This document shows, one piece after another, positions 1 to 52,673 of a stretch of DNA of 52,673 bases. Location of the stretch: contig NZ_AGUD01000292.1 in NCBI RefSeq assembly GCF_000240225.1, positions 1 to 52,673 of the forward strand, in the 5' to 3' direction. The notes under the pieces were generated by a model. That model was not told where the DNA came from and made no database searches. It worked only from the letters and a program-made list of their open reading frames with translations. The stretch is from Patulibacter medicamentivorans. GTDB taxonomy: Bacteria; Actinomycetota; Thermoleophilia; Solirubrobacterales; Solirubrobacteraceae. A program made the translations under genes and the position numbers. Position 1 is the stretch's first letter. Every line of letters begins with the position of its first letter.

Positions 1-178
1 GCAGCTCGCCCGACCCGGGCGCGACCGCCCGTGGCTGCTCGCGGTGGGTGGCGGCGTAGCGGTCCTCGGCGGTCGCCTCGGCCTCGCTGTGCGCGGCCGC
101 GGTGGCCGGCGCGCCGAGCAGCGCCAGGCCGAGCGCCAGCGGGATCAGCCGCGGCACGAGCCCTGGACCGCCGCTCAC
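1..178 (-). CDS. Secreted protein of unknown function, N-terminal fragment
   Basis: Partial gene that runs off the left edge; only the first 59 residues are visible. The GTG start at 178 overlaps the TGA of the amine oxidase gene (GTGA), so the two are probably translationally coupled. The N-terminus shows a signal peptide: short polar start, a hydrophobic stretch rich in Leu/Ala (about residues 9-23) and an Ala-rich cleavage region ending near APATAAAH. The mature part begins acidic and Ala/Glu-rich (SEAEATAEDRYAATH). No catalytic motif is visible in this fragment, so no function is assigned. Context suggests an exported partner of the Tat-exported amine oxidase. Confidence 0.6.
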   Translation of the reverse strand, partial: MSGGPGLVPRLIPLALGLALLGAPATAAAHSEAEATAEDRYAATHREQPRAVAPGSGEL

Positions 179-1692
179 GCGAGCACCTCGCGGGCGGCGC
201 GCTTGCCGGCGCGGACCGCGCCGTCCATGAACCCGGCCCAGTAGTCCGAGGTCTCGGTGCCCGCCCAGTGGACGTCGCGATGCGGCTGGCGCAGCCAGCG
301 GCCGAAGCCGCTCAGGGTGCCCGGCGCGGGCAGCGCGACCGGTCCGCCGGCCGACCACGGCTCGCGGCCCCAGTCCTTGTCGAAGTAGGCCTTCGGCTTC
401 AGCGCCTGGGGGCCGACGTAGGTCGCGAACTGCTGCAGGACCGCGGCGCGCCGGTCGGCCGGCCGCATCCCGCTGAACCGCCGCCAGCTGTCGCCGCCGC
501 AGAAGCCGAAGAGCACGCCGGGACCGCCCTGCGGCGGCGTGTTGTCGAACATCGCCTTCATCGGCCCGTCGGTGCCGGCGGCGACCGCCATCCCGCTCAG
601 TCCCTGCTCGCGCCAGAACGGCTTGTCGTAGACGGCCTCGCACTTCATCAGCACGCCCATCGGCGAGCGCTGCAGCAGGATCCGGTGCTCGGGCGGCAGC
701 CCGGGCTGGAAGTCGATCGCGGCGGCGAGCGGCGGCGGGACGGCGATGATCGCCTTCTTCGCCTGCCAGCTGCCCTGGTCGGAGAGGACGGTGATCGTGC
801 CGCCGGCCTGGGTGATCCGCCGGACCGGCGCGTTCAGCACGACCCGGCCGCTGCCGAGCTGGTTGGCCATCGCCAGCGAGACCAGCTGGCTGCCGCCGAG
901 GATCCGCGAGTCCTGGGCGCCGCCCTTGCTGCCGAGCATCCGCTCGACGGTGCCGATGTTGTTCTCGTCGCCGGCGCCGGCCACGAAGCGGGCGAACAGC
1001 AGCAGGGTGACCTCGCGGTTGCCGGCCCCGAAGCTCGGCTCGATCAGGCACTCCGCCAGCTGGTGGACGCGCTCGCTGACCAGCGGCCCGCGCGAGCGCA
1101 GGAACGAGGCGACGGTGTCGCTCTCCCAGTCGGCGGCCCTGGGCGCGTCCCAGGGCGAGTTCGGGTTCAGCGAGTGGCCGATGTCGTCGATCGTCGTCAG
1201 CAGGTCGTTGAGCCCCAGCAGCGAGCCGACCTCGGGCGGGATGTCGCCGGTGTAGCGCTGGACGCGGCCGTCGGCGATGTACGAGTTGTCGCCCGCGGTG
1301 TACGCCTCGTAGATCCCGATCTTCAGCTCCTTGCAGAGCGCGATGATGTGGTTCTGCGTCGGCCCGACGTACTCGCCGCCGGCCTCGACCGGGCGGCCGG
1401 GGGCGACGTCGTGGTTGAGCGTCCGCCCGCCGACCCGGTCGCGGGCCTCGAGCACGACGACCGACTTGCCCGCCGCGGCCACCCTGCGGGCGGCGGTCAG
1501 GCCGGAGATCCCCCCGCCGACGACCACGACGTCGACCTTGCGGACCGTCGGCGGCTTCGGCTTGCGCTTGTGCTTCCTGCGCTTGGCCGCATCGGCGTCC
1601 TGGGCGGCGACGCCGGCAGCGAGGGCACCGGCGGCGGCACCGGCACCGGCACCGACCAGGCGGCGACGGGTGAGTGGGTGATCGGTCGTCAT
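175..1692 (-). CDS. Tat-exported FAD-dependent amine oxidase (flavin monoamine oxidase family)
   Basis: 505 residues. Flavin amine oxidases oxidise amines to imines/aldehydes with release of hydrogen peroxide. The N-terminus carries a twin-arginine signal (RRRLVGAGAGAAAG, residues about 9-22), so export in folded form with bound FAD is expected. The dinucleotide-binding motif VVVVGGGISGLTAARR and the downstream EARDRVGGRT motif are both present, as is the C-terminal FAD-contacting stretch with HWAGTETSDYWAGFMDGA. ATG at 1692 was chosen because GAGGAGA lies just upstream and because the Tat motif then sits at the correct distance. It lies 20 bp after the TetR gene and overlaps the next secreted protein, so the three look like one operon. 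The substrate cannot be read from the sequence. Confidence 0.92.
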   Translation of the reverse strand: MTTDHPLTRRRLVGAGAGAAAGALAAGVAAQDADAAKRRKHKRKPKPPTVRKVDVVVVGGGISGLTAARRVAAAGKSVVVLEARDRVGGRTLNHDVAPGRPVEAGGEYVGPTQNHIIALCKELKIGIYEAYTAGDNSYIADGRVQRYTGDIPPEVGSLLGLNDLLTTIDDIGHSLNPNSPWDAPRAADWESDTVASFLRSRGPLVSERVHQLAECLIEPSFGAGNREVTLLLFARFVAGAGDENNIGTVERMLGSKGGAQDSRILGGSQLVSLAMANQLGSGRVVLNAPVRRITQAGGTITVLSDQGSWQAKKAIIAVPPPLAAAIDFQPGLPPEHRILLQRSPMGVLMKCEAVYDKPFWREQGLSGMAVAAGTDGPMKAMFDNTPPQGGPGVLFGFCGGDSWRRFSGMRPADRRAAVLQQFATYVGPQALKPKAYFDKDWGREPWSAGGPVALPAPGTLSGFGRWLRQPHRDVHWAGTETSDYWAGFMDGAVRAGKRAAREVLA

Positions 1693-1712
1693 GGGTCTCC
1701 TCGGGGGGGGTG

Positions 1713-2468
1713 TCAGCCGGTGGCGTGCGTCGCTGGGCGCACGTCGAATGCAGGGGTCTGGTCGGCGTCCGCGGCCGGTGCGGTGGCGATGTAGGCGCGG
1801 AGCATCGCGATCGTCTCCTCGAGCGTCGCCGGATCGCCGTCCGGATCGATCCGGAACGCCTCGCGCAGGAGCGCGTCGCAGGCGAGCACCCCGATCCAGC
1901 ACTTGCGCGCGAGCGCCTCGCTGTCGGTGGCGTGCCCCTGGGCGACGAGGACGCGCCGCGCCGCCTCGGCGATGATCCGCTTGTTCTGGCGGTCGGCCTT
2001 CTCGAGCTCGGGCGTCAGGTGGCTGCCGAGCCACAGCGCGCGGTAGCCGGGCTGGGCCCGCCAGCGGCTGGCGAACGCCCACACGACGTTGGCCGTCGGG
2101 TCGTCCCAGTGCTCGCTGAGGGCGACGGCGACCAGCTCCTCCACGAGCCCGTCGAACTCCGCCAGGTAGCGGGTCGCGAGCGCGTCGATGATCGCCTCGC
2201 GGTCGGGCACGTACTGGTAGAGCGACCCGACCGAGATCCCGGCCTCGCGTGCGATCCGGGTCGTCGTCAGGGCCTCGAGGCCCTCGCTGGCCAGCAGCCG
2301 GTCGGCGGCGTCGAGCGCTCGCTGCAGCCGCTCGCGGCTGCGCTCCTGCTGCGGCTCGCGGCGGAGGCGAGCGATCGGCGGCTGGTCGGGAGGCGGGGTC
2401 GGCACGGCGGGCCGTCGGACGTCGCCGACGGTGGTTTCAGGGGTGAAATCTGAAGACGGTTTCACCAT
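1713..2468 (-). CDS. TetR/AcrR family transcriptional regulator
   Basis: 251 residues from ATG at 2468. The N-terminal helix-turn-helix is clear: RERLQRALDAADRLLASEGL, then TTTRIAREAGISVGSLYQYVPDREAIIDAL, the standard TetR recognition-helix region ending in the YxYVPDRE motif. The remainder is an alpha-helical ligand/dimer domain with no recognised ligand class. It leads the operon with the amine oxidase, so it probably controls that enzyme and itself. An alternative GTG start is the very next codon. Just inside the start, TTTCA-GGGG-TGAAA forms a small inverted repeat (about 2435-2449), but its role is unproven. Confidence 0.9.
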   Translation of the reverse strand: MVKPSSDFTPETTVGDVRRPAVPTPPPDQPPIARLRREPQQERSRERLQRALDAADRLLASEGLEALTTTRIAREAGISVGSLYQYVPDREAIIDALATRYLAEFDGLVEELVAVALSEHWDDPTANVVWAFASRWRAQPGYRALWLGSHLTPELEKADRQNKRIIAEAARRVLVAQGHATDSEALARKCWIGVLACDALLREAFRIDPDGDPATLEETIAMLRAYIATAPAADADQTPAFDVRPATHATG

Positions 2469-2539
2469 AGACCGAATTCTGCGTACAGTCCACTCCGAGA
2501 TATCCAACCGTCCCCCCTCCCCGTTCGCCCACCGGGCGG

Positions 2540-3241
2540 GTGCCGGCCGTGCTCGCCGCTGAGCGCGAGCGGGTGGCCGCCGCCGCCCGCGACCTGGCAG
2601 CGACCGGCCTCGTCCGCGGCACCAGCGGCAACGTCAGCCTGCGCGCCGGCGACCACGTCGCCGTGACGCCGACCGGCGGCCAGCTGGCGCTGCTGCGCGC
2701 CGAGCAGATCGCGGTCGTCGACCTCGCGGGGCGCCACGTCCACGGGCCGCTGCAGGCGACGTCGGAGCTGGACCTGCACCTGTCCGCCTACCGCCGCCAC
2801 GGCTGCGGAGCGGTCGTCCACAGCCACGCCACGGCGGCGACCGCGGTCGGCACCGTGCTCGACCTCGAGCTGCCGCTGATCCACTACGAGATGCTGCTGC
2901 TCGGCGGCCCGGTGCGGGTCGCGCCGTTCGCGCCCTTCGGGACCCCGGAGCTGGCGGAGCTGGTCGCGGACGCCCTCGCCGACGGCCGCCAGGCCGCGCT
3001 GCTGGCCAACCACGGCGCCGTCACCGTCGGCCACGACCTCGACGCGGCGGTCGCCCACACGCACTTGCTGGAGTGGCTCTGCGAGGTCTACCTGCGGGCG
3101 GCGCCGGCCGCTGGCGCCGGCGGCCCGCGGACCCTCGACGCCGCCCAGCAGCAGGCGGTGATCGACGCCGCCGTCGCCCGCCGCTACGGCCAGACCCACG
3201 CCGCCGACGACCAAGCGGCTGACCCCGGAGCCCCGCAGTGA
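2540..3241 (+). CDS. Class II aldolase / fuculose-phosphate aldolase-type enzyme
   Basis: 233 residues. The family performs zinc-dependent retro-aldol cleavage of sugar-1-phosphates to DHAP plus an aldehyde (FucA/AraD/RhaD type). Seen: phosphate-binding TSGN at 28-31, the acidic catalytic position in SELDLH (Glu76), the zinc ligands HSH (His94, His96) and the third histidine in ANHGAV (His158). The start is GTG at 2540; only a weak purine-rich site precedes it. The last codons overlap the PfkB-type kinase (GTGA at 3238), so kinase and aldolase are probably made together, consistent with phosphorylation then cleavage of a sugar. The sugar is unknown. Confidence 0.88.
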   Translation: MPAVLAAERERVAAAARDLAATGLVRGTSGNVSLRAGDHVAVTPTGGQLALLRAEQIAVVDLAGRHVHGPLQATSELDLHLSAYRRHGCGAVVHSHATAATAVGTVLDLELPLIHYEMLLLGGPVRVAPFAPFGTPELAELVADALADGRQAALLANHGAVTVGHDLDAAVAHTHLLEWLCEVYLRAAPAAGAGGPRTLDAAQQQAVIDAAVARRYGQTHAADDQAADPGAPQ

Positions 3242-4173
3242 CCGAGATGCGCGCCCTGACCCTCGGCGTCCACGTCCTCGACGTGCTGGCCCGGCCCGTC
3301 GAGGGGATCCCCGACGGCCAGGGATCGCAGCTGCTCGACGAGATCCGGGCCGCCCCGGCGGGGACCGCGGGCGGAACCGCGGTGACGCTGGCCAAGCTCG
3401 GCGCCGCGGTCCGCACCGCGGGCGCGATCGGCGACGACGCGCTCGGCGGGCTGCTCGTCGAGCTGCTCGCCGAGCACGGCGTCGACACCGGCCTGCTGCT
3501 GCGCCGCAAGGGCGTCCAGACCTCGGCCAGCGTGCTGCCGATCCGCCCCAACGGCGATCGTCCCGCCCTGCACGTGATCGGCGCCAACGGCACCTACGGC
3601 CTGGCCGACGCCCCGCGCGAGGCGATCGCGCAGGCCACGCACCTGCACCTCGGCGGGCCCGAGTTCCTCGGCGGCGAGGCGGCCGGCGAGCTGCTGGCGC
3701 TGGCCCACGAGCACGGCGCCGTGACCTCGGCCGACGTGCTGGCCGACGGCAACCCCGGCCTGCTCGAGTGGATCGCCCCGGCCTTCCCGCAGCTGGACCA
3801 CCTGCTGCCCAACGACGCCCAGGTCGCCGGCTTCACCGAGGAGGACGACCTGATCGCCGGCTGCCGGGCGCTGGTCGCGCGCGGGGTCGGGACCGTGGCG
3901 GCGACCCGCGGCGGCGACGGCGCCGTGGTCGTGACCGCCGAGCAGGTGATCGAGGTCCCCGCCTTCGCGATCGACGTCGTCGACACCTCGGGCTGCGGCG
4001 ACGCGTTCTCGGCGGGGTACCTGCGCGGCCTCTCGCTCGGCCGCGACCTGCGGGCGTGCGCGGTCCTCGGCAGCGCGACCGCGGCGCTGGTCGCCCAGGG
4101 CCTCGGCAGCGACCACGGCGCCTTCGACCTGGCGGCGGCGGACGCCTTCGCGGCCACGACGCCGACCCGCTGA
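3238..4173 (+). CDS. PfkB/ribokinase family carbohydrate kinase
   Basis: 311 residues starting at a GTG that overlaps the aldolase stop. The family transfers phosphate from ATP to a sugar or nucleoside. The C-terminal signature DTSGCGDAFSAGY (residues 249-261) contains the anion hole GCGD and the catalytic base Asp255; the usual second-position Ala of GAGD is Cys here, a tolerated change. The N-terminal GG motif lies in TAGGTAVTLAKLGA. It pairs with the class II aldolase, suggesting a two-step sugar-degradation module. Substrate unknown. Confidence 0.88.
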   Translation: MTEMRALTLGVHVLDVLARPVEGIPDGQGSQLLDEIRAAPAGTAGGTAVTLAKLGAAVRTAGAIGDDALGGLLVELLAEHGVDTGLLLRRKGVQTSASVLPIRPNGDRPALHVIGANGTYGLADAPREAIAQATHLHLGGPEFLGGEAAGELLALAHEHGAVTSADVLADGNPGLLEWIAPAFPQLDHLLPNDAQVAGFTEEDDLIAGCRALVARGVGTVAATRGGDGAVVVTAEQVIEVPAFAIDVVDTSGCGDAFSAGYLRGLSLGRDLRACAVLGSATAALVAQGLGSDHGAFDLAAADAFAATTPTR

Positions 4174-4234
4174 GCCGGTCGCGGGCGGCCGGCTCGCCGC
4201 CCGGCGCGGCCCGCGCCTCCGACCCGCGGCCACC

Positions 4235-4269
4235 GGACATGATGTCCAGTCACGCTGTGTGACTAGAAT
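4235..4269. promoter_or_regulatory. Two abutting inverted repeats and -10-like box upstream of the ferredoxin reductase gene
   Basis: In the 269-bp gap 4174-4442, GGACAT-G-ATGTCC (4235-4247) is directly followed by AGTCAC-GCTGT-GTGACT (4248-4264). TAGAAT (4264-4269) overlaps the end of the second repeat and resembles a sigma-70-like -10 box. The layout suggests operator(s) over a promoter for the downstream gene. No regulator was recognised. The rest of the gap shows nothing I can name. Confidence 0.4.
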
Positions 4270-4442
4270 CCCCGGCAGCGCCCGCCGCTGCCGACGGTGA
4301 GGACGCGACACCGCCCGGATGTCGGGACGTCGCCACCCACCACTCGGCCGGGGAAGCGCAATTCGTACCATGGAAGTCGGAGGTCGACGGGCGCACCGCC
4401 CCGAACCGGCCTTCCGCCGCTCACCCGATCCGCCGAGGCTCC

Positions 4443-5864
4443 GTGTCCGATCAGCCCGAGACCCCCGCCCGCCCGCTCAAGGTCGCCATCGTCGGCGCCG
4501 GCCCGGCCGGGTTCTACGCCGCCGGCCAGCTGCTGGCCGCCAAGGGCGTGGCCGCCGAGGTCGACCTCTTCGACAAGCTGCCGACGCCGTACGGCCTGGT
4601 CCGCTTCGGCGTCGCCCCGGACCACCCGAAGATCAAGTCGGTGACCCGGGTCTACGAGAAGATCGCCCAGAAGCCGGGCTTCCGCTTCTTCGGCAACGTC
4701 GAGGTCGGCAAGGACATCACCCACGCCGAGCTGCTGGAGCGCCACCACGCGGTGCTCTACGCGACCGGCGCCTCGCACGACCGGCGGCTCGGGATCCCCG
4801 GCGAGGACCTCCCCGGTTCGCACCCCGCGACCGAGTTCGTCGCCTGGTACAACGGCCACCCCGAGGCCCGCGACCTGGAGTTCGACCTCTCCGCCAAGCG
4901 CGCGGTCGTGATCGGCAACGGCAACGTCGCGGTCGACGTCGCCCGGATGCTCGGCCTCGACGCCGGCGAGCTGCGCGAGACCGACACCGCCGACCACGCG
5001 ATCGAGGCGCTGATCGCGTCCGAGGTCGAGGAGATCGTGATGCTCGGCCGCCGCGGCCTGGCCCAGGCCGCGTTCACCAACCCCGAGCTGCGCGAGCTCG
5101 GCGAGATGGCCGACTGCGACATCGTCGTCGACCCCGCCGAGGTCGCGCTCGACGAGCACTCGGCCCGCTGGCTGGAGCGCGACGACGCCGACGTCCGCGA
5201 GAAGCGCAACGTCGAGATCGCCACCGAGTACTCGACCCGCACGCCCGAGGGCAAGAAGCGGCGGATCGTCCTGCGCTTCCTCGCCTCCCCCGTGCGGATC
5301 CTCGGCGAGGACCGGGTCGAGGGGATCGAGATCGTCAGGAACGAGCTGGTCGCCGACGACGACGGCTGGCTCTCGGCCCGCCCGACCGAGGAGACCGAGG
5401 TCATCGAGTGCGGCCTCGTCCTGCGCTCGATCGGCTACCGCGGCACCAAGCTCCACGACGTCCCGTTCGACGACCAGCGGGCCACGATCCGCAACGTCGG
5501 CGGCCGCGTGATCGACGAGAACGACGACGAGCAGGTCCCCGGCGTCTACACGGCCGGCTGGATCAAGCGCGGCCCGTCCGGGATCATCGGCACCAACAAG
5601 AAGTGCGCCCAGGGGACCGTCGACGCGCTGCTGGAGGATCTCGAGAGCGGCCAGCTGCCCGAGCCGACCGTGACCGAGGACGACCTCCCGGAGCTGGTCG
5701 CCGAGCGCAAGCCCGACCACGTCGACTGGTCCGCCTGGTCGCGGATCGACGCCCACGAGCAGGCCCTCGGCGAGCCCCAGGGCCGCCCGCGGGTCAAGCT
5801 GACCCGGATCTCGGAGATGGTCGACGTCGCGACCGCCGCCGGCGCGGTCGGCGAGCGCACCTGA
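4443..5864 (+). CDS. Ferredoxin-NADP+ reductase, FprA/adrenodoxin-reductase type
   Basis: 473 residues. FAD enzyme that moves electrons between NADPH and ferredoxin, for instance to feed P450s. Seen: FAD motif VAIVGAGPAG (14-23), the family hallmark TPYGLVRFGVAPDHP, a second dinucleotide motif IGNGNVA (157-163) for NADP, and the C-terminal GWIKRGPSGIIGTNK. The start is GTG at 4443. Length is typical. The C-terminal tail of about 70 residues after TNKKCAQG is acidic and matches the family's usual extension. Cytoplasmic. Confidence 0.95.
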   Translation: MSDQPETPARPLKVAIVGAGPAGFYAAGQLLAAKGVAAEVDLFDKLPTPYGLVRFGVAPDHPKIKSVTRVYEKIAQKPGFRFFGNVEVGKDITHAELLERHHAVLYATGASHDRRLGIPGEDLPGSHPATEFVAWYNGHPEARDLEFDLSAKRAVVIGNGNVAVDVARMLGLDAGELRETDTADHAIEALIASEVEEIVMLGRRGLAQAAFTNPELRELGEMADCDIVVDPAEVALDEHSARWLERDDADVREKRNVEIATEYSTRTPEGKKRRIVLRFLASPVRILGEDRVEGIEIVRNELVADDDGWLSARPTEETEVIECGLVLRSIGYRGTKLHDVPFDDQRATIRNVGGRVIDENDDEQVPGVYTAGWIKRGPSGIIGTNKKCAQGTVDALLEDLESGQLPEPTVTEDDLPELVAERKPDHVDWSAWSRIDAHEQALGEPQGRPRVKLTRISEMVDVATAAGAVGERT

Positions 5865-5912
5865 GGGGAGCGGGACCGCATCGCGCGCCGCCCGCTCGCC
5901 GCTGCCCGCCGG

Positions 5913-7475
5913 GTGCTGCGGGGCGACCGGGCGCGCGGCGCCGATCGCCTGCTGCGGCGCGCCGTCAGCGTGCTGGCCGTGCTGCTGGCGACGGTGGCGG
6001 CCGGCGCCGGCGCGCTGGCCGGCTACGACCGCACGGTGCGGCTGTCGGTCGGCGACGTGCGGCTGTCGGTCGACCCCGGTCACCGCGGCGCGCTCGACCT
6101 CTTCGTGCCGCTCGTCGACTGGGGCGTCCGCTACGACGCGATCCGGCTGCCGGCGCGGCTGCGGATCGACCTGCGGACCGTCGATCGCCAGGCCGCCCAG
6201 CGCGTCGCCGAGGGCGGGAGGATCGACGCCCACGCCGTCCGGTCCGAGGCCCGCGACGCGATCGCCGGCTACCTGCGCGCGCTGATCGCGATCGCCGTGC
6301 TGGCCGCCGCGGCCGGCGGGCTGCTGGTCGCGCTCGCCGTCCGCTCCCGCAACGGCCCGCGCCTGCGCTGGACCGCCGCTACGGCGGTCGCCGCGGCGGC
6401 CCTGGGCGGGGTCCTGCTGGTCGTGCTGCTGCCGCCGCGCGGCCAGCTCGACCGACCGCAGTACTACGCCTTCGGGCCGGACATCCCGCGGGCGCTGGCG
6501 GCGCTCGAGGACGCCCAGCGCTCGTCGGGCGTGCTCGACCAGGAGCTGGACGCGCAGCTGGTCGGGCTGGCGCGGCTGGTGACCGATCCCGCGGCGCGGC
6601 GGCCGCTGACCGACGCGCCGCTGGTCACGATCGCCTCGGACCTGCACAACAACGTGCTGGCGCTGCCGATCCTGAGCCGCGTCGCCGCCGGCGGGCCGGT
6701 GCTGTTCCCCGGCGACCTGACCGATCGCGGCTCGCCGCTCGAGGCCCGGCTGCTGGAGCGGGTGGTCCACGCGGGGCGGCCGTTGGTGTTCGTGACCGGC
6801 AACCACGACTCCGACAGCCTCGCCCGCTCGCTGGCCCGGCGCGGCGCGATCGTGCTCGGCCGCGACGGCCAGCTCGGCGGCGACGGGCGACCGCTACGGC
6901 CGCGGCGGCTGGTCGCGCGGGTGGCCGGGCTGCGGGTGGCCGGCTACGGCGACCCGTTCGTGCGCCTGCGCTCCCAGGGCTACCGCGACCGCTACGTCGA
7001 CGCCGGGCCGACGATCGCCGATCAGGAGGCGTTCGCCACCTGGCTGCGGCCGCTGATCGGCGGCGTCGACATCGTGATGGTCCACGAGCCGGCGCTGCTC
7101 GGCGTGGCCCTGCGCGACCTCCGCGACCATCCGCCGCGGCGGCCGCTGGTCTTCGTCGTCGGCCACACCCACCGGGCCGAGCTGACCCGCCAGGGCGGCG
7201 TGACGGTGGTCAACGGCGGCAGCGTCGGCGCCGGCGGGACCGGCAACCTGGCCGGCGACCCGACCGCGATCGGGATCGCCCGCCTGCTCTACCGGACCAC
7301 CGGCGACCGCTTCCAGCCGCTGGCCGTCGACCTGGTCTCGGTCGATCCCGGCAGCGGCTCCTCGACCGCGCGTCGCGAGCGGCTCGACGTGCCCGCGGCG
7401 GGCGCGCGCAAGGGCCCGGCGGGCGCGAGGGGCCGGACCGCGACCACGGCGGGGCCGGCGCCGCCGGGGCGGTGA
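5913..7475 (+). CDS. Membrane-anchored metallophosphoesterase
   Basis: 520 residues. The N-terminal half has hydrophobic segments near residues 18-38, 116-140 and 153-172. The C-terminal half is a calcineurin-like phosphoesterase with its metal ligands in order: SDLHNN (Asp243, His245), GDLTDRG (Asp268), GNHDSD (Asn297, His298) and GHTH (His418, His420). A two-metal phosphodiesterase or phosphatase held at the membrane is therefore likely; the side of the membrane and the substrate are not clear. The low-complexity Ala/Gly/Arg tail after about residue 485 is probably disordered. GTG at 5913 was chosen; an upstream non-standard start cannot be excluded. Confidence 0.85.
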   Translation: MLRGDRARGADRLLRRAVSVLAVLLATVAAGAGALAGYDRTVRLSVGDVRLSVDPGHRGALDLFVPLVDWGVRYDAIRLPARLRIDLRTVDRQAAQRVAEGGRIDAHAVRSEARDAIAGYLRALIAIAVLAAAAGGLLVALAVRSRNGPRLRWTAATAVAAAALGGVLLVVLLPPRGQLDRPQYYAFGPDIPRALAALEDAQRSSGVLDQELDAQLVGLARLVTDPAARRPLTDAPLVTIASDLHNNVLALPILSRVAAGGPVLFPGDLTDRGSPLEARLLERVVHAGRPLVFVTGNHDSDSLARSLARRGAIVLGRDGQLGGDGRPLRPRRLVARVAGLRVAGYGDPFVRLRSQGYRDRYVDAGPTIADQEAFATWLRPLIGGVDIVMVHEPALLGVALRDLRDHPPRRPLVFVVGHTHRAELTRQGGVTVVNGGSVGAGGTGNLAGDPTAIGIARLLYRTTGDRFQPLAVDLVSVDPGSGSSTARRERLDVPAAGARKGPAGARGRTATTAGPAPPGR

Positions 7476-7527
7476 CGGGCCGGTCGCCCCTTCCGGAGCC
7501 CGCGGCGAGCCAGTAGCGTCGTTGCGC

Positions 7528-8010
7528 ATGGGCACTCCTGGATCCGGCTCGGCCCGCAACCCGATCGGCGGTCCGACCACGGCCGACTCGCCCGAGGCGA
7601 CCGTGGTCCGGGCCTTCCTCGCGTCGCTCGAGCTGCTCGACGTCGATCGCGCCACCGGCCTGGTGGCCCCGGACCTCGTCTACGAGAACGTCTCGCTGCC
7701 GACGATCCACGGCCGCCGCGGCCTCCAGCGCGCGCTGACGACCTTCACCCGGGTGGCCACCGGCTTCGAGGCCCACACCCACCGCCTGGCCGCCAACGGC
7801 CCGGTGGTCCTGACCGAGCGCACCGACGTGATCGAGGTCGGCCGTCTGCGCGTGTCGTTCTGGGTCTGCGGCACGTTCGAGGTCCACCACGGCCAGATCA
7901 CCCTCTGGCGCGACCACTTCGACTGGCTGAACGTGACCGGGGCGGCGCTCCGCGGCGTGCTCGGGGCGGTCCTCCCCGGGCTGCGGGCCGGCGCCCCCGA
8001 GGGCCGCTGA
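7528..8010 (+). CDS. Limonene-1,2-epoxide hydrolase family protein
   Basis: 160 residues from ATG 7528 (a TTG two codons upstream is less likely). The fold is SnoaL/NTF2-like. The family's catalytic triad is intact: Arg98 and Asp100 in TERTDVI, and Asp129 in LWRDHFDW, spaced as in the Rhodococcus enzyme (Arg99, Asp101, Asp132). Such enzymes add water to epoxides in one step. The substrate need not be limonene. It is transcribed toward the terminators at 8027-8090. Confidence 0.88.
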   Translation: MGTPGSGSARNPIGGPTTADSPEATVVRAFLASLELLDVDRATGLVAPDLVYENVSLPTIHGRRGLQRALTTFTRVATGFEAHTHRLAANGPVVLTERTDVIEVGRLRVSFWVCGTFEVHHGQITLWRDHFDWLNVTGAALRGVLGAVLPGLRAGAPEGR

Positions 8011-8026
8011 CCGCCGCGGGACGAGC

Positions 8027-8054
8027 GCGCGGCCCGGACGACGCCGGGCCGCGC
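8027..8054. terminator. Strong GC hairpin between convergent genes
   Basis: Arms GCGCGGCCCGG and CCGGGCCGCGC (11 bp, perfect) around ACGACG. It sits between the + strand epoxide hydrolase gene and the - strand exporter gene. No T-tract follows on either side, as is common in very high-GC actinobacteria. Confidence 0.65.
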
Positions 8055-8070
8055 GTGCTGCGAGGCGCGC

Positions 8071-8090
8071 CGCCCGCCGTGCGGCGGGCG
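8071..8090. terminator. Second GC hairpin between convergent genes
   Basis: CGCCCGCC-GTGC-GGCGGGCG, a perfect 8-bp stem with 4-nt loop, 17 bp beyond the first hairpin. With it, it probably forms a bidirectional terminator. Confidence 0.6.
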
Positions 8091-8107
8091 GCTGTGGGAT
8101 CAGGGGA

Positions 8108-9568
8108 TCAGTGGGCCATCGCCGGCTCGACGGCCGGGTCGATCGCGGGGGCGCCGCCGCGGAGCAGGGTCCCGGTCACGATCGCGCCGACGAGGAAGAT
8201 CCCCGCCGACCACCAGAAGGCCGTCGTGTAGCCGTGGACGGCGGCCTCGGCCATCACCTGCGGGGTGCGGGCACGGCCCTCGGCGAAGCTCGTCGTCGCG
8301 CTCGCCGCCAGCGTGCTGAGCAGCGCCGTGCCGACCGAGCCGCCGACCTGCTGGGCGGTGTTGACCATCGCCGAGGCCACGCCGGCGTCGGAGCGGTCGA
8401 CGCCGAGGGTCGCGGTCGCCATCGCCGGGGCGAAGATCAGGCCCATCCCGACGCCCATCACCAGCAGCCCGGGCAGGACGTGCGCGGCGTAGGAGCTGTC
8501 GGTCCCGAGGCCGGTGAAGTAGATCATCCCGGCGGCGCCGAGCAGCATCCCGGTCGGGACCAGCGGGCGGGCGCCGGTACGCGGGAAGACCTTGGTGCTG
8601 ACGGTCGTCGCCGTGACCATGATCGCCGCGCTGATCGGCAGGAACGCCAGGCCGGTCTCGATCGGCGAGAAGCCCAGCGTCTGCTGCAGGTAGTAGGTGA
8701 GGAACAGGAAGACGCCGAACATCGCCACGCTCGCCAGGCCGAAGGCCAGGTACGACGCGCCGCGCGAGCGATCCAGGACCACGCGCATCGGCAGCAGCGG
8801 GTGCTTGCTGCGCAGCTCGATCAGGACGAAGCCGGCGAGCAGCGCGACGCCGGCGGCCAGGAAGGCGATCGTGCCGCCGTTGCCCCAGCCGTCGGTCTCG
8901 GCGTGCGAGAACCCGTAGACGAGCGAGAACAGGCCGGCCGACGCCGCCACGGTGCCGGGGATGTCCAGGCGCGGGCGCTCCGCGGGGGTCTGCTCGTGCA
9001 GCAGCCGGAAGGCGGCGATCGCGGCCGGCACGGCGAAGAGCAGGTTCACGTAGAGGCTCCAGCGCCACGACAGCCACTCGGTCAGCACGCCGCCGAGCAG
9101 CATGCCGATCGCGGCGCCGGATCCGGCGATCGCGCCGAAGACGCCGAACGCCTTGCCGCGCTCGTCGGGGTCGGTGAAGGTCGTCGACAGCAGGCCGAGG
9201 GCCGCGGGCGCGAGCAGCGCGCCGAAGAGGCCCTGGGCGGCGCGAGCGGCGACGAGCACGCCGAAGCTGCCGGCGGCGCCGCCGACGGCCGAGGCCAGCG
9301 CGAAGCCGAGCAGGCCGACGATGAAGATCCGCTTGCGGCCGATCAGGTCGCCGAGGCGGCCGCCGAGCAGCAGCAGGCTGCCGAACGCCAGCGCGTAGGC
9401 GGTGACGACCCACTGGCGCGAGTCGTCGGAGAAGCCCAGGTCGTGCTGGGCGGAGGGCAGGGCGATGTTCACGATCGTCGCGTCGAGGACGACCATCAGC
9501 TGGGCGATCCCGATGACGGCGAGGATCAGCCAGCGCCGCGCGTGGTGCGGATCTTGGGTGGCAGGCAT
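8108..9568 (-). CDS. DHA2 (EmrB/QacA) family MFS drug exporter
   Basis: 486 residues, about 14 hydrophobic segments, the length and topology of the 14-TMS DHA2 group. Seen: the opening IGIAQLMVVLDATIVNIALP (motif D1, with its Asp), motif A in GGRLGDLIGRKR, and a motif-C-like Gly-rich stretch near GSGAAIGMLLGG. The family exports hydrophobic toxic compounds using the proton gradient. It is divergent from a TetR gene across 146 bp holding two operator-like repeats, the classic repressor/pump arrangement. Confidence 0.93.
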   Translation of the reverse strand: MPATQDPHHARRWLILAVIGIAQLMVVLDATIVNIALPSAQHDLGFSDDSRQWVVTAYALAFGSLLLLGGRLGDLIGRKRIFIVGLLGFALASAVGGAAGSFGVLVAARAAQGLFGALLAPAALGLLSTTFTDPDERGKAFGVFGAIAGSGAAIGMLLGGVLTEWLSWRWSLYVNLLFAVPAAIAAFRLLHEQTPAERPRLDIPGTVAASAGLFSLVYGFSHAETDGWGNGGTIAFLAAGVALLAGFVLIELRSKHPLLPMRVVLDRSRGASYLAFGLASVAMFGVFLFLTYYLQQTLGFSPIETGLAFLPISAAIMVTATTVSTKVFPRTGARPLVPTGMLLGAAGMIYFTGLGTDSSYAAHVLPGLLVMGVGMGLIFAPAMATATLGVDRSDAGVASAMVNTAQQVGGSVGTALLSTLAASATTSFAEGRARTPQVMAEAAVHGYTTAFWWSAGIFLVGAIVTGTLLRGGAPAIDPAVEPAMAH

Positions 9569-9632
9569 GTTGGTGCTCCGGGAGGACTGGTGTCGAGGTG
9601 CTCGCGTGCGGCGTCTGTGGCGCCGCGCACAT

Positions 9633-9655
9633 AAGTGGAGGACGTTCCTCAACTT
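9633..9655. promoter_or_regulatory. Probable TetR operator 1
   Basis: AAGTGGAGGA-CG-T-TCCTCAACTT: arms match at 9 of 10 positions. It lies in the intergenic region of the divergent exporter/TetR pair, nearer the exporter. It shares GGAG and TTCCTC with operator 2; centres are about 45 bp apart. Confidence 0.6.
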
Positions 9656-9677
9656 TTCTTTCGGCACCGTAGCACAC

Positions 9678-9700
9678 AAATGGAGAGCCTTCCTCCGTTT
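9678..9700. promoter_or_regulatory. Probable TetR operator 2
   Basis: AAATGGAGAG-CC-T-TCCTCCGTTT: arms match at about 7 of 10 positions, and the site aligns with operator 1 (AArTGGAG, then TTCCTC). It ends 14 bp before the TetR ATG at 9715, so it would autoregulate the regulator gene. Confidence 0.55.
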
Positions 9701-9714
9701 TGTATGATCCGGTC

Positions 9715-10416
9715 ATGACCGACCTCGGCGATCCCGCCACCGAGCCGCCCGCGACCGCGGGTGCGCCAGCCGAGCGGCCCCTGCGCGCGGACGCCGAGCG
9801 CAACCGCCGGCGGATCCTCCAGGCGGCCCGCGAGGTCTTCACCGAGCAGGGGCTCGGCGTGACGATGGACGACATCGCCAAGCACGCCGGCGTCGGCGTC
9901 GGGACCGTCTACCGCCGCTTCCCGGAGAAGGGCGAGCTGATCGACGCGCTCTTCGAGGAGCGGGTCTCGGAGATCGTCGCGCTCGCCGAGGAGGGACTGA
10001 CGATCGAGGATCCGTGGGAGGGCTTCGTGCACTTCCTGCGCGGCCAGCTCGAGCTGCAGGCCGCCGACCGGGGGCTCAAGGAGCTGCTGATCAGCCACGG
10101 CCACGGCAGCAACCGCGTGACCGCGGCGCGGTCGAGGATCGCCCCGATCGCGATCCAGCTCTTCACCCGCGCGCAGCAGGCGGGCGTGATCCGCGCGGAC
10201 GTCGCCCCGACCGACGTGCCGATGATCGGCATGACGCTCGGCAGCCTCGTCGACTACACCCGCGAGTCGCACCCCGACGCGTGGCGCCGGCTGCTGGCGA
10301 TCGTGCTCGACGGCCTGCGCGTCCAGCCGGAGGTCGGCACGCCGCTTCCGGCCGAGCCGCTGACCTTCGAGCAACTCGACCAGTCGATGGCCTGCTGGAA
10401 GTCCGGCCGGCGCTGA
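9715..10416 (+). CDS. TetR family repressor, probable regulator of the adjacent exporter
   Basis: 233 residues from ATG 9715. The helix-turn-helix is clear: RNRRRILQAAREVFTEQGL, then TMDDIAKHAGVGVGTVYRRFPEKGELIDALF. The C-terminal domain resembles the TetR_C group found in many actinobacterial regulators (ALAEEG...DPWEGFVHFLRGQLELQAADRGL). Position and the two shared operators point to ligand-relieved repression of the DHA2 exporter and of itself. Confidence 0.92.
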   Translation: MTDLGDPATEPPATAGAPAERPLRADAERNRRRILQAAREVFTEQGLGVTMDDIAKHAGVGVGTVYRRFPEKGELIDALFEERVSEIVALAEEGLTIEDPWEGFVHFLRGQLELQAADRGLKELLISHGHGSNRVTAARSRIAPIAIQLFTRAQQAGVIRADVAPTDVPMIGMTLGSLVDYTRESHPDAWRRLLAIVLDGLRVQPEVGTPLPAEPLTFEQLDQSMACWKSGRR

Positions 10417-10442
10417 GTCGCGCCGACCGGACCCGCAGCCGG

Positions 10443-12650
10443 CTAGAGCGCCGCGATCGCCGCGTTCAGCGTGGCGCTCGGCCGCATCGCCGCGTCCGCC
10501 TTGGCGCGGTCGACGAAGTAGTAGCCGCCGAGGTCGACCGGCTGGCCCTGGACCCCGTTCAGCTCGGCCACGATCTGCTCCTCGGCCGCGGCCAGCGTCT
10601 CGGCCAGCGGCGCGAAGCGGGCGGCCAGGGCCGGGTCCTCGGTCTGCGCCGCCAGCTCCTGCGCCCAGTAGAGCGCCAGGTAGAAGTGGCTGCCGCGGTT
10701 GTCGATCGTGCCCAGCTTGCGGCCCGGCGAGCGATCCTGGTCGAGGAACGTCGCGGTCGCGCGGTCGAGCGCGTCGGCGAGCACCTTCGCCCCCGGCCGG
10801 CCCGCCTGCTCGGCGTACTTCTCGAGCGCCGGCACCAGGGCGAAGAACTCGCCGAGGCTGTCCCAGCGCAGGTAGCCCTCCTGGACCAGCTGCTGAACGT
10901 GCTTGGGCGCCGACCCGCCGGCGCCGGTCTCGAACAGGCCGCCGCCGGCGATCAGCGGGACGATCGAGAGCATCTTGGCGCTCGTGCCGACCTCGAGGAT
11001 CGGGAAGAGGTCGGTGTTGTAGTCGCGCAGGACGTTGCCGGTGACCGAGATCGTGTTCAGGCCCTGGCGCAGCCGCTCCAGCGAGAGCGCGGTGGCGTCG
11101 GCCGGGGCGAGGATCCGGATGTCGAGGCCGTCGGTGTCGTGGTCGCCCAGGTAGGCCTCGACCTTCGCGATCAGCTCGGTGTCGTGCGCGCGGGCGCGGT
11201 CGAGCCAGAAGATCGCCGGGTCGCCGCTCGCACGGGCGCGGGTGACGGCCAGCTTGACCCAGTCGCGGATCGGCACGTCCTTGGTCTGCGTGCCGCGCCA
11301 GATGTCGCCGGCGGCGACCTCGTGCTCGAGCAGCGTCTCGCCAGCGGCGTTCACGACCCGGACCGTGCCCGCGGCGGGGATCTCGAAGGTCTTGTCGTGG
11401 CTGCCGTACTCCTGCGCGGCCTGGGCCATCAGGCCGACGTTCGGAACGGTGCCGATCGTGGCCGGGTCGAGCGGGCCGTTGGCCTTGACGTCCTCGACGA
11501 CCGTCTCGTAGACGCCCGCGTAGGAGGAGTCGGGGATCACGATCAGCGTGTCGTCCTCCTCGCCCTGCGGACCCCAGAGGCGGCCGCCGTTGCGGATCAG
11601 GGCAGGCAGCGAGGCGTCGACGATCACGTCGCTGGGGACGTGGAGGTTCGTGATCCCCTTGTCGGAGTTGACGTAGGAGAGCCGCGGGCCGTCGGCGATC
11701 GCCTGCTCGAAGGCGGCCTTGATCTCGGCGCCGTTGGGCAGCGCGTCGAGGCCGGGCAGGATCGTGCCGAGGCCGTCGTTGGCCGACAGGCCGGCCGCCG
11801 CGAGGTCGTCCCCGTAGCGCGCGAAGACGTCGGCGAAGAACGCCTTGACCGCGTGGCCGAAGATGATCGGGTCGGAGACCTTCATCATCGTCGCCTTCAG
11901 GTGGATCGACCAGAGCACGCCCTCGGCCTTGGCCGCGGCGACGGTCTCTTTCAGGAACGCCTGCAGCGCCGCGACCTCGAGCACCGTGCCGTCGACGATC
12001 TCGCCGGCGAGCACCGGCAGCGACGGCTTCAGGACCTGCGTCTCGCCGTCGGCGGTGACGAGCTCGATCCGCAGCGTGTCGTCGGCGGCGAGCACGACCG
12101 ACTTCTCGTTGTGGCGGAAGTCGTGGTCGCCGAGGCTGGTGACCACGGTCTTCGACCCATCGGCGAACGGCTTGTTCACGTGCGGGTGCTTCTTCGCGTA
12201 GGCCTTGACGGACGCGGGGGCGCGGCGGTCGGAGTTGCCCTGGCGGAGGACCGGGTTGACGGCGCTGCCCTTGACCGCGTCGTAGGCGGCGCGGGCGGCC
12301 TTCTGCTCGTCGGTCTGCGGGTCCTCGGGGTAGTCCGGGACCGCGTAGCCGTCGTCCTGCAGCTCCTTGATCGCGGCCTTCAGCTGCGGGATCGACGCGC
12401 TGACGTTCGGCAGCTTGATGATGTTCGCGTCCGGCGTCTTGGCCAGCTCGCCGAGCTCGGCGAGGGCGTCGGGGACGCGCTGCTGCTCGCTCAGGCGGTC
12501 GGGGAACTGGGCGAGGATCCGCCCGGCCAGCGAGATGTCCCGCGTCTCGACGTCGACGCCGGCCGCCCCGGCGAACGCCTCGACGATCGGCAGGAACGAG
12601 TGCGTCGCGAGTGCGGGCGCCTCGTCGGTGTAGGTGTAGATGACCTTCAT
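10443..12650 (-). CDS. icd: Monomeric NADP-dependent isocitrate dehydrogenase
   Basis: 735 residues, the usual length of the single-chain IDH type, which has no close sequence similarity to dimeric IDH. It converts isocitrate to 2-oxoglutarate and CO2, making NADPH in the TCA cycle. Recognised by the N-terminal [37 protein letters not shown], the [16 protein letters not shown] region and the C-terminal [11 protein letters not shown] near the end. It stands alone on this strand, and no clear ribosome site precedes ATG 12650. Confidence 0.97.
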
Positions 12651-12867
12651 GTGGCTGTCGGCCTGCTTCGCTTCGTGGTAGGAGCGACCGGCCCGGCCAG
12701 CCGCGTTCCGGCGAGCAGGGTCCGATGCGCGAGCGACACGCTATCTGCTGCGGTCCGCCGGTCGCGGTGCACGCGGCGGGAGCGCCCGTCGAGCGGCGAT
12801 CTCTTTGGGGTGCACTCGCGGGCCGCTCCCCGATGTAGGGGATGCGCCGAGCGGGGAGCCTGGGTGC
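12651..12867. promoter_or_regulatory. Divergent intergenic region between icd and a secreted-protein gene
   Basis: 217 bp with promoters for both directions expected but no confident hexamers. One inverted repeat, GCTCCCC ... GGGGAGC (about 12824-12858), lies just before the secreted-protein start; its right arm also serves as a ribosome-binding site (GGGGAG), so it could hide it. Confidence 0.3.
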
Positions 12868-13596
12868 ATGAGAAGCCTGCTCCTGCTCGCGTCGCTCGTC
12901 GGCGCCGCGGCCGTCGCCCAGCCGGCCGCGGCCGCGACCTTCGCCAACCGCCCAGTCACCTTCAAGGTCTCCGGATCCCAGAAGACGACCTGGAAGGCCG
13001 TCCCGGTCGCCGACCCGGGCTGCCAGAACAAGCTCGGCGGCGAGCGCGGCAGCGGCACCGAGACGATCTCGTTCTCGCACGCCCGCGCGCTCAAGGGCAC
13101 GATCGTCGGCTCCGGCAGCAGCTGGGGCCTGTGGGTCCGCGACAAGCGCGGCCGCCAGACCTCGACCCTGCCGATCTCGGGCACGATCGATCGCCAGGGC
13201 GGCGGCGTCACCGTCGTCTGCGGCGAGGACCGGCCGGACACCAGCGGCGGCTGCGTCGGCCGGCGCACCTTCGACGCCCAGGCATCGGTCCAGTTCCTGA
13301 CCGGCCGCCGGACGACCTTCAGCGACGACACCGTGCTGGGCACGTCGCAGCTCTACCCCGACTGCCGCTGGGTCTGGGACGGGATGACCGTGCGGACCGG
13401 CAACGTCCTGCTGAACGTCGGCACGGGCAGGTTCGACCCCAAGCGCCTGGCCAGCTCCAAGTCCTCCCTGACCCTCGTCGGCCGCGACGAGGCCCGCTGC
13501 GAGGACGAGCCCGACCCGACGCCCGGCGTCACCTGCACCACGGTCACCGACTGGCGCGTGACGCTGTACCCGGCGGGGAAGAAGCGCAGGCGCTGA
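12868..13596 (+). CDS. Secreted protein of unknown function
   Basis: 242 residues. ATG 12868 gives a signal peptide (MRSLLLLASLVGAAAV, cleavage near AAAA-T) preceded by GGGGAG. The mature part has six cysteines (in DPGCQ, VVCGE, GGCVG, PDCRW, ARCED, VTCTT), consistent with three disulphides outside the cell, and a basic KKRRR end. No enzymatic motif was recognised. It is not obviously linked to neighbours. Confidence 0.75.
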   Translation: MRSLLLLASLVGAAAVAQPAAAATFANRPVTFKVSGSQKTTWKAVPVADPGCQNKLGGERGSGTETISFSHARALKGTIVGSGSSWGLWVRDKRGRQTSTLPISGTIDRQGGGVTVVCGEDRPDTSGGCVGRRTFDAQASVQFLTGRRTTFSDDTVLGTSQLYPDCRWVWDGMTVRTGNVLLNVGTGRFDPKRLASSKSSLTLVGRDEARCEDEPDPTPGVTCTTVTDWRVTLYPAGKKRRR

Positions 13597-13618
13597 GCCG
13601 AACGAGCCGGCGGGGCGG

Positions 13619-14356
13619 TCACCGCGTCCCGTCGAGCAGCGAGCGGCGCTGCTCGAACTCCTCCTGATCGAGCTCGCCGCGCGCGAACCGCTGCTGGAGG
13701 ATCTCGAGCGGCGTGGCGGCGCTGCGCGGGCGCCACGGGCGCCACAGCACGACGGCGACCACCGCGATCAGGACGAGCAGGCCCATGAAGATCGCCATCG
13801 CGGTGCCGCGCCCATCCCAGCCGTCGCCGCCCGCGCGGTGCCCCCACATCCGTCCGGGGCCGTAGCTCCCGCCCATCATCGTCCCGCGGGAGCCGTCACC
13901 GGAGGCGCCCATCATGCCCACGCCCATCATCCCGATCGCCGCGCCGAGTCCCGCCGGCGCACGGCCGGTGGCGCAGCCGGCGAAGCGCCGGCCCATGTAG
14001 ACGTGCGCCCGCTGCTCGCCGGCGCTGCCCATCATCGCCCGCATCTGGCGGTTCATCGCCTCGTGCGAGGCCGCGGACCCAAGCATCCGCTCCATCACGT
14101 ACTCGCCGATCCGGTCGAAGTCGTCGGTCGTCAGCGACGAGCACGTCGCCCTGCCGTCCTGCACGCGGGCGAGCAGCTGCGCGCCCTGCTGCGCCTCGGT
14201 GGCCGCGCTCGCACGCGGTGCGACGGCGAGGGCGGCGAGGACGACCACCACCGCGACCCGGATCGCCAGCCGGACGGCCCCGGGGCGCCAGCGACGGTCG
14301 CCGACCGCGATCGGCGACCCGGCGGTGGCTGCCATCAGCTGTCGCGTGCCCCTCAT
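13619..14356 (-). CDS. Membrane protein with C-terminal SHOCT domain
   Basis: 245 residues from ATG 14356. Hydrophobic segments lie near residues 30-48 and in FMGLLVLIAVVAVVLW (about 185-202), with a Met/Gly-rich middle (MMGVGMMGASG). The C-terminus, ATPLEILQQRFARGELDQEEFEQRRSLL, is a textbook SHOCT (short C-terminal) domain. The exported central part has two cysteines (TCSSLT, GCATG). Function unknown; SHOCT domains are small oligomerisation or regulatory modules. Last host gene before the prophage. Confidence 0.85.
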   Translation of the reverse strand: MRGTRQLMAATAGSPIAVGDRRWRPGAVRLAIRVAVVVVLAALAVAPRASAATEAQQGAQLLARVQDGRATCSSLTTDDFDRIGEYVMERMLGSAASHEAMNRQMRAMMGSAGEQRAHVYMGRRFAGCATGRAPAGLGAAIGMMGVGMMGASGDGSRGTMMGGSYGPGRMWGHRAGGDGWDGRGTAMAIFMGLLVLIAVVAVVLWRPWRPRSAATPLEILQQRFARGELDQEEFEQRRSLLDGTR

Positions 14357-14494
14357 CGGACCGACCCTAGGCCCGGCGGCACCGCCCGCCAACCGTACGC
14401 GGCGCGGGCCGGGGTCCGTGCGAACTACCGGTGAGCCCTGCCCCACGACCGCCCCACGACCGGAGGAGATCGTGCAGAACGACGAAAGCGCCGA

Positions 14495-14513
14495 GGACAC
14501 GGATCCCGTGTCC
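14495..14513 (-). terminator. Hairpin terminator of the interrupted tRNA-Thr gene
   Basis: GGACACGG-ATC-CCGTGTCC, a perfect 8-bp stem, 12 bp beyond the 3' end of the tRNA remnant and read on the minus strand. It belongs to the original host tRNA transcription unit. It would also stop leftward host transcription from entering the prophage. Confidence 0.6.
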
Positions 14514-14525
14514 CCGACGCTCGCA

Positions 14526-14566
14526 AGCCCTCTGCCGGACTCGAACCGGCGACCCCTTCCTTACCA
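14526..14566 (-). other. attL: 3' remnant of tRNA-Thr(GGT), prophage left junction
   Basis: On the minus strand the sequence gives the tRNA 3' half: loop T33, anticodon GGT, AA, GGAAG (anticodon stem 3' arm), variable GGGTC, T arm GCCGG / TTCGAGT / CCGGC, acceptor AGAGGGC and discriminator T. CCA is not encoded. The 5' half (D arm, acceptor 5' strand, CTTCC) is absent: beyond 14566 the sequence does not continue as a tRNA. This is what integration into a tRNA gene leaves at the end distal to the reconstituted gene. The intact copy should lie at attR, right of the window. The exact core cannot be fixed without attR. Confidence 0.85.
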
Positions 14567-15033
14567 TGGTTCGCCAGGAAGAACCGGAGGGTGTCGGGGA
14601 GGGCGCCGGCAGCGACGAAACGCCTGCAAACAAGCCGAACGGCGACAGCGACGACGACCCGCCGCAACCCGCCGAATCGCCCCGCAACCAGACCGCAGGG
14701 ACCGGAAACGGACCGGAGCCGATCGACCTGCTGTCGGTCGCGCAAGCCGCCCGATCGGCCGCCGCGGCCAACCGGCAGTTGGCCCAGGCGCTGCACCGCT
14801 TCGACGCGTCCGGCGTCGTGACGTCCGTCGCCGCCACGGACGTCGACCGGCGCTACCACGACGCGATCGAGCTGGCGCGCGACGAGCTGACGGGCGGCCG
14901 CTACATCGACGGCGACCTCGCTACCGCCGCGGTCGACGAGCACCCCGGCGCCCAGGCCGCCCTCGACGTCCTCAACAACGCCCTCGCCGGCCGACCCCTC
15001 GCCGCCGTCCAGGAGGGCCGGGGCGATGCCTGA
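14566..15033 (+). CDS. Prophage protein of unknown function starting inside attL
   Basis: 155 residues. The only convincing start is ATG 14566, whose A is the complement of tRNA T33, so the reading frame opens at the tRNA/phage junction. No ribosome site lies upstream (the preceding bases are the antisense of the tRNA anticodon arm). Residues 1-50 are acidic, Gly/Pro/Asn-rich and probably disordered. Residues 50-155 look helical (LLSVAQAARSAAAANRQLAQAL). It overlaps the next gene by 8 bp. Function unknown; first gene of the replication block. Confidence 0.6.
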   Translation: MVRQEEPEGVGEGAGSDETPANKPNGDSDDDPPQPAESPRNQTAGTGNGPEPIDLLSVAQAARSAAAANRQLAQALHRFDASGVVTSVAATDVDRRYHDAIELARDELTGGRYIDGDLATAAVDEHPGAQAALDVLNNALAGRPLAAVQEGRGDA

Positions 15034-15409
15034 GTTCCGCTGGAGCCCGGAGGCGATGGGGCAGGCGACCAGCGCGGTCGCCGCGGCGCGCCAGGCCGGC
15101 CGGGACGACGAGACCACAGCCCGCGAGGTCGTCGCCGCGTTGACGAAGGACACGCCGGCCTCGAACTTCGCAGTCGGAACGCTGCTCCAGAGCTTCGAGC
15201 TCGTCATCGTTACCGGAAGCGACACTGTCGGCGCGCCCGGGGCGGTCGTCGCACGCGCCCTTCCTGGGACCGCCGACGCGTTCGAGGTCGTCGGGCACTA
15301 CGTCGATCTGAGCTTCGGCCACGCGAGCGGTCGTCGCTGGACCAAGCGCGTCGCCGTTAGTGGCATCGCCGCGCCGAGCGGTGCGTCCGACGGAGGCGAG
15401 AGCGCATGA
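15026..15409 (+). CDS. Prophage protein of unknown function
   Basis: 127 residues, ATG 15026 overlapping the previous gene. Helical N-terminus (about 1-45) then a beta-rich part (FELVIVTGSDTV...FEVVGHYVDLSF). No motif recognised. Part of the tightly overlapped + strand block 14,566-18,469. Confidence 0.65.
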   Translation: MPEFRWSPEAMGQATSAVAAARQAGRDDETTAREVVAALTKDTPASNFAVGTLLQSFELVIVTGSDTVGAPGAVVARALPGTADAFEVVGHYVDLSFGHASGRRWTKRVAVSGIAAPSGASDGGESA

Positions 15410-15891
15410 CGATCGCTGAGATGGTCTGCCGGTACGAGGCGGGCGAGTCGTCCGCCTCGATCGGCGCGGACGCGTTCCTCCACGAGGGCGTCGTGCGGGA
15501 CCGGCTCCGCGCCGCTGGCGTGCGGATCCGGCCGCGCGGCGGCACGGGTGGTACCCCGCCGCTGTCGCAGGAGGAGTACCGCCGCACCGTCGCGCTGGAG
15601 CGCGACCTGGGCACTGCGAGGGCCGCCCGCGTGCTGGGCATCTCCCCCAGCCAGGTCCGCTGGCGCCTCGGCCAGGGCGGCCACGCGGCGTCCAACTCGA
15701 TGCTCCACGCGCGCCCGGCGATCCCGGACGGCTTCGAGGACGTCGAGGCCGCCGCACGGCGGCGCGGCATCTCCGCGATCCGGCTCCGGCAGCGCTGCCG
15801 CGACGGCCGCGAGCCGGACGCCACCCGCGAGGAGCGCTGGCCGACCCGCTGGCTGTTCCCGATCCCCGACCACGCCAGGAGCGCCGCATGA
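15406..15891 (+). CDS. Small protein with repeated helix-turn-helix-like segments
   Basis: 161 residues, overlapping its upstream neighbour (ATGA). Three stretches look like HTH units: residues about 8-38 (ESSASIGADAFLHEGVVRDRL), 58-88 (RDLGTARAARVLGISPSQVRWRL) and 115-133 (AARRRGISAIRLRQR). Likely DNA-binding, perhaps in control of or at the origin of the replication block. This is inference from pattern only; no family assigned. Confidence 0.65.
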   Translation: MTIAEMVCRYEAGESSASIGADAFLHEGVVRDRLRAAGVRIRPRGGTGGTPPLSQEEYRRTVALERDLGTARAARVLGISPSQVRWRLGQGGHAASNSMLHARPAIPDGFEDVEAAARRRGISAIRLRQRCRDGREPDATREERWPTRWLFPIPDHARSAA

Positions 15892-16139
15892 GCCTCCCCG
15901 CCACCGCGCGCGCCGTGATGCTCGGCGTGCGTGACCTCGACGAGCGCGACGGCCGCGGCGCGGCCTGGGACGAGGCAACGCTCCTCGTCGCCGCCAGCCA
16001 CCACACCGCAGCCGGCCGCAAGGCCACCACGAAGACGCTCGACGGCCTCGGCCGCCGGTGCCTGATCCACCGCCGTCAGTCCGACGGCCGCTACGTACTC
16101 ACGACCGCCGGCCGCGTCCGGCTGAGAGAAGGACTCTGA
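15888..16139 (+). CDS. Small winged-helix-like protein
   Basis: 83 residues; ATG overlaps the previous stop. Sequence pattern (helical core, KTLDGLGRRCLIHRRQ, then GRYVLTTAGRVRLREGL) resembles a winged helix with its beta-hairpin wing near the C-terminus, like PadR/MarR-type small DNA-binding modules. Its TGA shares a base with the ATG of the initiator gene, so it is probably coupled to it. Confidence 0.6.
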   Translation: MSLPATARAVMLGVRDLDERDGRGAAWDEATLLVAASHHTAAGRKATTKTLDGLGRRCLIHRRQSDGRYVLTTAGRVRLREGL

Positions 16140-17302
16140 TGGGCTGGGCCAAGTTCGACGACAGGTTCTCCGAGCACCGCAAGACGCGGCGTTTGTGGCG
16201 CACCGCGCCGGCCGCCGTCGGGCTCCTGACGATGGCGATCACCTACAGCGCCGCGCACGAGACCGACGGTGTCATCGACCGCGACTGGTTCGAGGAGCAC
16301 TGCATCCTCGCCCAGCTCGACGCCGACGCCACGATCGCCGCACTGGTCGACGTCGGGTTCCTCGAGCAGCTCGACGAGGAGACCCTGCAGGTCCACGACT
16401 ACCTCGACTATCAGCCCTCGCGCGAGAAGGAGCAGCAGCGCCGCGCGGCCGAAGCCGACCGCAAGGCCCGCGGCCGCGACGCCCAGAAGAAGGGCCGCCG
16501 CGGCACCAGTCCAGGCGGACACGACGACCCGTCCGGCGGGACTCCGGCCGGACACGATCCGGACAGGCCGCGGACTCCGCCGGACGTCCGACCGGAGTCC
16601 AGTGGTCCCGACCCGACCCGACCCGACCCGAGTAGGGCGGCTACCGCCGCCGCCTCGCACGCGGACGCGCACGAGGCGGCCGGCGATCCGCCGCCCGGCG
16701 GCGGTGGCGGCGACCTCCCGGTCCCGATGGCCTGGGCCCCTGCCCGGCAGGCCCTCGCTCGGTGCTGGCCCTCCGACTCGATCGAGCAGCACCGCCGTGG
16801 GATCTGCGACGAGCTGCGCAAGGAGGGCGACCGCGACCGGCCGCCGATCGACTGGGGACGCCTCGGCGAGCAGCTCGAGCAGCTGATCGCCGACGGGACG
16901 TGCCAGGCGATCACGCCGCTCGAGGCGCTGCGGTTCGGCCTCGGCCAGAGACGCCCGCCGTTCGCCGGCGACCGGCGCCGCACCAGCCGCCCCGCCACCA
17001 CCGGGCAGCCCAAGGCGGTTGCGCTGCCGGCCGAGGCTGCGGCGGCGGCCGGCTTCTGGCCGGCGATCCTGGCCGACGCCAGGGCCCGAATCGGCGACGC
17101 CGCCTGGGACACCTGGCTGTCCGTCATGCGACCGATCGCGGTCGACGCCGACGTCGTCACGGTCACCTGCCCCAGCCACGCCGCGTCGTGGATCGCCGAC
17201 CGCCTCGTCCCGACGCTGGAGGCCGCGGCGACCCGCACCGGCTACGAGCTGCGATTCGTCCGGCCCGAACACGTCGCGACCGCCACGGCGGCGACCGCAT
17301 GA
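16139..17302 (+). CDS. Probable phage replication initiator with DnaA domain I-like C-terminus
   Basis: 387 residues; ATG 16139 with GAGAGAAGGA upstream. Residues 1-105 resemble the winged-helix N-terminus of phage replication proteins (GWAKFDDRFSEHRKTRRLW ... VDVGFLEQLDEETLQVHDYLDYQ). Residues about 110-195 are a charged, Gly/Pro-rich linker with an 11-residue repeat (GHDDPSGGTP / GHDPDRPRTP). The C-terminal part from about residue 300 (FWPAILADARARIGDAAWD, then TWLSVMRPIAV and VTVTCPSHAASWIADRL) matches the pattern of DnaA domain I, which contacts the replicative helicase. No AAA+ ATPase is present. Inferred role: bind the phage origin and recruit host helicase. Confidence 0.7.
   Translation: MGWAKFDDRFSEHRKTRRLWRTAPAAVGLLTMAITYSAAHETDGVIDRDWFEEHCILAQLDADATIAALVDVGFLEQLDEETLQVHDYLDYQPSREKEQQRRAAEADRKARGRDAQKKGRRGTSPGGHDDPSGGTPAGHDPDRPRTPPDVRPESSGPDPTRPDPSRAATAAASHADAHEAAGDPPPGGGGGDLPVPMAWAPARQALARCWPSDSIEQHRRGICDELRKEGDRDRPPIDWGRLGEQLEQLIADGTCQAITPLEALRFGLGQRRPPFAGDRRRTSRPATTGQPKAVALPAEAAAAAGFWPAILADARARIGDAAWDTWLSVMRPIAVDADVVTVTCPSHAASWIADRLVPTLEAAATRTGYELRFVRPEHVATATAATA
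16517..16630. other. Origin-like repeat cluster inside the initiator gene
   Basis: Located in the linker-coding part. GGACACGA occurs at 16517 and 16550, and GGACTCCG at 16539 and 16572, both pairs 33 bp apart. CCGGACA occurs at 16548 and 16559. A nested palindrome follows: GGACTCCG (16572-16579), central CGGACGTCCG (16581-16590), CGGAGTCC (16593-16600). Then four ACCCG units run 16611-16630. Lambdoid origins also lie within the initiator gene's linker. The repeats could instead only reflect a repetitive peptide. Confidence 0.4.
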
Positions 17303-17583
17303 GCAGCAACATCGACCGGGTGATCGCCCGAGCGGCGAAGCCCCGGCCGGACCTCCTGCCGGCCGCCGCGCTGCTGACCTGCGGCCAGGTCATGGCCGAC
17401 GGCGCCGACGAGCACGGCGAGCGGTGGCGCAGCCGGACCGCCCGCCACCACGTCAGCTGTGGGCTGCGACACCTGCTGCGGTGGCTCGCTGGCGACCGCG
17501 TCGACCACAGCGGCCACAGCCACCTTGCGCACGCCGCGACCCGACTGCTGATGGCCCTCGACCGAGAGGAGGCCCAGTCGTGA
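17299..17583 (+). CDS. DUF5664-family (dATP/dGTP diphosphohydrolase N-terminal-like) protein
   Basis: 94 residues, ATGA overlap with the initiator. Fits the phage DUF5664 pattern along its length: KPRPDLLPAAAL, a GADEHGERW block, then GLRHLLRWLAGDRVD followed by HSGHSHLAHAATRLLMAL. The His/Asp/Glu set resembles MazG-like metal sites. Family knowledge: this domain is linked to phage hydrolysis of purine deoxynucleoside triphosphates, altering the pool during replication. The usual Trp in KPRWDLLP is Pro here. No PurZ partner is nearby, so no base-substituted genome is implied. Confidence 0.75.
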   Translation: MSSNIDRVIARAAKPRPDLLPAAALLTCGQVMADGADEHGERWRSRTARHHVSCGLRHLLRWLAGDRVDHSGHSHLAHAATRLLMALDREEAQS

Positions 17584-18224
17584 CGCTCGTCGTCCGCCAC
17601 GACCTGCTGACGCTGGAGGGCTGCCGCCGCGAGGCATGGCGGCTGCTCGGCCGGATCGCGACCCAGGTCACCGAGGCATCCGGCCAGAGCATCGGCGGCC
17701 GCGTCAGCGCTGGCAAGCCCGAGAGCCGCCCGCCGACCGGGCCGCGCGGCGACACCCTCGAAGCGACGTGGCTCACCCGGTTCCACGCATCGTGGGACGA
17801 CGTCGTCGGGCTGCGAACCGACGTCCTCGTCTGCGGCGCCGTCTACGCCCGCCAGCTAGGGCAGCTCGACAGCTGGGCGCGCGAGCACTTGCTGACCGAC
17901 GCCGGGTTCTCGGTCCAGCACGACGCCGACCTCGTCCTCGACCGCGTCATCGACTGCTACCCCGGCTGGGCTCCCGAGGAGGTCGCCGCCGTCGAGACCG
18001 CGATCGGCTCCCGCTGCGACGCGCTCTGGGTCCGCCGCGCCCGCCGCAGCTCCGCACGGCACCCCGAGACCGGCGTCCCGGTCCCCGTCGGCCAGCACCG
18101 CATCGCCGAGGTCATCGCGCTCAACGCCGCCGGCCGGTCGCAGCGCTCGATCGCCCAAGAGGTAGGCGCCAGCAAGACGACCGTCCAACGGATCCTCGAC
18201 GAACACCTCAGCAAGGCCAGCTGA
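17580..18224 (+). CDS. Helix-turn-helix protein of the replication block
   Basis: 214 residues, GTG start overlapping the previous stop. The C-terminus has an HTH like that of resolvase/Trp-repressor-type proteins: HRIAEVIALNAAGRSQRSIAQEVGASKTTVQRILDEH (residues about 175-211). The central part is helical with Trp/Asp-rich stretches (CYPGWAPEEVAAVE). Similar proteins in actinophages are unassigned. Possible transcription factor or terminase-like regulator; function not claimed. Confidence 0.65.
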   Translation: MTLVVRHDLLTLEGCRREAWRLLGRIATQVTEASGQSIGGRVSAGKPESRPPTGPRGDTLEATWLTRFHASWDDVVGLRTDVLVCGAVYARQLGQLDSWAREHLLTDAGFSVQHDADLVLDRVIDCYPGWAPEEVAAVETAIGSRCDALWVRRARRSSARHPETGVPVPVGQHRIAEVIALNAAGRSQRSIAQEVGASKTTVQRILDEHLSKAS

Positions 18225-18469
18225 TGCCGAAGCACGCCTTCGTCCTGCTCGACGACCTGATCCGCTCCGGTGGCCTGTACCCCGGAGCGACGATCAGGAT
18301 CAATGGTCGCGTCAGCACGGTCGAGCGAATCGGCTGGTCCCACGACCGCATCTCCGTCAACTTCGCCGATGGATCGTCGTTGTTCCGGATCGAGGCCGGA
18401 CCGGACTCCGCCGTCGCCGCCGCGAGAGCGACATCAGCGTTCGTCGATGTGACGGTGACCCTCCGGTGA
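18224..18469 (+). CDS. Small prophage protein of unknown function
   Basis: 81 residues; ATG shares a base with the previous TGA. Beta-rich (GATIRINGRVSTVERIGWSHDRISVNFADG), suggesting a small SH3/KOW-like barrel. Last gene of the left operon; followed by a 328-bp noncoding stretch. Confidence 0.6.
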   Translation: MPKHAFVLLDDLIRSGGLYPGATIRINGRVSTVERIGWSHDRISVNFADGSSLFRIEAGPDSAVAAARATSAFVDVTVTLR

Positions 18470-18500
18470 CCACCGCTCGGCGCTCGGTCACAGGCGCGAG

Positions 18501-18530
18501 TTGACATCCGACGAGTGGTCCAGGTACGCT
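18501..18530 (+). promoter_or_regulatory. Strong sigma-70-type promoter candidate
   Basis: TTGACA (18501-18506), 18-bp spacer, TACGCT (18525-18530). The -35 box is a perfect consensus, rare in this GC context. It would drive the region with hairpins 18541-18600 and then the HNH/packaging genes. Confidence 0.55.
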
Positions 18531-18536
18531 TTTTAC

Positions 18537-18600
18537 CGACGGACGAACTGCGTCCAGAATCCGAACGCGGCGCCTACGGCACAGGCGCCGTTTCGCGTTC
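18537..18600 (+). ncRNA. Candidate structured phage RNA or leader
   Basis: Starting about 7 nt after the -10 box: hairpin GGACG-AACTG-CGTCC (18541-18555), then a long hairpin with outer arms GAACGC (18563-18568) / GCGTTC (18595-18600) and inner arms GGCGCC (18569-18574) / GGCGCC (18584-18589), with a 5-nt bulge GTTTC. It could be a small RNA, or an attenuator in the leader of the packaging operon. No known RNA family or tRNA fits. Confidence 0.35.
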
Positions 18601-18797
18601 TAGGCCCCGCCCTACCAGGGCAACTCGCCCGTCTCCTCCCCCGCATCCCCGTGACCGGGTCGCGGTCGATCGATGCGCCCCTCTCGCCCCGCGGCGAGCC
18701 ATGCACAGACCCCGCGCGACTCCTACGCCGGGCCGGGGCGGCAGCGCGCGCCCAGCGCCCGCGTCACCGTCGACCGCGGCCCGTTCGCGCCACCACC

Positions 18798-19136
18798 ATG
18801 TCCCGCGCGCCGTCCATCTGCTCGCAGCCCGGCTGCCCCGAGGACGCCACCGGCAGTGGACGCTGCGCAGAGCACCAACGCCGGGCGTGGGCCAACCGCT
18901 CCCCGTCCAGCATCGCCCTCAACGGCGCAGGCCGAGCGGCCCACCGCCGCGCCCGCCGCGCCGCTGCCCGCCGCGCGGCGGGACGGTGCGAGGAGTGCGG
19001 CGAGCCGAGCGACGACCTCCAGCTGCACCACCACCACCCGATCAGCCAGGGCGGAGCGATCGTCCAGCCGAACGGCCGCATGCTCTGCACGGCCTGCCAC
19101 CTCGTGGCCGACCGCGACACCGGCGCCCGACGATGA
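18798..19136 (+). CDS. HNH endonuclease
   Basis: 112 residues from ATG 18798. Zinc-type HNH: CEEC (64-67), the LHHHHPISQGG core (76-86), N92, and CTACH (97-101). An additional N-terminal Cys/His cluster (CSQPGC, GRCAEH) looks like a second small zinc site. In many phages an HNH next to terminase and cos is needed for genome packaging. The gene sits about 1.1 kb upstream of the terminase genes here. Confidence 0.9.
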   Translation: MSRAPSICSQPGCPEDATGSGRCAEHQRRAWANRSPSSIALNGAGRAAHRRARRAAARRAAGRCEECGEPSDDLQLHHHHPISQGGAIVQPNGRMLCTACHLVADRDTGARR

Positions 19137-19372
19137 CCGCCACCCGCAACAGCTGGCACGTGCTGGAGATGGCGACCCACGTCGCGCTGGTCCCTGACTA
19201 CGAGGACGGCCACGTGCTCGCGGCTTGGTGCTGGTGCCAGCCGACCGTCGAGACGGCTAACCCCGAGACCGGCCAGGCGTATGCGATCCCGGTGATCGCG
19301 CACCGCGACATCGGCGAGCGCACCGGAGGCCGTCCGATCACCGACGTCGACCAGCCCGATGACGAGACCTGA
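19133..19372 (+). CDS. Small prophage protein of unknown function
   Basis: 79 residues, ATGA overlap with the HNH gene. Aromatic/Cys-rich centre (LAAWCWCQPTVET), acidic C-terminus (DVDQPDDET). No family recognised. Confidence 0.6.
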   Translation: MTATRNSWHVLEMATHVALVPDYEDGHVLAAWCWCQPTVETANPETGQAYAIPVIAHRDIGERTGGRPITDVDQPDDET

Positions 19373-19375
19373 CCC

Positions 19376-19663
19376 GTGAGCAGTCACACCTGGATCTACC
19401 TCGACAGCACCGACGAGTTCTGCGTCGCGCACGAGCGAGACGAGGTCGCACGCCTCCTCGAGGACTGCGATCGAGAGTTCCTGCCGATGCTGTCGATCCG
19501 GTACCGCGACCCTGAGGCGTCGGACTTCGACGCGTTGAGCGACGACCCCACGTTCACCCAGGTCACGACCTTCGTTCGTGCCCGGAGCGTGGTCGCGTTC
19601 GAGTCGGCACCGCCCCACGTGGAGCTGTCGATCATGCGGGCCGCAGCGCACCAGCTGGGCTGA
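19376..19663 (+). CDS. Small prophage protein of unknown function
   Basis: 95 residues, GTG start 3 bp after the previous stop. Acidic, mixed helix/strand (DEFCVAHERDEVARLLEDCDREFL). No motif recognised. Last gene before the noncoding stretch upstream of terminase. Confidence 0.6.
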   Translation: MSSHTWIYLDSTDEFCVAHERDEVARLLEDCDREFLPMLSIRYRDPEASDFDALSDDPTFTQVTTFVRARSVVAFESAPPHVELSIMRAAAHQLG

Positions 19664-19913
19664 CCCTCACCCGTGCGCCGTGCATGCGTGCCCCAGGCGG
19701 GCTGCTTGCACGGTGCAAGGGTGGGGGGTGGCCCCCTCCCGAGGGGGCTAGGAACCGCCCGGGGTGGCTTCTCGCGATCTGTACGGATCTCAGGGTCGCG
19801 AACCCCTAGCCCGGCACTCACTTCACCCAGGCGCAACCGCGCGCCGCCACTGACGATCCGGTCTGGGCCAGATGCCCGGACCGCGGTCGCGACATCGGCC
19901 CAGGAGGCCACCC
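19664..19913. other. Noncoding stretch upstream of terminase, cos-site candidate
   Basis: 250 bp without a supported gene. It contains CTTGCAC-G-GTGCAAG (19705-19719), GCCCCCT-CCCG-AGGGGGC (19731-19748) and a near-palindrome GGGTCGCGAACCC (about 19794-19806). Dense dyad symmetry directly upstream of the small terminase and just after an HNH gene is where a cos or pac site is expected. The packaging type is not proven. CAGGAGG at 19901 is the ribosome site of the next gene. Confidence 0.45.
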
Positions 19914-20354
19914 GTGGCGCTGCCCAAGCCGCCCGGCCAGACCCGACGACGGAACCTCGACCAGCCCAACTGGACCACCCTCACCGACGACGATGTCCCC
20001 GACGAGGTCCCGGAGTTCCCGGGCCGCAAGCCGTCGGTTGCCGCGCTCGTCTACTGGACCGCGATCTTCACCTCGCCGATCGGCGGGATCCTGCACGACG
20101 TCGACCACTTCGGCATCGCGCGCCTGTGCCGCCTGCACTCCAAGGCCGAGCAGGGGAAGATCAACGGCGTCGAGCTGGGCGAGCTTCGTCAGCTCGAGCA
20201 GATGTACGGCCTCTCGCCCTGGGCGCGCCGCCGTCTCCAGTGGGAGATCGACCGCGTCGGCGGGCCCGGAACCGCGCACGACCCGCAGCGGACCGACGAA
20301 CTCCAGCGCCGCCGCGACGAGCGGCGGGGCCGGATGGAGGGCACCGGGACGTGA
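19914..20354 (+). CDS. Terminase small subunit (probable)
   Basis: 146 residues from GTG 19914, set by CAGGAGG seven bases upstream. Position directly before the large terminase with a GTGA overlap is the main evidence. The sequence has a helical N-terminus and a C-terminal arginine-rich helix (DELQRRRDERRGRMEG), as in many DNA-recognising small subunits. It would bind the packaging site and load the motor. Confidence 0.75.
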   Translation: MALPKPPGQTRRRNLDQPNWTTLTDDDVPDEVPEFPGRKPSVAALVYWTAIFTSPIGGILHDVDHFGIARLCRLHSKAEQGKINGVELGELRQLEQMYGLSPWARRRLQWEIDRVGGPGTAHDPQRTDELQRRRDERRGRMEGTGT

Positions 20355-22057
20355 CCGGCAAGGGTCGGCTCCCCCAGCTCGGCCCGGTCAACTTCCCGAC
20401 GCTCGGCTTCCAGATCGTCGACTGGTGGGAGACGTTCCTGCGTCACGGTCCGGGCGACGTCATCGGCGAGCGTTGGCTTCCCGGCGACGAGCCCGGCCTC
20501 GCGCTCGACGACGAGGAGATCCGGCACCTCTGCTGGTGCTACCGCCTCAACGGCCACGGCCGCCGCGTCTTCCACCGCGTCGTGCGCGTCGCGCCGAAGG
20601 GCCGCCGGAAGTCCGAGATCGCGGGCGGCCTCGTCGTCGTCGAGGCGATCGGCCCCTGCCGCTTCAGCCACTGGGCAGCCGCCGGCGAGGTCTCCTGGTG
20701 GGGCTACCCGTACCGCGAGGGCGAGCCCGTCGGCCGACCGCTCTTGACCCCGTTCATCCGGGCGCTGGCGACGGAGGAGGACCAGACCGGCAACACGTAC
20801 GACAACACGTACGAGATGCTGCGCGGGCCCGAGGTTCGCGAGACCTGGCCCGGCCTCGACGTCGGCCTGACCCGCACGAACCTTCCGGCCGGCGGCGAGA
20901 TCACCCCGTCGACCTCCGGTGCCGACTCCAAGGAGGGCGGCAAGGAGAGTTTCGGCGTCGCCGACGAGACCTATCTCTGGCGCACCAAGAAGCACCGCGA
21001 CCAGCACCGGATGGTCACCCGCAACTTGGCCAAGCGCAAAGCGGCCGAGGGGTGGATGTACGAGACGTCGAACGCGCACAAGCCCGGCCAGGGGTCGGTG
21101 CTCGAGCGGGCCTACGAGTACGCGCTGCGGCTCGGGTCGCTGGAGGCGATGGTTCGCGCCGGCGTCCTGATCGACTGGCGCGAGCCCACCGACCCGCTGG
21201 TCGGCAAGGACTTCGGCGACGACCGGAAGGTCCGCCGCGCGATCCGCGACGTCTACGGTCCCGCCTCGGCTTGGCTGGACGTCGTCCGGATCCTGACCGA
21301 CATCCGCGACCCCGAGACCGAGGAGTCCGACGCCCGCCGCGCCTGGCTGAACCAGGTCGCGCAGGGCACCGGCTCGTGGCTGGACCTGGCTCGTTGGCGA
21401 GCGCTGGAGACCAGCGAGCGGCTGGAGCCCGGCACCCCGGTCGCGGCCGGGTTCGACGGCTCCCGCTTCGACGACTCCACCGGCATCATCGTCGTCACCG
21501 AAGACGGTCTGATCGTCCCCTGGCGCTGGTGGGAGAAGCCCGCCGACGCTGGCGACGACTGGGAGGTCGACGAGGCCGAAGTCGACGGCGGCGTCGACGA
21601 GCTCTTCCAGACGCACCCCGTCGCGCGGTTCTACGGCGACCCGTTCTATTGGACCGCCGACATGGCGCGGTGGGCCCGCGACCACGGCCCGGCCGTCCGG
21701 ACGTGGAAGACCAACGAGCAGCGCAAGATGGCCCTCGCGCTGGACGCGTTCGAGGTCGACGTGCGTGCCGCGCAGGGCGCCGACCCGACCGTCGCTCGTC
21801 TGCGACACGCGTCCGCCAAGACGCCGTTGACGACCCACGTCGGCAACGCGCACACGATCGAGGTCCCCGTCGTGCTGGACGACAAGGGCCGCCTCGGTCA
21901 CATCCTCAGCAAGGAGCGCAAGGGCTCCCCCCACAAGATCGATCTCGCCATGGCGATGGTCCTGGGCTGGACGGCCCGCACCGACGCGCTGGCCAAGAAC
22001 GAGTTCCGCTCCGCCCGGATCCGTGGCCGCAAGGCCCGCTTGGGCTTCATCCGATGA
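20351..22057 (+). CDS. Terminase large subunit
   Basis: 568 residues, GTG start overlapping the small subunit. ATP-driven DNA packaging motor with nuclease. The Walker A-like loop is VAPKGRRKSE (residues 80-89; Lys87-Ser88). The RNase H-like nuclease half opens with AGFDGSRFDDSTG (Asp369) and ends with a conserved KIDLAMAMVLGW acidic site, typical of actinophage terminases. Full length. Confidence 0.93.
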   Translation: MTGKGRLPQLGPVNFPTLGFQIVDWWETFLRHGPGDVIGERWLPGDEPGLALDDEEIRHLCWCYRLNGHGRRVFHRVVRVAPKGRRKSEIAGGLVVVEAIGPCRFSHWAAAGEVSWWGYPYREGEPVGRPLLTPFIRALATEEDQTGNTYDNTYEMLRGPEVRETWPGLDVGLTRTNLPAGGEITPSTSGADSKEGGKESFGVADETYLWRTKKHRDQHRMVTRNLAKRKAAEGWMYETSNAHKPGQGSVLERAYEYALRLGSLEAMVRAGVLIDWREPTDPLVGKDFGDDRKVRRAIRDVYGPASAWLDVVRILTDIRDPETEESDARRAWLNQVAQGTGSWLDLARWRALETSERLEPGTPVAAGFDGSRFDDSTGIIVVTEDGLIVPWRWWEKPADAGDDWEVDEAEVDGGVDELFQTHPVARFYGDPFYWTADMARWARDHGPAVRTWKTNEQRKMALALDAFEVDVRAAQGADPTVARLRHASAKTPLTTHVGNAHTIEVPVVLDDKGRLGHILSKERKGSPHKIDLAMAMVLGWTARTDALAKNEFRSARIRGRKARLGFIR

Positions 22058-23541
22058 CCGAACCGACCACCCCACAGGACACGCCGTTCATGCTGCCCGA
22101 TGGCGGCCCGCCGCGGTTCACGCCGTTCGACGTCGACCCCGACGCCTACGCCGACGGCAATGCCCGCGCCGCGGCGTGGACGCGCGAGCTGTCGCGACGG
22201 CTGTCCCAGCGCGAGCCGTCGATCCGCCGGCATCGCGCCTACTTCGCCGGGGAGCAGCCGATGCGGCTCGGGTCCAAGAACTGGACCGACGCGTTCGGCG
22301 ACAGCTTCGGGTGCGCCCGCAACAACTGGATGCCGCTGGTCGCCGAGACCGCCGTGGCTCGCATCGACCTCCAGGGCTTCCGGCTGGATCCCCGCGACCC
22401 GAATCCCGACCGCGACGCCTGGGAGATCTTCCAGGCCAACGGCCTGGACCTCCACGCCGCCCAGCTGCACCTCGACACGATCGTCACCGGCTGGGGCTAC
22501 ACCCTCACCTGGCCCGACGAGCACGACGACCCGCGGATCACCGTCGAGGACCCGCTCGAGACGATCGTGATGCGCGACCCGGCCGACCGCCGCCGGATCC
22601 TCGCGGGCCTGAAGTCGTGGCGCGACCTCGTCGGCCGCTGGCACGCGCTGCTCTTCACCCCCGACACCGTCTGGACGCTCGTCGGTGGCATCGACGGCTC
22701 CGACGAGCGGACCGCGATCCCGCCGCAGCAGTGGACCGTCACCAAGGGTGAGGACAACCCGCTCGGTCGCGTCCCGATCGTCGAGTTCATCAACAACCCC
22801 GACATCCACTGGCAGGGCCACTCCGACCTCGAGCCCGTCGAACCGCTCCAGGACGCGCTCGACAAGACGTTCGCCGATCTCCTGATCGCGTCCGAGTTCA
22901 CCGCCTACCGCCAGCGGGTCCTGATCGGCGGCGAAACGCCGATCGACCCGACGACGAAGCAGCCGATCACGCAGGCCGAGTTCGGCATCCAGCGGCTCTT
23001 GACGCTCGAAGAGGGCGGCGAGATCAAGGAGCTGGAGGCGTCGGACCTGTCGAACTACACCGGCGTCCTGGAGTCGCTGAAGAACGACGTCGCCGCGCTC
23101 ACCTGGACCCCGCCGCAGTACCTCCTCGGCTCGATGGTCAACATCAGCGGCGACGCCCTGAAGGCCGCCGAGTCCGGGCTCTACTTCCGCGTCGCGCGCA
23201 AGCTCAAGCTCTTCGGCGAATCGTGGAAGGCCACGCTCCGTCTGGCGTTCCACGTGCTGGGGCTCGAGGAGATGGCGATGACCGCCGAGGTCGTCTGGCG
23301 CGACCACGAGACCACGTCCGAGGCGGTCCGCGTCGACGCGCTCACAAAGCTCTCCACGCTCGAGGTGCCAAAGGTCGCGCTCTGGGAGATGTGGGGCGCC
23401 ACCCCGACGATGATCGAGCGGTGGAAGGCCGAGCGGATCGAGGAGCAGATCGCCGGCGGCTACGCGCTCGGCCTGACCCCGAACGGCCCGGCGGTCGAAC
23501 CGGCCGCGCCGGAGCCGTTGCCTGAGCCGATCGCCGCGTGA
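22054..23541 (+). CDS. Portal protein (SPP1 gp6-like)
   Basis: 495 residues, ATGA overlap with terminase. Recognised by the portal pattern: RRHRAYFAGEQPMR..., NNWMPLVAETAVARIDLQGFR, LGRVPIVEFINNPD, PPQYLLGSMVNISGDALKAAESGL. It forms the dodecameric DNA channel at one capsid vertex. Pro/Ala-rich C-terminal tail. Confidence 0.93.
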   Translation: MTEPTTPQDTPFMLPDGGPPRFTPFDVDPDAYADGNARAAAWTRELSRRLSQREPSIRRHRAYFAGEQPMRLGSKNWTDAFGDSFGCARNNWMPLVAETAVARIDLQGFRLDPRDPNPDRDAWEIFQANGLDLHAAQLHLDTIVTGWGYTLTWPDEHDDPRITVEDPLETIVMRDPADRRRILAGLKSWRDLVGRWHALLFTPDTVWTLVGGIDGSDERTAIPPQQWTVTKGEDNPLGRVPIVEFINNPDIHWQGHSDLEPVEPLQDALDKTFADLLIASEFTAYRQRVLIGGETPIDPTTKQPITQAEFGIQRLLTLEEGGEIKELEASDLSNYTGVLESLKNDVAALTWTPPQYLLGSMVNISGDALKAAESGLYFRVARKLKLFGESWKATLRLAFHVLGLEEMAMTAEVVWRDHETTSEAVRVDALTKLSTLEVPKVALWEMWGATPTMIERWKAERIEEQIAGGYALGLTPNGPAVEPAAPEPLPEPIAA

Positions 23542-24860
23542 GCGGCCCGGCGCTGCGGCGCGCCACCGACGCCGCCCAGGCAGCCTGGGACCGCGACGTC
23601 GGACGCGTGACCGCGCGATGGGCACGCGAGATCGCCCAGAGCGACCGACGCGAGGACGCCTACGCGGCGCTCTCGCGGATGCTCGAGCAGCAGACCCGCA
23701 CCGCCGCGCAACGCGGTGCCGTCGCGGTCTCGCAGATCGTGCGCGCCGCTGGCGTGGACCCCGTGCCCGACGTGCCGACGGTCAGCGTCCGGCCGCCGCG
23801 GAACCTCAACCGGACGATCGCGCGCGACTGGCTGGCCGCCGACAGCGCGGCCGACCCCGCTGCGGCCCGCGAGGCGGCGCTGCGGCGGATCATCGATCTC
23901 AGCCTCTCCGACGCGTGGCGCGACGGGATGGACAGCGCGATGGACGCCGACCCCGCCGTCACCGGCTGGCGACGCGTCTCGCGCGCCGGGTGCTGCGGCG
24001 CGTGCCTCGTCCTCGCCGACACCCGTGTCCGCGCGCTCGACGAGCGGTTCCCGCGCCACCCCCACTGCCGCTGCATCAAGGAGCCCGTCGTCCGCGACGT
24101 CAACGAGCACGACGCGGGCCGCGCGACACCACAGCAGCGCTGGGACGCGATGACCACAACGGAGCAAGACGCGATGTTCGCCGGGCACGGCGGGGCCGCG
24201 AAGGCCGACGCGATCCGCAGCGGCCTCCCGCTCGCCGAACTCGTCACCTTCCGCGACCGCAACGTCAACGTGCAGCAGCCGCTCGTCGAGGAGACGACCC
24301 TCGCCGCGCTCGCCCGCCGCGTCCCGCTCGTGCGCCACGACGCGATCACCCGCTACCTCGACCAGCACCATGCCCCGACCGGCGACGACGCCGACGCGCT
24401 GCGCCGCTACTCGACCCCGGCGCTGGCGGCCCCGGTCAACGACGCGCTCCGCGACCTCGTGCCGCTCAGCGACGAGGCCGCCGGCCTGATCGCCGACCTC
24501 GACCGGGCTATGACCCCGCTGCAACGACCAGTCGGCGGCGTGTTCCGCGGGCTTGCGACGGTCGGTCGATGGCTGGTTCCGGCCGCCGAGATGCAGCCCG
24601 GCGACATCCTCGACGACCCCGGGTTCACCTCCGTGTCGCTGGCGGCCGAGATCTCCGAGGCGTTCGCCGGCGACCACGATGCGCTGCTGATCCAGCTCCA
24701 CATCCCCGCCGGAACGCCGGTCGCGTGGGTCGCACCGGTCTCCGGCGCCCCCGAGGAGCAGGAGTTGCTCCTCGCGCGCGGCGGGCGTATCGTCCTCGAC
24801 GAGGTCGATCCCACGATCTCACCGGTGTTCGCTCGAGCAACGTTCTACTTCGATGGCTGA
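23538..24860 (+). CDS. MuF-type minor head protein with C-terminal ADP-ribosyltransferase domain
   Basis: 440 residues. N-terminal half: phage head morphogenesis (MuF) pattern with a Cys cluster CCGAC (152-156) and HPHCRC (Cys177, Cys179). C-terminal domain from about 330: the three ADP-ribosyltransferase motifs in order, VFRGL (Arg337), GFTSVSL (362-368) and EEQELLLARG with the E-x-E pair Glu407/Glu409, i.e. the R-S-E class. Family knowledge: MuF fusions with toxin domains exist, and head-borne ARTs such as T4 Alt are injected to modify host proteins. Inferred: packaged effector ejected with DNA. All visible catalytic residues are intact. Confidence 0.85.
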   Translation: MSGPALRRATDAAQAAWDRDVGRVTARWAREIAQSDRREDAYAALSRMLEQQTRTAAQRGAVAVSQIVRAAGVDPVPDVPTVSVRPPRNLNRTIARDWLAADSAADPAAAREAALRRIIDLSLSDAWRDGMDSAMDADPAVTGWRRVSRAGCCGACLVLADTRVRALDERFPRHPHCRCIKEPVVRDVNEHDAGRATPQQRWDAMTTTEQDAMFAGHGGAAKADAIRSGLPLAELVTFRDRNVNVQQPLVEETTLAALARRVPLVRHDAITRYLDQHHAPTGDDADALRRYSTPALAAPVNDALRDLVPLSDEAAGLIADLDRAMTPLQRPVGGVFRGLATVGRWLVPAAEMQPGDILDDPGFTSVSLAAEISEAFAGDHDALLIQLHIPAGTPVAWVAPVSGAPEEQELLLARGGRIVLDEVDPTISPVFARATFYFDG

Positions 24861-25035
24861 CCGCCCCACCACCACCGACCCTGACGCCGCGGCCCGCAAG
24901 TGGGCCAGCGTCGAGGGTCTGCGGCTCGGCCACGACTCCGAGCATCGCCCGCGGCCGCTCAGCGCCGACGAGCAGCAGCTCGCCGACGCCACCCGCCGCC
25001 GTCTGCGCCAGCGCGCCGACCGCAACGCCGCGTAG
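24853..25035 (+). CDS. Small prophage protein of unknown function
   Basis: 60 residues, overlapping the MuF gene by 8 bp. Charged, helical (LSADEQQLADATRRRLRQRADRN). No family recognised. A GC-rich gap of 116 bp separates it from the scaffold gene. Confidence 0.5.
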   Translation: MADRPTTTDPDAAARKWASVEGLRLGHDSEHRPRPLSADEQQLADATRRRLRQRADRNAA

Positions 25036-25151
25036 GCCGCGGCCACCAGGCTTCCCGCCCCGCCGCCCCGTCGGCGGCCCCCTCGCCCAACCGCCGCACG
25101 ACCCCCACCCCGGGGCCGCTGGCGACCCTCGACCTGACCCAGGAGGTCAGC

Positions 25152-25865
25152 ATGGCCCCGACGGCCACCACGAACGCCCTCGTCCACGAGCTGGCGGCGA
25201 TCGAGCGCGCCACCTGGCCCGCCCGCATCACCGCGCTGCACCACACCGGCGTCCCCCTCAACACCGAACCGCCGGCACCGCCGACCCCGGCGCCCACCCC
25301 GGCCGCGCCGGCACCCGCTCCGCCGACGCCCGACCCGGCCGCGGCTCCTGCTCCGGCGCCGGACCCGGCGGCGCCCGGCGGCCCGGAGAGCTTCTCTCGG
25401 GAGTACGTCGAGGGGTTGCGTCGCGAGAACGCCGGCTACCGCACCGCGGCTCGCGACGCCGAGACGCGGCTCCAGGAGATCGCCGACAAGGACAAGACGG
25501 ACGCCGAGCGCGCCACGTCGCGCGCCGAGGCCGCCGAGGCCCGCGCCGGGCAGCTGCTGCGCCAGAACGTCGCCCACCGCCACGGCCTGCCCGACGAGAT
25601 CGCCGACCGACTCCAGGGCACCACCGAGGAGGAACTGATCGCCGACGCGCAGAAGCTCGCCGCCCTCGGCATCGGCCAGCCCCCGGCGGCCCCCGCGCCG
25701 CCGACGCCAGCACCGGCCGTGCCCGGTGGCCCGCAGGGGCCCGCCGGCGGCTCCGGAGCGATGACCCACGACGAGGCCCGACGCCTCGCCGAGACCAACC
25801 CCGCGGAGTTCAACCGCAAGTACGAGGCCGGGGAGATCCCCGCCTCCGCGTTGGCCGGCAAGTAG
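25152..25865 (+). CDS. Probable capsid scaffold protein
   Basis: 237 residues from ATG 25152, with AGGAGG at 25141-25146. Layout is typical of scaffolds: Pro/Ala-rich segment (about 38-78), long coiled coil (SFSREYVEGLRRENAGYRTA onward to about 140), second Pro/Gly-rich segment, and a short basic/acidic C-terminal piece for coat binding. It lies directly upstream of the major capsid gene. Confidence 0.8.
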   Translation: MAPTATTNALVHELAAIERATWPARITALHHTGVPLNTEPPAPPTPAPTPAAPAPAPPTPDPAAAPAPAPDPAAPGGPESFSREYVEGLRRENAGYRTAARDAETRLQEIADKDKTDAERATSRAEAAEARAGQLLRQNVAHRHGLPDEIADRLQGTTEEELIADAQKLAALGIGQPPAAPAPPTPAPAVPGGPQGPAGGSGAMTHDEARRLAETNPAEFNRKYEAGEIPASALAGK

Positions 25866-25951
25866 CCCGGCCACCACAGCCAGCCGATCCCGCCAGGAGC
25901 GGGCGGCCCGGCTCCCGCACCCCGACCACCAAGCAGAAAGGACCGACGGCC

Positions 25952-26839
25952 ATGTCCGTTGACGTCTTCGTGCCGGAGTTCTGGTCCGCCCGACTCCGCC
26001 GCTTCCTCGATCCCCGCCTCGTCCTCGCTCAGCCGACGGTCATGAACCGCGACTGGGAGGGCGAGATCCGCGACGCGGGCGACACCGTCCACATCAACCG
26101 CCCCGGCGCCGGCGGCACGATCCGCACCTACACGCGGAACACGCCGATGGCCCCGCCCGACCGCCCCGACGGCGAGACGCTGACGCTGGTCGTCGACCAG
26201 CAGAAGGCGTTCTACATCGCCGTCGACAACGTCGACGAGGCCCAGGCCAACATCCGGCTGATGGACGGCTTTGCGCAGCGCACCGCCCGCAACCTGGCCG
26301 TGACGCTCGACAGCTTCGCCGCGGCGAAGTTCGTCGCCGCCGCGATCCCGGCCAACCGCATCGGCACCGACGCCACGCCGGTGACGATCAAGGCCGATGG
26401 GACCGGCGACTTCACCCCGTACCAGTTCGCTGTCGAGGCGCGCAAGCGCCTCCAGAAGCAGTCCACGCCCGGCGACGACCGCTGGATGGTCATCAACGCG
26501 GACCTCGAGGCTCAGTTCCTGCTCGACCCGCAGTACATCGAGACGGCCAACCGCGAGGTCACCCGCTCCGGCCAGATCGGGTCGGTCGCCGGGTTCGACA
26601 TCTTGACGACCGAGGCGCTGCCCGCCTCCCCGGGCTCCGGCGGCGCGCCGGTCCCCAACCACAAGGTCGTCTACGGCGACGGCAACTACGCGCTGACGTG
26701 GGCCGATCAGGTCGTCAAGACCGCCGCCGAGGATCTCCAGGGCGAGTTCGGTGACGCGGTCAAGGGCCTGAACGTGTTCGGCGCGAAGGTCATCGAGCCC
26801 GAGTCCTACGGCATCGCCGACGTCGCCAACCCGGCGTAA
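25952..26839 (+). CDS. Major capsid protein (HK97-fold, actinophage type)
   Basis: 295 residues, ATG 25952 behind AGAAAGGA. Opening VFVPEFWSARLRRFLDPRLVLAQPTVMNRDWEGEI, then GDTVHINRPG and the late QVVKTAAEDLQGEFGDAVKGLNVFGAKVI are hallmarks of the P22 coat-like/phage_capsid_4 group in actinophages. No N-terminal protease delta domain is seen, consistent with the separate scaffold. Confidence 0.93.
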   Translation: MSVDVFVPEFWSARLRRFLDPRLVLAQPTVMNRDWEGEIRDAGDTVHINRPGAGGTIRTYTRNTPMAPPDRPDGETLTLVVDQQKAFYIAVDNVDEAQANIRLMDGFAQRTARNLAVTLDSFAAAKFVAAAIPANRIGTDATPVTIKADGTGDFTPYQFAVEARKRLQKQSTPGDDRWMVINADLEAQFLLDPQYIETANREVTRSGQIGSVAGFDILTTEALPASPGSGGAPVPNHKVVYGDGNYALTWADQVVKTAAEDLQGEFGDAVKGLNVFGAKVIEPESYGIADVANPA

Positions 26840-26852
26840 GGAGAGCACCGAC

Positions 26853-27311
26853 ATGTCCGACACCCTCACCTACGAGCACGACCTGGGACACACCCAGGCG
26901 ACCGAGGCCGGGTCCACGCTCGACGACGTCCTGCACCGCGATCCCGAGTGGACGCTGGTGCAGGGCGCCCGACACCGCGACCCGGGCCCCGGCCACGGCG
27001 TCATCGACCTCGAGTCCTTCGACCCCGACCTCGACGAGCTGCACCGGCTCCTGGCGGCCGCGGCCCCCGACGACGTCGATGCGTTCGAGGACAAGATCCG
27101 CGAGATCCTGGAGCTGATCGCTCTCGCGCGGACCACGCCGCCCGTGGCCGGCCCGTCCGACGACGAGCTGCTCGCCGACACCGACGGCCTCAAGCGCAGC
27201 GAGCTGGACCAGATCGCCGCCGAAGAAGGCGTGGAGGAGCCCGAGAAGCTCCCGAACATCGACGCCGTCCGCGACGCGATCCTCACGATCCGCCGCGACG
27301 CCGCCGCCTGA
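26853..27311 (+). CDS. Head-region protein with SAP/Rho-N-like C-terminus
   Basis: 152 residues, AAGGAGA precedes the ATG. The C-terminal 40 residues (LKRSELDQIAAEEGVEEPEKL, then NIDAVRDAILTIRR) fit a SAP/Rho-N/LEM-like helix-extended-helix. The N-terminal part is acidic with no family. Similar proteins lie after capsid genes in many phages as accessory head or connector proteins. Confidence 0.65.
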   Translation: MSDTLTYEHDLGHTQATEAGSTLDDVLHRDPEWTLVQGARHRDPGPGHGVIDLESFDPDLDELHRLLAAAAPDDVDAFEDKIREILELIALARTTPPVAGPSDDELLADTDGLKRSELDQIAAEEGVEEPEKLPNIDAVRDAILTIRRDAAA

Positions 27312-27323
27312 CCAACGGCGCCG

Positions 27324-27383
27324 GCCCCTGACCGGGGCTCACCGCCAACACCGGCCGAGGCGCTGCCCCCGCAGCGCCTCGGC
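27324..27383 (+). terminator. Tandem hairpins after the capsid genes
   Basis: GCCCC-TGACC-GGGGC (27324-27338) followed by a 13-bp perfect stem GCCGAGGCGCTGC-CCCC-GCAGCGCCTCGGC (27354-27383). It lies between the capsid group and the connector genes. No T-tract, so it may act as a partial terminator or RNA-processing/stability element that keeps capsid mRNA high. Confidence 0.55.
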
Positions 27384-27395
27384 CCCCGCTTCCCC

Positions 27396-27836
27396 ATGGC
27401 CATCACCCCTGCCGCGATCACACCGGAGCTGAACGCTGTCGGCGGCCGCATCCGTAACCGCACGCTCGACTCCCTCGGACGCGAGCTGGGCACGTTCACA
27501 GGCGACACCCGACCGACCGACGCCGAAGCGCGCACGTGCATCGACACGGCCGCGCGATACGTCGCCCGCGAACTGGGCAAGCCCGGCACGACGTGGGACG
27601 GCGACCTCCTGGAGGACGCCAAGGACGCCGTCGCCTCGCGCGCGGCACTCCTGATCGAGACGAGCTACTACGCCGACGGCAGCCGCCCCGACAACGACAT
27701 CGCCGACCAGCTCGGCCGGATCGCCCGCGAGGAACTCGACTCGCTGAAGACGACCGCCCGCGACAACCAGATCGGCGGCGAGCGGATCCGCAGCATCCGA
27801 ATCGTCTCCGCCAACCGCCGCACCTCCGGAGCGTGA
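27396..27836 (+). CDS. Head-tail connector protein (gp6/gp15-like, probable)
   Basis: 146 residues. Helical pattern with SLGRELGTFTGDTRPTDAEARTCIDTAARYVARELG and the SRAALLIETSYYADG stretch, typical of adaptor proteins that dock on the portal. Position after the capsid supports this. The ATG has no clear ribosome site, and the 13-bp hairpin lies 12 bp upstream. Confidence 0.75.
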   Translation: MAITPAAITPELNAVGGRIRNRTLDSLGRELGTFTGDTRPTDAEARTCIDTAARYVARELGKPGTTWDGDLLEDAKDAVASRAALLIETSYYADGSRPDNDIADQLGRIAREELDSLKTTARDNQIGGERIRSIRIVSANRRTSGA

Positions 27837-27838
27837 CC

Positions 27839-28225
27839 ATGCCCCGCCAGAAGGCCCAGACCACCACCAAGCAGATCACCCGCGGCCCCCGCAAGGGCCA
27901 GGTCGTCGAGATCTACGTCAAGTCGGGCACCGAGGTTCGGCGCAAGACGGGCGTCCGCGGTGAGGACCACACCCGCGTCTACAGCGGGTCCGGCACCAAC
28001 CGCCAGCGCGGCAACCCGCGCGCCGGCCGCAAGTTCACGACGACGACCAACGCCAAGGGCCAGGTCGCTCACGTCTACGCCGACGGCACCGAGGTCGTCG
28101 TCCGCGGCGCGAACAAGCGGCGCGCCGTCGGCGCCGGGCGCAAGATCCGCGCCGCTGCCGCGGCGAACAAGGGCAAGGCGAAGACCCGCGTCGGCACGAA
28201 GCCGAAGGCCAAGCGCTCCAAGTGA
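27839..28225 (+). CDS. Small very basic protein with internal duplication
   Basis: 128 residues, strongly Lys/Arg-rich, ending in KTRVGTKPKAKRSK. Two related segments: KGQVVEIYVKSGTEVRRK (about 20-37) and KGQVAHVYADGTEVVVR (about 71-87). Located among head-tail joining genes. It may bind DNA in the head or act as a head-closure component; no family recognised. Confidence 0.65.
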   Translation: MPRQKAQTTTKQITRGPRKGQVVEIYVKSGTEVRRKTGVRGEDHTRVYSGSGTNRQRGNPRAGRKFTTTTNAKGQVAHVYADGTEVVVRGANKRRAVGAGRKIRAAAAANKGKAKTRVGTKPKAKRSK

Positions 28226-28788
28226 GCGTCGAGCTGGACATCGACGAGGACGGCCTGGCCGAGCTCGCCCATGCCGTCGAGGTGCTGTCGCAGCGCGCGA
28301 GCGACCTCGCCCCGATGGGCTGGCGGCTGCGCCGGCGCTGGGTCGAGGCCGAGCGGCGGCTGTTCGAGGTTCGGCCGTGGCCGGCCCGCGCGGCCTCGAC
28401 GCTCGCGCGCTACCGCTACCGGGTGCGCCACAGCGCCGACGAGCAGCTGCACCACGTGGAGGGTGGCGTGATGCACTTCACCGGTCTGCTGGAGCGGTCG
28501 CTGACGACCGAGCACGCGCTGGGCACGATGGATCGCACCGGCGCGGTGTCCTCGTCGCACGTGGTCAAGAAGAAGGACGGCACCAGCGAGACGCGGACCC
28601 GCCCCGGCGGGCTGGACCTGACCGTCGGGCTGCGCGCGAACGGGCCGCTGTTCCATGGCGTCATGAACGAGGAGGGCGCCGGCAGCCGCCCGAAGCGCGA
28701 GGTCGTCGTCTTCGACGAGATCGCGCACCAGGACGCCGCCGGCGATGTCGTCGACTACCTCATCGAGAACTTCGGGAGCGACACGTGA
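28222..28788 (+). CDS. Tail completion / virion morphogenesis protein (gpG/HK97 gp10-like)
   Basis: 188 residues, GTG start overlapping the basic protein gene. The pattern LAPMGWRLRRRWVEAERRLFEV ... HFTGLLERSLTTEH ... LRANGPLFHGVMNEEGAGSRPKREVVVFDE is characteristic of phage virion morphogenesis proteins that sit at the head-tail joint. Confidence 0.78.
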   Translation: MSVELDIDEDGLAELAHAVEVLSQRASDLAPMGWRLRRRWVEAERRLFEVRPWPARAASTLARYRYRVRHSADEQLHHVEGGVMHFTGLLERSLTTEHALGTMDRTGAVSSSHVVKKKDGTSETRTRPGGLDLTVGLRANGPLFHGVMNEEGAGSRPKREVVVFDEIAHQDAAGDVVDYLIENFGSDT

Positions 28789-29423
28789 CCCCCGATCGCT
28801 ACGGACCGTTGCCGTCGCTGCTCGACGTGCCGATGGCCGTCGCGGCCGAGCTGGACGCCTGGATGCCGGAGTATCTGCGAGCGCTGGAGCGCCAGCGCGG
28901 CCTCGAGCTGGGCGCGGTCCCGACGCCGAGCGCGGCGATCGTCCGTCACGCCGGGATCTGGCGTCGCGGCGAGAAGCTGCCCGTCAGCGTCGTGTGGCCC
29001 AGCGGTGTCGTGGACTACGAGATCGACCCCGACAGCGGCAACCAGACGGGCACGCTGCAGCTCGGCGTGCTGGTCTGCGCCGGCGGCAGCAACGAGGAGC
29101 TGACGGCCCGCAACCTGCACCTCTACGTCGCCGCGGCACGGTCGATCCTGCTGCACCGCGGCGGCCTCGGCGGCCTGACCACGGGCCTGCGGGAGATCGA
29201 CACGGACCTGACGACGATCGACCCCGAGGACCGCGGCCGCACCCGCGCCGGCGCGACGATCGCCTACGAGGCACCCGACGTCTTCCTCGGCCAGGTCGGC
29301 GCCGGCCCGCCACTGGACGCCGACCCGCGCGAGGACCCACGGCCGCCGTGGCCACCGGTCGAGCTGTTCGAGACCGATCACACGAGCGTCGAACAGTCGG
29401 CGCACCCCTCCGACCCCGACTGA
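28785..29423 (+). CDS. Probable tail terminator-like protein
   Basis: 212 residues, GTG start overlapping the previous stop. Mixed alpha/beta (VSVVWPSGVVDYEI ... TGTLQLGVLVCAGGSNEELTARNLHLYVAAARSILL) with a Pro/Asp-rich acidic tail. The position between the gpG-like gene and the sheath is that of the tail terminator in contractile phages. Assignment rests mainly on order. Confidence 0.55.
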   Translation: MTPDRYGPLPSLLDVPMAVAAELDAWMPEYLRALERQRGLELGAVPTPSAAIVRHAGIWRRGEKLPVSVVWPSGVVDYEIDPDSGNQTGTLQLGVLVCAGGSNEELTARNLHLYVAAARSILLHRGGLGGLTTGLREIDTDLTTIDPEDRGRTRAGATIAYEAPDVFLGQVGAGPPLDADPREDPRPPWPPVELFETDHTSVEQSAHPSDPD

Positions 29424-29431
29424 GGTCCCCC

Positions 29432-29728
29432 ATGCACACCACGTACTTCGTGGCGTCGGGTGTCCCGATCACGCCCGCCGGGCGCCCCTGCGCGCCCGGC
29501 GAGACCGTGACCGGCCTGCACCCCGAGATCGCCGCCCCGTTCGTCGCCCGCGGCGACCTCGTCGCCTACCCCGACCCGACGCCCGACCCGGCGCCTGATC
29601 CGCCGGCACCCGCCGACGAGGACCCCGCCGAGCGCCTGGAGCGCCCAGCCGCCGAGCAGGAGGGCCAGGAGCCCGCCGCGACCCCGCCGCCCCGCAAGCG
29701 GCCCGCCCGCACCACCAAGAAGGACTGA
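29432..29728 (+). CDS. Small protein before the tail sheath
   Basis: 98 residues. N-terminal 45 residues are ordered (TYFVASGVPITPAGRPCAPGETVTGL); the rest is Pro/Asp/Glu-rich then basic (KRPARTTKKD). Small genes of this form commonly precede sheath genes. Function unknown. Confidence 0.6.
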   Translation: MHTTYFVASGVPITPAGRPCAPGETVTGLHPEIAAPFVARGDLVAYPDPTPDPAPDPPAPADEDPAERLERPAAEQEGQEPAATPPPRKRPARTTKKD

Positions 29729-29730
29729 CC

Positions 29731-31161
29731 ATGCCCCTTGTTCCGGCACCGCCCGGGGCCGCTGTCGCGTTCGAGGACAGCGCCCCGGCCCGCTTCTCCC
29801 CGCCCCACACCTCCAACCGCTTCATCGTCGGCACGTTCGACCGCGGCGACGTCGGCCAGGTCAGCGACCTGTCGGCCGCCCGCAAGATGTTCGGCGGCCA
29901 CGTCAACTACAGCAGCGCCCCGGACGCCGTCGCCGTGCTGCTCGCGCTCGGCGTGCGCACCGTCTCGATCGCCCGCGTCGTCGGGCCCGCCGCGACCGCC
30001 GCGACCGTCACGCTCGACGCCAAGATCAAGATCACCGCCAAGAGCGCCGGCGAGTGGGCCAACGGCGCCACTGGCGGTCTCGACGCCGCGATCGTCGACG
30101 TCGCCGGCAGCCGTCGGATCGTGATCCGCGAGAACGACCTGCCGGTCGCGACCTCGCCGGCGTCGCCGGACCAGGCCGGCCTGATCGCCTGGAGCGACGC
30201 CAACGACGTCGTGACGGTCGAGACCGTCGCGCCCGGCCTGCCGGCCGTGACCGCCGCGGCGAACCTCGCCGGCGGCACCGACGACCGCGCCAACATCGGA
30301 CCGGCCGACTACGGCGTCGCGCTCGCGAAGCTCGACCGCCGCTGGGGGCCGGGCCACATCCTCGCGCCGGGCGTCAGCGACCCCGACGTCCACGGGCTGC
30401 TGCTCGAGCACGGCGAGATCAATAACCGCAACCCGCACCTCGACCTCACCCCGACGGTGACCGAGGGCGACGCCCTCGCGCACGCCCTCGCGGTGCAGGC
30501 CGACCACCCCGCGACCATCAAGCGCGCCGGGCTCTGGGCGTCCTGGTCCTACGTCACCCCCGTCGCGGGCGAGCCCGAGCGGCTGCTGCCGCGCTCGGCG
30601 GTGCAGTCCGGGATCGCGTCGCGGGTCGAGCAGGTCAACGGGATCGGCGCCGCGCCGTTCGGCCACGAGCTGGGCACCAGCGCGATCGAGAGTCGGCTGT
30701 TCCGCGAGTGGTCGACGGGCTACAACCCGCCCGGCGAGGCGCAGCGGCTCTACGCCGGCCAGGTCAACGTCGCGCTCGACGACGGCGTCACGATCGCCGC
30801 CGAGGGCTACCGGACGCTGGACCCCGACCCGGTCTACGAGGACCTGCACGTCGCCGACACCCGGATGCGGCTGGCGTGGCAGGCCGAGACGCGCGCCCGG
30901 ACGTTCATCGGCAAGCCGGTCACCCGGCAGACGCTCGGCTCGCTCCACGGCTCGCTGATCGGGCTCTGCGAGGAGTTCCGCGCGGCCGGGGCGTTCAACG
31001 ACATCGGCGACGTCGGCTACCGCGTGATCGTCGACGAGCTGAACACCACCACCACGATGGCCGCCCGCGAGCTGCACGGCCGCATCCGCTTCCGGCCGAC
31101 CGGCAGCACGCACTGGATCGACGTCCTCGTCGGCTCGATCCGCCCGACCGAGACCGTCTGA
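29731..31161 (+). CDS. Tail sheath protein
   Basis: 476 residues; its presence makes this a contractile-tailed phage. Recognised by the C-terminal conserved region: GYRTLDPDPVYEDLHVADTRM ... RTFIGKPVTRQTLGSLHGSL ... CEEFRAAGAFNDIGDVGYRVIVDELNTTTTMA. The sheath polymer contracts to drive the tube through the envelope. Start ATG 29731, two bases after the previous stop. Confidence 0.93.
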   Translation: MPLVPAPPGAAVAFEDSAPARFSPPHTSNRFIVGTFDRGDVGQVSDLSAARKMFGGHVNYSSAPDAVAVLLALGVRTVSIARVVGPAATAATVTLDAKIKITAKSAGEWANGATGGLDAAIVDVAGSRRIVIRENDLPVATSPASPDQAGLIAWSDANDVVTVETVAPGLPAVTAAANLAGGTDDRANIGPADYGVALAKLDRRWGPGHILAPGVSDPDVHGLLLEHGEINNRNPHLDLTPTVTEGDALAHALAVQADHPATIKRAGLWASWSYVTPVAGEPERLLPRSAVQSGIASRVEQVNGIGAAPFGHELGTSAIESRLFREWSTGYNPPGEAQRLYAGQVNVALDDGVTIAAEGYRTLDPDPVYEDLHVADTRMRLAWQAETRARTFIGKPVTRQTLGSLHGSLIGLCEEFRAAGAFNDIGDVGYRVIVDELNTTTTMAARELHGRIRFRPTGSTHWIDVLVGSIRPTETV

Positions 31162-31174
31162 GGAGACGAGCACC

Positions 31175-31591
31175 ATGGCCAACGGCAACCTGAGCGAGAA
31201 CAACGTCGCGCACGAACTCGTCGTAGAGGGGAAGAGCTTCGGGTTCTTCGACTGCGACGAGCTGGAGTGGGGCGTCGACGCGTCCTCGGTCGATGACCCC
31301 GAGTACGGCAACGTCCCGACCGGCGGCATCCCGACCGGCGGCGACGTCGAGATGAACCGCCCGTGGTTCTCGGCGCGCGACACCCCGGCGTACCACGAGC
31401 TGGTGCCGCAGCGCGGCATCGCCAAGGTGGTGATCAACGTCCACGAGGTCGACGGTGCCCGCCAGCCCGTCTCCAGCACCCCGCTCGACGTCCTGACGGG
31501 CATCCTCGGCGCGGTCACCAAGCCCGCCGGCGGGCGCGGCAGCAGCGAGACCGCCCGCTTCAAGGTGGGGGTCCAGGTGGCGGCCCGATGA
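31175..31591 (+). CDS. Tail tube protein (probable)
   Basis: 138 residues directly after the sheath, which is the invariant position of the tube protein in myoviruses. Beta-rich with conserved-looking VPTGGIPTGGDVEMNRPWFS. GAGGAGACGAG precedes the ATG. Confidence 0.82.
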   Translation: MANGNLSENNVAHELVVEGKSFGFFDCDELEWGVDASSVDDPEYGNVPTGGIPTGGDVEMNRPWFSARDTPAYHELVPQRGIAKVVINVHEVDGARQPVSSTPLDVLTGILGAVTKPAGGRGSSETARFKVGVQVAAR

Positions 31592-32247
31592 GCGAGCACG
31601 TCAAGGTCGTCCTCGACGGCGAGACGATCGACCTCCCGCCGGCCGCCACCACCGAGCCGTCCGCGGACGCGGACGCGGACCGGCCGGCGGCCGGGTCGCT
31701 GCTCGGCAGCCTGGTCCAGACGGCAGAGCAGGTCGCCGACGCCGACGAGAAGGTCCTGCGGATCGGCAAGCAGGACCTCCACGCCCGCTACCGCGTCCTG
31801 CGCGACCACGAGCGCCAGAGCCTGGAGCAGACCGCCAAGCAGCAGATCAAGCTCCGCGAGAAGATCACCGGCGAGCAGCTGCGCGACCTCGAGCGCGAGA
31901 CCGAGGTCCACGCGCTGCTGATCGCGACCGCCTGCATCGACGTCGGCGTCCTCGACGCGAACGGCAACTACCAGCCGCTGCACGAAGCGCTCGCCGTCGC
32001 CGACGACGAGCTGGACCGCAACATCGCCCCCGACGGGCCGCTGCGGTTCAACGCCGAACTCGCGGCCCTGATCCTGCCCGGGTTCACCGGCGAGAGCGGC
32101 GGCAAGCCGTCCTCGATCGAGGTCGTCAAGCGCATGCACCTCTGGTCCGGCACCTACGCCGCGGTCCGCACCACCGGCCGGCTGCTCGACATGTGGATGT
32201 CGACCGCGTCCAGCCGCGCGATCACGGAGACGCTGGAGGGGAACTAG
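31588..32247 (+). CDS. Tail assembly chaperone
   Basis: 219 residues, ATGA overlap with the tube gene. Disordered acidic N-terminus, then helices (RQSLEQTAKQQIKLREKITGEQLRDLE...). Position between tube and tape measure, plus a second overlapping-frame gene downstream, fits the G / GT chaperone pair that coats the tape measure during assembly. Confidence 0.75.
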   Translation: MSEHVKVVLDGETIDLPPAATTEPSADADADRPAAGSLLGSLVQTAEQVADADEKVLRIGKQDLHARYRVLRDHERQSLEQTAKQQIKLREKITGEQLRDLERETEVHALLIATACIDVGVLDANGNYQPLHEALAVADDELDRNIAPDGPLRFNAELAALILPGFTGESGGKPSSIEVVKRMHLWSGTYAAVRTTGRLLDMWMSTASSRAITETLEGN

Positions 32248-32252
32248 CCACG

Positions 32253-32474
32253 GTGGCCGTCGACCAGGCGGCCCACCTGCTGCTGCGTGGCGTCAACCCC
32301 GACCTCCACCTCAACGATCCCGACCGGATCGCGGTGGAGATCCGCATCCGCGCGCTGAACCGCGCAACCGATCTCCGGCAGCAGGAGATCGACGTCCAGG
32401 CCCAGGCGACCGCCGCCGCGGTCGTCAACAACCTCGCCAAGGCCACCAAGGCCGGCAAGAAGGGCGGCAGGTAG
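32253..32474 (+). CDS. Second tail assembly chaperone segment (T-like)
   Basis: 73 residues if started at GTG 32253; GGAGGGG lies about 11 nt upstream. It is in the -1 frame relative to the upstream chaperone, and its frame is open back through the upstream stop, so it could also be made as a fusion via slippage at GGGG just before the TAG. Helical, ending in a basic KAGKKGGR tail. Confidence 0.65.
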   Translation: MAVDQAAHLLLRGVNPDLHLNDPDRIAVEIRIRALNRATDLRQQEIDVQAQATAAAVVNNLAKATKAGKKGGR

Positions 32475-32509
32475 CCGCCCCACACCACCCCCTCTCCCTC
32501 CTCGCTCTC

Positions 32510-34588
32510 GTGGCCGTCAAGCGCGCATCCATCGTGATCTCCATCCGTGGTGGCCTCAAGGCGGCCGCGGAGGTCGACGCCGTCAAGGAGTCCGTCGAGG
32601 ACCTCGACGACGAGGTCGACGAGTCGACCCGCTCCGCCCTCGGCGCCTACGCCGCGTTCAAGCGGCTGACCCGGCAGATGCGCGAGTTCGCGGCGTCGGA
32701 GGTCGTGGCCACCGCCACCATCCGCCAGCAGAACGGCGCGATGCGCGCGCTGCTGATCACGACGCTCGCGCTCGGCGTGATGGCGATGCCGCTCGTCGTC
32801 TCCACGCTGGGCGCGGCGACGCTCGCGAGCGTCGTGATGCTCGGCGCGATCGTCGGCCTCGGCGCCGGGATCGGCCTGATGGCCGCCGGTGCGGTGCTGC
32901 GGTTCAAGGAAACCTCCGACGCGGCCGGCAGCGCCGCGGCGGACCTGAAGGCGACCGCGGGCACGCTCAAGGACACGTTCGGCGCCGCAACAGCGAAGGG
33001 CGCCGACCAGCTGTTCCTCGGCATCGCCCGCGGACTGCGGACCGCTAACCCGCTGATCAGCGAGTTCACGAACGAGTTCACCGCGATCGGCGCCGCGGGC
33101 GGCGACGCGTTCGCCACGTTCGCCGACCGCTTCGTCGCCGCCGGCCCGGAGATCGGGGCGCTGCTACGCCAGATCCCGCAGGCGATCGGCCCGCTCGGCG
33201 ACCTCGCCGCGACCGCCATGGACCTGTTCTTGCGCTTGGCGAACGTCGGGATGCCGCTGCTGATCGACGGCGTCCAGTGGCTCGACGACGTCACGGGCAA
33301 GTGGGTCGACAGCCTGACCGATGCCCGCGTCGACGGGGCGCTCAGCACGATCCACACGGCGTTCGACGGCATCAGCCGCTTCGTCACCGCGATCGCGGAC
33401 ACCCTCGGCCCCGAACTGCTGCCGGCCGCCGCCGACCTCGCCACCACCCTGGACCACGTCGCAGGCCCGCTCGGCACCATCATCGGCGCCATCCTGGCCG
33501 GCTTCGTCCAGCTCGGCCACGGCGCGCTCCCGGGCGTTCAGACCGCGATCGAGCAGATCGCCCCGGCCCTCCAGGCGATCGTTGACAGCGGCACGCTGCG
33601 AACGCTCGGCCAGGCGATCGGCGCGACGTTCGGAACCGCTGCCACGGTGATCGGCACCGTCGCTACCGAGCTGCAGCGCGTGGGGCTGCTGCGCCCCGTG
33701 ATCCTCGGCGTGGTCGCAGCGTTCACCGCCTGGAAGGTCGCGACCGTGGCGCTCAACCTGGTGATGCGCGCCAACCCGATCCTGCTCGTGGTGTCCGCCA
33801 TCGCCGCCCTCGCCGTCGGTGTCGTCTACGCCTACCGCCGTTTTGCGTGGTTCCGCAACGCCGTCGACACCGTCTGGAGCAGCCTCAAGACGGGGTTCAA
33901 CTGGGTCAAGGACCACTGGCCGCTCGTCCTGTCGATCCTCACGGGGCCGATCGGGGCCGCGACGATCTTCATCGTCCGCCACTTCGACCAGATCGTGTCG
34001 TTCATCACCGGGCTCCCCGGCAAGATCGGCGGCGCCGCGAAGGGCGTCGGCGAGGCCATCGCGAGCGGGGTCAAGTCCGGCGTCGTCGCTGCGGTCAACT
34101 GGGTGATCGACAGGCTCAACGACCTGATCGGTGCCTACAACAGCATCAGCGGCATCGCGAAGGCCGTCGGCGTCGACCTCACGATCGGCAAGATCGGCCA
34201 CGTCGGCGGCAGCGGCGGCGGGGACGGCCTCCTCGGCAGCGTCCTCGGCACCGTCGGCAAGATCGGCAAGGGTGTCAAGCGGGCGCCGGGCGCAGCCGGC
34301 GGCGGCTTCCTCGAGCGCGCCGGTCTGGTTTGGACGGGCGAGCACGGCAAGGAGCTGGTGAACCTCCCGGCCGGCGCCGGCGTGCTGGACCACAACAGCT
34401 CGATGGCGCTCGCGCGCACCCGGCCGCTGAACACCGTGAGCGCCCCCGACTTCGGCACGTCGCTGGACGGGTCGCTGGCTGAGCTGCCGACGCTGTTCGC
34501 GGAGATCCGGGTCGACCTCGACGGTCGCGAGGTCGGTCGTGGCCTGGACCGCGTCCGGCTGAACGACCGCGCGCGGAAGGGCGGCTGA
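32510..34588 (+). CDS. Tape measure protein
   Basis: 692 residues from GTG 32510. N-terminal coiled coil (about 15-75), hydrophobic segments near 80-130 and 385-430, and a Gly-rich region near 565-600. Short for the family; at about 1.5 angstrom per residue it predicts a tail near 100 nm. The late stretch GGGFLERAGLVWTGEHGKELVNLP is the conserved tape-measure terminus. Confidence 0.88.
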   Translation: MAVKRASIVISIRGGLKAAAEVDAVKESVEDLDDEVDESTRSALGAYAAFKRLTRQMREFAASEVVATATIRQQNGAMRALLITTLALGVMAMPLVVSTLGAATLASVVMLGAIVGLGAGIGLMAAGAVLRFKETSDAAGSAAADLKATAGTLKDTFGAATAKGADQLFLGIARGLRTANPLISEFTNEFTAIGAAGGDAFATFADRFVAAGPEIGALLRQIPQAIGPLGDLAATAMDLFLRLANVGMPLLIDGVQWLDDVTGKWVDSLTDARVDGALSTIHTAFDGISRFVTAIADTLGPELLPAAADLATTLDHVAGPLGTIIGAILAGFVQLGHGALPGVQTAIEQIAPALQAIVDSGTLRTLGQAIGATFGTAATVIGTVATELQRVGLLRPVILGVVAAFTAWKVATVALNLVMRANPILLVVSAIAALAVGVVYAYRRFAWFRNAVDTVWSSLKTGFNWVKDHWPLVLSILTGPIGAATIFIVRHFDQIVSFITGLPGKIGGAAKGVGEAIASGVKSGVVAAVNWVIDRLNDLIGAYNSISGIAKAVGVDLTIGKIGHVGGSGGGDGLLGSVLGTVGKIGKGVKRAPGAAGGGFLERAGLVWTGEHGKELVNLPAGAGVLDHNSSMALARTRPLNTVSAPDFGTSLDGSLAELPTLFAEIRVDLDGREVGRGLDRVRLNDRARKGG

Positions 34589-35391
34589 TGGCCACCAAGA
34601 AGCCTGCCCTCTCGCTGCGGCCGCTTGGTCCACCGAGCGCGGCGAAGGCGGCCACCACGCCGGCCGATCCGGTCGCGCCGGCCGCGATCCGGGGCCGCGT
34701 CACGCTCTGGGCACCGGAGGCGGCGATCACCCTGATCGTGCGCTACAGCGCCGCGCCGCAGGTCACCGCCGAGACGGCGGCGTCCGGCGCGTGGGAGGAC
34801 GTCCGCCGCCCCCGGCTGCCGCCGCTGACGAACTGGGTCGGCCCGCAGCCGCTCCAGGTCGAACTGCCGCTACTGATCGACGGCTGGCTCGAGCAGCGCT
34901 CCATCGACGAGGAGCTGCGGACGCTGCGCTACCTCGGCATGCCGATCGAGGTCCCCGGCGCGCCGTCTCGGCCGCCGTGGCTGCGCGTCATCGGCGTCAT
35001 GCCTGCGATCCCGGTCCCGACAGCACAGCGCTGGGTGGTCGACAACCTCCAGATCCAGGAAGGCAAGGAGCGGATCGCGGGGCGCTGCGCTCGCGCGACC
35101 GCGACGGTGACCCTCAAGCCCTACCGCCCGTCGGACCTGCGGACGCAGCTCAGCCGCAGCGAGACGGCGAAGAAGAAGCACAGCAAGCCGTGGACGAAGG
35201 GCGACACGCTCGCGAAGTTCACGCGCCGTCACCTCGGCACCTGCGACGCGTGGGCGCGGGCCGAGATCCGCAAGGCCAACCCTTCGGTGAAGGCGTGGAC
35301 GAAGGTCGCGGTCGGCAAGCAGATCGTGGTCCCGCGGCTGGGGATCGAGTTCGGCCCGACCGGTGTGGGGAGCTTGGTGCGCGGTGGCTAG
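34588..35391 (+). CDS. Baseplate connector with C-terminal LysM domain
   Basis: 267 residues, sharing a base with the tape measure stop. The C-terminus (PWTKGDTLAKFTRRHLGTCDAWARAEI, then NPSVKAWTKVAVGKQIVVP) is a LysM-like fold. The middle has a structured beta domain (PLQVELPLLIDGWLEQRSIDEELRTLR). This matches T4 gp53 / XkdP-type proteins that link tube or hub to wedge. Peptidoglycan binding is possible but in this family LysM usually serves assembly. Confidence 0.8.
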   Translation: MATKKPALSLRPLGPPSAAKAATTPADPVAPAAIRGRVTLWAPEAAITLIVRYSAAPQVTAETAASGAWEDVRRPRLPPLTNWVGPQPLQVELPLLIDGWLEQRSIDEELRTLRYLGMPIEVPGAPSRPPWLRVIGVMPAIPVPTAQRWVVDNLQIQEGKERIAGRCARATATVTLKPYRPSDLRTQLSRSETAKKKHSKPWTKGDTLAKFTRRHLGTCDAWARAEIRKANPSVKAWTKVAVGKQIVVPRLGIEFGPTGVGSLVRGG

Positions 35392-37318
35392 CCGGACCGT
35401 GAAGGCGAAGGCCAAGCGCAAGCCCGCGCCGGCCGTTAAGCGCACGCGGCGGCTGCTGCCGGCGCTCGCGGGCCTGGACGCCGACGTCCTCGCGCGCGCC
35501 ACGCTCAACGGGGCCAAGGTCGACATCGCGCTGGTCGAGGCGATCGTCTCGATCGGACGGGACCTCGCGATCGACAAGGCCAACGTCCTGCGCCTCGCCC
35601 TCCACGACCCGGACGCGGAGATCTTCCGCTCCGACCTGCTGGCCGGCCAGATCGATCTCAACCTTGCCGCTGGCGGCCGCTGGCGGATGGACCGTTCCCG
35701 CGACATCGGCAGCGTCGCGGTCGACGGCGACACGACCACGCTGGAGCTCTGGTGCATCGCCTCTGCGGCGCTGCGCGGCCAGACCAAGACGATGCGCCGC
35801 GCGACGTCGACGACGTCGTTCGGCGCGTTCGTGCGCTACCTCGCCCGCGAGGTCTCCGCCGACGTCGACCTGCGGGTCGTCTGCCCCGATCCCGGGCAGG
35901 CGATCCCGCAGGAGACCACGGCCACCAGCAGCAAGGGCACCAAGACGACCCCGCCCGGGTTCGGTGGTGGGGCCGCTGCGCGTCTGACGATCAAGGGCGC
36001 CCGCGCGTCGACCGAGCAGCTGCGCAACGCCGCCCAGGTGCTCCAGATCGCCCGCGAGAAGAACGCCCCGGCCAAGGCGACCAAGGCGCTCGTCGCCGCG
36101 TGCATCGTCGAGTCGCTGTTTCGCAACATGTCCGGCGGCGACCGCGACTCCAAGGGCATCCTCCAGCTGCGGACCGGTATCTGGGGCGAGGCCAACGCCC
36201 GCTCGATCGACCGCTCCGTCGAGATGTTCCTGACGAAGGGCTTCACGGGCAAGGGCGGCGCCATCGCGCTCGCGCGCAAGAACCCGGGCTGGAGCGCCGG
36301 CCGGATCGCCCAGGCCGTCCAGGGCTCCGCCTACCCCAGCCGCTACGACCAGTACGGCCAGGAGGCCGACCGGATCATCGCCGCGTGGCGCGGATCAGGC
36401 ACAGCGGGCGCGGGCGGGACGCAGACGGCGCAGCTGCCCTCGGCGTGGCGGCGCGGCACCAGCGACGGGGCCGAGTCGTCGTGGACGGCGCTGGACCGCG
36501 AGGCGCGGCGTCTCGGCCGGCGGCGGTTCGTCGCGCTGCCATGGGCGCCGGAGCCGCGGCTGGTCATCGCCTCCGACCAGCAGCTGATCCAGGCCCAGCC
36601 CCATCACACCCTGCGCGGCCTCGACGACCCGCTGCTGAGCGCCCGGCCGTCGATCCGACTCGACGGCATCAAGCGCGCCACCACGGTCGACCTCGAGGTG
36701 CTGAAGGCGCCCTGGCTGGCGCCGCCTGGCGCGGTTGTCGAGTTCATCGGCGCGGGCCTGATCGACGGGCCGTGGGAGGTCGCCGCCCTGGCCGACGACA
36801 CCGGCGCGGCGACCGCCCGCGTCCAGCTGCAGCAGCCGACCACCAAGGTCGAGGCGGCGCCGGCCACGTCCAGCGCGGCGAAGGGCACCACGACCAAGGC
36901 CAAGGCGACCTCCAGCGCACCGGGCCGCCGCAACGTCACCGATCCGCTGACGTCGCTGCGCGGGTCGCCGCGGGGCGTCATCGAGGAGATCGTGCTGCCG
37001 ATCGCGCGAGCGTGTGGGATCAGCGTCACCGCCGCGTCCGTGGCCGCGGCGAACGCCCGGCACGGCCCGACCGTCAACGGCACCCGCTCCGACCACCAGG
37101 GACCGCCGAACGTCGCGTGGGCGGCGGACATGTCCAACGGCGGCTCGCCGACCCCGCAGATGGACCGCCTCGCCCGCACGATCGCGCGCGTGTTCGGCAT
37201 CCCGTGGACCGGGGCCGGCCTGGTCAGCGTGACCCGGTGGGGCTACCGCTTCCAGCTCATCTACCGCGCCGACGACCACTACGACCACGTCCACTTCGGC
37301 GCCCGGCGGGTCCGATGA
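35384..37318 (+). CDS. Baseplate hub protein with lytic transglycosylase-like and peptidase-like domains
   Basis: 644 residues from GTG 35384. Layout: gp27/XkdQ-like hub parts at about 1-200 and 370-480; a lysozyme-fold insert at about 205-345 (ALVAACIVESLFRNMSGGDRDSKGILQLR, candidate catalytic Glu243); a Thr/Lys/Ala linker; and a C-terminal region from about 515 ending DDHYDHVHFG (His632, Asp634, His635, His637), like M15/D-Ala-D-Ala peptidase or related metal sites. It probably opens the cell wall during injection. The domain order in a single chain is unusual. Confidence 0.8.
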   Translation: MASRTVKAKAKRKPAPAVKRTRRLLPALAGLDADVLARATLNGAKVDIALVEAIVSIGRDLAIDKANVLRLALHDPDAEIFRSDLLAGQIDLNLAAGGRWRMDRSRDIGSVAVDGDTTTLELWCIASAALRGQTKTMRRATSTTSFGAFVRYLAREVSADVDLRVVCPDPGQAIPQETTATSSKGTKTTPPGFGGGAAARLTIKGARASTEQLRNAAQVLQIAREKNAPAKATKALVAACIVESLFRNMSGGDRDSKGILQLRTGIWGEANARSIDRSVEMFLTKGFTGKGGAIALARKNPGWSAGRIAQAVQGSAYPSRYDQYGQEADRIIAAWRGSGTAGAGGTQTAQLPSAWRRGTSDGAESSWTALDREARRLGRRRFVALPWAPEPRLVIASDQQLIQAQPHHTLRGLDDPLLSARPSIRLDGIKRATTVDLEVLKAPWLAPPGAVVEFIGAGLIDGPWEVAALADDTGAATARVQLQQPTTKVEAAPATSSAAKGTTTKAKATSSAPGRRNVTDPLTSLRGSPRGVIEEIVLPIARACGISVTAASVAAANARHGPTVNGTRSDHQGPPNVAWAADMSNGGSPTPQMDRLARTIARVFGIPWTGAGLVSVTRWGYRFQLIYRADDHYDHVHFGARRVR

Positions 37319-37581
37319 GTTCCGCCGACGACGACCTCCACGACCGCATCCCGCCAGGCCGGCTCTACCGCGCCGAGATCGCGACCGTCGACACCGCGAC
37401 CAACACGTGCACGGTGCTGCTGGCGCAGATCGACGGCGGCGATGACCGCAACCCCGCCCCGTACACCCCGCACCCGGGGGGCGGGGGATCGCTCGCCCAC
37501 CCCGGCCGTGGCGACCCGTGCCTCGCGATCGAGGACGACCGCGGCGGCCTCTGGGTCGTCGCCTGGACCACCACCACGTGA
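37315..37581 (+). CDS. Small OB-fold baseplate protein (gpV/gp5-base-like)
   Basis: 88 residues, ATGA overlap with the hub. Pattern GRLYRAEIATVDTATNTCTVLLAQIDGG ... PGRGDPCLAIEDDRGGLWVVAWT is that of a small OB barrel at the base of the tail spike. No spike helix follows, so the tip itself may be another protein. Confidence 0.65.
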   Translation: MSSADDDLHDRIPPGRLYRAEIATVDTATNTCTVLLAQIDGGDDRNPAPYTPHPGGGGSLAHPGRGDPCLAIEDDRGGLWVVAWTTTT

Positions 37582-37904
37582 TGCCCCCTGACCCCACGCA
37601 CCTGCGCTGGCCGCCCGCGCTCTCCACCCGCCCCGACGGATCGGTCGCCTTCGCGACCGTGGCCCAGGACTCCGACGAGGAGATCCGCCGCGGCCTCGCG
37701 ATGGCCTGCGAGCTGCGGCCCGGCCAGCTCGACTGGGACCCCGACCTCGGCGTCCCCGACCCCCTCGGCTCGACCGACCCCGACCTCGCCGCCGACCTGA
37801 TCCAGGCCGCGCTCACCGACCTCGAGCCGCGCGCCGCGATCGTCGTCGACGTCCGCGACAGCGACAACGGGCGCAGCATCCACCCGCGAATCCTCACGAG
37901 CTGA
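37581..37904 (+). CDS. Baseplate wedge protein, gp25/GpW-like
   Basis: 107 residues; ATG shares a base with the previous stop. Pattern TVAQDSDEEIRRGLAMACELRPGQLDWDPDLGVPDPL is the gp25-like lysozyme-fold wedge signature. Seen in all contractile systems next to the J-type wedge. Confidence 0.85.
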   Translation: MPPDPTHLRWPPALSTRPDGSVAFATVAQDSDEEIRRGLAMACELRPGQLDWDPDLGVPDPLGSTDPDLAADLIQAALTDLEPRAAIVVDVRDSDNGRSIHPRILTS

Positions 37905-39082
37905 TGAGCACCCCCCTCACCGACGACCCCGACCAGCTCACGACCGCGTTCGGGATTCCCGTCTCGACCGACGCCGGCGACATCGCCGACGAACTGCGCG
38001 ACCGGATGGCCGAGGAGATCCCCGGCTGGCAGCCGATCGCGACCGCGCTCGACACCGCGATCCTGGCCGCCGTCGCGACCGTCACCGCCGAAGGCCGCGA
38101 CGCGCTCCAGCAGCGCCTCCGCCAGGTCATCCTCGACCTCGCCGGCGCGCTCTTCGGGTTCCCGCGCTCACCCGGCACCCCGGCCCAGGCACCGATGGCC
38201 GTGACCGCGGTCGACACCCTCGGCCACGTCCTGCCGGCCGGCGAGCCGGTGATGCTCGGCGACGTCGAGCTGTACACCGTCGAGGACGCCGTCATCCCCG
38301 CTGGCTCCAGCACCGCCACCGTCGCCGTCCAGGCGGTCGAGTTCGGCGCCGCCGCCAACGGCGCCGACGGCGAGCTGTCGATCGACGCCAAGGACTGGCT
38401 GGCGACCGTCGACGGCGTCGTGCTGACCGCGCCGCTGGACGGCGGCACCGACCCGTGGGACGACGACGAATACCTCGAGCGGTTCCGCGAGCACCAGGCC
38501 GCCGGCGCCCGCTCGCCGGTGCTGCCGCACCAGTGGGCCGCGGCCGCACGGTCCCATCCCGCGGTCGGGTTCGCGTGGGCGATCCGCGCCTACAACGCCG
38601 CGACCGACACCGCCGGCGTGCCGTTCCACGTCACGATCGTCGTGGCTGGCCTGGAGGCCGAGGCATTGCCCGGGCCGATCCTCGCCGACCTCCAGACCGA
38701 CCTTCAGGCCCAGGCGCTGGACAACGTCATCGTCCACGTCGTCTCGCCCGACTACGTCCCGGTCGACGTCACCGGCACCGGCGTCGCGCGTGCCGGCTAC
38801 GCCACCGCCGACGTCGACACCGCCGTCGAGCAGCACCTCCAGAACTTCCTCAGCCCCGGCACTTACGCCCGGCCGCGCGAGGTCACCGACGAACCGAACC
38901 CCGCGCCCGACCGCACGATCCACGTCAACGAGCTGATCGCGCGCGCCGACGACGTGCCCTCGCTGGACTGGGTCGAGGACGCGCAGATCGGCGACGGGTC
39001 CAGCGACCGCGTGACCCTCACCGTGCGACAGCTGCCCACGCCGGGCACGATCGCGTTCACCACGACCGCCCCGGGACCGTGA
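37904..39082 (+). CDS. Baseplate J-like wedge protein
   Basis: 392 residues, ATGA overlap. Clear gpJ/gp6-like features: N-terminal helical region with EIPGWQPIATALDTAILAAVATVTAEGRD, central GTDPWDDDEYLERFREHQAAGARSPVLPHQWAAAARSHPAVGFAWAI, C-terminal DVTGTGVARAGYATADVDTAVEQHL. It forms the baseplate ring that triggers sheath contraction. Confidence 0.93.
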   Translation: MSTPLTDDPDQLTTAFGIPVSTDAGDIADELRDRMAEEIPGWQPIATALDTAILAAVATVTAEGRDALQQRLRQVILDLAGALFGFPRSPGTPAQAPMAVTAVDTLGHVLPAGEPVMLGDVELYTVEDAVIPAGSSTATVAVQAVEFGAAANGADGELSIDAKDWLATVDGVVLTAPLDGGTDPWDDDEYLERFREHQAAGARSPVLPHQWAAAARSHPAVGFAWAIRAYNAATDTAGVPFHVTIVVAGLEAEALPGPILADLQTDLQAQALDNVIVHVVSPDYVPVDVTGTGVARAGYATADVDTAVEQHLQNFLSPGTYARPREVTDEPNPAPDRTIHVNELIARADDVPSLDWVEDAQIGDGSSDRVTLTVRQLPTPGTIAFTTTAPGP

Positions 39083-39693
39083 GCGTCCCCGCCCCGGCGC
39101 TCCGCGCGCTCGCCGAGCTGGAGCCGCTGACCCGCGACCCCACCACCGCCGACCTGCTGACGCGGCTGCTGTCCTCGGCGCTCGTCGGCGAGGTGCCGCT
39201 GTGGTCGATCGCCGAGGACCCCGGCGCGGCGCAGTGGCTGCACCCCGACAACGCGCCGCCCGAGTGGCTGGCGCTGCTCGCCGAGCTCGTCGGCGGCCGG
39301 CTCTCGCCCACGATGAGCGACGCCCAGCGCCGGACCGAGGTCCGGACCCCGTCCGGGTGGGCCGCAGGACTCCCCTCCACGCTCGTCACGACCGCTCGCG
39401 CGCACATGCAGGGCCTCGCCCGGGTCCAGGTCCGCCTCCGCTACGACCCCGCCCTTGGCGCCGGCACCGACGCTCCGGGTCATCTCCAGGTCCGTGTTGT
39501 CGCCGCCGACGTGCTGCCCGGCCACGAGGATGCGCTGGAGCGCGACGTGCTCGCGCAGGTGCCGGCGTGGTTGATCGGTCACGTCGAGATCACCGACGAG
39601 GCCGACTACGACCAGGTCCAGGCGACCTACCCCACCTACGACGACCTGCTCGCCAGCGTCGCCGACTACGACGACCTGCTCGACGCCGCCTAG
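39079..39693 (+). CDS. Baseplate protein, gpI-like
   Basis: 204 residues, GTG start overlapping the J gene. Located where gpI lies and similar in pattern (SPTMSDAQRRTEVRTPSGWAAGLPSTLVTTARAHMQGL). It would join wedge to fibres. The C-terminus has a small YDDLLASVADYDDLLDAA repeat. Confidence 0.75.
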   Translation: MSVPAPALRALAELEPLTRDPTTADLLTRLLSSALVGEVPLWSIAEDPGAAQWLHPDNAPPEWLALLAELVGGRLSPTMSDAQRRTEVRTPSGWAAGLPSTLVTTARAHMQGLARVQVRLRYDPALGAGTDAPGHLQVRVVAADVLPGHEDALERDVLAQVPAWLIGHVEITDEADYDQVQATYPTYDDLLASVADYDDLLDAA

Positions 39694-39702
39694 GAGCCGC
39701 TG

Positions 39703-40932
39703 ATGCCCACCACCCCCGATGATCGCCTCGGCCTCGTCGTCCCGACCGGCGGCGACCCCGCCAACGTCCCCTCCGACCTCAACGTCATCCGCCAGCGGCT
39801 GCGGCTGATCATGCCCGGCTACGCCCAGGGCACCATCGCCGCCCGCGCGTCGCTGACCCCGTTCGTCGGCCTGCTCTACCTCGCCACCGACGGCGCGGCC
39901 GACGGCGGCCCGCTGCTGACCTACTACGACGGGGCGTCGTGGGTCGACTGCTCGCCGCAAGAGCTCGACACGAGCAACAGCGACCTCACGGGCGACCTGC
40001 CACGCCCGACGGTCCACCGCATCCAGACGGCCCACCTCAAGCTGCATACCGTCGACGGACGCCGGCAGCTGCACCGCGAGCTGCGGACGATGCCCTCGAC
40101 GACCGCCAACGCGGTGATGGTCGGCACCCTCACCCATAGTGGCGCCGTCGTCGACGTCGCGGTCAGCGTCGAGTGGTCCGGCGGCCAGCGCATGCACCGC
40201 TACACCCTTGCCGTCGTGCCGACCGCCGACACCGGATGGCGGCTCGTGCGACCGACCTCCGTCGCCGGTCCGGCCGCCGACACGCCGATCCTCGAGGCCC
40301 GCGAACAGGCCGGGGCCCTCTCGCTGCGCCTGCGCGGCTACGCCGCCAGCGGCGCCACCGCCGAGGTGATCCTCGACATCGCCGGCCGCCCCGGCCCCTG
40401 GACGCCCGACAGCACCGCCGCAGCCGCAGCCGCGGTCACGGCCCCGTTCAGCGCCGGAGGCCCGACCACCGAGATCAGCACCAGCTCCACGCCGCCGACC
40501 AACCCCTACCCCGGCATGGTCTGGCGGATCAACTCCGGCACCAGCCCGCGGGTCTGGCGGTTCATCTACAACGGCACCAACTGGGTCTACGACTCCGGCG
40601 GCGCCGTGATGGCGGCCGCCTCGGGCATCAACGTCGCCGCCGGCGCGACCGTCACGACCTGCCCGATCAACGTCGTCGTCAGCGGCGTCTACCGCGTGCA
40701 GGGCCACGTCAACACCGACCAGGCCAACGCCGACGGTCGCGTGCGCCTCATCTCCCCGTCCAGCGACTGGCTCTACGACGCCGCATCCGACAGCCGCGGC
40801 CAGTGGCGCTCCGGACGACCGTTCGATGTCGGCCTGTCGGCCGGCATCCGCAGCCTCCAGATCTACAACCCGGCGAGCGTCAACTGCCACGTCTGGGACG
40901 TCGCCTGGACCATCGAACCCGTCTACGTCTAA
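39703..40932 (+). CDS. Tail fibre / receptor-binding protein (probable)
   Basis: 409 residues. N-terminal docking part (GLVVPTGGDPANVPSDLNVIRQRL), an Ala-rich hinge near 240, and a beta-rich C-terminal domain (VWRINSGTSPRVWRFIYNGTNWVYDSGG ... GINVAAGATVTTCPINVVVSGVYRVQGHV) resembling a TNF/C1q-like jelly roll. Such tips often bind host surface glycans. First gene after the baseplate. Confidence 0.75.
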   Translation: MPTTPDDRLGLVVPTGGDPANVPSDLNVIRQRLRLIMPGYAQGTIAARASLTPFVGLLYLATDGAADGGPLLTYYDGASWVDCSPQELDTSNSDLTGDLPRPTVHRIQTAHLKLHTVDGRRQLHRELRTMPSTTANAVMVGTLTHSGAVVDVAVSVEWSGGQRMHRYTLAVVPTADTGWRLVRPTSVAGPAADTPILEAREQAGALSLRLRGYAASGATAEVILDIAGRPGPWTPDSTAAAAAAVTAPFSAGGPTTEISTSSTPPTNPYPGMVWRINSGTSPRVWRFIYNGTNWVYDSGGAVMAAASGINVAAGATVTTCPINVVVSGVYRVQGHVNTDQANADGRVRLISPSSDWLYDAASDSRGQWRSGRPFDVGLSAGIRSLQIYNPASVNCHVWDVAWTIEPVYV

Positions 40933-40943
40933 AGGCCCGAACC

Positions 40944-41183
40944 ATGCCCACCAGCCCCGTCCTAACCCGGGCCTGGCTGCTCGCCACCCTCGACGAGACC
41001 GGCCGCCGCCTCGCCCTCGCCGCCGACGCTGGCGTCGCCACCCCCGCCCTCACCTGGACCGATCAGGACCAGGTCCAGATCAGCGTTCGCGGCCACGGCA
41101 CCGGCGTCACGCTCGAGGCCACCCACCCCGACGGGCGCGTAGGCCCACTGACCTTCCCCGCCGGCTGGACCACCACGCCCTAG
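40944..41183 (+). CDS. Small tail-fibre-region protein
   Basis: 79 residues. Beta-rich C-terminus (DQVQISVRGHGTGVTLEATHPDGRVGPLTF). No family recognised. Located between two fibre genes. Confidence 0.55.
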   Translation: MPTSPVLTRAWLLATLDETGRRLALAADAGVATPALTWTDQDQVQISVRGHGTGVTLEATHPDGRVGPLTFPAGWTTTP

Positions 41184-41223
41184 CCGGCCCCCTCCACCCA
41201 CCGATCCGAGAAGAGCCCCCCTG

Positions 41224-41604
41224 ATGGCCGACAACATCACCGACGCTGAAGAGCGTCGCATCCTCGACGACTCGCTCGGCGGGACCGTCTACCTCGCGCT
41301 GTTCACCGTCGCGCCGGCGGACGACGGTGCAGGCGGGACCGAGGTGTCCGGCAACGCCTACGCCCGCCAGGCCCTGACCCTCGGCGCCGCCGCCACCGTC
41401 GCAGGCGCGTCCACAAAGAAGAACACCGCGGAGGTCGTCTACCCCATCCCGACCGGCAACTGGGGCACCATCGTCGCCGCCGCCGCGATGACCGCCTTGA
41501 CCGGCGGGGCGATGCGGTGGCGCGTCGACCTGACGCCGATCGCGATCACCGCCCCGGTCCAGCCGCGGTTCGCGATCGGCGACCTGTCGTTCGGGCTCTC
41601 GTAG
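41224..41604 (+). CDS. Phage tail fibre protein, Gp80-like (probable)
   Basis: 126 residues, GAAGAG upstream of ATG 41224. Pattern ILDDSLGGTVYLALFTVAPADDGAGGTEVSGNAYARQAL ... AEVVYPIPTGNWGTIVAAA ... FAIGDLSF is the compact beta-sandwich family found beside actinophage tail fibres. Confidence 0.75.
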   Translation: MADNITDAEERRILDDSLGGTVYLALFTVAPADDGAGGTEVSGNAYARQALTLGAAATVAGASTKKNTAEVVYPIPTGNWGTIVAAAAMTALTGGAMRWRVDLTPIAITAPVQPRFAIGDLSFGLS

Positions 41605-41611
41605 AGACGCG

Positions 41612-43174
41612 ATGACGCAGCAGGTCGCGCCGACCGCAGACGGCACCTTCGCCACCGGCCCGGCGGGGTCCCCGACCAACACCGCCGGACAGCGCTACGT
41701 CAACGTCGACGAGACGTCGGCCGACACCGCCGACTTCATCGTCTCCGGGTTCGGCACGGCCACGATCACGCAGACCTTCGCGCTGCTGCTCGGCAAGCTC
41801 GAGGACCCCGGTGTGAACACCGGGCACGCGATCTCGTGGTCGACCGGCAAGAACAGCTCGGCCGGCTCACAGGTCTACATCGACCTTGGGCTGTGGGCCA
41901 ACGGAACCGAGGTCGTACCACAGGGCAGCCTCGCGGCCAACTACCCGCAGGGCGGCACCAACGTCGGCCCGTTCGCCGCGTCGCTCACGCTGACCTCCGG
42001 CCAGGTCGACACGCTGCGCGCCGCCGGCGGCTACGGCACCGCCGGCGCGCTCGAGCTGCGGTTCCGGATGACGCAGACCTACAACGCCGGATCCGGAACC
42101 CGGCAGGTCCGCCTCTACCAAGTCGGGATCGCCGCACCCGACCCCCAGTACGCCTACCTCACCGCCGCCGCCACCGGCGACACGACCGCGACCGCGACGC
42201 TGTCGGCGCGCGCCGGGCTCGCCGCGACGGCCACCGGCGAGAGCCCCATCGTCGGCGCGCTGTCGGCACGCGCCGGGCTCGCCGCGGCCCTCGCCGGCGA
42301 GTCGACCGCGACCGGGCTCGCGACCGCCGTGGCGACGCTCTCCCCGGCCATCCTCGCCGGGGACGGGACCGCGACCGCCGTGCTGGGCGCACACGCCGCG
42401 CTGTCAGCCACGCTGGCCGGGGCGGCACAGGTCGACGCCTGGGTCACGCCGACCGTGGCGATCGAACCGACAGCGGCGTCCGGGCAGAGCGCCGCGGCTG
42501 GCCACCTCGAAGCGCACGCCGTGCTCACCGCCAGCCCGTCGAGCACGTCCACCGCAACAGGGTCGCCAAGCGCCACCGCTGGCCTCAACGCCCACGCCGC
42601 CAGCACCGGCGACCTGGCCGCTCACCTCTCCGCCGCGGTCAACGAGACCGCCGCCCTCGACGGGCAGGCGGCGACTGACGCCGCGATCGGTGCCATCGCC
42701 TGGCTGGCCGCCGAGTTCGTCGCCCAGTCACTCGCGTCGGCCGCCGTCCCCGACATCGTCTACCTCGAGCCCGCGCACCTCACGGCCAGCGCGACCGCGA
42801 CGGCCGCCGCCAGCATCTCCGCTGCCCTGGCCGGCACCGCCGTTGGCTCGACGTCGGTCGCGGCCGCCTGCACCGCGAGCCGCAACCTCGCCGCGACCCT
42901 CGACGGTCACACGACCGCCAGTGCGACGCCGTTCCTCTCGCTCGCGCTCGCCGCCGAGTTCGTCGCCAGCGGCGACGCGACCGCCAACGTCGCCGCGGCG
43001 CTCTGGCTGTCCGCTGCGCTGACCGGCCGCAGCACCTGGACCATCGGCGCCGCACCGGCCCCGGTCGGTATCGCCACCGCCTCGATCGCCCACCTCCTCG
43101 TGACCGCGACCGCCCAGTCGATCGCGACCCGCGTCGCGGTCGGCCACCCCACCGTGACAGCGAGGGTCAACTGA
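41612..43174 (+). CDS. Repeat-containing tail fibre protein
   Basis: 520 residues. Residues 1-180: jelly-roll-like N-terminal domain (DFIVSGFGTATITQTFALLLGKLEDPG...). From about 183 to the end: degenerate Ala/Thr/Leu-rich repeats of about 20-24 residues with consensus LSAxAgLaAaLaGeStATa. They probably build an elongated beta fibre. Composition (Ala, Thr, Ser, Gly) is very skewed in the repeat part. Confidence 0.7.
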   Translation: MTQQVAPTADGTFATGPAGSPTNTAGQRYVNVDETSADTADFIVSGFGTATITQTFALLLGKLEDPGVNTGHAISWSTGKNSSAGSQVYIDLGLWANGTEVVPQGSLAANYPQGGTNVGPFAASLTLTSGQVDTLRAAGGYGTAGALELRFRMTQTYNAGSGTRQVRLYQVGIAAPDPQYAYLTAAATGDTTATATLSARAGLAATATGESPIVGALSARAGLAAALAGESTATGLATAVATLSPAILAGDGTATAVLGAHAALSATLAGAAQVDAWVTPTVAIEPTAASGQSAAAGHLEAHAVLTASPSSTSTATGSPSATAGLNAHAASTGDLAAHLSAAVNETAALDGQAATDAAIGAIAWLAAEFVAQSLASAAVPDIVYLEPAHLTASATATAAASISAALAGTAVGSTSVAAACTASRNLAATLDGHTTASATPFLSLALAAEFVASGDATANVAAALWLSAALTGRSTWTIGAAPAPVGIATASIAHLLVTATAQSIATRVAVGHPTVTARVN

Positions 43175-43440
43175 TGGTGCTCACCCACACCGACGTCCGT
43201 GTCCGATTCGTGGTTGAGGGCTTCGATGGCGAGACCGTCACGCCGACGGCCTACACCGTCACGGCGACCGTCCGAGGCAACCCGGCCGCCGTCATCGAGA
43301 TCGAGTCCGCCGTGCTGAGCGACGGCACCGTCGAGTCGATCGTCTACTCCGCCGAGGCCGGCACCGTCGCCGTCCTCCTGCGCGTGACCGCCCCGGTCCG
43401 CGTCGAGCACCTCGCGACCTACGCCGTCGGGACCGCCTAG
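43174..43440 (+). CDS. Small fibre-region beta protein
   Basis: 88 residues, sharing a base with the fibre stop. Ig-like beta pattern (VRFVVEGFDGETVTPTAYTVTATVRG ... GTVAVLLRVTAPVRV). It could cap or extend the fibre. No family recognised. Confidence 0.6.
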   Translation: MVLTHTDVRVRFVVEGFDGETVTPTAYTVTATVRGNPAAVIEIESAVLSDGTVESIVYSAEAGTVAVLLRVTAPVRVEHLATYAVGTA

Positions 43441-43486
43441 CCGTGCCCGCATCGCCCCCGACCCCCGCACCGACGGGAGGACCCCC

Positions 43487-43525
43487 ATGCCCGCGACCAC
43501 CCTCAACGTTCACCAGGCGACGTGA
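43487..43525 (+). CDS. 12-residue leader-like mini-gene of the lysis cassette
   Basis: ATG 43487 behind a good ribosome site (GGGAGG, 5-6 nt spacing) encodes MPATTLNVHQAT and stops with TGA at 43523-43525, immediately followed by the GTG start of the membrane protein (TGAGTG). The next gene has no ribosome site of its own, so it is probably translated by re-initiation after this peptide. Confidence 0.5.
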   Translation: MPATTLNVHQAT

Positions 43526-43735
43526 GTGCGCGCCTGGGACTGCATCGCGCTGACGGAGGCGCTGCTGCTGCGGATCGCGTTCCCCGCGGCGGCTCTCGTC
43601 CTGCTGGTGCTGCTGGCGTTCCGCGAGACGCTGACGCTCGAGTCCGCCCCAGCGATCCTCTCGCTGTTCGTCGGCCGGCTCGCACCACCGCTGCGCAGCG
43701 GCGTCGGTGGCGGCGGACCGCCTACGGCCGGGTGA
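43526..43735 (+). CDS. Small membrane protein, holin or holin-partner candidate
   Basis: 69 residues from GTG 43526. One strong transmembrane helix (IAFPAAALVLLVLLAF, about residues 17-33) and a second weak hydrophobic stretch, then a Gly/Pro tail. It lies directly before the amidase endolysin. Start at 43522 in another frame gives a non-hydrophobic product and was not chosen. Confidence 0.6.
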   Translation: MRAWDCIALTEALLLRIAFPAAALVLLVLLAFRETLTLESAPAILSLFVGRLAPPLRSGVGGGGPPTAG

Positions 43736-43800
43736 TCCCCGCCTGGGCGCTCTGCGCCGTCTCGTGGCTGATCACCCAGATCCTCGCGGGCCATCTCTGA
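43732..43800 (+). CDS. 22-residue membrane peptide
   Basis: GTG 43732 overlaps the previous stop (GTGA) and encodes (M/V)IPAWALCAVSWLITQILAGHL, hydrophobic over nearly its whole length. Too short for gene finders. Possible holin modulator. Evidence is only the coupled start and hydrophobicity. Confidence 0.35.
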   Translation: MIPAWALCAVSWLITQILAGHL

Positions 43801-43846
43801 TGGCCCGGATCCTCACCCTCGACCCCTCGACCGCAAGGGACTGACC

Positions 43847-44650
43847 ATGGCCACACCGATCCTCAAGCAGGGCGCCACCGGCGAGCAGGTCACCCGCCTG
43901 CAGCGTGCGCTCCGGGCGCGCGGCAAGGGCCGCGTCGCTGACTGGGACATCGCCGTCGACGGCATCCTCGGCCGCCTGACCTGGGACCTCTGGCGCCGCG
44001 TCGTCACCGCGCTCGGCGGCCACGCCTTCGAGGGCACCGACGCGCTGGCGCGTCGGCGGTACGCGATCGTCGTCAACCCCGCAGGGCGGACCGCAGCGGA
44101 GCTGCGCCGCGCGCGCGCCTGGCGCCGCGCGCACAAGAACGAGACCGCCACGTCGGCGGGCGACCGGCCGAAGATCGTGCGCCTCAACGTCACGATCCGC
44201 GACCTCTTCGGCCCGCTCGGTCCGCTCGTCGGCACCGTTGGCCACTACACCGCCGGGCCGCGCGACACCAGCGACAGCCACGCCCTCGCGCTCTGGCGCC
44301 AGTACCACGCCCAGCACGCCGCGCAGGGCTGGGGCGGCATCGGCTACCACCTCGGCATCACCACCGCCGGAACCCTCGCGCTGCTGCGCCCGGTCGCGCT
44401 GAAGGGCGCCCACGTCGGCGGCCACAACACCGGCCGCATCGGCGTCGTGGTGCACGGCACGACCGGCCAGCGGATGACCGCGGCGCAGCGCGCGACCTGG
44501 CGCTGGCTGCTGGCCAACGCCCACACCACCGCGATGCCGGCCTCGCACCGCGCACCGCGTCGGCTCCGCGACCTCACGGTCTGGGGCCACAACGACCTGT
44601 TCCCGACGTCCTGCCCCGGAGCGTTCGAGACCGACTACAAGGCGGCCTGA
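43847..44650 (+). CDS. Endolysin: peptidoglycan-binding domain + N-acetylmuramoyl-L-alanine amidase
   Basis: 267 residues. Residues 1-55 form a PG_binding_1 domain (LKQGATGEQVTRLQRALRARG ... DGILGRLTWDLWRRV). From about 110 an Amidase_2/PGRP domain: GHYTAGP (His133), GGIGYHLGI, KGAHVGGHNTGRIGVVVHG, and WGHNDLFPTSCPG (His248, Cys256 as zinc ligands). It cleaves the amide bond between MurNAc and L-Ala at lysis. No signal peptide, so a holin is needed. Confidence 0.92.
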   Translation: MATPILKQGATGEQVTRLQRALRARGKGRVADWDIAVDGILGRLTWDLWRRVVTALGGHAFEGTDALARRRYAIVVNPAGRTAAELRRARAWRRAHKNETATSAGDRPKIVRLNVTIRDLFGPLGPLVGTVGHYTAGPRDTSDSHALALWRQYHAQHAAQGWGGIGYHLGITTAGTLALLRPVALKGAHVGGHNTGRIGVVVHGTTGQRMTAAQRATWRWLLANAHTTAMPASHRAPRRLRDLTVWGHNDLFPTSCPGAFETDYKAA

Positions 44651-44656
44651 CCCACC

Positions 44657-44911
44657 ATGCCCACGATCCGCTCCGCCTCGCAGGCGGCCACCATCAACCA
44701 CCCGACCGGCCTCGCCGCGGCCGCCGCGACCGTCCTGGTCTGGCTCGCCGGCGTGCTCGGACTCGACCTGCCGCCGGCGGTCGCCGCCGCGATCGTCGGC
44801 CTCGCCGCCGCCGCGGTCTCGGCCTGGACGCCGCGGTTCGACGCCGCGGTCGCGGTCGCCGACAACGACCCCGCCGCCGGTGGCACCGGCCCCGACGAAC
44901 TCGGGGGGTGA
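44657..44911 (+). CDS. Holin candidate
   Basis: 84 residues, six bases after the endolysin. Two hydrophobic helices (TGLAAAAATVLVWLAGVLGL and PPAVAAAIVGLAAAAVSAW) separated by a short turn, with an acidic C-terminus. This two-helix type next to endolysin is typical of class II holins in actinophages. Confidence 0.75.
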   Translation: MPTIRSASQAATINHPTGLAAAAATVLVWLAGVLGLDLPPAVAAAIVGLAAAAVSAWTPRFDAAVAVADNDPAAGGTGPDELGG

Positions 44912-45004
44912 ACCCCGGCCCGCCAGCGGGTCTACCACCTGACGGCGCGCGCGGAAGCGCGTCCCGCGGCCCGCCCGACGGCTCGCCGCGCCGTCCCCGA
45001 ACCT

Positions 45005-45033
45005 GCGCCCCCGGCCTAACCCGCCGGGGGCGC
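45005..45033. terminator. Strong hairpin between the late operon and the reverse lipoprotein gene
   Basis: GCGCCCCCGGC-CTAACCC-GCCGGGGGCGC: perfect 11-bp stem, 7-nt loop. Convergent position suggests bidirectional termination of the late operon and of the lipoprotein gene. Confidence 0.75.
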
Positions 45034-45041
45034 TCGTCGTT

Positions 45042-45626
45042 CTACGACAGGTCCGGAAGGCGGACGTAGCCGTGGCCCGACCCGAACCCGAGCTCGTTCA
45101 ACCGCAGCTCCGGCTTGCGCTTCAACGCCGCCTTCGGCACGTCGAAGACGACCGTTCCGGTCACGGTCGCGTCAGGTCCAATGTCCTTCAGGAAGAACGG
45201 CTCCTCCTGCGCGCCGATCGCGGCGACGGTGCCCTGGGTGTCGGGGTCGTACGTGTTCCCTCGGACCTCGAGCTGGAAGACCTTGTCGGTCAGCGTGGCC
45301 GACTCGTTCTTGTCGGAGTGGACCTTCACCTTGACGACCACGAACGTGCCGTCGGCCTTCTCGCCGAGACCGTAGGTCTGGTCGCCGATCGAGCCCACCG
45401 CCTTCGCGCTGACGATGTCGTAGTAGAGGGCGTCCACCCGCACCTTCCGACCGAACGCCACGTGTGGCGTGCAGTCGCTTGTGGCCCGCGTCCCGCAGGA
45501 CGCCGGCTTCTTCTCGCTGCTGGACTTCGCGTCGGCCTTGTCGCCGGCGTCGTTGGTGTCGGCTGAGCAGCCGGCGAAGGCGGCGGCGAGCAGTGCGGTC
45601 GCGGCAAGCTGGATCAAGCGTGGCAT
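45042..45626 (-). CDS. Prophage-encoded DUF4352-like lipoprotein
   Basis: 194 residues. Lipoprotein signal with lipobox (LLAAAFAGC, Cys20), then a charged linker (DAGDKADAKSSSEKKPA). The globular part (VRVDALYYDIVSAKAVGSIGDQTYGLGEKADGTFVVVKVKVHSDKNESATL ... FQLEVRGNTYDPD) fits the DUF4352 Ig-like fold. Reverse orientation among late genes and next to the repressor is typical of lysogenic-conversion genes. It may act at the surface of the lysogen, for example in superinfection exclusion (inference). Confidence 0.8.
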   Translation of the reverse strand: MPRLIQLAATALLAAAFAGCSADTNDAGDKADAKSSSEKKPASCGTRATSDCTPHVAFGRKVRVDALYYDIVSAKAVGSIGDQTYGLGEKADGTFVVVKVKVHSDKNESATLTDKVFQLEVRGNTYDPDTQGTVAAIGAQEEPFFLKDIGPDATVTGTVVFDVPKAALKRKPELRLNELGFGSGHGYVRLPDLS

Positions 45627-45773
45627 CGATTCCCCCGAATCTTGGTTGAGACGCCCGTGTGTGCCGGGGCGCGCGGGCGGAACCCTACGCGAACCGGCCT
45701 CACTCGCGCGGGTGGTCCTTCTCCCTCGCGACCGACGGCGGGCGACCTAGCCCGGCGAAGTCGAACATCCGCT

Positions 45774-45795
45774 GTTACGCCGTCGCACGCGTAAC
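45774..45795. promoter_or_regulatory. Inverted repeat upstream of the lipoprotein and small + gene
   Basis: GTTACGC (45774-45780) and GCGTAAC (45789-45795), 8-bp spacer, followed by more CGCGTA sequence. It lies in the gap 45,627-45,941, about 150 bp upstream of the lipoprotein start. Operator-like, and different from the CI/Cro operator, so it would use another regulator. Confidence 0.4.
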
Positions 45796-45941
45796 GCGTA
45801 TTGCCCTGCATCCCCCCAGAGGGGCTGCCCGTCAAGGCATCCCGCAGCGGCCGCCGAGGATGCTGCCCGTCTCGTAGCGTCGCTGCATGGGGCGGTCAGG
45901 GGTCGCGGACGAAACAACCGAGCACCGCTTCCCGCGGGCAC

Positions 45942-46124
45942 GTGCACGTCTCGCCCGGCGGACCTGAGGTCGCCGCCCTCGCGCAGGCGGCCCTCGCGCT
46001 CGCCGCAGTGATCGATGACGCCGAGGGCGGTCTCGCGCAGCTCGTGGCGGACCCTGATCTGCGGACGCGCGTCCGCCGCCAGGCGCGGCGACTACGGGCC
46101 CTTGCCCGCGACGCCGACCCCTGA
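45942..46124 (+). CDS. Small helical protein convergent to the repressor (uncertain)
   Basis: 60 residues from GTG 45942: VHVSPGGPEVAALAQAALAL ... ADPDLRTRVRRQARRLRALARDA. Convincing amphipathic helices and coding-like third positions, but no strong ribosome site. It overlaps the 3' end of the repressor gene by 33 bp in antisense. Confidence 0.4.
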   Translation: MHVSPGGPEVAALAQAALALAAVIDDAEGGLAQLVADPDLRTRVRRQARRLRALARDADP

Positions 46125-46658
46125 CCCCGTCGCGGCCTCCGCGTCGTCGAGCAGCTCAGACAGGCGACGATCGCGGTCCTCCGCGATGTCGGGCGGCGCG
46201 ATGTTCCCCGTGAGGAGGACGCGCCGCCCGTCCGCGGCTCGAACACCGACCACCAGCCCGTCGCCGTCCTCCGCCAGGACCACCGGGGCCTGGTAGGCGC
46301 GGACCAGGCCGGCCAGCCGTCGCACCTCATCACCGAGATCGGCGACCTGCTCACGCAGCGCCACCAGTTCCCCCTCCGCGGCGATCGCGCGTTCCTCAGC
46401 TTGTTCCGCGCGGACGGCCACCGGAACGCCGTCGCGACTCGCCGCCCGCGCAAGCTCGGCGCTGTCGAGCCCCAGGCCGTTCGCCAGGTGCAGAAGGTTC
46501 TGACCCTGCGGGACATTCTTCCCCCGCTCCCACCGAGCGTAGGTCCGCAACGTCACGCCGGCGCGAAGCGCGGCCTCCTCCTGGGTGATCTTCAGGCGCC
46601 CTCGGGCGCCCCGAAGCAGGTCACGCAGGTCGTCCCGCTCGGTCTCCTTGGGTCCCAC
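46092..46658 (-). CDS. Phage repressor (CI-like), XRE family
   Basis: 188 residues from GTG 46658. N-terminal XRE helix-turn-helix (LRDLLRGARGRLKITQEEAALRAGVTLRTYARWERGKNVPQ), then a coiled coil (VRAEQAEERAIAAEGELVALREQVADLGDEVRRL) and a small beta domain (APVVLAEDGDGLVVGVRA). No S24 Ser-Lys protease dyad is visible, so it is not of the RecA-cleaved kind; induction must work another way. Divergent from the cro-like gene across a 92-bp operator region. Confidence 0.82.
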   Translation of the reverse strand: MGPKETERDDLRDLLRGARGRLKITQEEAALRAGVTLRTYARWERGKNVPQGQNLLHLANGLGLDSAELARAASRDGVPVAVRAEQAEERAIAAEGELVALREQVADLGDEVRRLAGLVRAYQAPVVLAEDGDGLVVGVRAADGRRVLLTGNIAPPDIAEDRDRRLSELLDDAEAATGSGVGVAGKGP

Positions 46659-46670
46659 GTCACGAGCATC

Positions 46671-46699
46671 AGTCTGTCATGACGATCACGACAGGACAA
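46671..46699 (-). promoter_or_regulatory. Repressor promoter with operator half-site
   Basis: Minus strand: TTGTCC (46699-46694), 17-bp spacer, CAGACT (46676-46671). The predicted transcript starts near 46664, only about 6 nt before the GTG. GACAGGACAA (46690-46699) is a 10-bp exact copy of one arm of the main operator and covers the -35 box. Confidence 0.45.
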
Positions 46700-46713
46700 A
46701 TCATGCCGTCTTT

Positions 46714-46741
46714 CTTGACGGGACATTCTTGTCCTGTCAAG
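46714..46741. promoter_or_regulatory. Main CI/Cro operator overlapping the cro promoter
   Basis: CTTGACGGGACA, TTCT, TGTCCTGTCAAG: arms of 12 bp matching at 11 positions around a 4-bp centre. It contains the cro promoter: TTGACG (46715-46720), 17-bp spacer, CAAGAT (46738-46743). Binding here would block cro and the early operon. Confidence 0.8.
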
Positions 46742-46750
46742 ATGCGCGGC

Positions 46751-46978
46751 ATGACCGACGACCCGGCCGACCGCTTCCCTGAGAGGCTGCGCGCGCGCCG
46801 CGACGACCTGGGCCTCGCCCAGGAGGAAGTGGCCAGACGCGTTGGCGTGGCGGTTCGCGTCTACGCGCGGTGGGAGGCCGGCGAGACCGAGCCCCGCGCG
46901 AAGCACCTCCGCCGCCTGGCGCAGGTCCTCGCCACGAGCGTTGAGGACCTCTACCCGCTCGCCGCCGAGGCGGCCTGA
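46751..46978 (+). CDS. Cro-like XRE regulator, probably leaderless
   Basis: 75 residues from ATG 46751; ATG 46742 is in frame but overlaps the -10 box. The predicted transcription start (7 nt after CAAGAT) is at 46750-46751, so the message would begin at the ATG. Single XRE domain: FPERLRARRDDLGLAQEEVARRVGVAVRVYARWEAGETEPRAKHLRRLAQVL. The recognition helix (VRVYARWEAG) is close to the repressor's (LRTYARWERG), so both should read the same operator. First gene of the early operon. Confidence 0.82.
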   Translation: MTDDPADRFPERLRARRDDLGLAQEEVARRVGVAVRVYARWEAGETEPRAKHLRRLAQVLATSVEDLYPLAAEAA

Positions 46979-47043
46979 ACCCAACGAAACGCCCCCGCGC
47001 CGTTGCATCGGCCGGGGGCATGACCCACAGGAGAAGAAGTCCC

Positions 47044-47367
47044 GTGAGCAGCACCAACGATACCCCTGAACCCGGCGACCTGAGCAGGCCCGCCCGACGG
47101 ACGGCGCTCTACAGCGCGGACGCGCGGCTGGCCGCGTTCACGGAGGTCGAGGACGCGCAGCACCGCGAGTCCCGTGCGGCGCGGCTGACGCGTCTCGCGG
47201 ACGTTCGCGCGGCCGTCGTGCTCGGCCCGCCCCCCGGCCCGTATGGCACGTGGAGCACGTTCGTCGGCGCGTGCCGGACCGCAGCGACCGAGGCCGCGCT
47301 CGGTCACGCGCCGGTCGCGCCGTGGCGCGCCGAGGCACCGATCGCTACCGCATCGGCGGGCCGCTAG
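47044..47367 (+). CDS. Early prophage protein of unknown function
   Basis: 107 residues from GTG 47044 (AGGAGAAGAAG upstream); ATG 47020 is an alternative. Arg/Ala-rich and helical (RTALYSADARLAAFTEVEDAQHRESRAARLTRLADVR). No family recognised. Confidence 0.55.
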   Translation: MSSTNDTPEPGDLSRPARRTALYSADARLAAFTEVEDAQHRESRAARLTRLADVRAAVVLGPPPGPYGTWSTFVGACRTAATEAALGHAPVAPWRAEAPIATASAGR

Positions 47368-48081
47368 ATGACGACCCACGACGACAACGTCACGGCCCGG
47401 ATCCGGAAGCTCCTCGCGCTCAGCGAGTCGCCGAACGAGAACGAGGCCACCGCAGCCGCCGAGAAGGCCCAGGCGCTGCTCCTCAAGCACGGCCTCGACC
47501 TCGCGGCCGTCGCGGCGAGCGCCGATCAGGAGATCGGCGTCGACGACACCTACGTCCGCGACACCGGGTGCACCGTGCCGTGGCGGCGCTCGCTCGCCGG
47601 CGCTGTCGCGCGGTCGCTCGGCGGCGACATCACCTACCTCTCCGGCGCCCACGTGCACTTCTACGGGCCGCGCGGCTCGACCGAGAGCATGGTCGAGCTG
47701 TACCGCTACCTGGAGCGCAACCTCGACCGCGAGTCCAAGCTGGCCGCCGCGACGCGCGACGAGTTCTGGGTCCCGACCCGCACCTGGCGCAACTCGTGGC
47801 TCCTGGGAGCCGTCGACCGACTGCAAGAACGCTTCAAGGCTCGTCGCACGATGGTCGAGCGGGAGACGGCGAACCCTCACGCGATCGTCCTGGTGAAGGA
47901 CGCCGTCACCCGAGCGATCGAGGACCTGCACCCGAACCTGCGGAAGGGCCACTACCGCGCCTCGGTCGACCCCGCTGCCGCTGCCGCCGGGGACCGCGCT
48001 GGTGCCCGGATGGGTCTCGGCGACAGCCAGGTCTCCGGCGGTCGCGGTGCGCTGCCTGCCGGATCGGCGGTGACCTCGTGA
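47368..48081 (+). CDS. DUF2786 domain protein
   Basis: 237 residues, ATG directly after the previous stop. N-terminus ARIRKLLALSESPNENEATAAAEKAQALLLKHGLDL is the DUF2786 signature; the rest (WRRSLAGAVARSLGGDITYLSGAHVHFYGPRG ...) matches the usual partner domain in phage and plasmid proteins. Function unknown; often found among early or mobilisation genes. Confidence 0.85.
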   Translation: MTTHDDNVTARIRKLLALSESPNENEATAAAEKAQALLLKHGLDLAAVAASADQEIGVDDTYVRDTGCTVPWRRSLAGAVARSLGGDITYLSGAHVHFYGPRGSTESMVELYRYLERNLDRESKLAAATRDEFWVPTRTWRNSWLLGAVDRLQERFKARRTMVERETANPHAIVLVKDAVTRAIEDLHPNLRKGHYRASVDPAAAAAGDRAGARMGLGDSQVSGGRGALPAGSAVTS

Positions 48082-48500
48082 CGACGACGGCGATCATCAC
48101 CGACGCCGAGGCGCTCGACATCGCCAAGGCCGGCATCCCGACCTACCTGAAACCGGACCTGACGGAGCTCCTGGCGCCGCTGCGCGAGTTCGTCGAGACC
48201 GGACAGATCGACGAGGAGCTGGTGCTCCAGGTCGCCGGGTGCGCCGAGGCGTCCAGCCGCAACGGCTCGCTCGAGCGCAAGGCCGGCTGGCTCAGCCTGC
48301 TGCTCTACCTCTTCCACCACGGCCGCCGGCAGCGGGTCCCCGGTTGGGGAGCGCCCGTCGAGCGGGCGCGATCGGCCTGCGGCCGGCCAGTCACGCCTCA
48401 GGGCGCCCACGACTTCGGCCCGATCTGCCGGCGGGCGCAGGGCCACGACGGCCCCTGCTCGCCTGTCGCCTACCTCCCGTCCGAGGGGCTCGTCTCGTGA
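48078..48500 (+). CDS. Early protein with C-terminal Cys/His cluster
   Basis: 140 residues, GTG start overlapping the DUF2786 gene. Helical first 90 residues. The C-terminus has SACGRPVTPQGAHDFGPICRRAQGHDGPC, a Cys/His arrangement that could bind zinc. No family recognised. Confidence 0.6.
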   Translation: MTTTAIITDAEALDIAKAGIPTYLKPDLTELLAPLREFVETGQIDEELVLQVAGCAEASSRNGSLERKAGWLSLLLYLFHHGRRQRVPGWGAPVERARSACGRPVTPQGAHDFGPICRRAQGHDGPCSPVAYLPSEGLVS

Positions 48501-48805
48501 CCCCGCTCGCGTCGTGGGTGCTGGTGCTGCTCCTGGTCGCCGTGGTCTACCACCGGCGGCGGCTGCTGGGTCTCCTCCGTGATGGCCGTGAGTCCGTCAG
48601 GAGGGGCCGTCAGGACGAAGCGTGGCCCAGAAGGAGAGCCCGCCCGCGGCCGCGGTGCGAGGGCGACCTCGTGCCTGGGCTGCTGACGGGCCGGCTGACG
48701 CCGTCCGACGTGCTGTTCACCCGGCGCGCGGTGCGGGAGGCACCGCGCGCCACCGACCTTCCCTACGTCATGTCCCACTACCACCAGCAGAGGAGATCTG
48801 CGTGA
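48497..48805 (+). CDS. Small single-pass membrane protein
   Basis: 102 residues, GTG start overlapping the previous stop. One N-terminal transmembrane helix (LASWVLVLLLVAVVY) followed by a strongly basic cytoplasmic tail (HRRRLLGLLRDGRESVRRGRQ). Function unknown. Confidence 0.55.
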   Translation: MTPLASWVLVLLLVAVVYHRRRLLGLLRDGRESVRRGRQDEAWPRRRARPRPRCEGDLVPGLLTGRLTPSDVLFTRRAVREAPRATDLPYVMSHYHQQRRSA

Positions 48806-49176
48806 TGGAAACCACCGAACCCGACGCGCCGCCGAGGCCGCCGGCACCGTCGTTCATCGACGTCCTCGAAGGCGTCCACAGCGGCCTGTTCCTGCGCCAG
48901 CTCTCGGAGGCGATGGCCGACCTCACGACCGCCGTTCGGCGGCAGGGCAAGGCCGGCGCGATCGTCATCCGGTTCTCGGTCCAGCCGATCGCGGGCAACG
49001 ACGAGATGGTCCAGATCGTCCCCGAGATGACTCCCAGGATGCCGCGTCCGAAGCCGACGGCCTCGACGTTCTTCGTCACGCGCGATGGCGGCCTCTCGCG
49101 CGATCACCCCAGCCAGATGACCGACCCGGCGCTCCAGCCGGCCGCCGCGAACCCCGAGGAGACCCAGCAGCGATGA
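48805..49176 (+). CDS. Early protein paired with DUF2303 gene
   Basis: 123 residues from ATG 48805 (AGAGGAG upstream). Pattern SFIDVLEGVHSGLFLRQLSEAMADLTTAVRRQGKAGAIVIRFSVQPI is a helical then beta domain. It overlaps the DUF2303 gene (ATGA). Pairing suggests joint action; function unknown. Confidence 0.65.
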   Translation: METTEPDAPPRPPAPSFIDVLEGVHSGLFLRQLSEAMADLTTAVRRQGKAGAIVIRFSVQPIAGNDEMVQIVPEMTPRMPRPKPTASTFFVTRDGGLSRDHPSQMTDPALQPAAANPEETQQR

Positions 49177-50141
49177 CCACCAACGCCCCCGATGGCCTGA
49201 CGGATCAGGCCGCCGCGATCCGCGAGGTGCGCGACCTCGCCTACCAGGCCACCAGCCGCGAGCCCGTCGAGCTGGCCGACGGCGTCGGGCTGCACCTGCG
49301 CCCGTACGGCCACGACCTCGTCGTGACCGACGTCCGCGCGCCGGACGACTGGGCCGAGCACCCGCTGCGGCGTCGCGGCACCGCGACGTTCGACGAGCTG
49401 GAGCCGTTCACCCGCTACGTCAACACCCACCACACCGACACGTCGGCGGCCACGACGGTCTGGACGCACCACGAGGCCGGCGCGCTCGGCAAGGACGACC
49501 GGCCGATCGGCACGATCACCGGGATCCTCGACGACCACGACGGCGTCAACGGCACGGCCGGGTGGGGCGAGCACCGCGCGACGCTCGCGCTGCGCACGAC
49601 CCCGGAGTGGCGGCACTGGCTGAGCCTCGACGCCAAGCGCGTCGACCAGCTCGCGCTCGCTGAGCACCTGGAGGACGGGATCGCCGAGGTGATCGAACCG
49701 GCGGCTGCGGACCTGCTCGACGTGGTGCAGACGATCAGCGTCAACCGCGACGTCGAGTTCGCCAGCTCGCAGCGGACCACCGACGGGCAGATCCAGTTCG
49801 CCTACAAGGAGCAGCAGGACGCCAAGGCCGGCAACCGCGGGAACCTGACGATCCCCGAGCGGTTCAAGCTCGCGGTCGCCGTGTTCCCCGGCGGCGACCG
49901 CGTCCCGCTGACCGCGCGGCTGCGATACCGGGTGTCCGCTGGCGGGCTGGAGATCGGCTACAAGCTCGAGCGGCCCCAGGACGCGGTCCGGGAGGCCGTC
50001 GAGAAGCTGCACGCCGATCTGCTGTCGAAGCTCGACGGCGGGATCGCGGAGCGGGTCTACCGCGGCGCGCCGATCGGGTCCGACCGGTCCGTTCGGCGTG
50101 ACGAGCAGCTGAAGGTCCGCGCCTACGACGTTCGCGGCTGA
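49173..50141 (+). CDS. DUF2303 (YfdQ-like) protein
   Basis: 322 residues. Family features: TFDELEPFTRYVNTHHTDTSAATTVWTHHE, GILDDHDGVNGTAGWGEHRATLALRTTPEWRHWLSLDAK, and a C-terminal LKLAV..-type region (PERFKLAVAVFPGGDRVPLTARLRYR). DUF2303 proteins lie in the early region of many phages; biochemical role unknown. Confidence 0.88.
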   Translation: MTTNAPDGLTDQAAAIREVRDLAYQATSREPVELADGVGLHLRPYGHDLVVTDVRAPDDWAEHPLRRRGTATFDELEPFTRYVNTHHTDTSAATTVWTHHEAGALGKDDRPIGTITGILDDHDGVNGTAGWGEHRATLALRTTPEWRHWLSLDAKRVDQLALAEHLEDGIAEVIEPAAADLLDVVQTISVNRDVEFASSQRTTDGQIQFAYKEQQDAKAGNRGNLTIPERFKLAVAVFPGGDRVPLTARLRYRVSAGGLEIGYKLERPQDAVREAVEKLHADLLSKLDGGIAERVYRGAPIGSDRSVRRDEQLKVRAYDVRG

Positions 50142-50419
50142 TGACGACGGGCCGCCTGATCATCCTCGCGTCCTGCATCGGCCTGCTGGTCGGCGCAGGG
50201 CAGGCCCTGGGCCCGTGGGGTCTGCTGGGCGTGTCCGTCCTCGTGCTGCTGATCGGGATCGCGGTGCGTGACCAGGACGACCAGCTCGTCCTCGACACGC
50301 GCCGCGACCTGATGGCCGACCTCGACCGCGCGCTCGCGCGGCGTGGCGCGGACGTCGCCGCGGAGGCCCAGGACTTCCTCAACCAGCAACGCCGCCTCGG
50401 CGGCCCGTCAGGGGGCTGA
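50141..50419 (+). CDS. Small membrane protein with cytoplasmic helix
   Basis: 92 residues; ATG shares a base with the DUF2303 stop. Two hydrophobic segments (LIILASCIGLLVGAGQAL and LLGVSVLVLLIGIAV) then a charged helix (LDTRRDLMADLDRALARRGADVAAEAQ). Unknown function in the early operon. Confidence 0.55.
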   Translation: MTTGRLIILASCIGLLVGAGQALGPWGLLGVSVLVLLIGIAVRDQDDQLVLDTRRDLMADLDRALARRGADVAAEAQDFLNQQRRLGGPSGG

Positions 50420-50421
50420 CC

Positions 50422-50811
50422 GTGTACCTGCCGACGCAGTCGACCGGCAGCGCGCCGGCCGCGCTCGATCCGTGGATCGGGCTGGAGGAGATCGCCGCCG
50501 ACACCGGCGTCGCGATTTCGACCGTCAAGAAGTGGACTCGGCCGCGGACCGGCTACCCGCTGCTGCGCTGCTCCAAGCCCGCGCACGGCGTCTGGCGGTT
50601 CCGTCGCTCGTGGGTCGACGCGTTCCTGGAGGACTGCTCCGCGCAGGACCGCGGCGCCGGCACGCTGGCGCCACCGACCAGCCACCGGCCGCCCGCGGCC
50701 GTGATCGATCCGCTGCGCGAGATCGCCGACCGGCCGCCTCGCGCCCCGCGGCGCCGTCGCCGCGGCACCGTCGGCGACGCGAACCTGCCGATCATCGCCC
50801 CGCTCGGATGA
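50422..50811 (+). CDS. Excisionase-like MerR/HTH_17 protein
   Basis: 129 residues from GTG 50422. N-terminal winged helix (WIGLEEIAADTGVAISTVKKWTRPRTGYPLLRCSKPAHGVWRFRRSWVDAFLEDC) is the HTH_17 excisionase pattern. Disordered basic C-terminus. It overlaps the integrase gene (ATGA), the usual xis-int coupling. Confidence 0.78.
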   Translation: MYLPTQSTGSAPAALDPWIGLEEIAADTGVAISTVKKWTRPRTGYPLLRCSKPAHGVWRFRRSWVDAFLEDCSAQDRGAGTLAPPTSHRPPAAVIDPLREIADRPPRAPRRRRRGTVGDANLPIIAPLG

Positions 50812-52064
50812 GTCGCGCGGGCACCAGCGAGCGGTCCAGTCGCGGCGGGATCGAGACGACCGTCTACTACAAGAGCGACGGGACGCAGACCAAGACGCAC
50901 CGCGTTCGCTATGCCGACGCCGCCGGTCGGAAGCGCTCGGCGACGTTCGATCGCGTCCAGGACGCCCGCGACTTCAAGGCGCAGATCCGGCTCCAGCGCC
51001 GCGGTGGCCAGCTCGACGATCTCGACCGCGGCCGCGAGACGCTGCGGGTGTTCGTCGAGTCGACGTGGTGGCCGCAGCGCGCCGGTGACCTCGCCGTGAC
51101 GACGCAGCGGGTCTACCAGCGGATGCTCAACAACGAGATCCTGCCGCGGATCGGCGACATGGAGGTCCGCGAGATCCGGCCCAAGACGATCAGTGTGTTC
51201 AAGGCCGACGTCTCCGCCGCGCTCCACGCGCGCCTCGGCCCCGGCCGCGGCGGCCCGACGGTCCGCAAGGCGATGTCGGTGCTCCAGAGCGTCCTCACCG
51301 ACGCCGTGCGCTGGCAGCTCGTCGACTACAACGCCGTCCAGCCGATCAAGAAGCCGGCCGCCGGCGCGTCGCTGCGGGCCGTCCACCCGCCCACGGCCGC
51401 ACAGCTCGAGGTGATGCGCCTCCTCGCCGGCGGCGCGTGGTCGCGGACGCTGATGTCGGTGATGGGCTACGCCGGCCTGCGGCCGCAGGAAGCGCTCGCG
51501 CTCCAGTGGCGCCACGTGCGCGAGCGGACGATCCTCGTCGAGCAGCGGATCTCGGCCGGCCGTCTCATCGGCGGCCAGAAGTCCAAGGGCAAGCCGCCGC
51601 GCACGATCGAGATCATCGCTCCGCTCCGTGGCGACCTCGACGCATGGCGCGACGCCAACGGCACCCCGCCGGGCCGCGCGTTCGTGTTCCCGCAGGCCAG
51701 CGGGGCGCACATGACTGAGGGCGGCTACCGCCGCTGGCGCGCCAAGACGTTCCGTCGCGCCCGCACCCGCGCCCAGCTCGACGCCGAGCTGTTCCGCCCC
51801 TACGACCTGCGCCACCTGTGGGCGTCGCTACGGCTCGCCGAGCAGCGGCTGTCGCTCCAGGAGATCGCGCAGGAGATGGGCCACACCGTCGAGGTGCTGG
51901 CCAAGACCTACTCCCACATCATCGCCGACCTCGCCGGCGCCGGTCCGGTCGACCTGGTCGAACACATCACCGCCGCCCGCACAGCGGCGATCCCGCTCGC
52001 GTCCGACGTGCTCGCGCGCGAGGCCAAGCAGAAGGCCGCTAAGGCCAAGGAGAAGAGCTCATGA
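50808..52064 (+). CDS. int: Tyrosine recombinase integrase
   Basis: 418 residues. N-terminal arm-binding beta domain (TTVYYKSDGTQTKTHRVRYADAAGRKRSATF), core-binding helices (about 80-190), catalytic domain with Arg in GYAGLRPQEAL, then PYDLRHLWASL (second Arg; the usual His of HxLRH is Tyr here), MGHT, and the nucleophile in KTYSHI. The Tyr variant is known in actinophage integrases. It integrates the phage at the tRNA-Thr gene. It lies at the end opposite to the attL remnant, near attR. Confidence 0.93.
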   Translation: MSRAGTSERSSRGGIETTVYYKSDGTQTKTHRVRYADAAGRKRSATFDRVQDARDFKAQIRLQRRGGQLDDLDRGRETLRVFVESTWWPQRAGDLAVTTQRVYQRMLNNEILPRIGDMEVREIRPKTISVFKADVSAALHARLGPGRGGPTVRKAMSVLQSVLTDAVRWQLVDYNAVQPIKKPAAGASLRAVHPPTAAQLEVMRLLAGGAWSRTLMSVMGYAGLRPQEALALQWRHVRERTILVEQRISAGRLIGGQKSKGKPPRTIEIIAPLRGDLDAWRDANGTPPGRAFVFPQASGAHMTEGGYRRWRAKTFRRARTRAQLDAELFRPYDLRHLWASLRLAEQRLSLQEIAQEMGHTVEVLAKTYSHIIADLAGAGPVDLVEHITAARTAAIPLASDVLAREAKQKAAKAKEKSS

Positions 52065-52673
52065 ACAACGTCACGATCGACCCCGCGCGGCTCGCCGCGC
52101 TGGACACCATCGACCTGCACTACGGCGGCCACCGCGACTGGGACGACGGCCACTGCGCGCTCGAGGTCGTCGACTGGCTCGCCGGCGGCGTGGGTACCAA
52201 CGACAGCCCGGCGTGCGTCGACCCGGTCATCGCCGCGTTCGGTCGCGGCCTCAACGACCGGATGCCCGATGACGCGACCCGCAACCGCTTCCTTCGCCCC
52301 GTCCTGCCGTTGATGGTCGGGACCCGCGGATCCAGCGACCTCACCGCTCGCCGCGCCTACCTCGCGGTCGACTGGGCCATCCGGACCGCGCTCCCCGCGC
52401 TGCTGCGCGACACCACCGACCACGAGTTGCACGTGGCCGCGGACAAGCTCCAGGCCCTGGCGCCGATCGTGGACTACCAGACCGCGACGGCTGCGCGGCC
52501 GCTCACGCAAGAAGTGCGCTACCACGCCCAGACGCTGCGCATGCGAGCCCGCGAGACGTTCGAGGCCGAGTTCCTGCGCCGCTTCGAGGAGCGTCGCAAG
52601 GCCTGGGCCGCCTGGGCCGCCGGGGCCGCCTGGGCCGCCGGGGCCGCCGAGGCCGCCGGGGCCGCCTGGGCCG
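52061..52673 (+). CDS. Prophage protein with C-terminal (W/G/E)AA repeats, truncated by window end
   Basis: At least 204 residues; ATG overlaps the integrase stop. The ordered part (about 1-180) contains DTIDLHYGGHRDWDDGHCALEVVDWLAGG and DLTARRAYLAVDWAIRTALPALL. From about 181 it passes into tandem three-residue units (WAA, GAA, EAA) coded by 9-bp repeats. Similar N-terminal domains with Ala-rich repeat tails are common in actinobacteria and phages; function unknown. Confidence 0.65.
   Translation, partial: MNNVTIDPARLAALDTIDLHYGGHRDWDDGHCALEVVDWLAGGVGTNDSPACVDPVIAAFGRGLNDRMPDDATRNRFLRPVLPLMVGTRGSSDLTARRAYLAVDWAIRTALPALLRDTTDHELHVAADKLQALAPIVDYQTATAARPLTQEVRYHAQTLRMRARETFEAEFLRRFEERRKAWAAWAAGAAWAAGAAEAAGAAWA
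52601..52673 (+). repeat. 9-bp tandem repeat, (T/G)GGGCCGCC-type
   Basis: About eight in-frame 9-bp units that differ at the first codon (TGG, GGG or GAG followed by GCC GCC). It continues past the window edge, so its full copy number is unknown. Such arrays easily change length by slippage. Confidence 0.8.

Follow-up and report, generated by a model that had tools for sequence, protein, structure and literature searches.

The window, a complete contig of 52,673 nucleotides (C62) from Patulibacter medicamentivorans, contains on its + strand, between 14566 and 18469, a block of phage genes that includes a replication initiator. The block opens with the distal part of a gene that spans the phage attachment site, attP (14566..15033, with a stop at 15033 and an ATG that lies in the att core and lacks a Shine-Dalgarno sequence), followed by a small gene (15026..15409), a helix-turn-helix protein 35% identical to one from a prophage of the relative G124 (15406..15891; HTH_58 at E 0.0029, which falls short of the Pfam cut-off), and a small, possibly winged-helix protein whose only match is a weak one to HVO_A0261_N (15888..16139; E 0.012). 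Downstream lie the replication initiation protein (16139..17302; phrog_2447, E 1.4e-56, and DnaA_N, 2.8e-5, just below the cut-off), a protein with a dATP/dGTP diphosphohydrolase N-terminal domain (17299..17583; PF18909, 8.9e-17), a resolvase-like helix-turn-helix protein (17580..18224; HTH_23, 8.2e-5, and HTH_7, 1.1e-4, below the cut-offs), and a last small gene (18224..18469), this one and that at 15026 being gene calls.

A second rightward block starts beside a divergent helix-turn-helix repressor encoded on the - strand (46092..46658; phrog_8, 1.3e-8; phrog_4, 5e-7). The early promoter-like site, TTGACG-17-CAAGAT, identified by a relaxed consensus scan at 46715..46743 on the + strand, lies inside a near-perfect inverted repeat that is a probable operator. 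The first gene of the early operon is Cro-like (46742..46978, + strand, starting at ATG 46742 or 46751), and the same strand encodes a phrog_210 protein (49173..50141; 4.2e-63; 40% identical to a G124 prophage gene product), which we take to be of the DUF2303 type after its Pfam name, an excisionase, Xis (50422..50811; phrog_66, 7.8e-14), and a tyrosine integrase, Int (50808..52064; phrog_1, 1.8e-46). These assignments confirm what the sequence-only reading had described, namely an early operon with xis and int at 46,751-52,673 and, in the same direction, a replication block with DNA-binding proteins, an initiator, and a nucleotide hydrolase, of which the helix-turn-helix matches remain below Pfam cut-offs. 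A search of the xis-int DNA in phage records gave no match.

The ends of the prophage fall on two contigs. On the left, the attL core (14525..14569, - strand) is the 3' half of a tRNA-Thr(GGT) and matches exactly, over 45 bp, the 3' portion of an intact tRNA-Thr located at 18638-18710 of contig C88; the right end lies on C88, past this tRNA. Just left of attL stands the host tRNA-Thr terminator that the earlier reading had placed ahead of the replication block, a strong hairpin (14486..14522, - strand): the fold of 14470-14524 on that strand has a 17-bp stem and -33.4 kcal/mol (z -4.4), which none of 200 shuffles equals. A phage-borne tRNA-Thr terminator at attR, plausible by eye, was rejected, as its predicted stability does not exceed that of shuffled sequence (z 0.83). 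A 19-bp direct repeat, GGACCGGAAACGGACCGGA (14699..14717, + strand), has a second copy at the opposite phage end, 82 bp ahead of the core, and this pair on both sides of the core is a probable integrase arm site.

The window ends within an Ala-rich repeat gene, whose 5' part it contains (52061..52673, + strand) and whose 3' part probably starts C88 (in reverse complement); the Ala-rich repeat frames at the two contig ends are of one kind, and a complete homologue in G127, with head, repeats, and tail, is 40% identical over 145 residues. Another C88 gene is 61% identical to a gene located after int in the G124 prophage. Among the five relatives for which both sides were retrieved, host genes of C62 and C88 together flank one tRNA-Thr locus in four (G123, G124, G126, and G128, not G122). 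The shared core, the right end on C88, and these joint flanks bear out the proposal that the two blocks lie at opposite prophage ends, and the tyrosine integrase, excisionase, repressor, tRNA att core, and flanks are those of a temperate tailed prophage, whose structural genes in the window are represented by gene calls. A free attP had 0 matches in IMG/VR.

Predicted gene continuity across attP

In the circle, the order from 46742 through int, the C88 end, and attP to 18469 would form one rightward run of about 13 kb, with overlaps at 20 of the 23 gene junctions and no gap wider than 65 bp. That the early block would run through attP into the replication block therefore stands insofar as the genes are tightly spaced across attP, but int was wrongly placed next to it: rightward phage DNA continues for at least 3.6 kb past the int stop at 52064, with C88 adding 3026 bp after the contig gap, and the distance from int to attP is at least 609 + 3026 bp, plus a repeat of unread length between the contigs.

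Because the other prophage end sits on another contig, the earlier reader could not see that attP cuts a gene. One frame, entering from the other phage end and including the ATG at 14566, is open across the tRNA core, and codon scores favor it on both phage sides; the core is free of stops in all frames, so that an open join would arise by chance about one time in three. Since this ATG falls within the core, without a ribosome-binding site, and stands in a frame that continues from the other end, 14566 is probably not the gene start. attP thus appears to lie inside a gene, and integration would cut both operon and gene. The predicted product has about 296 residues in the circle and 149 in the prophage, where it ends in host tRNA sequence; the crossing frame terminates in G-R-G-D-A before the stop at 15031-15033, with no ssrA-like tag (...AA) at its end. 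The repressor-like gene at 46092-46658 is intact and elsewhere, attP lying in another early gene.

The N-terminal part of the split gene has no Pfam match and only weak PHROG matches (E 0.23 and 0.32), and its reading as a proven winged helix was dropped, being unsupported by families or by comparison with 15888-16136. Among proteins called in the phage regions of G118, G123, and G124, it has no match beyond a 20-residue tRNA-encoded stretch. Across 146 family genomes, the distal part has two weak matches outside its own genome, the one in G124 being a stand-alone gene, while the proximal part has four weak matches, three with a stop inside; single-protein queries of IMG/VR, which reach close relatives only, returned no relatives of either half.

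Promoter scans, which cover sigma-70-type sites only, found no relaxed-consensus site on the + strand of 13500-18500, and a stricter consensus gave none on the replication block either, although that consensus fails to pick up the early promoter as well. Only 0.4 matches are expected by chance in the replication block, and 66% of simulated sequences have none, so the missing promoter, as the sequence-only reading had it, is upheld by both scans yet is weak evidence, and we rejected it as proof. The best relaxed match on the prophage + strand, TTGACA-18-TACGCT at 18501..18530, probably serves the next transcription unit, and another relaxed match occurs at 48070, within the early half. Between 14570 and 18469 the called genes are packed without intergenic room for a promoter. 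Terminator-like sites are absent from 14400-18800, and the + strand of 45000-52673 has a single match, ending at 45303, before the early promoter. Past int, the early strand has two, one in host sequence on the far side of the tRNA and one weak site inside a DUF5131 gene; the latter is the sole candidate between int and attP, where a terminator would speak against read-through, in the sequence outside the unread repeat gap.

We consider it fairly probable that the replication genes gain the early promoter through excision and that integration splits the joint operon within the gene containing attP. In the circular phage, early and replication genes would form one operon from the repressor-controlled promoter at about 46715, passing through cro, the DUF2303-type gene, xis, int, the DUF5131 region, the attP-containing gene, and the initiator block as far as 18469. 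Insertion into tRNA-Thr would sever it within the attP gene, the early half keeping its promoter at one prophage end and the replication half being left promoterless at the opposite end, behind the host tRNA terminator. Upon induction, the early half would be expressed first, Xis and Int would excise the phage, and only the closed circle would let the early promoter read the initiator. Both ends, the shared core, the joint host flanks in relatives, the direction and spacing of genes, and the open frame through the core are read directly from the DNA; from these we infer full-length transcription and a replication block without its own promoter.

Related prophages and competing explanations

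Four prophages were compared in the genus. The G124 prophage has the same end-to-end geometry and a weaker frame crossing at attP, 59 nt before and 100 nt after the core being without coding signal in the crossing frame; its two-contig pairing rests on a 48-bp core and complementary gene content, and an empty site was not found in the two relatives checked. The G123 prophage has this geometry too, but its attP is intergenic and a 307-bp non-coding leader separates it from the replication operon, while G127 carries repressor, Cro-like gene, repeat gene, and initiator in one uncut run, with a serine recombinase. The split arrangement is therefore not general, and the uncut G127 order is what would be expected if early and initiator genes belong to a single operon, interrupted by attP in the present phage. 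A family-wide search with the initiator PHROG gave six matches outside its own genome, of which G123 and G127 were followed in detail and G017, G088, G113, and G118 viewed as gene lists. In G118, int runs into a tRNA-Thr, but no stretch of this tRNA of at least 16 nt occurs on the initiator contig, and it was discarded as a further case. Among 20 regions with other family integrases, seven (L079, L084, L089, L090, L093, L094, and L095) have a tRNA no more than 200 bp past the integrase match.

The replication block might instead have its own promoter of non-sigma-70 consensus, or be served by read-through or an activator, in which case gene order would merely record where the int-att module landed and integration would have little effect. 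The low power of the scan leaves room for this, the G123 leader makes independent transcription possible there, G127 indicates that separation is dispensable in related phages, and excisionase-type proteins activate a replication gene in Pf4 and P2 (excerpts of PMC7379572). The gene-tight block and an attP inside a gene, which leaves the first replication-side frame without a good start, argue against an own promoter, and we regard this explanation as rather unlikely.

A switch residing in the split gene itself, whose circle and prophage forms would act differently as in integration-dependent immunity, is suggested by the open frame with coding signal on both sides of the core, by the weaker second case in G124, and by the precedent of the phage BPs repressor (PMC4557955, in part). 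However, the likely immunity repressor here is another, intact gene, the N-terminal part lacks convincing family matches or counterparts in the G118, G123, and G124 regions, and coding signal fails around the G124 core, all of which make such a switch improbable. The alternative that C88 belongs elsewhere, with the crossing frame a chance join of two elements, draws on the draft assembly with its unclosed repeat gap and on the one-in-three chance of an open frame; the exact core, the matching repeat gene and arm repeats, phage genes in one orientation, host flanks that are neighbors in relatives, and the C88 gene resembling the post-int gene of G124 render it highly improbable.

Order of excision and replication in comparison with known systems

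The reading we prefer remains that excision connects the initiator to the early promoter. With full-length transcription and no own promoter, it would follow that excision must precede replication, and gene order suggests that the viral DNA probably cannot start copying until excised. The claim that integration silences the replication genes by position survives these sequence-level tests, but the absent promoter adds little weight to it and the arrangement is not general. We put forward only tentatively, and with some doubt, the wider proposal that, in certain tailed phages from a single actinobacterial genus, attP sits in a gene midway along the early-replication operon, so that excision would reconnect the initiator and create the full-length split protein, enforcing an excise-first order and making replication in the chromosome, and lateral transduction, structurally impossible. 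Whether a prophage excises before or after replication starts decides its ability to mobilize neighboring host DNA. If the preferred reading holds, an integrase mutant would make early mRNA, no initiator mRNA, and no local rise in copy number.

In phage P2, Bertani reportedly described in 1970 a "split-operon control" of int, in which the att site divides a phage operon and a gene is controlled by the integration state; there, int is reportedly the gene affected, whereas here it would be the replication genes. A tailed-phage replication operon split by attP is not named in the open-licence literature, as judged by titles and abstract openings among the matches listed. In mycobacteriophage BPs and its relatives, integration-dependent immunity involves an attP core in frame within a phage gene, whose product is truncated by integration, and in a described M. 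abscessus case the core overlaps tRNA-Thr, as here (parts of PMC4557955 and PMC9934374). In BPs, the split gene is the repressor, whose short form is active and whose long, virus-encoded form ends in an ssrA-like tag (...AA), whereas the present prophage has an intact likely repressor and a split gene that belongs to the early operon, beside the replication block. Pf4 XisF4 and P2 Cox couple excision to expression of the replication initiator through a promoter-activating protein (PMC7379572, in excerpt), not by joining DNA ends.

Wild-type P22 is reported to replicate before excision, which allows lateral transduction (PMC8575938, in part); both cases concern the order of excision and replication, and the layout here predicts the opposite one, which, if true, would be fixed by DNA topology alone. 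In the integrative and conjugative element Tn916, transfer and replication genes are transcribed only after circularization (Celli and Trieu-Cuot 1998, as cited in passages of PMC6540685 and PMC9956884). As in Tn916, promoter and replication functions would be apart when integrated and joined by excision through the att junction; unlike that conjugative element, in which read-through was shown by transcripts, the case here would be a tailed-phage early operon cut by an attP within a gene. The split layout is thus best read as a variant of the already known excision-joined gene expression of Tn916, of which this prophage would be the phage counterpart.

Ends of the prophage

The contig under study, C62, is a complete contig of the 353-contig draft genome of Patulibacter medicamentivorans, and its end falls within the prophage. 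The attL core, 45 bp at 14525-14569, has a single further match in the genome, on a second contig, C88, where it forms the 3' part of an intact tRNA-Thr(GGT) gene (C88:18638-18710). Past the core, C88 carries 3026 bp with phage-type genes, all on the strand reading rightward in the orientation of the window, including one that encodes a DUF5131 protein (PF07505, 1e-83). The end of C88 lies in a repeat frame of Ala-Ala-Glu and that of C62 in an Ala-rich one of like kind, which explains the contig break, and a whole gene of matching build (head, Ala-rich repeat, tail) is present in G127, a genome of the same genus (40% over 145 residues). Moreover, the host genes of the C62 and C88 sides stand together around tRNA-Thr in four comparison genomes (G123, G124, G126 and G128); in this comparison, only the C88 side was found in G122, G127 provided only a 4.8-kb contig with the C88 side, and G125 was left out. 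The core, the repeat-gene match and the joint host flanks in relatives together indicate that C62 and C88 flank one insertion.

The gene with the long Ala-rich repeat interrupts the assembly within the prophage (window 52600-52673 and the C88 end, positions 5000-5238 of the fetched piece L004). IMG/VR record IMGVR_UViG_2537561813_000002 (37267 bp) represents the same DNA, a 13500-bp piece of it being identical to window 39173-52672. By coordinates, this provirus record starts at about 15406, some 0.9 kb inward of attL; attL and the C88 end are missing from it, so that a gene spanning the attachment site is hidden.

A gene run joined through attP

Genes were called with a small codon-score caller, one gene at about 48500-48805 being added by hand in a 304-bp hole left by the caller. 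Read from the early promoter, the order is a Cro-like gene at 46742, eight genes including a DUF2303-type gene and xis, and int, ending at 52064, followed by the repeat gene, six C88 genes, the last of which holds attP (the joined site in the circular phage), and the replication block with the initiator, up to 18469. Genes overlap at 20 of 23 junctions, the other three measuring 0, 2 and 65 bp, and the joined run comes to about 12.9 kb plus the Ala-rich repeat. From 18469 to the following gene the gap is 328 bp, and in a relaxed promoter scan of the prophage + strand the best site lies at 18501.

The last C88 gene has a GTG start at L004:2594 with AAGGAG upstream and 127 open codons up to the core, and its frame continues uninterrupted through the core until a window-side stop at 15033, which lies 168 codons from the core. 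Since no frame of the core has a stop, an open join would be expected by chance about one time in three, and the codon score argues more strongly than the open frame for a gene across attP. In codon score, the attP-spanning frame comes first in all stretches measured on the phage sides: the first three stretches on the N side give +0.25 to +0.49 per codon, the 91 nt adjoining the core on that side -0.03 (near tie with a stop-containing frame), the core itself +0.09, and the stretches past the core +0.22 to +0.46. These scores indicate that attP is located within a gene. In the prophage, the N-terminal part is a frame of 149 residues that runs seven residues past the methionine of the core and ends in the host half of the tRNA. 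The only start left to the window part is a core ATG that lacks a ribosome-binding site. The core is flanked by a 19-bp repeat, one copy 82 bp ahead of it and the other at 14699 on the opposite side, positioned as integrase arm sites would be.

Transcription signals and a proposed mechanism

In the relaxed scan, the early promoter-like site at 46715 sits in the inverted repeat TTGACGGGACA / TTGACAGGACA, in the interval that separates the Cro-like gene from the divergent repressor gene. Two inverted copies of TTGAC(G/A)GGACA (46715-46740) overlap this site. The pair probably serves this repressor as its operator, and elsewhere in the window the motif has one copy only, with a single mismatch, in host DNA (4253, minus strand).

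The relaxed scan gave one further site in the early half, at 48070, and none in 13500-18500 (+ strand) or in the C88 part; a stricter scan gave nothing in any of three regions, missing the early promoter too. The sequence-only reading had held that the replication block has no visible promoter behind the tRNA terminator. The host tRNA-Thr terminator (z -4.4) does now lie left of attL, between host DNA and the block, and the relaxed scan agrees, but the absence of sites is weak evidence, because the number of relaxed sites expected in the block from simulated sequences is 0.4, and 66% of these sequences have none. No terminator was found on the phage side of attP; the early strand of C88 has one terminator-like site inside the DUF5131 gene, and another in host DNA past the tRNA.

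In the most likely scheme, the repressor would block the early promoter in the silent prophage, and the replication block would have no transcript to depend on. On induction, the early half would be transcribed in place, Xis and Int would then excise the phage, and the closed circle would let this transcript continue across attP and reach the initiator. If so, replication would be kept from starting within the chromosome. The ends, core, gene order and frame are the parts of this scheme read directly from sequence; we infer that transcription runs full length, that there is no second promoter and that the steps follow in this order.

In the prophage, the tRNA-Thr gene itself is no longer followed by the strong terminator native to it, and the phage DNA now behind the gene (positions 1546-1625 of the fetched piece L002) folds no better than shuffles; its transcript may therefore run antisense into the early operon end.

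Related prophages and known systems

In G124, of the same genus, about 3.1 kb of rightward genes lie between int and a tRNA-Ala core (contig C2), and at the other end (contig C290) an identical 48-bp core directly precedes an operon whose replication initiator matches phrog_1408 (6.3e-22). Here too a frame runs open through the core, from an ATG that overlaps the preceding stop, but the 59 nt ahead of the core and the 100 nt behind it show no coding signal; an empty site for G124 was looked for in two relatives and not found. In G123, a single-contig genome, the prophage is bounded by 89-bp repeats, with 8 bp from the int end to one repeat and 307 bp from the other repeat to the replication operon start. 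This prophage is complete (L059-L062, G123:C1:4480199-4528087), its att repeat lying in tRNA-Val and including a hairpin that resembles a tRNA terminator, and it is a good comparator for the excision model. On the G127 contig (L068, G127:C611, reverse complement 6423-19184), a repressor, a Cro-like gene, the homologue of the repeat gene and an initiator (45% over 111 residues) stand together in a single uninterrupted run, and a large serine recombinase lies at the end of this run on the opposite strand.

Among four prophages of the genus examined, three have the end-to-end geometry, and a gene is split by attP in one clear and one weak case; the fourth (G127) keeps this order uncut, as would be seen if an int-att module had been inserted into an operon that elsewhere is intact. 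In G118, another genome of the family, the integrase gene runs into tRNA-Thr (L066, G118:C600, reverse complement 4219-5456), so int itself may contain the att core there, at its 3' end.

Split-operon control is known from phage P2. In the conjugative element Tn916, transfer and replication genes are reported to be transcribed only once the element has become circular (as cited in PMC6540685). Arthrobacter phage Bridgette has the DUF2303-type gene in common with this prophage, but both its integrases precede the repressor, and its primase/polymerase follows the early genes; the early/replication split is therefore not general to phages with a DUF2303-type gene. An attP within a gene is already known from BPs-type repressors, a family whose defining feature is the split repressor (PMC4557955; PMC9934374); the repressor-like gene is intact here, which places the prophage outside that family. 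In the open-licence literature searched, no report was found of a tailed phage whose replication operon is cut within a gene.
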